This document shows positions 1-32,960 of a DNA stretch of 32,960 nucleotides, piece after piece (position 1 is the stretch's first letter; each line of letters begins with the position of its first letter). The notes below the pieces were generated by a model that made no database searches, was not told the DNA's origin, and saw only the letters and a list, made by a program, of their open reading frames with translations. The position numbers and the translations under genes were made by a program. Source of the stretch: Akkermansia muciniphila (GTDB lineage Bacteria; Verrucomicrobiota; Verrucomicrobiia; Methylacidiphilales; Verrucolacustridaceae); contig CAMDXQ010000007.1 of the NCBI GenBank assembly GCA_945878585.1, positions 1 to 32,960 on the forward strand, read 5' to 3'.

Positions 1-454
1 GATAACTTTTTCCCTCTTTCGCCAACTCAAAGATACGCATTGGCCATGAGGGTGGATTCTTATCTTCAGGCTGGTTTAAAATTCCAAGAAGCGTAGGCCG
101 CATCGAGTGGGTTGGAATCTTGAAGGGCTGTAAAAAATAAGCCCGTACTCCTAGGGCTAAAACAATCGCGACTAGCGCGACTTCAGCGTTTTCCCTCCGC
201 CCATGATGACGATCCGTTCGAAGTAAATCACCATACTCTTTTTCCAATTGCGCCAGAAGATCACTGCGACGCTGACTTGGGGTTGTGATACGCAAACCCT
301 CCGCGCAAATCTCTCGTGCTTGATTCAATCGCTCCACCAGTTTCTCGGGCAAAACATCCCGTCCGTAATGAACTCGTTTGGCAAGAAAGTGAGCCATGGC
401 GTGGAGGTGCTTCCTCTCCTCCTTAGCTCTGCCGAAAAAAAGAACATCGATCAC
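1..454 (-). CDS. lepB: Signal peptidase I, N-terminal part (truncated by window edge)
   Basis: Manual minus-strand translation from GTG at 454: MIDVLFFGRAKEERKHLHAMAHFLAKRVHYGRDVLPEKLVERLNQAREICAEG...ALVAIVLALGVRAYFLQPFKIPTHSMRPTLLG...; TM segment followed by the S26 catalytic-Ser motif (PTHSMRPTL). Lies 4 nt after the lepA stop. Confidence 0.9.
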   Translation of the reverse strand, partial: MIDVLFFGRAKEERKHLHAMAHFLAKRVHYGRDVLPEKLVERLNQAREICAEGLRITTPSQRRSDLLAQLEKEYGDLLRTDRHHGRRENAEVALVAIVLALGVRAYFLQPFKIPTHSMRPTLLGILNQPEDKNPPSWPMRIFELAKEGKSY

Positions 455-458
455 TGAT

Positions 459-2261
459 TTAGTCTCCGAATGCCTTAAGAACTTGGAGAAAGGCCTCCTG
501 GGGAATATTAACCTTCCCAAACTGCTTCATCCTTTTTTTTCCCTCTTTCTGTTTCTCTAAGAGTTTTCGCTTTCGCGAAATATCTCCTCCGTAGCACTTT
601 GCTATAACATTCTTTCCGAAGCTTTTCACGTCTTCCCTCGCCACGATCTTTCCCCCAATAGCCGCCTGAAGAGATACCTTGAACAACTGGGGTGGAATCA
701 CCTCCTTGAGTTTTGCTGTCAGCGCTCTACCCCGAGCCGGTGCTTTCTCGCGATGCACAATACACGAAAAAGCATCCATCGGTTCACCGTTCACCAAGAT
801 TTCCAGCTTAACCAAGTCATCCGCCCGATAGGCCCCGTGCTCATAGTCCAGGGACCCATACCCGCGAGTAATGCTCTTAATCCGATCACTAAAATCGACC
901 AAGATTTCGCTTAAAGGGATCTCGGTCGTAAGCATAACCCGTTTCGCATCCAAGGAATCGGTCTTGGTCACCTCGCCTCTTTTTTCCCGAACCATAGCCA
1001 CCAAATCACCGATGTTCTCGTTGGGGCAAAGTAAAAACACAGTCACCATGGGTTCTCGGATCTCCTCGATCACGCTTGGATCCGGTAGTTGAACAGGATT
1101 TTCAACAGAAAGAACTTTTCCACTGGTCAGTCGGACCTCGTAGATCACGCTTGGGTAAGTCGAAAGAACTTCCATTCCAAATTCTCGGGAGAGCCTCTCC
1201 TGAACGATCTCCATATGTAAAAGACCCAAAAAACCACATCGAAATCCATAACCTAAGGCGGGAGAACTTTCAGGGATAAAGACAAGGGAGGAGTCATTGA
1301 CCTGCAGTTTTCCCAGAGCCAGCTTCAGTTTCTCAAAGTCATCCGTATTGATGGGATAAAGGCCCGAAAAAACCATCGGTTGGACTTTTCGAAAACCTGT
1401 GAGTGCCTCCTTTGCCGGATGGATCGCATTTGTAATTGTGTCTCCAATGTCAATTTCCGCGGTGGTTTTGAGGTTTGCGACCAGATACCCCGAGTCCCCA
1501 GGACCGAGTTTTTTCCCGATCGTCATTTTCGGGCTAAAGGTGCCCACCTCCTTGACCTCATATTTTCGGCCACTTTGCATCAGCATAATCGGAGTCCCTG
1601 CCGTCAACTCTCCTGAAATCACTCGAACATAGGCAATGACGCCTCGAAAAGTGTCGAAAACACTATCGAAAACGAGGGCCTTGAGTTCTTTTCCGTCAGC
1701 ACCTTTGGGAGCGGGTAGTCGGGCAACAATCGCCTCAAGAACATCTCCAATCCCCTGCCCTGTTTTGGCACTCACCAAAATTGCCTCTTCCCCGGGAATC
1801 GTGAGGATCTCCTCTAGTTGTTTTTTGACCCCGGGTATGTCGGAACTGGGTAAATCGATTTTATTGATAATCGGGATGAGCGTTAAACCCTCTTTGTTTG
1901 CCAGATGAACATTTGCCACAGTCTGGGCCTCGACCCCTTGGGCGGCATCCACTACAAGAAGGGCCCCCTCACATGCGGCAAGGGAGCGAGAAACTTCATA
2001 CGAAAAATCCACATGACCCGGAGTGTCGATGAGGTTCAATCGATACGTTTTGCCGTTCTTTGCGGTATAATTGAGGGTCACAGGATGTGCTTTGATTGTG
2101 ATTCCCCGTTCCCGCTCGAGATCCATCGAATCCAGCAACTGCGCCTGCATATCTCGCTCCGCGATCAGTCCAGTGACTTGAAGCAAGCGATCCGAAAGCG
2201 TGGTCTTGCCGTGGTCGACATGCGCAATGATACAGAAATTACGAATGAGGCTGGGGTCCAT
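459..2261 (-). CDS. lepA: Elongation factor 4 (LepA GTPase)
   Basis: 600 aa; NFCIIAHVDHGKTTLSDRLL, DTPGHVDFSYEVSRSL, NKIDLP motifs and the LepA-specific C-terminal domain. Confidence 0.98.
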   Translation of the reverse strand: MDPSLIRNFCIIAHVDHGKTTLSDRLLQVTGLIAERDMQAQLLDSMDLERERGITIKAHPVTLNYTAKNGKTYRLNLIDTPGHVDFSYEVSRSLAACEGALLVVDAAQGVEAQTVANVHLANKEGLTLIPIINKIDLPSSDIPGVKKQLEEILTIPGEEAILVSAKTGQGIGDVLEAIVARLPAPKGADGKELKALVFDSVFDTFRGVIAYVRVISGELTAGTPIMLMQSGRKYEVKEVGTFSPKMTIGKKLGPGDSGYLVANLKTTAEIDIGDTITNAIHPAKEALTGFRKVQPMVFSGLYPINTDDFEKLKLALGKLQVNDSSLVFIPESSPALGYGFRCGFLGLLHMEIVQERLSREFGMEVLSTYPSVIYEVRLTSGKVLSVENPVQLPDPSVIEEIREPMVTVFLLCPNENIGDLVAMVREKRGEVTKTDSLDAKRVMLTTEIPLSEILVDFSDRIKSITRGYGSLDYEHGAYRADDLVKLEILVNGEPMDAFSCIVHREKAPARGRALTAKLKEVIPPQLFKVSLQAAIGGKIVAREDVKSFGKNVIAKCYGGDISRKRKLLEKQKEGKKRMKQFGKVNIPQEAFLQVLKAFGD

Positions 2262-2282
2262 AGAGAAAGACGAAATCAGGCT

Positions 2283-2969
2283 TCAGCCTGAAACATTTGC
2301 CGCTGTTGCAGCCGATCGCATTGCAGAGACCGCTTGGGTCAGGTCAGTTTGCGCAAACAGGAAAGATCCTGACACAAGGATATTCCCCCCCGAACCGACA
2401 CATCGAGCAGCCGTTTCGTTATTAATACCACCATCCACAGTGATATCGACCTGATAATTCTGACGCACAATCACTTCCCGAGCTTCACGGATTTTCGGCA
2501 AAACTTCGGCGAGGAAAGGTTGTCCTCCAAAGCCAGGATTTACTGTCATACAGAGAAGTTGATCACACAGGGGAAGTAATGGAACCGCGTGTTTGAGAAG
2601 CGTGGCCGGGTTGATTGCTAATCCAGTGCGACAACCCCTTTGACGTATCGCTTCCAAGGTGCGGGCCGATTGATGTCGTGCCTCAAGATGAATGTTTAAA
2701 CAGTCTGCCCCAGCATCAATAAACTCATTTGCATAACGATCCGGCTGCTCAATCATGAGATGAACATCCAAGGTAGCCTCCCCCATCAAACGGCGTAGGG
2801 TTCGGACCATATTGACGCCAAAGGAAATGTTGGGAACAAAGTGCCCGTCCATAATATCCACATGAACCCACTCCGCCCCGCTGGCCTTAATTCTCTCGGC
2901 TTCCGCTTCAATACGGCCTAGATCCGCCCCCAAAATAGAGGGTGCGATATGAATCGGTCGATTGGTCAC
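2283..2969 (-). CDS. rpe: Ribulose-phosphate 3-epimerase
   Basis: 228 aa; IAPSILGADLGRIEAE, HVDIMDGHFVPNISFG, MTVNPGFGGQ, VDGGIN motifs. Confidence 0.97.
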   Translation of the reverse strand: MTNRPIHIAPSILGADLGRIEAEAERIKASGAEWVHVDIMDGHFVPNISFGVNMVRTLRRLMGEATLDVHLMIEQPDRYANEFIDAGADCLNIHLEARHQSARTLEAIRQRGCRTGLAINPATLLKHAVPLLPLCDQLLCMTVNPGFGGQPFLAEVLPKIREAREVIVRQNYQVDITVDGGINNETAARCVGSGGNILVSGSFLFAQTDLTQAVSAMRSAATAANVSG

Positions 2970-3121
2970 AGAACATTCCTCCTTTAAAGCAATCTAGGTC
3001 CACAGCCAAAGTTTGAAAGGCTTAGGAAGGGCCGGAACAGTCTTGTGTGCAGGTATCGATGCAGTTTCATATCTAGATATCATTCCCTCCTCACCCCCTG
3101 CCGTCGAACAGTAATCTCTCT

Positions 3122-4018
3122 TTATTCTGTTTCTGATTTTGACCCTCGATCCAAAAGAGCCAGTAACCCCTCTTTGGGTGACTTCTTTCCCTGCAAAACT
3201 TGAAAGAGCTCCTGAGCAATCGGGGCTTCAATTTTTTTACTTTCAAGAATTTTATGCAAAGCCTCCGTGGTGGGCACCCCCTCACAAACGCCGTCAACGG
3301 ATGCCAATGCCTGCGCGACAGTGTCACCCATTCCTAGACGCTCTCCTACACAACGATTTCGGCTGGAGCGACTATAAGAAGTTAGAATCAGGTCACCCAC
3401 TCCACTCAACCCCTGAACCGTTTCCTCCTGTGCACCAAAATAGACGGCCACACGGGTCATCTCCCTCAAGCTCCGAGTGGTTAAGCCAGCCAAACTATTT
3501 TCCCCCAAACCCAAACCCGCACACATACCAGCCGCAAGCGCATACACATTTTTTAGCGCTCCTCCCCACTCCACTCCGATCAAATCGATGCTGCGATACA
3601 CCCGAAGGGCGGGCCCATGGAGGGCTTTTTGGACGAGCAGTGCAAGGGCCTCATCTGTGGAGGCAGCAACCAGAGCTGTTGGAACTTTTTTGAGAATTTC
3701 CCCGGCGAGACTAGGCCCCGATACCGCCGCAAGGGCCGATTGAGGATAGGATTGGGTAAGGATTTCGCTCACTCGTTTTCCCGTGGCAATTTCAATCCCT
3801 TTGGAAAGGCTGACGATGGGAGTTTTTGCCGGAAGCCCTTTTATGTTCTTAAGGCACTCCCGTACCACTTGCGTAGGAAGTGCAATCCAAAGAAGATCCG
3901 TCTTCGATGGAATATCAAAATCCCCCTTATCCAGCCAGTGGACGGAATTTCCGCGCTCTTGAAGGGCCTGACCTATTGCCTGTCCCCAGGCCCCTTTCCC
4001 TAAAATAGTATGGTTCAT
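3122..4018 (-). CDS. gpsA: Glycerol-3-phosphate dehydrogenase [NAD(P)+]
   Basis: 298 aa; GKGAWGQAIGQAL N-terminus, SLSKGIE, SGPSLAGE, GVEWGGALKNVYALAAG, SRNRCVGERLG motifs; 4-nt overlap with plsY. Confidence 0.96.
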   Translation of the reverse strand: MNHTILGKGAWGQAIGQALQERGNSVHWLDKGDFDIPSKTDLLWIALPTQVVRECLKNIKGLPAKTPIVSLSKGIEIATGKRVSEILTQSYPQSALAAVSGPSLAGEILKKVPTALVAASTDEALALLVQKALHGPALRVYRSIDLIGVEWGGALKNVYALAAGMCAGLGLGENSLAGLTTRSLREMTRVAVYFGAQEETVQGLSGVGDLILTSYSRSSRNRCVGERLGMGDTVAQALASVDGVCEGVPTTEALHKILESKKIEAPIAQELFQVLQGKKSPKEGLLALLDRGSKSETE

Positions 4019-4617
4019 GGTTTCTCTGGTTTTACAAAACGGTTCTCTTTCCCTTGAAAAAGTCTCTTGAGGTTATCCCGATGTCGAAACCAAACCAGCA
4101 CTGTCATCCCGATCGAGATCCACTGAAAGACTTTCTGCTCTGGCATAAGCCAAAAAACGAACAAGGGAAAAGCAGTTGCCGCACACAAGGAGGCTACCGA
4201 AACAGTTCGACTCATTTGAAATGTAAGGAACCAGACCAGTGCAACACCCAGGGCGACCCAGGGTGCTAACCCGATCAGTATCCCCGCTGAAGTGGCCACA
4301 CCTTTGCCTCCTCGAAACCCAAGCCAGGGTGAAAAGACATGACCCAATACTGCAAAAACCCCCACAGTGACAGACCAAGTCTCCGGTAAATTGCCTACAC
4401 TCTTGGCCAGAGCGACCGCGATCCACCCCTTTCCTAGATCTAAAACGAACACAAAAATCCCCCACTTCTTTCCTAGAACACGCCCGACATTCGTTGCTCC
4501 TGTGTTTCCGCTTCCCTGGTTTCTTAAGTCAATTCCACGAACCAAGGCCAACCAGTGACCAAAGGGTAAAGACCCCAAGAAAAAGGCTGTCAGGACGTAA
4601 AGGACAGGGTTGTGCAT
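4015..4617 (-). CDS. plsY: Acyl-phosphate:glycerol-3-phosphate acyltransferase PlsY
   Basis: 200 aa multi-TM protein; GSLPFGHWLAL, GSGNTGATNVGRVLGKKWG, FRGGKGVATSAG motifs. Confidence 0.96.
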   Translation of the reverse strand: MHNPVLYVLTAFFLGSLPFGHWLALVRGIDLRNQGSGNTGATNVGRVLGKKWGIFVFVLDLGKGWIAVALAKSVGNLPETWSVTVGVFAVLGHVFSPWLGFRGGKGVATSAGILIGLAPWVALGVALVWFLTFQMSRTVSVASLCAATAFPLFVFWLMPEQKVFQWISIGMTVLVWFRHRDNLKRLFQGKENRFVKPEKP

Positions 4618-4713
4618 GGGAAGCGAGTTGGCCTAGTGAAACGAAAAGGGCAAGGAAAACCCCGCAAGAAATTCCGTTGGGTCGAAAGTCAATTTGAGGT
4701 ACTCTTTAATACT

Positions 4714-6093
4714 ATGCCTGAGATTACATCCGCCCAATTGACGGGTTCCAACCTGGAAACCTTTCGAAAGGCCAAAGATGCGATGGCGCGGCAAAATCAT
4801 GATTATGTAATCATGCTGATGCCTCCCGTTCTTGAAGCCAATCCCGGGCTTTTGGAGGGCCGTAAAATCTTACGGGCCAGCCAGATCGCAAAGGCAAAAA
4901 GTGCCTCAAAGATGGATAAGAATATGGCTGCTGTTCGGATCGCCCCAGCTGTCATGCAAGCCAAGTCAGCGGTTGGAAAATCTCTAGGTACTGGTTTAGC
5001 GAAACTTGAAGAGGCCTTAACTCTCGACCCTTTTAGTCCTCAGGCGAATGGGGCCTTAGGGGAAATCGCGTTAGAAAACGATCTCCCAGGCACAGCGGTA
5101 TTTGCTTTTGAGACAGTTCGATCAGGCAAACCGCAAGATACTCAAAATTTACACGGATTGGCTCGTGCCTTAATTGCCGCCAAGCAAATGGGTAAAGCCC
5201 GTGATGTTTATCAAGCCATTCTTGAGATTGCACCGAATGATGGGGCGGCATTAAAAGGAATGAAAGACGCCAGCGCCCTTGTCGCCACTCAGTCAGGTGG
5301 ATGGGAAAAATCGGAAGATTTTCGTGATTCCCTAAAGAATAAAGATGAGAGTGCGGCACTCGAATCCGCCTCCAAAGTCGTAAAATCTGCAGAGGCAATT
5401 GCGGAGCAGTTAACCCGTCTTCATGCTCAGTTCGAAAATGAACCTCAGAACGTAACACTAGCCAAACAGATAGCGGAGTTGTGCGAGGTTCAGGGATCCT
5501 TGGATCATGCCCTCCAGTGGTTTCAATTTGCCCATGAACTCACCCAAAAGACTGACCCTGCCCTCGAGAAAGCAGTGTTTCGCCTTCAGTGCGCCCTTCT
5601 CGATTCCGAGTTAGATCAGGCCAAAGCTGCAGCAGCGGAGAATTCGGTCTGCGAGGAAATTATTGCTCGAAAGAAATCTGTTGTTCTGGAAGGGGCGAAG
5701 GAGCGGGTGAAGCGATATCCAAACGATCTCCAGTACAGGTTCGATTTAGGCGAAGCTCTCATTGATAACGGCCAGTATAAAGAGGCCGTTCCAGAACTTC
5801 AGCAGGCTCTCCGTCAGCCCTCGGTTCGGCATCGGGCGCTGAATCTGCTTGGAGTTTCTTATCAGAAACGAAAGATGCTGGATCTTGCTGCAAAACAGTA
5901 CGCTCTTGCTGCATCCGAAATTGTGGCCATGGATAATGTCAAAAAAGACGCGATCTACTGTTTAGGGGTGATTCTTGAGGAAATGGGTAAAAAGGAGGAG
6001 GCCCTGGAGGAGTTCAAGAAAATCTACGAGGTGGACAGCCAGTTCCGGGACATTGCGGACCGAGTGGAAGCAGCGTATCAGCAGAGCGGTTGA
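4714..6093 (+). CDS. Tetratricopeptide repeat protein
   Basis: ORF 4612..6093 contains several TPR-like helical repeats (ALNLLGVSYQKRKMLDLAAKQYALA, AIYCLGVILEEMGKKEEALEEFKKIYEVD); the likely start is ATG 4714 (MPEITSAQL), which avoids plsY overlap. Confidence 0.85.
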   Translation: MPEITSAQLTGSNLETFRKAKDAMARQNHDYVIMLMPPVLEANPGLLEGRKILRASQIAKAKSASKMDKNMAAVRIAPAVMQAKSAVGKSLGTGLAKLEEALTLDPFSPQANGALGEIALENDLPGTAVFAFETVRSGKPQDTQNLHGLARALIAAKQMGKARDVYQAILEIAPNDGAALKGMKDASALVATQSGGWEKSEDFRDSLKNKDESAALESASKVVKSAEAIAEQLTRLHAQFENEPQNVTLAKQIAELCEVQGSLDHALQWFQFAHELTQKTDPALEKAVFRLQCALLDSELDQAKAAAAENSVCEEIIARKKSVVLEGAKERVKRYPNDLQYRFDLGEALIDNGQYKEAVPELQQALRQPSVRHRALNLLGVSYQKRKMLDLAAKQYALAASEIVAMDNVKKDAIYCLGVILEEMGKKEEALEEFKKIYEVDSQFRDIADRVEAAYQQSG

Positions 6094-6102
6094 TCGATAA
6101 AA

Positions 6103-6128
6103 GGCGAAGGCCGGATGGCCTTTTCGCC
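6103..6128. terminator. Probable bidirectional terminator hairpin between the TPR gene and rnpB
   Basis: GGCGAAGGCC-GGAT-GGCCTTTTCGCC, a strong stem with a small bulge in the convergent gap. Confidence 0.5.
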
Positions 6129-6142
6129 ACCCGGCCCTCGTT

Positions 6143-6556
6143 CCTGTGGAATCCGTAAGCCGGATTCTGTGGTTCTTTAAGTTTCCTCAAAGAACTGGCA
6201 GCCATTTCTCTAACCCGCCCGAAGGCGAATTTCGGTTCCGTGTTGCCACTTCACCGATGCGGCTCCAACCCGGGAGTGTCTCGCTTACGCGAGACGGGCG
6301 GATCACCCGTTCCCCCTGCTCGGCCTTGCACCATCCGTGGTTTGTCATTCTCCTCGGTTGCCCGAGAAGCGGTGGGCTCTTACCCCGCCTTTTCACCCTT
6401 ACCCAACTTGCGTTAGGCGGTATTTTTTCTGTGACACTTTCCGTCATCCCCAACTTTCGCTGAAGATGCCCCCAGCTTTCCCAGGGCGGATTATCCTGTG
6501 GTGTCCGGACTTTCCTCCCCCAGACTAGCTGAGGGCGACTGCCCTGATTCCAATCA
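6143..6556 (-). ncRNA. rnpB: RNase P RNA, bacterial type A
   Basis: Reverse complement reads TGGAATCAGGGCAGTCGCCC...GGGGGAGGAAAGTCCGGACACCACAGGATAATCC... through ...GAATCCGGCTTACGGATTCCACAGG; conserved GAGGAAAGTCCGG and GAATCCGGCTTAC blocks; P1 pairing TGGAATC/GATTCCA. Confidence 0.93.
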
Positions 6557-6616
6557 AGATAGTAAGGGCTAAATTCTTTCTGACAACACCCGACCCGAGT
6601 CAAACTTTAACGAACA

Positions 6617-6823
6617 TTACTCCATCCAAATCAACGGGTTCCAAGAGCATAGAGCCATCCACTCGATCACTAGTAAAACAATGGCAGAAGGAATAAGAAT
6701 GGTAAGTCCGAGACCTACTACGATTGGAAAATGCGGTATGTCTTTGCGATGTTTCACGAGTTGGGCTCCCCCAGCAAGAACAGCAACTGCACCTAATGTC
6801 ATAGAGGTTAAAATCATGTACAT
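6617..6823 (-). CDS. Small membrane protein, hypothetical
   Basis: 68 aa with two hydrophobic segments; intergenic position with no competing ORF. Confidence 0.5.
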   Translation of the reverse strand: MYMILTSMTLGAVAVLAGGAQLVKHRKDIPHFPIVVGLGLTILIPSAIVLLVIEWMALCSWNPLIWME

Positions 6824-6870
6824 CTATCTAACTACGAATCTGATCAAGACAAGGAAACTCCCCACCCAGA

Positions 6871-7707
6871 TCAATCCAAAGGTTTCCCCTTGGTATCGAT
6901 CGTTCGAGACTGGTTTCCAACACGAACGTGAGCCTTCCCATTATGAAAATCTGTTGCTTCATCAAACTCTGGAGCTATCGCGATTCCTCCTTTTGTATTG
7001 ATATACCCAAACTTGCCTGCAATCCGGTCCTCCAGCTGAACACGAGCCAACCCCTCAGAAAATCCTCCTGCCCAAGCATACTTTGAGTCAAAAGGGCTTT
7101 TGCCATCTGGCTGAATAAAAACCCAAGTCTTTTTATCTCCGGGGGGGCCACTTTTTTGAGCGGGAGCAAGACCCTCTGAAAAACCACCAACCTGATCAAA
7201 GTCAGGCTCGACCACTAGCTTTCCCTTGGCATCTACAAAACCCCACTTGGATCCATCCTTAACAGCCCCATATCCCCCTTGAAAAGGCCTCGTCCAATCA
7301 TACTCAGGTTCAATGGCCCATCTGCCTTGGCGATCGATATACCCAAACTTGCCCGTCAAGCGATCACCCTCTGACGCAGGGGCCAGATTTTCTGAAAACT
7401 CGCCCGCCCAAGAAAAGCGAGGCGGTATTTTCCAGTTTCCAGTCGCATCAATATAGCCCCATTTATCCTTCTCCCGTGCCGCCGCCACATCACCTTGAAA
7501 AGGCTTCACCTCAATAAATTTCGCCTCCACAGCCCAGGTCCCGTCCGGGGATAAAAACCCCCACTTCCCATTTTCACCCTTGGCGGGGGCAGGTCCTTTA
7601 GCAAAAAGAAGCTTCTCCGCCTCGTCTTGGCCCCGAGCAGTAAAAGTCAGGCCCCCAATCACTAGCCCCATGGCAAAAATAGAGACCCACTTCATCTCTA
7701 TAGGCAT
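6871..7707 (-). CDS. WG (KWG) repeat-containing secreted protein
   Basis: About six repeats of the type GKWGFLSPDGTW / DKWGYIDATGNW / GKFGYIDRQGRWAIEPEYD / SKWGFVDAKGKLVVEPDFD; signal peptide MPIEMKWVSIFAMGLVIGGLTFTARG (likely start 7707 or 7695 rather than 7779). Confidence 0.85.
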   Translation of the reverse strand: MPIEMKWVSIFAMGLVIGGLTFTARGQDEAEKLLFAKGPAPAKGENGKWGFLSPDGTWAVEAKFIEVKPFQGDVAAAREKDKWGYIDATGNWKIPPRFSWAGEFSENLAPASEGDRLTGKFGYIDRQGRWAIEPEYDWTRPFQGGYGAVKDGSKWGFVDAKGKLVVEPDFDQVGGFSEGLAPAQKSGPPGDKKTWVFIQPDGKSPFDSKYAWAGGFSEGLARVQLEDRIAGKFGYINTKGGIAIAPEFDEATDFHNGKAHVRVGNQSRTIDTKGKPLD

Positions 7708-7772
7708 AGGATTAGAAAAAAAGGGGTCAAGGCAGGGCTGGCACTTTATCCAGAACATCGGATAATGAAGCA

Positions 7773-8093
7773 ATGACAACTCCTCTCCTCAGACCCCTCC
7801 TCTGCCTCCTCTCCATTTTATCCTTCCCCATTTCTGCTCCTTCTCAAGACATCGGTTTTGAAGGTGGCGCTAGCCCGTATACACCCCAGCAACTTCACGA
7901 GCTTCTGGTCGGACAAAACAATATTGGAGTTATCAATTTCTTTGGACGCACTCCAAACCATCAGCAGGGCTTCGACTGGATCTACAATCGTCTTCTGATC
8001 GAAATCCCGGAACGCAACCAGTACTTCACAACCGCTGTGGTGTGCTTTTCACACGGTGACCATAGGGTATGGCAGGTGGTTTGTTATCCGTAA
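7773..8093 (+). CDS. Small secreted hypothetical protein
   Basis: 106 aa; signal peptide LLRPLLCLLSILSFPISAPSQ; directly upstream of the tRNA-Val attachment locus. Confidence 0.6.
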   Translation: MTTPLLRPLLCLLSILSFPISAPSQDIGFEGGASPYTPQQLHELLVGQNNIGVINFFGRTPNHQQGFDWIYNRLLIEIPERNQYFTTAVVCFSHGDHRVWQVVCYP

Positions 8094-8109
8094 GGTTTTC
8101 CACTACACT
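8081..8109 (+). promoter_or_regulatory. Candidate native promoter of the interrupted tRNA-Val gene
   Basis: TTGTTA (8081-8086), 17-nt spacer, TACACT (8104-8109), about 15 nt before the tRNA 5' end at 8125. Confidence 0.5.
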
Positions 8110-8124
8110 AAATCATGTTACTTC

Positions 8125-8161
8125 GCGCGCTTAGCTCAGCGGTAGAGCGGCTGCCTTACAC
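8125..8161 (+). pseudogene. Truncated tRNA-Val 5' half (attL core)
   Basis: gcgcgcttagctcagcggtagagcggctgccttacac, 37 nt identical to 16721..16757; diverges immediately after the anticodon. Confidence 0.92.
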
Positions 8162-8265
8162 CATGTTTAATGGGAGTTTCTCATTTTCTCCTAATTGCTG
8201 CCAATTTTATTCTAGCTCGAGGAAACGCCTCTAAAGCGTTCCCACCTGCTTTTTCGTATAGGGAT

Positions 8266-8289
8266 ACCTTTAGTAACGTTTTTAGTAAC
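8266..8289 (+). repeat. Paired TTTAGTAAC repeats at left end (candidate integrase arm-type sites)
   Basis: ACCTTTAGTAACG (8266-8278) then TTTAGTAAC (8281-8289); similar pair ACCTTTGGTAACG...TAGTAA at the right end. Confidence 0.4.
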
Positions 8290-8337
8290 ACGCCCCACTT
8301 CTCGGGATGCGCCATCAATACGCACACCCTACGCCGT

Positions 8338-8580
8338 TCACTCCAATGAATCGCCCCAATCATCCACCGGGTATTGAGAAGGCATCGTGAGGAAGTGCCG
8401 GGCAATCTCCGACAAGTCTGCCCCGCCAGCCTTGGGAAATATCTTCACGCCTTTGCGATCGTAAATTGCCCACGCCTTCGGATCGGGCGGCAGTAAGAAA
8501 ACGCCCATCTCGGACGCGATCGTCATTAGCCCTCGGACTTGTCCCTCGAGCAGGATCCGCTTGCCGCGCTTGTCTCTCAA
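8338..8580 (-). CDS. Hypothetical element protein (paralogue of 8840..9064)
   Basis: 80 aa, TTG start, TTGA overlap with upstream ORF; shares a D..G...FP..GG..L.EI...F..P pattern with 8840..9064. Confidence 0.6.
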   Translation of the reverse strand: MRDKRGKRILLEGQVRGLMTIASEMGVFLLPPDPKAWAIYDRKGVKIFPKAGGADLSEIARHFLTMPSQYPVDDWGDSLE

Positions 8581-8843
8581 TTTCCGATCTCCCGCTCATA
8601 CAAAAAGCCTTCAACTTCAAACGCGCCGAGGTTCCCGTGAAGCGGGTATCGTTGCGACTCATCCTCACGCCGGACAAAGGCAAATCGATCTCCTCCGCAT
8701 TTCACCATCTGGAATCCGCAACACGCCGCCCTCCTTGCCCACACCATCTCGCGCATCGTGGCCGTCAAAAACTTTCCCGGTGGGGTATGAGCTAGGCAGG
8801 CAGGCCAACGGCTCGCCAAGATCCGAAGGAGTGCCTTTCTCAC
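8577..8843 (-). CDS. Hypothetical element protein
   Basis: 88 aa, GTG start, GTGA and TTGA overlaps with both neighbours in the operon. Confidence 0.55.
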   Translation of the reverse strand: MRKALLRILASRWPACLAHTPPGKFLTATMREMVWARRAACCGFQMVKCGGDRFAFVRREDESQRYPLHGNLGAFEVEGFLYEREIGN

Positions 8844-9064
8844 GTTTGCGGATCTTGTGCGAAGTAGCCGCGGATCTCTCGAAGGAAAGCCCCGCCAACT
8901 CCCGGGAAAACTCTGCGCCCCGCGTGATCCTTGAGGATGAATGTCGAGTGAAGTTCATCCTCCGGGATAAGCCGCAGGAAACGCCGCTCGGCCTCGGCCT
9001 TGGCTCGTTCCAACTGCTCGCCCCACGTCAGTCCCATCGCCCTCTGCTCCGGCGTCAGCATCAT
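8840..9064 (-). CDS. Hypothetical element protein
   Basis: 74 aa, ATGA overlap with the upstream gene; predicted helical. Confidence 0.6.
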   Translation of the reverse strand: MMLTPEQRAMGLTWGEQLERAKAEAERRFLRLIPEDELHSTFILKDHAGRRVFPGVGGAFLREIRGYFAQDPQT

Positions 9065-9627
9065 AGGTAATCGCCCAGCCGTTGCCGCCAGTTCAGCGGC
9101 TCGCGTGCCTCCTCGTTTTCGTCGGGTGTGGGTGTGCCGATCTCATTTTGTAAATCTCGGATCTTTCCTTGTAAGGCGAGGATCCTCCCGGACGCGATAT
9201 ACTCAACGCCGTCAGCGGCGGCGGCCGCCTCCTCCTTGGCTGTGTTGGTTCGCAGTTCGTCCAGCGTCGCCTCCAACGCCCTTCGCAGGCATCGCTTCAC
9301 GATCGCGTGCGTAGGGAGGAGGATCTGATTCATTCGCTTTTTGATCCCGCCCAATGCCGCCTCCAAATTTTCGTGGGTGTGAGGAAACGATGGAAACGCC
9401 CCGGCGAGAATGATTTTCTGAAAGTTCGCCTCGGTGGGATCCTCCGCATATTTCACGGCGGCGTTGGCTACGTCCTCGCCCCTTTTGTAGATGTTGGTTG
9501 GAAAGCGGCTCTCAATCGTCTTAAAAGCCGTTTCAAATCCAGTGCATTTCTTTTCGAGTCCTTCCAGCTCTGCCCGATCGGTCGCCGTCACGATTGCCTT
9601 TTTTCCAAATATAGTTTTCCAATTCAT
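9061..9627 (-). CDS. Hypothetical element protein
   Basis: 188 aa, helical, in an overlapping operon. Confidence 0.7.
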   Translation of the reverse strand: MNWKTIFGKKAIVTATDRAELEGLEKKCTGFETAFKTIESRFPTNIYKRGEDVANAAVKYAEDPTEANFQKIILAGAFPSFPHTHENLEAALGGIKKRMNQILLPTHAIVKRCLRRALEATLDELRTNTAKEEAAAAADGVEYIASGRILALQGKIRDLQNEIGTPTPDENEEAREPLNWRQRLGDYL

Positions 9628-9654
9628 TTTCTGTTTTTCCTTTTTGTTGGTTGT

Positions 9655-10104
9655 TTATCGATTCAATCCGTAGCCGCTGAAAATCCGTTGCACGTTCCGT
9701 TGCTCCTCACGCATCCGGACGATCCCGCGTGCGTCGTCGTCATTCATCGCTGGATCCGGCTCGCGGATCGGCTTCTTGCCTTCCCGGATTCGCTGATCGT
9801 TTAATTTAAGAATGCGGAGTGCGTTTGATTCTGCCGTGGCACGATCCCGACGTGCCTCCTGGTCGGATTTGCAAAGGCGTTTCAGCCGCTCGCCGTGAGC
9901 CTCCTCCAATACTGCGGAGAGCTGATCCAGTTTCCGGGACGAAAAGATCAGCATTTTTCCAGCTCGGGAGTGCGCCCGGATCGTTCCGTCGGTGATCCAT
10001 TTTCGTAGGGTGCTGCGGCTTACTCGCGCCCGGAGCCGTCGGGCGAGAGATGTTAGGGTGTGCGGTTCTAGTTCGTGTTTCATTACTTGTGCCGATTGTG
10101 TCAA
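9655..10104 (-). CDS. Helix-turn-helix (MerR/Nu1-like) DNA-binding protein
   Basis: 149 aa; TLTSLARRLRARVSRSTLRKWITDGTIRAHSRAGKMLIFSSRKLDQL resembles an excisionase/MerR-type wHTH, with a charged C-terminal tail. Confidence 0.6.
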   Translation of the reverse strand: MTQSAQVMKHELEPHTLTSLARRLRARVSRSTLRKWITDGTIRAHSRAGKMLIFSSRKLDQLSAVLEEAHGERLKRLCKSDQEARRDRATAESNALRILKLNDQRIREGKKPIREPDPAMNDDDARGIVRMREEQRNVQRIFSGYGLNR

Positions 10105-10111
10105 CCGACGC

Positions 10112-10591
10112 TTACGTCCTTCGCCGTGTTCGCTGTCTGTTGCCCTTCCGCTTGAAACTCGCGTGTGTCCCGCTTGCCATCGCTCGGAGCTGTGCGTCCC
10201 GGTACCTCGTTCTCGCGCTTTCGGATTTTCGCCATCGTGCGTGTCCTAGTCCAAACTCCTCGGCCAGCCGGATCGCGTGCTTACTCAAACTTGCCCGAGT
10301 GACGCCGATCTGTCTTGCCGCTGCCAACTGCGACAACTGCAAAACGTCCGGGCAAAGGTGAAGGGTAAGAGCGATAAATCTTTTTGCCGTTTGGGATGCG
10401 TCCTTTGGGGTGACTAGCTTGCGGATCAATTCCATCAACGCCCCGGCCAGCCTATGCTCCGAGTCGGTGAGCCGTTTCACGGCGGGATCCTCGCCCTCGA
10501 TCTGCGTCACGATCGATTCCACACCGGCGCCGCTGTCGTGAGCGTAGAGTGCCGCGTCCCGATCCCAAAAAGTGTCGCTCAATGAAAACAT
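10112..10591 (-). CDS. Helix-turn-helix domain protein, hypothetical
   Basis: 159 aa; LSQLAAARQIGVTRASLSKHAIRLAEEFGL HTH-like segment followed by a basic tail. Confidence 0.6.
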   Translation of the reverse strand: MFSLSDTFWDRDAALYAHDSGAGVESIVTQIEGEDPAVKRLTDSEHRLAGALMELIRKLVTPKDASQTAKRFIALTLHLCPDVLQLSQLAAARQIGVTRASLSKHAIRLAEEFGLGHARWRKSESARTRYRDAQLRAMASGTHASFKRKGNRQRTRRRT

Positions 10592-10761
10592 CCCAACTGC
10601 GGCAAGCCCTTGGCCTTGCGCTTTTCGTTCTCACGTTCGACGGCCGCCAACGCTTCAAACCATTTCTTACTCCCAGAGTCTCGCCACGATCGCGCTGTCC
10701 AGATCGTGACTTGTTTGAGTTCGGCTACTTGTCGGAGTCGATAATCTAAATACTTGGGCAT
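10579..10761 (-). CDS. Small HTH-like protein
   Basis: 60 aa; LRQVAELKQVTIWTARSWRDSGSKKWFEAL resembles HTH/TerS-type N-terminal domains; overlaps the start of 10112..10591. Confidence 0.5.
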   Translation of the reverse strand: MPKYLDYRLRQVAELKQVTIWTARSWRDSGSKKWFEALAAVERENEKRKAKGLPQLGCFH

Positions 10762-10930
10762 ACCGGGAGAGATGACGTCAACCCCCTCCCTCTCTTAAAG
10801 TTTTGATGGCTGCAATTGCCGGATCGACGGCAGTCGGTTCCACCGCGTTTATTTCTTCCGTAGGATACTATTGATCGCCCCTCTGACGCCGTCTGGATCC
10901 CGGTTGGAGCTGTGCCGCTGTCTCTGTATG

Positions 10931-10962
10931 TTACGTAAATCTCAAATTAACATAGATTTTAC
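10931..10962. promoter_or_regulatory. Candidate operator in divergent intergenic region
   Basis: TTACGTAA palindrome (10931-10938) overlapping the inverted repeat AAATCT (10937-10942)...AGATTT (10954-10959), between a minus-strand operon and the plus-strand gene at 10996. Confidence 0.35.
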
Positions 10963-10995
10963 TCAGAAAGACCGGGACGGCATGGTTGAAATAGC

Positions 10996-11808
10996 ATGAA
11001 AAAGGAGACCGAGTTCCAAGTCGGTAGGGATGGGGAGATCATTGGGTTGTTTTCATGTGTGACAGCGCTTTCAAAAGCCTCGGTCGGCGCGCTGCGGCCA
11101 AGCGATTACGCGTATATAATCCCAAGGAGCAAGGGAAGCTGGGTTCACCTGTATAAGGTTTTGAAGAAAGTTTATGATCGTGAGTTCTTCGATGAGCTTG
11201 GAGAAAGTGAACTTGATAAAGAGCTAAAAGCCGAAACGCAAAAGGCGAATGAGTTCCTCAAGCTATATAAAAAAGCTTTTGCCAAGGAGACGGACAAGAA
11301 AAAGCTAAAGGAGTTTTGTGCTAAGATTGTGGAATACGAAGAGCTATTGAAACATCTCAGCGGAATAAAAGAGCGAATCCTTACTCAAAAAGCGGAATGG
11401 GAGGAGGAGGAAAAAAGGGATTTGGAAGAAGATCAAAAAGCAATAGAGGCAGAAATGAAAGAGAAAGTGGATAATGTTGTCGAAACACTAAAGGGGATGA
11501 TCGAAGAGGCGAAAAAAGATTGGCGCGGCACTTATGTTCAGGAGGTTCCTCTAGAGGATATGTGCTTCGACTGGTGGTGGGATTACAAGGATGTGCTGCT
11601 TGATTTTTGTAAAAGCAAAGCAAACGAAAAAACAGCAGAGTCTCTTTGGAAAGCGTTTAGGAGAATAAAACTATACAAGGGAGACCTCACCGCTCTTGCG
11701 GAAAAGATTGTTCAAGCTAAGGAAAATACCGATGCCGACAAAGGCGAAAAAGAAACGGAACAAATCTTCTTTGCCTTTTTAATTCAAAAGGGCGTTTGGG
11801 CAAGGTGA
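10996..11808 (+). CDS. Coiled-coil-rich hypothetical protein, the only plus-strand gene of the element
   Basis: 270 aa; extensive charged helical segment (Glu/Lys rich), A-rich codon usage, orientation opposite to all other element genes. Confidence 0.75.
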   Translation: MKKETEFQVGRDGEIIGLFSCVTALSKASVGALRPSDYAYIIPRSKGSWVHLYKVLKKVYDREFFDELGESELDKELKAETQKANEFLKLYKKAFAKETDKKKLKEFCAKIVEYEELLKHLSGIKERILTQKAEWEEEEKRDLEEDQKAIEAEMKEKVDNVVETLKGMIEEAKKDWRGTYVQEVPLEDMCFDWWWDYKDVLLDFCKSKANEKTAESLWKAFRRIKLYKGDLTALAEKIVQAKENTDADKGEKETEQIFFAFLIQKGVWAR

Positions 11809-11819
11809 AGCAGAATCAC

Positions 11820-11947
11820 TATCACCGAAAAACTGAATTAACCCGCCTCCCCTGCCTACTATCACTATCACCACCCTTATAGGTGGTGGTGGTGATAAGT
11901 GCGTAGGCTATCACGTGGCACTATCACGCTATCACGCCGTGGTGATA
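11820..11947. repeat. Iteron-like array of TATCAC motifs; candidate replication origin
   Basis: TATCAC at 11820, 11860, 11866, 11909, 11922, 11930 and inverted GTGATA at 11892, 11942; includes inverted repeats TATCACCACC(11866-11875)/GGTGGTGATA(11888-11897) and ACTATCAC(11920-11927)/GTGATAGT(11942-11949). Confidence 0.7.
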
Positions 11948-11948
11948 G

Positions 11949-13043
11949 TTAAAAAGGCATGTGACCATTGCTTGGGATTGATTGAGCCTTTACTCGGTAG
12001 GTTTGCCTTTTGCCGTCACCCAAAACGTCCAAAACATCTACCTTACCTTGTTCGACGAGCACCTTGCGGTGCCGATTAAACGTTGCCTCAGATATTCCGG
12101 CACGTTCGCACGCCTCCTTCCAGTCGCGGTTTCTCCAACCAGTTTCGGGAGCTTCTGCCAAAACGTCCAAGACCTTGCCAGTCGTCTCTGTCTTTTGACT
12201 GCTTTGCTTTGTTCGGATCTTTGACGGATCCTCACCATGGGCGATGCGATGGAATGGAGTTTCCCAACAAAGGACAAGCGGCTCCACCGGGGCGCCATGC
12301 CTCCGCGTCATGTCGAAGATCACGTGGTCGTCCTTTTCGTGCGGCCGCATCGTGATGAGCAGATCGGGATCCCTTGCCCATACACCTGTCCCGCTGAAAA
12401 GATCGATGCTGTTTCGGGTGCTCAAGTCACCTTTCGGGCTGTGATGACTTGTTATGATTCCGCATTGAAGCGGAGCGGCGATCTCATTCAGCGCTTCAAG
12501 GTATTGTGCCACCATCATCTCGCTATTTGTACCCTGCACCGACGCCTCCACCATCTTGTAACTAGGCTCAAGGATTACCAATTCCACACCCTCGTCCTTA
12601 AATCTTCGTATTGTATCTGCGACAAGCTCATTGATTTTCGGCTTGGGGTGACAATCTCGGAGTGACCATAGGATCAAGTTTTCGGGATGTGGCACGTTGA
12701 GCGCTTTAGAGATTGCGGCCATTCGCCGATCGAAAAAGATCGAGATCAACTCAAGGTCAATATACACCACCTTTCCGGCCTTCATTTCCCATCCAAACCA
12801 CGGCAGGCCGTTCGCTTTGCATATCGCAAGATGCAACAACGCCCAACTCTTTCGGCTTTTGCTGGTAGATCCAAGGACTGCACGCTCTCCTGCCCTTAGC
12901 AGCTGCCCTACGATCTCCTTGGGTAACTTGGCTGGATCTAGCTCTTCCGGGACTTCCGAGGCCTTGTAGGTCTGTGTTGCGGCGATTCCTGAAACAGCCG
13001 CATTTAGCTTTTTGGCAGCTTTATCAATTTTGTCGTTTTTCAT
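11949..13043 (-). CDS. RepA-like AAA/RecA-fold ATPase with C-terminal winged helix
   Basis: 364 aa; P-loop GSTSKSRKSWALLHLA, acidic VVYIDLEL and VELVILEPSYK strands, C-terminal wHTH (GWRNRDWKEACERAGISEATFNRHRKVLVEQGKV). Confidence 0.75.
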   Translation of the reverse strand: MKNDKIDKAAKKLNAAVSGIAATQTYKASEVPEELDPAKLPKEIVGQLLRAGERAVLGSTSKSRKSWALLHLAICKANGLPWFGWEMKAGKVVYIDLELISIFFDRRMAAISKALNVPHPENLILWSLRDCHPKPKINELVADTIRRFKDEGVELVILEPSYKMVEASVQGTNSEMMVAQYLEALNEIAAPLQCGIITSHHSPKGDLSTRNSIDLFSGTGVWARDPDLLITMRPHEKDDHVIFDMTRRHGAPVEPLVLCWETPFHRIAHGEDPSKIRTKQSSQKTETTGKVLDVLAEAPETGWRNRDWKEACERAGISEATFNRHRKVLVEQGKVDVLDVLGDGKRQTYRVKAQSIPSNGHMPF

Positions 13044-14026
13044 TTATGTTTATTTCTTAAGGGTCTCGTGACAACCGGCAGCGCCTCCGCTTTAGGATCC
13101 AAAAATAAAAGTTTCTGCTGACGATCTCCACGCATGCCTCCCGGCAAGCGGGTCAGCCTAACGGCCGTCATCGCTTGTGGATCTGCCCCATACCGAACGA
13201 GACCGGGTTGCACCTTGTCCAGATCCTCCAAAAACGCGGCCTTACTGGATGATCCCCACCTGACGAGCAGGTGGATCGACTTACCCCCAGACGACGTGAT
13301 CGACGCGATGGGAAGCGGCACTTGAGCCATCGCACGAATCCAGACCAAGGAGTCCGGCTTATCGCACTCCAGCACCATGTGGCGAAAGTCGGTCAGGTTT
13401 GTCTCAGATCGCAGGCTCCACCTTCCGTCAGCATTTTTCCGCACTTGTCCGTCCACTGGGTTCGATAGGTAAAATATCCCTTCCACCGATTTCATCCCAT
13501 TCACCCACTCAGCCCGGCTGCCTACCCGGTAAGGTCTGCCAGGATCGTTTAGGCGTGAGGTGATGACGACAAACTCCTCCGGCTGGAAAACTGCCTCTAA
13601 GAAGTCGCAAGAAGTCACTCCGGCTGGATCCACCGGACTCCGAGCCGCCACGTCCTCCCACGTCAGCTCCGGGACGCTGGCGGCAAACTTCATCAAATCC
13701 CCTGCGCTATAACTCGGCTTTGTGACGACGGAGGTCATAGGGCGATCTCCTGACGCCTCTGCCTTGACGTATTCGTAGGCTCGCTGGAGCTGCCTTTCCA
13801 GATCCCGCGGGACAACACGGCCTCCGGCTGCCCGGATGCGCTTCTCTACCTCATCCCGAGCTGCCAGCGCCTCTACCTCGAGCGATCCTGCCCGGAGAAA
13901 CGCATCCCACGCCTGCTCGTTCTTCGTCACGCCTGCCGCCCATGGCAGCTTATCCAGATACCTCAGCCATTCGCCCCACGGATCGGGACGTCTTGCGGTC
14001 AGACTCATCGGGCTGCTTCCACCCAC
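13040..14026 (-). CDS. Primase-like (archaeo-eukaryotic primase/prim-pol type) replication protein
   Basis: 328 aa; HMVLECDKPDSL, ITSSGGKSIHLLVRW, AVRLTRLPGGMR resemble AEP metal-binding, SxH-type and substrate motifs; ATGA overlap with the ATPase gene. Confidence 0.6.
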   Translation of the reverse strand: MGGSSPMSLTARRPDPWGEWLRYLDKLPWAAGVTKNEQAWDAFLRAGSLEVEALAARDEVEKRIRAAGGRVVPRDLERQLQRAYEYVKAEASGDRPMTSVVTKPSYSAGDLMKFAASVPELTWEDVAARSPVDPAGVTSCDFLEAVFQPEEFVVITSRLNDPGRPYRVGSRAEWVNGMKSVEGIFYLSNPVDGQVRKNADGRWSLRSETNLTDFRHMVLECDKPDSLVWIRAMAQVPLPIASITSSGGKSIHLLVRWGSSSKAAFLEDLDKVQPGLVRYGADPQAMTAVRLTRLPGGMRGDRQQKLLFLDPKAEALPVVTRPLRNKHK

Positions 14027-14220
14027 TTCGTCAGCTCATCAGCCGGGATTAGGACGTGCCGGAAACGCTTTATCGACTTGATCCGTCCCGCAGCGATTTC
14101 TTTTCGGATCGTCAGGGTGGAGATCCCAAGGATCTCGGCAGCTTCTTTGATTTTGTAGGTTAGACGCGGGAGACTATTGACTGAGCCGCCCCCCGCTTGG
14201 GCTGTGGTGTGTGCTTCCAT
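14005..14220 (-). CDS. AlpA/excisionase-family HTH protein
   Basis: 71 aa; YKIKEAAEILGISTLTIRKEIAAGRIKSIKRFRHVLIPADELTKWV is a typical excisionase-family (HTH_17) domain. Confidence 0.8.
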   Translation of the reverse strand: MEAHTTAQAGGGSVNSLPRLTYKIKEAAEILGISTLTIRKEIAAGRIKSIKRFRHVLIPADELTKWVEAAR

Positions 14221-14253
14221 GGTGCTTAGGAATATCCCTAAGCACTCGGTGAT

Positions 14254-14784
14254 CTATCGGCTTTTAGTAGCCTTTTTCTTTGAATTGCTACGCGCGGAAG
14301 ATAGTCCGGTCATCACCTTGCGGATTCTTTTGAAGATATTTACTCGAGCCGACTCATAGTTTTTTGATGGTGGCAGTAATGAGCAAGCCAACTTGCAAAC
14401 ATCTTGGCGGGTTAATTTCATTCCTTTAGCGGCAGGATTTTTCAAGTAGATCATCGTGTGGGCATTTAGTATGGCCAGAAGATAAGGATCCTTGCCCCAC
14501 TCTAGATCGGGCAAGTGCTCAAAGCATCGCCCCATTTTGATAAAAAATGTTTTGTCTCCCTTGAGTATTGCTTGATCACATAAATACAACAATTTCTCCC
14601 TCGCATCTTCAATTTCAGATTCCTCGTTCGGATCGCTCTTGGCTCCATTTTTCATCGCCTTAATCGCCGTCCTCCAATGCTCAAACTGGATAACATCACT
14701 CCCCCATAAATGCTCCGTCAGATTTCCGATTGTATATGGAACGCGACTTCCTGACTTACGTCCTCGCTTAAACTGATGACTCAT
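14254..14784 (-). CDS. Hypothetical protein
   Basis: 176 aa, full-length ORF in the operon, basic C-terminus. Confidence 0.65.
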   Translation of the reverse strand: MSHQFKRGRKSGSRVPYTIGNLTEHLWGSDVIQFEHWRTAIKAMKNGAKSDPNEESEIEDAREKLLYLCDQAILKGDKTFFIKMGRCFEHLPDLEWGKDPYLLAILNAHTMIYLKNPAAKGMKLTRQDVCKLACSLLPPSKNYESARVNIFKRIRKVMTGLSSARSNSKKKATKSR

Positions 14785-14795
14785 TTCAATGGTTC

Positions 14796-15284
14796 CTACA
14801 ACACCCGATACATGTGATGCGGCTTTAGAGATTTGGCGAAAGTAAACATTTCATCAATTTCCCCAAAGATCCTCCACTCGTTCCTTTTTATTGCTTCGGA
14901 GATATATTCACGCAGTTCAAGTTTTCTCTGTTGATGACTTATCTCTGATCTTTTTAGGCGATCAGCATGTTGTAATACATCAAGCCCAACCTCTAGCCCG
15001 GCTGCAAACCAACCTGGATGCGTGGTGTCTGTATTCACTATGCCATCGACTATATCCCAAAGGTCTTTGAGGTCAGGATACCGCACTTCTCTTGCTTTTA
15101 TCCACTCCCTGCGGGCTTTTATGTGCTCTTGGTTCGGATTTTTCTGGGGATGCTTAGTAAGTTCTGCTTTGCGTTCTAAATGCTCATCCCACTGCATAAT
15201 TGCATCAGTCTCGTTTTTTGCCCAGCCGAGCCTAATTGATTCAGCGATCCAACGATTTTTCGGGGTTGAATTTTGCTCTCTCAT
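14796..15284 (-). CDS. Hypothetical protein
   Basis: 162 aa, ORF in the same operon orientation. Confidence 0.65.
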   Translation of the reverse strand: MREQNSTPKNRWIAESIRLGWAKNETDAIMQWDEHLERKAELTKHPQKNPNQEHIKARREWIKAREVRYPDLKDLWDIVDGIVNTDTTHPGWFAAGLEVGLDVLQHADRLKRSEISHQQRKLELREYISEAIKRNEWRIFGEIDEMFTFAKSLKPHHMYRVL

Positions 15285-15299
15285 ATTTTCTCGTCTACT

Positions 15300-15563
15300 T
15301 TAATCCCCTTTGCGCTGTCTTTGCTCAAGCTCGAGCAACCTCTTTTTCCCTTTTCCAACACTCCAAAGGCATAGGCCACCACTCGCAACTGCCACTAGGA
15401 CAAGGACGAAAAAGCCTGCATCATTAGGATTTTCCCATGCGAATAGTATTGCGACGATCCACCCAACCCAGAAAGCACACGTAGTCGCATGATTGCTTTT
15501 TTCAATCTGTATATACTCAAAGATTTCCCCATCGCTCCACCCAGTAAAACGATTCTTTTTCAT
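15300..15563 (-). CDS. Small membrane protein (two TM segments), hypothetical
   Basis: 87 aa; CAFWVGWIVAILFAW and GFFVLVLVAVASGGLCLWSV; ATGA overlap with the integrase gene. Confidence 0.65.
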   Translation of the reverse strand: MKKNRFTGWSDGEIFEYIQIEKSNHATTCAFWVGWIVAILFAWENPNDAGFFVLVLVAVASGGLCLWSVGKGKKRLLELEQRQRKGD

Positions 15564-16633
15564 TTTAGTAACTCCAACTGCTGATCTTCAAACTTCCCAC
15601 GAACATGTCGACGATAAACTCGCAGAATTAAAGCACCTCCGTCGGTGTGCCCCTGAGTCTTGGCGACGATCCCGACGTCCACACCGGCCTCCAGCGCGAT
15701 CATGATGAACATTCGACGAAACGCCTTGGATGTGAAATTGGGAAACTTTAGATCCTCGCATGCATGCTGCAGCGCCTTTTTAGGATCCCGGATGGCAAAC
15801 ACCTTCGCCCCGGTGGATAGATCAACCGCCTCCTTTTCCATGCGTTCAATGAATGGACGGAGCTTGGGATAAACTTTGATCGTAAAACTTTTCCCAGTCT
15901 TGCGCCTAAGTAAATGGATCTCTCCTTTTTTTACATCCACGTCACCCCACTGCAGTCCGGCGCACTCGGCCAGCCCTACGCCTCCCAATCCCATAAACTC
16001 CACCAGATCAGCGGAAGCAGTCGCAGTATCGGAAAAGCGTCGCTTGCGGATCGTTTTGACGATCTCTTCAAATTGCTCCCGCGATGGTGTGGGTCGCAGA
16101 ATGTCTTTATCGGCCTTTCCTGCGAACCCGGAGGCGGGATTGTCTGCCCTCACCTTGTCCTTCACGCATAGGTCAAAAATTGCCCTCAGCGTCCACCCAA
16201 AGTGATTTCGGTAGGAATTAGAAACTGGGTCAGATCCATTTTTCTTTTTCAGCTTTGAGATGAAGCTGAGAACGTCTGAGGCTTGAATGTTTTTGATAGG
16301 GACGTTGGCCTGATGCGGCCACTCGGCCTTGATCCGGGCAGCGAAAAGCCGATCGTTTTTTAAGGTGCTTACAGCGCCCCCGCTTCGAGTCTCTAGCCAC
16401 TTGTCGGTTGCCGCAGTAAGCGTCCGGGATCGTTGCCCCTGATCGATGCTGTCGTCCTCGCCCCTGCGGATCTTAAGGAGCCGTCTTGCCTCCATCAGAT
16501 TTTCTGTGCGTAAGGATTCTTGGACGGAGCGGCCGTTGTGGCTATATATAGCGAAGTATGAACCGCGCTTTTCGTTGCCGTATTGGAGCCGATAAAGGTG
16601 CGGCTCTATGTTTGCCCACGTCCTTTTTGCCAT
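15560..16633 (-). CDS. Tyrosine recombinase/integrase (divergent active site)
   Basis: 357 aa; core-binding domain, GLAECAGLQWGDVDVKKGEIHLLRRKTGK, SKAFRRMFIMIALEAGVDVGIVAKTQGHTDGGALILRVYRRH; adjacent to the tRNA att site. Confidence 0.9.
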   Translation of the reverse strand: MAKRTWANIEPHLYRLQYGNEKRGSYFAIYSHNGRSVQESLRTENLMEARRLLKIRRGEDDSIDQGQRSRTLTAATDKWLETRSGGAVSTLKNDRLFAARIKAEWPHQANVPIKNIQASDVLSFISKLKKKNGSDPVSNSYRNHFGWTLRAIFDLCVKDKVRADNPASGFAGKADKDILRPTPSREQFEEIVKTIRKRRFSDTATASADLVEFMGLGGVGLAECAGLQWGDVDVKKGEIHLLRRKTGKSFTIKVYPKLRPFIERMEKEAVDLSTGAKVFAIRDPKKALQHACEDLKFPNFTSKAFRRMFIMIALEAGVDVGIVAKTQGHTDGGALILRVYRRHVRGKFEDQQLELLK

Positions 16634-16643
16634 GCCCGATCCT

Positions 16644-16667
16644 ACCTTTGGTAACGGAGACTAGTAA
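16644..16667 (+). repeat. Right-end copy of arm-type-like repeats (ACCTTTGGTAACG...TAGTAA)
   Basis: Matches the left-end pair at 8266-8289 in sequence, orientation and spacing (17 versus 18 nt). Confidence 0.4.
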
Positions 16668-16707
16668 ATGACTTTATTCGCTTTTTTTAATGATTGTAAG
16701 TCATTTA
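16665..16707. promoter_or_regulatory. 10-bp perfect inverted repeat upstream of int and tRNA-Val
   Basis: TAAATGACTT (16665-16674) ... AAGTCATTTA (16698-16707). Confidence 0.5.
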
Positions 16708-18171
16708 TCGATAGTATTTAGCGCGCTTAGCTCAGCGGTAGAGCGGCTGCCTTACACGCAGTTGGTCGGAGGTTCAAATCCTTCAGCGCGCATCCTTCTT
16801 CTTTCGATCCTCGCTCTCCCATTGCCATCGTTCTCGAGCTCCCCAGATTCGGCCGGCCCGGTCTATGTCATTCCGATCCAAGGTGAGATTCAAAAAGCCA
16901 CTGTTTACGTCGTTCGCCGGGGTGTGAAAGCCGCCCTCGAAGCAAATGCTTCTGCGCTCGTCTTGGATATGAACACGCCCGGCGGAGAGGGCGAAGCGAT
17001 GAAGGAGGTCATGGCCACTCTTGCGAAATTCCAGCCTGCCGACCAAACCTACACCTACGTTAATAAGGAGGCATTCTCCGCAGGAGCATTCATTTCCGCT
17101 TCCACCAGACACATCTGGATGGCTCCCGGTTCGATCATCGGAGCGGCCTCTCCTGTGACGCTCGGCCAAGAAGGGCCCAAGGAGTTGCCACCGAAATTTG
17201 TATCCGGCTACGCAGCTTTGATCCGAGCCGCTGCTGAGGAAAACGGACATAACCCAGCCATCTTTGATGCGATGGTGAACAAACAGATGGGCCTCAAGAT
17301 TGATGGTCGTGAAATTGTTGCCAAGGGAGACATTCTCACCCTGACAACACAGGAAGCGACACGACTCGTCGGAAAACCCGCCCGTCCCCTTCTCTCTGCT
17401 GGAGTTGCCCCCGAACTTCAGTCCTTGATTGAAAAAACGATCCGCCCCGGAGCTCCTATCGTCCGAATTGAGCCAACCGGATTTGAAAATATCAGTCGCT
17501 GGATCATCACGATTTCTCCGCTCCTTCTTAGTGGCGCTTTTCTGTTTGGTTATCTTGAATTCAAAACACCTGGCTTTGGACTGTTCGGGATCCTTTGTGG
17601 TATTTGCGCCTTCGTCTTTCTTTTTGGTCACTATATCGCCGGTCTTTCTGGATATGAAAACGCCTTGCTTCTTCTCTTGGGAATCACTCTTCTGATCGTT
17701 GAGTTCTTTCTTTTTCCCGGAACGTTCATTCCTGGGCTTGCAGGTCTCGCGCTGATTTTATTTGCTGCGCTCAATACGATGATCGACCGGTATCCCTCCG
17801 ACCCTGCAATACCGAGTATGCCCCAGCTTCACTTCCCTGTGATCAACCTTGCCCTCGGATTCTTTGGCGGATTGACGGCGATCCTTTTGGCTGCCCGTTT
17901 TCTACCAGAAACCGTCCTTTTTAGACCTTTTCGCCTAAGCACAGTCTCACCGTCCGGTTCCCTTCCCAGCCGAATCTCCCTCGCCCCCGGAACCGTAGGA
18001 AAAGCTCTGACCGATTTGCGTCCCAGCGGCAGCGCCGAAATCAACGGTCAGAGTTTTGATGTCCTGGCGGAGGGTCAGTTCATTCCCCAAGGAACACACA
18101 TCCAGATTCACCAAGTGGAAGGAGCCACCATCTTTGTTCAACCCGCAAAACCTATAAGAAAGAAATCCTGA
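16690..18171 (+). CDS. NfeD family protein (ClpP/SppA-like serine protease domain plus NfeD membrane/OB domain); true start uncertain, ORF reads through tRNA-Val
   Basis: GPVYVIPIQGEIQKATVYVVRRGVKAAL, LVLDMNTPGGEGEAMKEVM, NKEAFSAGAFISAST motifs, multiple TM, C-terminal OB-like GTVGKALTDLRPSGSAEINGQSFDVLAEGQFI. Upstream residues are translated tRNA. Confidence 0.85.
   Translation: MIVSHLSIVFSALSSAVERLPYTQLVGGSNPSARILLLSILALPLPSFSSSPDSAGPVYVIPIQGEIQKATVYVVRRGVKAALEANASALVLDMNTPGGEGEAMKEVMATLAKFQPADQTYTYVNKEAFSAGAFISASTRHIWMAPGSIIGAASPVTLGQEGPKELPPKFVSGYAALIRAAAEENGHNPAIFDAMVNKQMGLKIDGREIVAKGDILTLTTQEATRLVGKPARPLLSAGVAPELQSLIEKTIRPGAPIVRIEPTGFENISRWIITISPLLLSGAFLFGYLEFKTPGFGLFGILCGICAFVFLFGHYIAGLSGYENALLLLLGITLLIVEFFLFPGTFIPGLAGLALILFAALNTMIDRYPSDPAIPSMPQLHFPVINLALGFFGGLTAILLAARFLPETVLFRPFRLSTVSPSGSLPSRISLAPGTVGKALTDLRPSGSAEINGQSFDVLAEGQFIPQGTHIQIHQVEGATIFVQPAKPIRKKS
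16721..16792 (+). tRNA. tRNA-Val (anticodon UAC)
   Basis: GCGCGCT/AGCGCGC acceptor stem, GCTC...GAGC D-arm, GCTGC CTTACAC GCAGT anticodon arm (TAC), GGAGG TTCAAAT CCTTC T-arm, discriminator A. Confidence 0.95.
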
Positions 18172-18249
18172 GAAATACTTTTCATTGAGCTTACTTCGAA
18201 TACTGAACTTTCTGTTTCCCGTCCTACGCTTTTCCCCTAATAATCCGAC

Positions 18250-19233
18250 ATGCCTTTATTCCTCCTGATCGCCGTTGGAGTGGTTGCACTCCTCTTTACC
18301 GTAGTCCTCATTAACTTTTTCGGACTCTGGTTGCGTGCCCTGACTTCAGGAGCTCCAGTGGGAATTCCCACTTTGATCGCTATGCGCCTGCGAGGGATCC
18401 CAAACTCCCTTATCGTGAATGCGAGAATCACCGCTGTCCGAGCTGGCATTGAGGTTTCCACGGCTCAACTTGAAACCCACTACCTTGCTGGTGGCAGTGT
18501 GGATCAAGTAATTCGTGCCTTAATCGCCGCTGACAAAGCGGGCATCAAACTGGACTTCAACCGCTGTTGCGCCATTGATCTCGCCACTTCTGGATCTGGA
18601 AAGACTGTTTTCGATGCCGTCCGAACCAGCGTCAATCCAAGGGTCATCGATTGCCCGGGAACCGAATCGGGTAAAGGAACGATTGATGGAGTCGCTAAAG
18701 ACGGGATTACCGTTCGTGCCCGTGCTCGTGTTACGGTCCGCTCCAATCTCGATCGTTTTGTCGGCGGCGCAACGGAAGAGACGATCATCGCCCGCGTTGG
18801 CGAAGGTATCGTACGTGCGATCGGTTCCAAGGAGACATACAAAGGGGTTCTGGAAAACCCTCAAGACATCTCGAAAGACGTGCTCAATCGTGGACTCGAT
18901 GCCGGCACAGCCTACGAAATTCTCTCCATCGACATCGCCGACGTCGGGGTCGGCACCAATATCGGAGCCAAACTTCAAGCCGAGCAAGCCGACGCCGACA
19001 AACAGGTTGCGCAAGCCAAAGCAGAAATGCGTCGGGCCGCTGCTGTCGCTGCTGAACAGGAAATGAGAGCCAAGGTGGTCGAGGCCGAGGCCCAGGTCCC
19101 CCTCGCTATGGCAGAAGCTTTTCGAAAAGGGAATCTTGGCATCATGGATTACCAAAAAATTCGCAATGTATCCGCAGATACAGAAATGCGCACATCGATT
19201 GCGAAAGATTCTGGTAAACTTGGGTCGAAATAA
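18250..19233 (+). CDS. floA: Flotillin-like protein FloA
   Basis: 327 aa; N-terminal TM then [78 protein letters not shown]; downstream of NfeD. Confidence 0.93.
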
Positions 19234-19248
19234 AAACCCTCTGTCTCC

Positions 19249-19665
19249 ATGGAATGGCTTGTTCCAATTCTCTTTGTTGTCTTGAGTCTCGCTCAGTGGT
19301 GGCTTAAGCACCGACAAGCTAGCACTCCGAATGTCGAACGGCCTGTCGAATCTCCCGAACCTTTGGATGAGTTTGGTGATTTAATGGAGGCCCTTGGGCG
19401 TAGGCGTCATGAATCGCCTCCGACTTCCCCCGTGCCGCCTAAGTCGGTGCCACCCCAAATTCTCCCCTCTCTTTTGAAAATCCCTGAAACACCTGTGCCT
19501 GTTTTGGCTGTTCAGTCTGCCTCCCTGCCGCCCCGATCTTTCTCTTCGTCTCGTGCGGTGGAGACTCGGGTTGGATCTTTTGCCCGCCTTGTTCCTCAAC
19601 CTACTGATTTGCGAAGGGCAATCGTGCTTTCTGAAATTCTCGCACCGGCCGTCACTTTACGCTGA
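19249..19665 (+). CDS. Hypothetical TM-anchored protein with C-terminal LRRAIVLSEILAPAVTLR motif
   Basis: 138 aa; N-terminal TM, Pro-rich low-complexity middle, compact hydrophobic C-terminal motif. Confidence 0.65.
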   Translation: MEWLVPILFVVLSLAQWWLKHRQASTPNVERPVESPEPLDEFGDLMEALGRRRHESPPTSPVPPKSVPPQILPSLLKIPETPVPVLAVQSASLPPRSFSSSRAVETRVGSFARLVPQPTDLRRAIVLSEILAPAVTLR

Positions 19666-19674
19666 ACTACCCCC

Positions 19675-20550
19675 ATGGCTCGCAACGCATCCCTTCCTGT
19701 CGCTCTGATTCAGATGTCCTGCACGGCTGACCCGTCGAGGAATCTTCGTGTTGCACTGGATCGAATCGCTTGGGCTGCACGCCAAGGGGCCAAACTTGTC
19801 TGCTTGCCTGAGTTGTTTCGTTCCCTCTATTTCTGCCAAAAGCAGGACTACAAGTGTTTTGAGTTGGCTGAGAAGATTCCGGGGCCAACCACTCAACTCC
19901 TTTCAGCGGCCGCGAAAAAACACAAGATCACCCTCGTCTCCAGTCTTTTTGAGAAACGTGCTGGAGGACTTTATCACAACACAGCCGTTGTCTTTGGGCC
20001 GAACGGCAAAATTCTTGGTACCTATCGCAAGATGCATATCCCAGATGACCCTGGTTTTAATGAGAAGTTCTACTTTACCCCAGGGGATACAGGTTTTCAG
20101 CCGATCGATACACCCGTCGGCCGTCTGGGGGTGCTCGTTTGCTGGGATCAATGGTATCCTGAAGCCGCTCGATTGATGGCCCTGCGAGGGGCACAAATCC
20201 TTATCTACCCCACTGCCATTGGCTGGGCTCGTGGCGAAAAAAAGCAAGTTTGTGAGACCCAGAGGAGTGCCTGGCAAACGATTCAAAGAAGTCATGCGAT
20301 TGCGAACGGACTTTTCGTTCTTTCGATCAATCGAACGGGTCGGGAGAAGAATCTCGATTTCTGGGGAACCTCCTTTATTGCGAACCCCCTGGGTCATGTG
20401 ATTGCGGAAGCTTCCACGGACCGGTCTCAGGTCATTCAGGCCTCCCTTCGCCTCTCGGAAACAACCACAACTCGGCAACACTGGCCTTTTCTTCGGGATC
20501 GTCGAATCGATGCCTATGCGGGTCTGGACCAGCGCTTTCTCCGTTCTTGA
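19675..20550 (+). CDS. aguB: N-carbamoylputrescine amidase (carbon-nitrogen hydrolase)
   Basis: VCLPELFRSLYF (Glu), YRKMHIPDDPGFNEKFYF (Lys), LGVLVCWDQWYPEAARLMALRGAQILIYPTAIG (Cys); adjacent to aguA. Confidence 0.93.
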   Translation: MARNASLPVALIQMSCTADPSRNLRVALDRIAWAARQGAKLVCLPELFRSLYFCQKQDYKCFELAEKIPGPTTQLLSAAAKKHKITLVSSLFEKRAGGLYHNTAVVFGPNGKILGTYRKMHIPDDPGFNEKFYFTPGDTGFQPIDTPVGRLGVLVCWDQWYPEAARLMALRGAQILIYPTAIGWARGEKKQVCETQRSAWQTIQRSHAIANGLFVLSINRTGREKNLDFWGTSFIANPLGHVIAEASTDRSQVIQASLRLSETTTTRQHWPFLRDRRIDAYAGLDQRFLRS

Positions 20551-21611
20551 GTAAAATCTCCCCCGCTCCTGAAGTCGACTGGTCTGCGTACCGCTTCCCT
20601 GCCGAGTGGGAAAAGCATGAGGCCACTTTCCTCGCTTGGCCCCATAATGCGGAAACTTGGCCCGGGCTGCTTGAACCAGTCCAGGAAACTTATCTGGAAA
20701 TTATTCGGGCTCTGATTCCCGGCGAAAAAGTTTTTCTGTTGGCCAAGGATTGCGAAGCTGCCGAAGTCATTCAACAAAGACTGAAAAAGGCTAAAATCCA
20801 GTCACCCAACCTTCAAATTCTGACCATCCCGAGCGATGACGCATGGGTTCGTGATAGCGGACCGATTTTCATGCTTCGCCGCGATTCAGGAAAGCCACGT
20901 CGGATTGCCCATGATTTCATCTTCAACAGTTGGGGCAGAAAATACGGGCCTTGGGACAAGGATGATGTGATTCCCGTTGCGGCCTGTCGCATGACCGATA
21001 CTCCATGCATTCCCCACGATTTCGTTTTGGAGGGTGGTTCCCTCGATACCGATGGAATGGGTACCCTTCTCACCACAGAACAGTGCCTCCTGAATCCAAA
21101 CCGCAATTCTTCCCACGACCGAAAGGCGATCGAGGAACGCCTCCAACAATGGCTTGGCATTCAAAAGATCATCTGGCTGAACGACGGTCTTGAGGGAGAC
21201 GATACGGATGGTCACATCGATGACATCACCCGCTTTATCGCGCCAGGAGTGGTGGCAGCCGTTGTTGAGCCGGACACGAAGGATGCAAATCACGCTCCCT
21301 TGCAGGAAAATCTAAAACGACTCCGCCATGCCCATGATTCCCGCGGAAATCCCTTAAAGGTCATCGAACTCCCCATGCCACCCCGCTCCGATGGACCGCA
21401 TCACCGGAATCCGGCCAGCCATGCAAACTTCTACATCGGGAATGCCGCCGTCCTGGTCCCTGTTTTTCAATCCCCCACCGATTCAATCGTTCTCGATCTC
21501 CTCCGTCCTTACTTTCCTGGTCGGGAAGTCGTGGGAATCGATTGTCAGGCTTTGGTCGCAGGCCTCGGCGCGATTCACTGCATCACACAACAGATGCCAG
21601 CCATCGTCTGA
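20547..21611 (+). CDS. aguA: Agmatine deiminase
   Basis: PAEWEKHEATFLAWPHNAETWPG, DDAWVRDSGPIFM, DFVLEGGSLDTDGMGTLLTTEQCLLNPNRN, DGHIDDITRFI; TTGA overlap with aguB. Confidence 0.95.
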   Translation: MSKISPAPEVDWSAYRFPAEWEKHEATFLAWPHNAETWPGLLEPVQETYLEIIRALIPGEKVFLLAKDCEAAEVIQQRLKKAKIQSPNLQILTIPSDDAWVRDSGPIFMLRRDSGKPRRIAHDFIFNSWGRKYGPWDKDDVIPVAACRMTDTPCIPHDFVLEGGSLDTDGMGTLLTTEQCLLNPNRNSSHDRKAIEERLQQWLGIQKIIWLNDGLEGDDTDGHIDDITRFIAPGVVAAVVEPDTKDANHAPLQENLKRLRHAHDSRGNPLKVIELPMPPRSDGPHHRNPASHANFYIGNAAVLVPVFQSPTDSIVLDLLRPYFPGREVVGIDCQALVAGLGAIHCITQQMPAIV

Positions 21612-21652
21612 CTGAGTTGAACTAGGCTACCCACTTGGGTTAGGCTTTCCCG

Positions 21653-22528
21653 ATGGCCAAGATACTCAGAATCGGACTCCCTTCCGGCAGTCTTCAAGAT
21701 GCCACCCTCGAGCTCTTTCGACGGGCGGGCTATTCCATTTCACGCGCCTCCCGAACCTATCGCCCATCCATTGATGATCCCAACTTTGAGATTCGCCTCC
21801 TCCGTGCCCAAGAAATCGCATCCTATGTGCAGGATGGCTTTCTTGATCTTGGATTAACGGGAAGTGATTGGATCCAAGAAACCAAGGCAAAGGTACAAAC
21901 GGTGTCTACCCTGCGTTTCAGCAAGGCCACTGCCCAACCAGCGCGTTGGGTCATTGCGGTTCCCAATCGTTCCCCGATTCGCCGACCCGCCCAGCTCCGC
22001 GGCAAACGAATTGCGACGGAAGCGGTAGGATTGGTTCGTCAATACCTCGCCAAACGAAAGATCAAAGCGAAGGTGGAGTTTTCTTGGGGAGCTACAGAAG
22101 TCAAAGTACCCGAACTGGCTGATGCTGTGGCAGACATCACGGAGACAGGATCATCCCTCGCTGCAAATGGGTTGCGAATTCTGGATACCGTTTTGGAATC
22201 CTACCCTCAACTGATTGCCAACCGAAAGGTATGGTCCACGCCAGTAGATCGAACCCGCATTGAAAATCTTTCCATGTTGTTGGAAGGGGCCCTCCGCGCC
22301 AGAGATCTGGTCGGCCTGAAAATGAATGTTTCTCGCAGTTGCCTTCGCTCTGTAAACTCGATCCTATCTTCCCTTCGTGACCCGACCATCTCTCCCTTAG
22401 CTCGGGATGGGTGGGTTGCCGTCGAGACCGTCATGGAAGAAAAAACGGTTCGTTCGATCATCCCTCGTCTCAAGCAGTTGGGCGCAGAAGGTATCATTGA
22501 GTACCCTCTAAATAAGGTTGTCAGCTAA
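21653..22528 (+). CDS. hisG: ATP phosphoribosyltransferase
   Basis: LRIGLPSGSLQDATLELFRRAGY, DLGLTGSDWIQE, ADAVADITETGSSLAANGLRILDTVLES motifs. Confidence 0.95.
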   Translation: MAKILRIGLPSGSLQDATLELFRRAGYSISRASRTYRPSIDDPNFEIRLLRAQEIASYVQDGFLDLGLTGSDWIQETKAKVQTVSTLRFSKATAQPARWVIAVPNRSPIRRPAQLRGKRIATEAVGLVRQYLAKRKIKAKVEFSWGATEVKVPELADAVADITETGSSLAANGLRILDTVLESYPQLIANRKVWSTPVDRTRIENLSMLLEGALRARDLVGLKMNVSRSCLRSVNSILSSLRDPTISPLARDGWVAVETVMEEKTVRSIIPRLKQLGAEGIIEYPLNKVVS

Positions 22529-22544
22529 GCCTCCGAACGCCACG

Positions 22545-24182
22545 ATGCCTATATGGGTTCAGTCAAAAAGAAGCGGAAATCAAAAATCGCAAAGCACAAA
22601 CGCCGCAAGCGTAGCCGCGCGAACCGCCATAAGAAGCGTCTCCGGTACAAGACGTAAGTCTTGGGCGTTTACCGCCCTACTTACTCTTGCTCCTTTTTCT
22701 CTTCCTGCCGTCGATCCGGCCCGAAATGAACGGGTCGAGTCTGCCCTCTCCTTTGCCGAGGGTCGTCGTGCCGATTCCTTGGGTTTAAGCGGAATCGCTC
22801 TCGATGCCTATACGCGTGCCCTCGAATCCGATCCGACATCGCGCCAGGCCGCTCTCGCAAAGGCTGCCTCTCTCATCGATCTGGGACGTTTCAGCGAAGC
22901 CCTGCCACTCCTTCAATCCCTAGCGCCGTCCTCACAGGATGAGGCGGAACGCTCCACCCTTCTTTGTCTGGCCCTAATTCAATCTAAGCAAGGAGAAGCT
23001 GCATCCGTAGCCCAGCGCGACGCCCTGACAGCCTTGGCAGGCTGGCAGACCGATGATCCTGCTCGACTCGCCCGCGTTGCCGAAGGCCTTCTCCGTTCTG
23101 GAACTTCTCTATCCAGAAAATCCCAAAAAGAAATTGCAGCCTCTGTCCTGCCCGCCTTCATCCGAGCTGCCGACCTGAATACTGGTTTGGGAGGCTTCAC
23201 TCTCCGCGCCGCCGAAATTGCCCTAACTGCCGACGACCTCCCCACCGCGATCCGCTACTTTCGTGAATTTGTCGACGAACGGCCTGACGAAGTCTCCTTC
23301 TTGGAGCAGTTGGCCGCAGTACTGATCCTCAATAATCAGTCTGCCGAGGCGGACGAACTCCTTCACCGCGCGGAACTGGAAAAACCGAATCGATCGAATC
23401 TCTATCCCGTGATGGGGAATCTGTATGACGAACTAAATCTCCCTGCCCGTGCTGAAATCTATCGAGTTCTCGCTCTCCACTGCCTCGAGAAAACTACTCC
23501 TGCCGATTACCTGCGACTGGCTCTTCTTCAGCTTAAACAGAATCAAACCCGCCGAACTCATCACACCTTGGCTCAAGCCGCCCAAGCGCATCCCGACTCA
23601 TTGCAAATTCTTCTAGTCCGTGGGCTGACGGAAAAAGCTGAGAATCGCATGGCAGAAGCAGCGGCAACCTTTGCTCAAGTCGAACGTCTCGCCCAAGGGA
23701 AACCCGGCATTCTCGATGCAGGCTTTTACTTTGAGTACGGTTCTGCCTGCGAGCAGTCGGGCCAACCCAAACGTTCCGAAGCTGCCCTCCAAAAAGCTCT
23801 TCAACTGAACCCCGCTCATCACCAATCACTCAACTATCTTGGTTATATGTGGGCGGAACGGGGAAAAAATTTACCTCAAGCTCTCTCTCTGATCGAAAAA
23901 GCCCTTGCCCTCAATCCAGGCAACCCAGCCTACCTCGATAGCCAGGCATGGGCACTGTTTCGCATGGGAAATCCCCAGGCAGCCCAGCCATTGATTGAAG
24001 AGGCGCTTCGCCAGGTACCTGATGACCCGACGCTACTGGAGCACTTCGGAGATGTGACCGCTCGTCTGGGAAAAACTCAGCTGGCCTTGGATTCGTACCG
24101 TAAAGCGGTCCAACTCGGAGGGCCGCCTGTTGTTTTGGGGGATAAAATTCGCCTCAGCGCGCCATCCGAAAAATCGAAGTAA
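22545..24182 (+). CDS. Secreted TPR repeat protein; start uncertain
   Basis: Multiple TPRs (AALQKALQLNPAHHQSLNYLGYMWAERGKNLPQALSLIEKALALNPGNPAYLDSQAWALFRMG); signal-peptide-like RRKSWAFTALLTLAPFSLPAVDPA begins just after the 34-aa ORF. Confidence 0.85.
   Translation: MPIWVQSKRSGNQKSQSTNAASVAARTAIRSVSGTRRKSWAFTALLTLAPFSLPAVDPARNERVESALSFAEGRRADSLGLSGIALDAYTRALESDPTSRQAALAKAASLIDLGRFSEALPLLQSLAPSSQDEAERSTLLCLALIQSKQGEAASVAQRDALTALAGWQTDDPARLARVAEGLLRSGTSLSRKSQKEIAASVLPAFIRAADLNTGLGGFTLRAAEIALTADDLPTAIRYFREFVDERPDEVSFLEQLAAVLILNNQSAEADELLHRAELEKPNRSNLYPVMGNLYDELNLPARAEIYRVLALHCLEKTTPADYLRLALLQLKQNQTRRTHHTLAQAAQAHPDSLQILLVRGLTEKAENRMAEAAATFAQVERLAQGKPGILDAGFYFEYGSACEQSGQPKRSEAALQKALQLNPAHHQSLNYLGYMWAERGKNLPQALSLIEKALALNPGNPAYLDSQAWALFRMGNPQAAQPLIEEALRQVPDDPTLLEHFGDVTARLGKTQLALDSYRKAVQLGGPPVVLGDKIRLSAPSEKSK
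22553..22657 (+). CDS. Small basic AURKAIP1/COX24-domain (bS22/mS38-like) ribosomal protein, absent from ORF track because of length
   Basis: Manual translation: MGSVKKKRKSKIAKHKRRKRSRANRHKKRLRYKT* (34 aa); MGSV-K-KRRxK-xxHKxRKxxxxxRHKKR pattern of the COX24 family. Confidence 0.85.
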   Translation: MGSVKKKRKSKIAKHKRRKRSRANRHKKRLRYKT

Positions 24183-24184
24183 GC

Positions 24185-24529
24185 TCACGCCTTTCCCAGT
24201 TTCTCCGGATCTCCTCCCCAAGCTGCAACCTTCGCCTTGGCAGCCATCTCCTCCGCTTCTTTAATCCTCCCCGCTCTTCCGTAAGCTAAAGATAAACTTG
24301 TGTAGGCCAGCTGATCTTTCGGCCTCAGAGAGACTAGTTTTTGTAATGCGGAAATTGCCTCCTCCAGGAGGTCCAGCTTCACCAATGACATTCCAAGAGC
24401 CTGCCAAGCCTCTGCATTTTCAGGATCCAGCTCTGCAGCAGATCGATAAAAAACAGCCGCTTCTTTCATCTCCCCAAAAGCCAACGCCATGTGGCCTTCT
24501 TCCATCTTTTGTTCGGCAAGTGAATTCAC
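24185..24529 (-). CDS. Small TPR protein
   Basis: GTG start at 24529 (GTGA overlap with the cobA-hemD stop); EMKEAAVFYRSAAELDPENAEAWQALGMSLVKLDLLEEAISALQKLVSLRP. Confidence 0.8.
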   Translation of the reverse strand: MNSLAEQKMEEGHMALAFGEMKEAAVFYRSAAELDPENAEAWQALGMSLVKLDLLEEAISALQKLVSLRPKDQLAYTSLSLAYGRAGRIKEAEEMAAKAKVAAWGGDPEKLGKA

Positions 24530-25968
24530 GACTTCTTTAGGATGGCAGATAGAACCCCAGCAACCGAGGGTTCCTTCGCCACCGCGCAAACTTTCCAGCC
24601 CACCTTTTGTGCTGCACGGACCGTTGCGGGGCCAATCACAACCACCTTGGGTTCTGATCTCCAATGGGGGATAGCCTTACGGAACCTCTCAGCAGCCGTT
24701 CCGCTTGCGAAGACAACCCAGTCGGCACCCTCTCGAGCCAGAGCCTTACGAACAGGTACGGGAATTGCGCGAGCCTCACGGTTTCGATAAATAACCAAAC
24801 TCTCGACTGAGAAACCCTTAGCTTGGAATAGCTTCGCCATATCGCCGCTGCCTGAATCTCCCGTGAGATGAAGAATCTTCCCTTTTGCCCACTTTGGCCA
24901 ACCTTGAGCTAACTCTTTGGATCCAGGGCCTCGTCCCACCCAGTCAGGCTCCAATCCGATCGAGCGCAAGACATCAGCTGTGGATTTCCCCACGGCGGCG
25001 ATATTGCACCGCGCAATCTTTCGCCAGTCCCCAACTATAGCAGGAAAAGCTCGTACTCCGGCAGCACTGGTAAAAATCAACCAGTCCGCTTGATGAATCT
25101 TATCGATCCATTCACGCTGGGGAGGTAGTACCTCGATCTGTGTCATAGGAATTTCCCATACCTCAGCGCCATTCTCTTCAAACACCTCTCTCCAGCCCTT
25201 CCTCAGATGATTACTCGCTGTGAGAACGATCCTTTTCCCGGCCAACGGCCTTTTTCCCCACCAAGCGAGTTTCTTCCGAAGACCGACAACTGACCCAACT
25301 ACCACCACAGCTGGAGCTTGAATCCTGTTTTTCTTGGCCGACGTCGCCAAGGTCCCCACCGTTCCGATTAACACACGTTGATTTTGGCAAGTTCCGCTCG
25401 ATATGACTCCCGCAGGCGTGTTTCTTGAGAAACCAAGTTCGATCGCACCCCGAAGAAAATCATCCAAACCTTCCACCGTCATATATCCCACCAGCGTTCT
25501 ACCCGAAACCGAGCCCTCGGCACGATTTCCGATTCGAAAAACCACCTCGGTACTTAATCCCCTCTGCGTAATCGGTATCCCGGCGTAGGCGGGTGCAGCT
25601 ACGCCAGACGTCACCCCCGAGATGACCTCAAACGGAATTCCTGCTTTCGCCAAAACCTCGGCCTCCTCCCCTCCACGACCAAAAACAAAAGGATCACCCC
25701 CTTTCAGACGAACTACACTTGCGCCCTTTTTTGCATAATGAATCAACTGGCGATGAATCTCTGCCTGTAGCATCTTCACGCCGCGAGGGGCCTTCCCTGC
25801 ATCCACAAACTTCACTCCGCTTCGAGTGCCCAAGAGGATTGCCGGATTCACGAGTCGGTCATAAAGAACGACATCTGCTCTCGCTAAAATCTCTTTTCCG
25901 CGTTGAGTAATCAGTCCCGGATCACCAGGACCTGCCCCAACAAGCCATACTTTCCCTTTTTTACCCAC
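24526..25968 (-). CDS. cobA-hemD: Fused uroporphyrinogen-III C-methyltransferase / uroporphyrinogen-III synthase
   Basis: N-terminus VWLVGAGPGDPGLITQRGKEIL...VVRLKGGDPFVFGRGGEEAEVL (SUMT); C-terminus RIVLTASNHLRKGWREVFEENGAEVWEIPMTQI...VIGPATVRAAQKVGWKV (HemD). Confidence 0.93.
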   Translation of the reverse strand: MGKKGKVWLVGAGPGDPGLITQRGKEILARADVVLYDRLVNPAILLGTRSGVKFVDAGKAPRGVKMLQAEIHRQLIHYAKKGASVVRLKGGDPFVFGRGGEEAEVLAKAGIPFEVISGVTSGVAAPAYAGIPITQRGLSTEVVFRIGNRAEGSVSGRTLVGYMTVEGLDDFLRGAIELGFSRNTPAGVISSGTCQNQRVLIGTVGTLATSAKKNRIQAPAVVVVGSVVGLRKKLAWWGKRPLAGKRIVLTASNHLRKGWREVFEENGAEVWEIPMTQIEVLPPQREWIDKIHQADWLIFTSAAGVRAFPAIVGDWRKIARCNIAAVGKSTADVLRSIGLEPDWVGRGPGSKELAQGWPKWAKGKILHLTGDSGSGDMAKLFQAKGFSVESLVIYRNREARAIPVPVRKALAREGADWVVFASGTAAERFRKAIPHWRSEPKVVVIGPATVRAAQKVGWKVCAVAKEPSVAGVLSAILKKS

Positions 25969-26845
25969 GACGCATCTCCTCTGCTAACCGAACCCCCAAA
26001 AGCTCTCCCTCATTCGATGGGCCCTCCATGGAGCCGCGTTGAGGATAACCATGTAGATCCCGTACACCTGCCCTCAAATGTAATGTTCCGTTCGGTTGGA
26101 TCTGAGCAAATGCGCCCAATGACTCGGAGCACCCTCCGCCCCATGTTTGAAGGAAGCTTTTCTCCGCGGTAACTCGTGCACGAATTTGCTGATCATCCAA
26201 TCGTTGAGTCAGTTCAGTCGTTCGATGGTCATTCTTTCGGCATTGGACAGCCAAAGCCCCCTGTCCTGGAGCGGGAATCATCCACTCCACATCCAACCGC
26301 TCCATTTCAAGCCCACTCAACAATCCCCCCAAGCGGTCAATTCCTGCACAAGCCAACAAGATTCCCTGCCAATCCTTTTCGCCCAAACATCGCTCCATTC
26401 TCCGATCCACATTTCCACGGATGTTCTGAAACTCTGCTTGTGGATGTTTCTCGGTCCAAAACATCCTTCTCCTTGGACTTTCGGTTCCTACCCAAGTTCC
26501 CTTGGGGAGTTGGCTCCCTTTCTTGAAAACCCATGCATCCCGAGGATCAACTCGCTCGGGATATGCTGCGACTGTTAAGGAATCATGAATTCGTGTCGGA
26601 AGATCCTTGGCACTGTGAACCGCAGCATCAATCTCGTCCTCAACCAGAGATTTTTCCAAGGCGGAACTAAACTCACCGACTTCGGAGTGAATCTCATCGC
26701 CGAACTCAGAACGCGCGTCCCCCGTAGTTTTGAGAATGACCAGTTCGACACCTACACCCGGGCTGACTTTCCGAATCTGTTCTGCCACCCGTCTCGCCTG
26801 CTCCAAAGCCAGTCGACTTCCCCGCGTTCCCAACCGCAACTTCAT
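25961..26845 (-). CDS. hemC: Hydroxymethylbilane synthase (porphobilinogen deaminase)
   Basis: LRLGTRGSRLALEQA, HSAKDLPT, GTESPRRRMFW, PAPGQGALAVQCR, GGGCSESLGAFA motifs. Confidence 0.95.
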   Translation of the reverse strand: MKLRLGTRGSRLALEQARRVAEQIRKVSPGVGVELVILKTTGDARSEFGDEIHSEVGEFSSALEKSLVEDEIDAAVHSAKDLPTRIHDSLTVAAYPERVDPRDAWVFKKGSQLPKGTWVGTESPRRRMFWTEKHPQAEFQNIRGNVDRRMERCLGEKDWQGILLACAGIDRLGGLLSGLEMERLDVEWMIPAPGQGALAVQCRKNDHRTTELTQRLDDQQIRARVTAEKSFLQTWGGGCSESLGAFAQIQPNGTLHLRAGVRDLHGYPQRGSMEGPSNEGELLGVRLAEEMRRG

Positions 26846-27867
26846 CCCCGAAAAGCCTGAACCTTTTCACTTCGAGCCGTTCGCTGAATTGCAAAGTATG
26901 TTTCGTGTTTTCTCAGGACCTCTTCGGCCCGATGAATAGCTCCCAAGGATTCCGGCATCACTTCACTCCTTCTTGCTAATTCCTCTAGATCCACCCACTT
27001 GGACTGCGGAAAAGCTCTGCGGAGAGCCGTCAAAGTTCGAGGCACCCCTAAATCCAAAAGGAGCTCAGGCCCGCTTCCTTTACATTCTGTCCATGTCAAT
27101 TCACCCCCCGCCAAAGCAGAGACGACCACAGCAGCTGAATCGACAGCCCGTGCCCAATGCTCCCAAGGAACTGTTGATGCCCCCACTTCCACCGCCAAGG
27201 CGTTTGCGCGATCCTCCGATCGGGAGGAGATTAATATTCCGCGATTCCCAAACTCTTTCTCAACCATGGCGAAACTGCGAGCCGTGTGTCCCGAGCCCAA
27301 TAAAAGCAGCGGTCTTCGCTCTTTACCCTCAAGAAGCTCTCCCATCGCCTCCGCCGCCAAGCGACCAACAGAAGCATCGCCTCGTCCAAAACCGGCCGCC
27401 GCCCGTGCAGCTCGGGCTGCCCGTAACCCTGACTGGAAAAGGGAGTGCATCGATGTACCTGTGCCCCCTGCTTCCCGTGATGCCGCATAAGCCTGACGTA
27501 CCTGCCCCAAAATCTCTCCCTCTCCAACCACCATGGAACGTAATCCGGTGGCTACTTCAGCTAAGTGGCGCCAGCATGCGATTCCTTCATGCAAATAAAC
27601 TCCGCGTGCATCTTTCCAAGCGCTCCCAAGGTCTGTAGGCATCGAACGAGCCAAGGAAGACATGATCTCTGGGCCTTTCTGCTCAGAACGCCCATAAATT
27701 TCCACACGATTGCATGTGCTAAGAAAAACGACCTCTCCAGCCCCCTCGTGCTCGATCAGGTGCTGAATCCAACGATCTCCAGCAAAGGAAGCCAACGCCT
27801 CCCTCACTCCAAGGGAAGTCGAGTGATGATCCACCCCGACACAAAAGATGCCTTGAGATGAGCTCAT
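26842..27867 (-). CDS. hemA: Glutamyl-tRNA reductase
   Basis: FCVGVDHHSTSLGVREAL, VVFLSTCNRVEIYG, ATGLRSMVVGEGEILGQVRQAY, LLLLGSGHTARSFA; likely ATG 27867 (ATGA overlap) rather than 27993. Confidence 0.94.
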   Translation of the reverse strand: MSSSQGIFCVGVDHHSTSLGVREALASFAGDRWIQHLIEHEGAGEVVFLSTCNRVEIYGRSEQKGPEIMSSLARSMPTDLGSAWKDARGVYLHEGIACWRHLAEVATGLRSMVVGEGEILGQVRQAYAASREAGGTGTSMHSLFQSGLRAARAARAAAGFGRGDASVGRLAAEAMGELLEGKERRPLLLLGSGHTARSFAMVEKEFGNRGILISSRSEDRANALAVEVGASTVPWEHWARAVDSAAVVVSALAGGELTWTECKGSGPELLLDLGVPRTLTALRRAFPQSKWVDLEELARRSEVMPESLGAIHRAEEVLRKHETYFAIQRTARSEKVQAFRG

Positions 27868-28460
27868 CCTTTGCGCATCAGTATCCGCGATTTCTTGGGA
27901 ACTGCATCTGGAGGAGTCGGGACAGGATTCCCAAGTAGCTTTCTCACTTCCGCCTGCATCGCCTTCGGGGAATCTGCGTCCATCTCCGACCATACCACAT
28001 CCCCGGTTTTTCCAAAGATCGTCACCTTCATCTTTTTCTCATCCGAACCCCATCCCAAGGAGTCGGTTGCTTTTCCATCGAAATCAGCAATTCCGCACAA
28101 ATCCACCCTTGGATTGCCAGGATTCTTGTTCGCCCGATACCACGGAATCAGTCGTTCCCCCTCTTCATCCAAGTCCGCCTTCATCTTGCCTACCGTCCAG
28201 CCTTTGAAGAGAGTTCCAAGAGACCTCCTTAAATCCACGACTACGATCACTCGAAATTCTTTTCTTCCCTGCCAGCCATAGAGGGCACGCCCAAATTCTC
28301 GGGTGGTATCCGCCAAGGGTTGGCTGCTGGCCAGCACAACAGTGATTCTGTCTGCTGGATTGAGTTCCACGACCTTCCCGTCGCAATCCTTGGGATGCGA
28401 GAAATCCTTTGCGCCCACAGGAGCGCATAGGACGAGCATTGCCAGTGCAAATAGTCTCAT
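27864..28460 (-). CDS. Secreted hypothetical protein
   Basis: 198 aa; signal peptide MRLFALAMLVLCAPVGA; overlaps genes on both sides by 4 nt. Confidence 0.75.
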   Translation of the reverse strand: MRLFALAMLVLCAPVGAKDFSHPKDCDGKVVELNPADRITVVLASSQPLADTTREFGRALYGWQGRKEFRVIVVVDLRRSLGTLFKGWTVGKMKADLDEEGERLIPWYRANKNPGNPRVDLCGIADFDGKATDSLGWGSDEKKMKVTIFGKTGDVVWSEMDADSPKAMQAEVRKLLGNPVPTPPDAVPKKSRILMRKG

Positions 28461-29623
28461 TTCACCTCCAGAAGAAATCCGCTCAAGTATCTGCTTTCAG
28501 GAAAAGCCGGGTCCATAGGATGATCGGATGATTGCCCAAGGGTAGTTTTGATCTGCACTACCCGCCCCTCCTCTTTGGCAACCTGTTTGACCATCCCTAA
28601 CAATTCCTCACTGCCGACGCGGTGCGAGCAAGAAAACGTGGCCAGTAATCCTCCCCGAGCGAGAACTTTCATGGAGTTGCGATGAAGTTCAGCCATTAGC
28701 TTGTTTCCTGCTTCCGCACTCTCGCGGCTTTTGACTAAACCCGGCGGGTCCAAGATCACCAGATCGTACTCACCTTTTCGACACGTTCTAAGAAAGCGTG
28801 TCACGTCTTCTTGGGCCCAACGAACCTTTAAACCATGATGTTCCGCGCTCTGCCGAGCCAACTCCAAGGAAGGACGGGAGCTATCTACCCCGGTCACCTC
28901 GCTGGCCCCTGCTTTTGCTGAACGAAGGGCAAACCCCCCATTGTGGCAAAACAGATCGAGAACCTTTCGTCCCCTACTCTCCTGGGCAACGATCCCGTAA
29001 TTCTCCTGCTGATCTAAATAAGTTCCTGTCTTCTGACCGGACCGTAAATCCACCCAGACCTCCATTCCGCCAATTTCTACTAAAATCGGCTTTTCTGGAA
29101 CCGTACCGAATGCTTCCCCCTGCAGGATCTCCAATCCCTCCAGTTTTCTTCCCGAAGCATCTCTCCGGATCCATATCCCCTCAGGCTGAAGGAGTTTAAG
29201 TGCGGCAGTCCGAACCAGCTCCCAGTTTTTTTCCATGCCCTCCGTGTTGATCTGGGCCACTAGATAACTTCCGTACTGGTCCAGTACGAGTCCCGGCATC
29301 GAGTCTGTTTCCGACCAAACAATCCTTCGTGCAGGTGTCCCTTTGCGTTTTTGCACGGCAACCTGCAGGGCCTTCTCGACAAATTTTGCATCAAAATCTC
29401 CAATATCCTTGCGAAATCTTCTCCAAGCGACTCGTCCTCCCTCGCGATAAAATCCGGTCCCAAGCAATTCCCCGTGCTCTCCTGTGGCCACGACCGGGCG
29501 ACCGCTCCATTCCTTCCCGGGTTCTGTATCGATTTCCGACTTAAGAATCCAAGGGTGCCCAGCTAAAGCCTTTGATCTTCCGCCCGGCTTTAACCGGAGC
29601 GCCCCACGGTCTGAGTCGGTCAA
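28457..29623 (-). CDS. Class I SAM-dependent rRNA methyltransferase (RlmI-like, PUA domain)
   Basis: LRLKPGGRSKALAGHPWILKSEI, VDLRSGQKTGTYLDQQENY, VLDLFCHNGGFALRSAKAGASEVTGVDSS, DLVILDPPGL motifs. Confidence 0.9.
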   Translation of the reverse strand: MTDSDRGALRLKPGGRSKALAGHPWILKSEIDTEPGKEWSGRPVVATGEHGELLGTGFYREGGRVAWRRFRKDIGDFDAKFVEKALQVAVQKRKGTPARRIVWSETDSMPGLVLDQYGSYLVAQINTEGMEKNWELVRTAALKLLQPEGIWIRRDASGRKLEGLEILQGEAFGTVPEKPILVEIGGMEVWVDLRSGQKTGTYLDQQENYGIVAQESRGRKVLDLFCHNGGFALRSAKAGASEVTGVDSSRPSLELARQSAEHHGLKVRWAQEDVTRFLRTCRKGEYDLVILDPPGLVKSRESAEAGNKLMAELHRNSMKVLARGGLLATFSCSHRVGSEELLGMVKQVAKEEGRVVQIKTTLGQSSDHPMDPAFPESRYLSGFLLEVK

Positions 29624-30771
29624 CCGTGAAGATCGGCCACACTGGATTGACCGATTTCGGGGTACTCATACACGTCGCCCCGGTAGTTCTTTAAAATCAC
29701 CCTATCGTCTGCCATCCCCACAATATAGTTCGGCCCAACCGGAATCTTGCCGCCACCCCCCGGTCCATCCACCACGTACGTCGGCACTGCGTAGCCCGTG
29801 GTATAACCACGTAGCTGCTCCATGATATCCTGCCCTTCTCGTATCGTGGTCCGAAGGTGAGCCGAGCCGGTGATCAGATCACACTGGTAGAGGTAGTAAG
29901 GCCGAACCCGACAAAGGAGGAGTTTGTGGAATAGTTCCTTCAAAATCTCCGCTCGATCGTTGACTCCCTTAAGAAGAACACTCTGGTTGCCAAGAGGTAT
30001 TCCTGCATCCGCCAAGCGCCCCAAAGCCTCACGGACCTCCTGAGTTAGCTCTTTGGGATGGTTGGTGTGAACACTCATCCAGAGGGGATGATGAGTTCTT
30101 AACATGGCTACAAGTTCCGGAGTAATCCTTTGAGGCAAGAAGATGGGGATTCGGGTGCCGATCCGAACAAACTCGATGCTCGGGATCTTTCTTAAGCGGG
30201 TTAAAATCGCATTCAACTTGGCGTCCGAGAGAAGTAGAGGATCGCCGCCCGAAAGAAGGACATCCCGAACTTCAGAATGTTTTTCCAAATAAGAAAACGC
30301 CCCTTCCAAATCTACTGCTAACTCCTGTTCCCCTGCTCCACTGACCACCCGACTGCGTGTGCAGTAGCGGCAGTACGAAGCGCAACGGTCGGTCACAAGG
30401 AGAAGAACCCGGTCTGGATAACGGTGAACCAACCCAGGAACGGGCATACTCGAATCTTCGCCGCAAGGGTCGAGCATCTCATCTGCAGCCGTCGTCGCTT
30501 CCTCAATCCGCGGAACCACCTGACGTCGGATCGGGCAATCGGGATCGTTACGATCAATCAGGCTGAAGAAATGGGGGGTAATTCCCAATGCCAGTTTCTT
30601 TCCCCCAAGAATGGTCCCGGCACGCTCCTCCCCTGTGAGTGAGAGTCGACCTTCCAACTGTTCGAGGGACTGGATTCGATTGCGAAGTTGCCATGACCAG
30701 TCGCTCCAGTCAGAAGCGGAAACTGAACCCCAATCCTCCGAACGTACCAAGGCAAACTCTTTGGCTTTCAA
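29620..30771 (-). CDS. KamA family radical SAM protein (lysine 2,3-aminomutase-like)
   Basis: LLLVTDRCASYCRYCTRSRVV (CxxxCxxC), DVLLSGGDPLLLSDAKL, IRIGTRIPIFLPQRITPEL-type segment, PYYLYQCDLITGSAHLRTTI. Confidence 0.9.
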   Translation of the reverse strand: MKAKEFALVRSEDWGSVSASDWSDWSWQLRNRIQSLEQLEGRLSLTGEERAGTILGGKKLALGITPHFFSLIDRNDPDCPIRRQVVPRIEEATTAADEMLDPCGEDSSMPVPGLVHRYPDRVLLLVTDRCASYCRYCTRSRVVSGAGEQELAVDLEGAFSYLEKHSEVRDVLLSGGDPLLLSDAKLNAILTRLRKIPSIEFVRIGTRIPIFLPQRITPELVAMLRTHHPLWMSVHTNHPKELTQEVREALGRLADAGIPLGNQSVLLKGVNDRAEILKELFHKLLLCRVRPYYLYQCDLITGSAHLRTTIREGQDIMEQLRGYTTGYAVPTYVVDGPGGGGKIPVGPNYIVGMADDRVILKNYRGDVYEYPEIGQSSVADLHG

Positions 30772-30862
30772 GGTTATAAAAGAAATTTACCCCACTAGAG
30801 AGCCCACGCCACCCAAAACTGAAGGCGTAGGAACGGCTTGGTTTCCTCTCCTCCTGCTAGAT

Positions 30863-30876
30863 CTGGATCGATCCAG
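30863..30876. terminator. Perfect 14-bp palindrome immediately after the APC permease stop; possible terminator/processing element
   Basis: CTGGATCGATCCAG at 30863-30876; no T-run on the minus strand, so function is uncertain. Confidence 0.2.
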
Positions 30877-30877
30877 G

Positions 30878-32884
30878 TCAGACCCGAACCGGTAGAACAA
30901 AGAACGGCATCCCCTGCTTGAAAAACTCCCTCTGCAGAACGAAAACGGTGAAGTTGTGAAGTAACCTTGTGAAGAAGGTCTCCTTTTGAAAAACGAGTTG
31001 TCCGCCGAAAAAGATCGAGTTGGGAAACCTCTCCCACAACTTGGCTGCCAGTTCCTGAGCCCCGGAAACCACGTCGGGCCCGATTTCATAAACCGCCTCC
31101 GCATACACCCCGTGAGCCCGCATGTACTCGGCATAGCGCTCCGCATCCCGCTTCACGGAAGACTGAAGATTTCCAATTTCTCTCACCCCTTTGAAGTTTC
31201 CTGCATCCACCACACCCACTTCCGCAAAAATGTAGTTTTTAAAGACGTGCGGAAACATCCGCTGGACAGCCAGAAGAGTGTGAATCCCTAGTCCGTTGAA
31301 CCCATTCACAAAAAGAACTGCTGTTTTAGCCTGATAATCCGCACTTACCGAAGGGGGAACGGCCCCGACGTGCGGTATTTGAAAGGCCTCAATTAAGGAA
31401 TCGAGTCGCTTGAGCTGCGCATGAGCCATCCGATAATGGTGTTTAATCCCAAACGCCACCGCGATGAGTGCTCCGGTTACCACGATTGTAATCCAGCCAC
31501 CGTGATCGAATTTGATAATACTGAGCGCGATCAGAATCGTTCCTGTGAGAATGAATCCAACTCCGTTGATCAGGAGTTTCTTTTTCCAGTGAAGGCTGTG
31601 GTGCCGCTCTGTTAGCCAGTGTACAACCATCCCAAGCTGGCTCAGGGAAAATGTCACAAAGACGTTGATCGCGTAAAGCACGACTAGCCAAGCCACCGAT
31701 CCGCGGGAAACCCAGATTAGGAAAAGAGACGAGGCCCCCATGATCATGATCCCATTCTGGGAAACAAAACGATCACTCAATGATGCGAACCGGCTCGGCA
31801 TCCAGCGATCCAGAGCCAGATTCGCCAACACGCCAGGGCCACCAAGAAAGCCGGTTTGAGCGGCGATAAATAGAATCGCAGCCGCTGAAAGCATCGCTCC
31901 CCAGATGAACCCATGAGAAAGCCACGGAGGCCATGAGGCGGTGATCTCCCCGAAAAGAACCGCATTCAAGGTCATTCCTTCCCTCGGAACGGCGTGATAC
32001 AGCAGATACATCAGCAACAGTCCTCCCACCATGAAGGAGAGGGAAACCCCGATGTAAACCATTGTCCGTTTCCCTGTTTCGACTCGGGGCTCACGAAGAA
32101 CGGAAAGCCCATTACTCACCGCCTCAATCCCTGTGTAGCTTCCTGCCCCTAAGCTATAAGCGGTTAGTAGCACAGCACCAATCTTCCACCATCCAAGCTC
32201 ATCATGGGCAGCCATCACATCCTGCGAGGTCATCGTCACCAAGCTCGGTAGATTCCCCGCATGGGCAAAAAACCCGTAGACAATCATGAATCCGTGCGTG
32301 ATCAAAAAGGCGAAAAAGATCGGCACACAAAAGATCACCGATTCCTTTACTCCCCTAAGATTGAGAAGAGTCAGCACCACCCCCATCGAAAGAGTCAGGG
32401 TCAATTTCCAGGGAATCCAGGAAGCAGGCAAAACCGAAAACAGAGCATCCGCTCCCGCCGCCACTGAAAGAGCGATGGTTAAAACGTAATCGACTAGCAA
32501 CGCACATCCGCTGATTACTCCAACGGAAGGAGTGAGGAGCTTGCTGGCCACCAGGTACCCCCCTCCACCTCCTGGAAAGAGCTCGATAATTTGGGAGTAG
32601 CTGGCGCAAATCACCGCAATCGTGAAAATCGATCCTGCGGCAACGAAAAGAGTGAGCGCCGGATGTGCGATCAGTGCCCGCATTGTTTCTTCCGGTCCAT
32701 AACAGGCGGAAGACAATCCGTCCGCACCCAAGCCAACCCAGGCTAGTACCGCTACGAGGGAGACCTGATGAAAAAGCCCTTTATCGGAGATGCTCAGGGC
32801 CTTTCCAATGAAAAGGCTCCTGATCCAACTGCCCAAACTTTGATTTTTCATCTTCTGAGCAACGAACAAATGAGACCTCAACAT
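30878..32884 (-). CDS. APC superfamily amino acid/polyamine permease
   Basis: 668 aa, about 12 TM; VAVLAWVGLGADGLSSACYGPEE, YSLGAGSYTGIEAVSNGL, soluble C-terminal domain. Confidence 0.88.
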   Translation of the reverse strand: MLRSHLFVAQKMKNQSLGSWIRSLFIGKALSISDKGLFHQVSLVAVLAWVGLGADGLSSACYGPEETMRALIAHPALTLFVAAGSIFTIAVICASYSQIIELFPGGGGGYLVASKLLTPSVGVISGCALLVDYVLTIALSVAAGADALFSVLPASWIPWKLTLTLSMGVVLTLLNLRGVKESVIFCVPIFFAFLITHGFMIVYGFFAHAGNLPSLVTMTSQDVMAAHDELGWWKIGAVLLTAYSLGAGSYTGIEAVSNGLSVLREPRVETGKRTMVYIGVSLSFMVGGLLLMYLLYHAVPREGMTLNAVLFGEITASWPPWLSHGFIWGAMLSAAAILFIAAQTGFLGGPGVLANLALDRWMPSRFASLSDRFVSQNGIMIMGASSLFLIWVSRGSVAWLVVLYAINVFVTFSLSQLGMVVHWLTERHHSLHWKKKLLINGVGFILTGTILIALSIIKFDHGGWITIVVTGALIAVAFGIKHHYRMAHAQLKRLDSLIEAFQIPHVGAVPPSVSADYQAKTAVLFVNGFNGLGIHTLLAVQRMFPHVFKNYIFAEVGVVDAGNFKGVREIGNLQSSVKRDAERYAEYMRAHGVYAEAVYEIGPDVVSGAQELAAKLWERFPNSIFFGGQLVFQKETFFTRLLHNFTVFVLQREFFKQGMPFFVLPVRV

Positions 32885-32960
32885 CAGAAGAAATCTTCGG
32901 CGTCCTTTTCGCTCGAAGTCCCTTGCAGATGCCGGCGGGGTTAGCTGACGGGCTGGGTCC

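Follow-up and report, generated by a model that had tools for sequence, protein, structure and literature searches.

Introduction

Phage satellites are typically under AlpA control, and to our knowledge no satellite is known in the bacterial group that hosts the present locus. The described systems closest to it are the PICIs of Gram-negative bacteria and the PICMIs of Vibrionaceae, phage-inducible chromosomal minimalist islands. An 8.6-kb element within the analysed window, a stretch of 32,960 bp to which the coordinates in Table 1 refer, was compared with both, and a second element of 8.1 kb was found in the same assembly. The size of the former lies inside the 7–20 kb range of satellites (PMC13376191).

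Results

Comparison with described systems

Gram-negative PICIs and the 8.6-kb element have in common int, an AlpA/MerR-type regulator, pri-rep genes and the lack of virion genes. The PICI origin is placed 3' of the replication gene (PMC6092414), and the candidate origin of the element, a CTATCAC cluster, would occupy the same position. In contrast to the PICIs, the element is 8.6 kb and not about 15 kb long, it has no capsid-morphogenesis genes, and no TerS was detected by the profile search of the element. The assignment of u162 as a small terminase was dismissed, the match having only E = 0.17. The transcription is also not unidirectional as in PICIs, because the 270-aa gene is located on the + strand and all the other genes on the – strand. 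The single orientation reported in the preliminary description for the integrase, 2-TM, two uncharacterised, AlpA-like HTH, primase and RepA genes was confirmed; it does not extend to the whole element.

The resemblance to PICMIs lies in the small size and in the order of the genes, with an ATGA-overlapping gene by int followed by AlpA and then by a primase, as well as in the absence of capsid remodelling and the presence of cargo beyond the primase. The PICMI gene iolg overlaps int by ATGA (PMC10803314); this overlap, a common but non-obligatory PICMI trait, is found in the 8.6-kb element. The identification as a PICMI was nevertheless dismissed: the element resides in tRNA-Val and not beside fis, has a second operon of uncharacterised genes, and encodes a primase that by Pfam falls outside the DUF3987/DUF5906 type, neither primase nor RepA giving a match to PF13148 or PF19263. 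Among the other systems, P4-like satellites differ by psu, delta, sid and alpha, all of which were without match in the element (Pfam, PHROGs). The cfPICIs differ by their own capsid, portal and packaging genes, and integrative mobilizable elements, for which a relaxase and/or oriT is characteristic, by the relaxase (Pfam, NCBIfam), none of which was found here. Thus, the 8.6-kb element does not match the definitions of PICI, PICMI, P4-like satellite or cfPICI.

Boundaries and the integration site

The exact 37-bp direct repeats claimed in the preliminary description to bound the block were recovered, the right one coinciding with the 5' half of an intact tRNA-Val(TAC). The unit between the att repeats measures 8,596 bp. 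In 20 of 20 congeners the tRNA-Val was intact and element-free. In most of these the left flank could be aligned straight into the tRNA gene, the sequence on the attL side being the left neighbour of the tRNA. The insertion is therefore real, and the idea that the gene set might be fixed in all relatives, with no empty tRNA-Val site, was contradicted. That the element inserted in the 5' half of tRNA-Val and itself restored the tRNA is well supported by the sequence. The 5' half of a tRNA gene is a rare site, accounting for 159 of the 3,919 islands in Islander (PMC4383910), and the clade of the present integrase targets mostly this half.

Table 1. Positions and assignment of the features of the 8.6-kb element in the window.
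Feature	Position	Strand	Basis or remark
attL	8125..8161	+	displaced 37-bp 5' fragment of tRNA-Val(UAC); exact repeat of 16721–16757
80-aa uncharacterised protein (u80)	8338..8580	–	ORF; 4-nt overlap with u88; paralogue of u74, BLASTP E = 2e-6
88-aa uncharacterised protein (u88), tail module	8577..8843	–	homologue in second element
74-aa uncharacterised protein (u74), tail module	8840..9064	–	homologue in second element
188-aa all-helical uncharacterised protein (u188), tail-module marker	9061..9627	–	homologue in second element; AF2
149-aa MerR/excisionase-like winged-helix protein, helical C-terminus (u149)	9655..10104	–	HTH_17 E = 2e-4
159-aa HTH protein (u159)	10112..10591	–	homologues adjoin RepA in several class genomes
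60-aa uncharacterised protein (u60)	10579..10761	–	ORF
270-aa uncharacterised protein, candidate cargo	10996..11808	+	ORF between the two operons; G+C about 44% vs 55%
Iteron-like candidate origin	11819..11948	.	7 CTATCAC copies and a 16-bp imperfect inverted repeat
RepA-like ATPase (helicase half)	11949..13043	–	AAA_25 E = 3e-22; phrog_2597 profile positions 351–554
Primase-like protein (other half of phrog_2597)	13040..14026	–	phrog_2597 E = 4e-14; 4-nt overlap with repA
AlpA/excisionase-type HTH	14005..14220	–	HTH_17 E = 1e-10; TIGR01764 above cut-off; phrog_66
176-aa uncharacterised protein	14254..14784	–	without significant family match
162-aa uncharacterised protein (u162)	14796..15284	–	without significant family match
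2-TM protein	15300..15563	–	hydropathy; start overlaps int stop by ATGA (iolg-like position)
Tyrosine integrase	15560..16633	–	PF00589 E = 4e-13; aligned catalytic boxes
attR	16721..16757	+	5' half of rebuilt tRNA; exact repeat
tRNA-Val(TAC), intact, integration target	16721..16792	+	ARAGORN, Rfam

Replication module

Both halves of the phrog_2597 primase-helicase, known from temperate phages of Streptococcus, Enterococcus, Faecalibacterium and Paenibacillus, are recognisable in the element. In contrast to the phage protein they are encoded by two overlapping genes, with about 30–35% identity. The relatives of RepA came mostly from temperate phages (51 records) and scarcely from plasmids (2 records). 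Directly 3' of repA, seven copies of CTATCAC occur within 130 bp; the whole window contains eight, and none of the 100 shuffles reached eight in the window. Judging from the gene content and this candidate origin, the element would replicate itself.

Second operon and candidate cargo

The second compact operon of small genes noted earlier is present, and the proteins of its tail module gave no match to anything known. The AF2 model of u149 (pLDDT 76) had a MerR/RacA-like fold with a best E of about 0.01–0.03. A Nu1-like terminase small subunit was considered for u149; the fold search returned just general MerR/RacA-type matches. The u188 model, consisting of helices alone at low confidence, was too poor for a fold search. 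Two PADLOC assignments were dismissed: u188 as ThsB, with a match spanning a short helical stretch, and the 270-aa protein as SspE (E = 6e-5), a coiled-coil-type match over a short helical stretch.

The second element

The 8.1-kb element (contig C17 of G000, locus L086, 7695–15797) is located at tRNA-Val(CAC). Homologues of int, AlpA, u149, u188, u74 and u88 occur in both elements in the same order. The integrases are homologous with E = 2e-50, the u149 homologues are 31% identical, and the corresponding values for u188, u74 and u88 were 31% (E = 3e-30), 36% (E = 1.8e-10) and E = 1.8e-7. The ATGA overlap between the 2-TM gene and int is likewise present in both. The elements thus have in common the integrase, the 2-TM overlap gene, AlpA, the tail module and a valine tRNA target. 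In contrast, a family-A DNA polymerase replaces primase and RepA in the second element, its att site is 20 bp long and corresponds to the 3' end of the tRNA, the anticodon is CAC, and no iteron cluster was seen in it. The right-flank gene of the second element was not beside the tRNA in the two genomes compared (G003 and G004), and an empty site was not demonstrated there.

Searches for virion genes and relatives

Pfam, PHROGs, NCBIfam and PADLOC gave no match to a capsid, portal, protease, terminase or relaxase in the 8.6-kb element, which upholds the earlier statement that capsid, portal, protease and large terminase are lacking. Virion genes, which would have pointed to a small or decayed prophage, were not found, the profile search giving no head or tail genes, and no capsid-remodelling gene was identified in the element.

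With scans that detect close relatives, RepA and the integrase gave nothing in 85,462 genomes, and RepA, integrase, u159, u188, u149 and PolA gave nothing in IMG/VR, where close relatives alone are detected. Further carriers of u188 were absent from 62 genomes of the order, 286 of the class and 388 of the phylum; two matches (G466 and G333, E = 0.003) were dismissed, no u149 partner adjoining. The loci L063 and L065, first read as kin, were also dismissed, as only RepA and u159 were in common. The family consists of two members only, both from one metagenome assembly. A 7.7-kb element of the same class (L061 in G110), located in tRNA-Leu with a 40-bp att from the tRNA 5' half, has a related integrase, primase and RepA; it differs by an ERCC4-type nuclease gene and by the lack of tail-module homologues.

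Discussion

The best explanation, to which we assign a probability of roughly 0.6, is that the locus carries a virion-less mobile element which integrates, replicates itself, operates in the manner of a PICI/PICMI-type phage satellite and belongs to a two-member, module-swapping family. The undescribed capsid-less, replication-equipped integrative family suggested previously is supported by the empty sites, the iteron-like origin and the second member. According to the gene families, the AlpA-type factor would switch on and aid integrase-driven excision, and primase and RepA may be loaded at the CTATCAC iterons, from where they would replicate the circle formed by excision. A helper phage would provide capsid and packaging, and the HTH proteins together with the u149-u188-u74-u88 module could serve regulation, packaging or interference. 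The family appears to keep its outer modules and to swap the replication module, exchanging primase and RepA for a family-A DNA polymerase.

The findings do not decide between a phage satellite and an integrative plasmid. A self-replicating hitch-hiker that moves without phage particles, by conjugative mobilisation, vesicles or transformation, would agree with the candidate origin and replication genes, the lack of a packaging gene, the second element's own DNA polymerase and a clade-mate of the integrase on a 47-kb island, whose ORF listing (no family search) contained no evident phage genes. This explanation is rather unlikely, as relaxase and partition genes are missing, AlpA control is typical of satellites, and the replicase is of a temperate-phage type that is rare in plasmids. 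The phage-type integrase and primase/RepA could also be the remains of a prophage that lost its late genes, and in a further tRNA element of the class (L075) a major capsid gene is retained. Such decay is improbable: the two elements, diverged and located at two sites, agree in size and in their layout without capsid genes, and their genes are intact and overlap tightly, which indicates maintenance.

Assembly also has to be considered. Positions 1–8167 of the window are 96% identical to a congener of another species (G001), whereas the identity from 16721 onwards is only about 73–77%, and contig C5 of the same assembly carries its own 74–77% copy of the left flank ending about 240 bp before the tRNA. 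For these reasons the contig is probably chimeric. That the block itself was joined from pieces of different genomes is very improbable, since a single species switch, located at the repeat common to all, suffices, the genes form continuous overlapping operons, and the same gene order recurs on a separate contig in the second element. One or both of the att junctions must be genuine; the owner may be either the present species or another one sampled with it.

Alike in their ends and tail genes but unrelated in their replicases, the two elements amount to a natural swap experiment, in which the conserved part marks what mobility needs and the swapped part shows that replication is interchangeable. 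The finding also offers a compact module with which satellite biology can be tested in a group of uncultured bacteria. A more far-reaching proposal can be made only tentatively: a new phage-satellite family whose tail module hijacks helpers, whose replication engines are exchanged, and whose Arg-I-less integrase works and has exchanged the 5' half of the tRNA for the 3' half as its target.

The integrase poses a question of recombination chemistry, namely how an enzyme with Gly at Arg I, from a clade mostly targeting 5' halves, could act. In the aligned boxes of the 8.6-kb element's enzyme, catalytic Arg I is replaced by Gly and the His of box II by Lys. The arginines R243, R282, R306 and R307 are common to the integrases of both elements. 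Activity is not assured because the integrases of both elements are without these two residues. The catalytic Arg I is missing or shifted also in the IntCTnDOT and IntDes subgroups (PMC8138268). The likeness is confined to this anomaly and no kinship is claimed; in the present integrases Arg I is replaced by Gly and the first (box II) His by Lys or Arg.

Insertion site and flanking sequences

The exact 37-bp direct repeats that the preliminary description had placed at the ends of the block were confirmed and delimit a unit of 8,596 bp from repeat to repeat. The right repeat corresponds to the 5' half of tRNA-Val(TAC), to just past the anticodon. One full copy of this tRNA per genome was detected by tRNA search in 21/21 genomes of the genus. 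It was intact in 20/20 relatives, and the left flank abutted it without the element wherever the flanks aligned. The fixation of the gene set in relatives, named earlier as a refuting outcome, was not observed, as the site was empty in these 20 congeners; the insertion is thus a real one that is polymorphic and unfixed in relatives.

Positions 1-8167 were 96% identical to the congener G001 along the entire length, while the identity from 16721 to the contig end was ~72-77%, similar to other congeners. Another contig of the same assembly, C5, carries its own left-flank copy, 74-77% identical to the window, whose end is ~240 bp away from the tRNA. The data are most simply explained by a chimera of two co-sampled species, joined at the tRNA sequence (37 bp or 72 bp) that they have in common; recombination at the tRNA is a possible alternative source of the flank mismatch. 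The repeat required for a chimeric join is the att site itself, and an assembly artefact was considered as a rival explanation of the element. That the element itself is such an artefact is unlikely; the flank data require no more than a single join, which leaves one att junction genuine. The carrier may be either of the two species. At the C5 end beside the tRNA-Val site (L078, G000:C5:1-181), the identity to G001 shifts from ~75% to ~95% within 181 bp, reflecting either recombination or an assembly graph tangle.

Features of the window element and of the second element (L086, contig C17)
Feature	Position	Strand	Match or remark
Left repeat, 37 bp	8125-8161
Integrase	first gene from tRNA	minus	PF00589
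2-TM protein, 87 aa	second from tRNA	minus
Unknowns, 162 aa then 176 aa	after 2-TM gene	minus
AlpA/excisionase-type HTH	after 176-aa unknown	minus	HTH_17, TIGR01764
Primase-like protein, 328 aa	after AlpA-type gene	minus	PHROG 2597
RepA-like AAA protein, 364 aa	after primase	minus	PHROG 2597
CTATCAC x7 within 130 bp	11819-11948		between repA end and 270-aa gene
270-aa protein	beyond repA	plus	low G+C
Operon of 60, 159, 149, 188, 74, 88, 80 aa	after 270-aa gene		several 4-nt overlaps
Right repeat, 37 bp	16721-16757
tRNA-Val(TAC), intact	16721-16792		Rfam
Second element	L086 7695-15797		8.1 kb
Its 20-bp exact repeats	L086 7675-7694, 15778-15797		tRNA 3' end

Gene content and putative origin

The primase-like and RepA-like proteins matched consecutive parts of a single PHROG, 2597 ('DNA primase'), and thus represent a primase-helicase divided between two overlapping genes. 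Of the 384 class genomes, 37 contained relatives of RepA, with ~30-35% identity for the better matches; in several other genomes RepA occurs together with the 159-aa HTH protein. The 74- and 80-aa proteins (u74, u80) are paralogues.

In the window, CTATCAC occurs in 8 copies vs 1.6 expected (0/100 shuffles reached 8), and no unrelated 7-mer with comparable clustering was found there. The cluster, adjoined by a 16-bp imperfect inverted repeat, is a putative iteron-like origin immediately 3' of the replication gene.

A second element in the same assembly

When u149 and u188 were searched through the class, one other convincing carrier was found, on contig C17, adjoining tRNA-Val(CAC). Its integrase is homologous to the window's (E=2e-50), and homologues of AlpA, u149, u188, u74 and u88 follow the same gene order. 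The start of the 2-TM gene lies within the int stop codon (ATGA) in the window element and the second one alike. In the latter, the place of the primase/RepA pair is taken by a family-A DNA polymerase of 598 aa, which includes an exonuclease region, and a protein of 249 aa. Since the ends and the tail module (u149-u188-u74-u88) are shared and the replicases differ, the two elements form a putative family with an exchangeable replication module, on the thin base of two members from one assembly.

The 249-aa/polymerase pair recurs in other class genomes, there without the tail module. At L127 (G288:C10), a module of integrase, AlpA, a 236-aa protein and a family-A polymerase adjoins RadA-like and replication-protein-like genes, which places the PolA module in further integrated elements of this class. 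Palindromic repeats at L086 16642-16734 (GGTAGGGACGCGTACCCCTACGCGTCC...) also occur in many congeners and form a REP-like family of the genus.

Integrases

A tree was built from ten integrases of the studied loci, two of its outgroup enzymes being labelled by adjacency alone. The two family integrases paired in it (support 100/99), within a clade (100/98) that also contains the integrases of L061 (G110, same class) and L072. The tRNA 5' half is the target for the window element, L061 (tRNA-Leu, 40-bp att) and L072 (tRNA-Met, 43-bp att, ~47-kb island); Islander assigns 159 of its 3,919 islands to this class (PMC4383910). The second element targets the tRNA 3' end, so the target half switched within the family. 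Both family integrases carry Gly at catalytic Arg I, which is Arg in all eight others and IntI4, and Lys/Arg in box II vs His or Asn in the others; Arg II, the GH box and Tyr are kept. If active, they would recombine DNA without Arg I. Arg I is lost or shifted in IntCTnDOT and IntDes integrases, with a substitute arginine in IntCTnDOT (PMC8138268). The L072/L131/L132 island (G265:C1 ~1762525-1809580) encodes 1,700-aa and 949-aa proteins, with no phage genes evident among its listed ORFs.

Proposed lifestyle and relation to known satellites

Judged by gene families, the element would be controlled by the AlpA-type protein, excised by the integrase and replicated as a circle by primase and RepA, starting at the iterons; packaging by a helper phage would follow by inference. 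This scheme is considered the most likely. An integrative plasmid is one rival; RepA relatives were found in 51 phage records vs 2 plasmid records. Family and profile scans of the element found no virion genes, as previously claimed, nor terminase, relaxase or known defence genes. A decayed prophage is unlikely, because two diverged elements retain the same virion-less layout.

The putative origin matches the place reported for PICIs, directly 3' of the replication gene (PMC6092414), and the 2-TM gene holds the position of PICMI iolg, whose start overlaps int likewise and which is required for excision (PMC10803314). However, one gene runs opposite to the rest, unlike in Gram-negative PICIs, and profile searches found no TerS; unlike PICMIs, the element is at tRNA-Val instead of fis and its primase has no DUF3987/DUF5906 match by Pfam. 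It belongs neither to P4-like elements nor to cfPICIs. The element may work like PICI/PICMI while lying outside their definitions; it thus represents a new, satellite-like family of integrative replicons, with a putative satellite lifestyle.

Besides primase/RepA and two integrases, a 10-kb tRNA-Glu element (L075, G293:C117, 3745-13704; 23-bp 3' tRNA repeats) encodes one HK97-type major capsid protein (PF05065, E=1.7e-38), and is perhaps a capsid-bearing satellite. In the single-contig genome G341, four RepA homologues (C1: 4499439, 4535159, 4570879, 4606599) are spaced by exactly 35,720 bp, representing either one integrated element repeated in tandem or an effect of the assembly.
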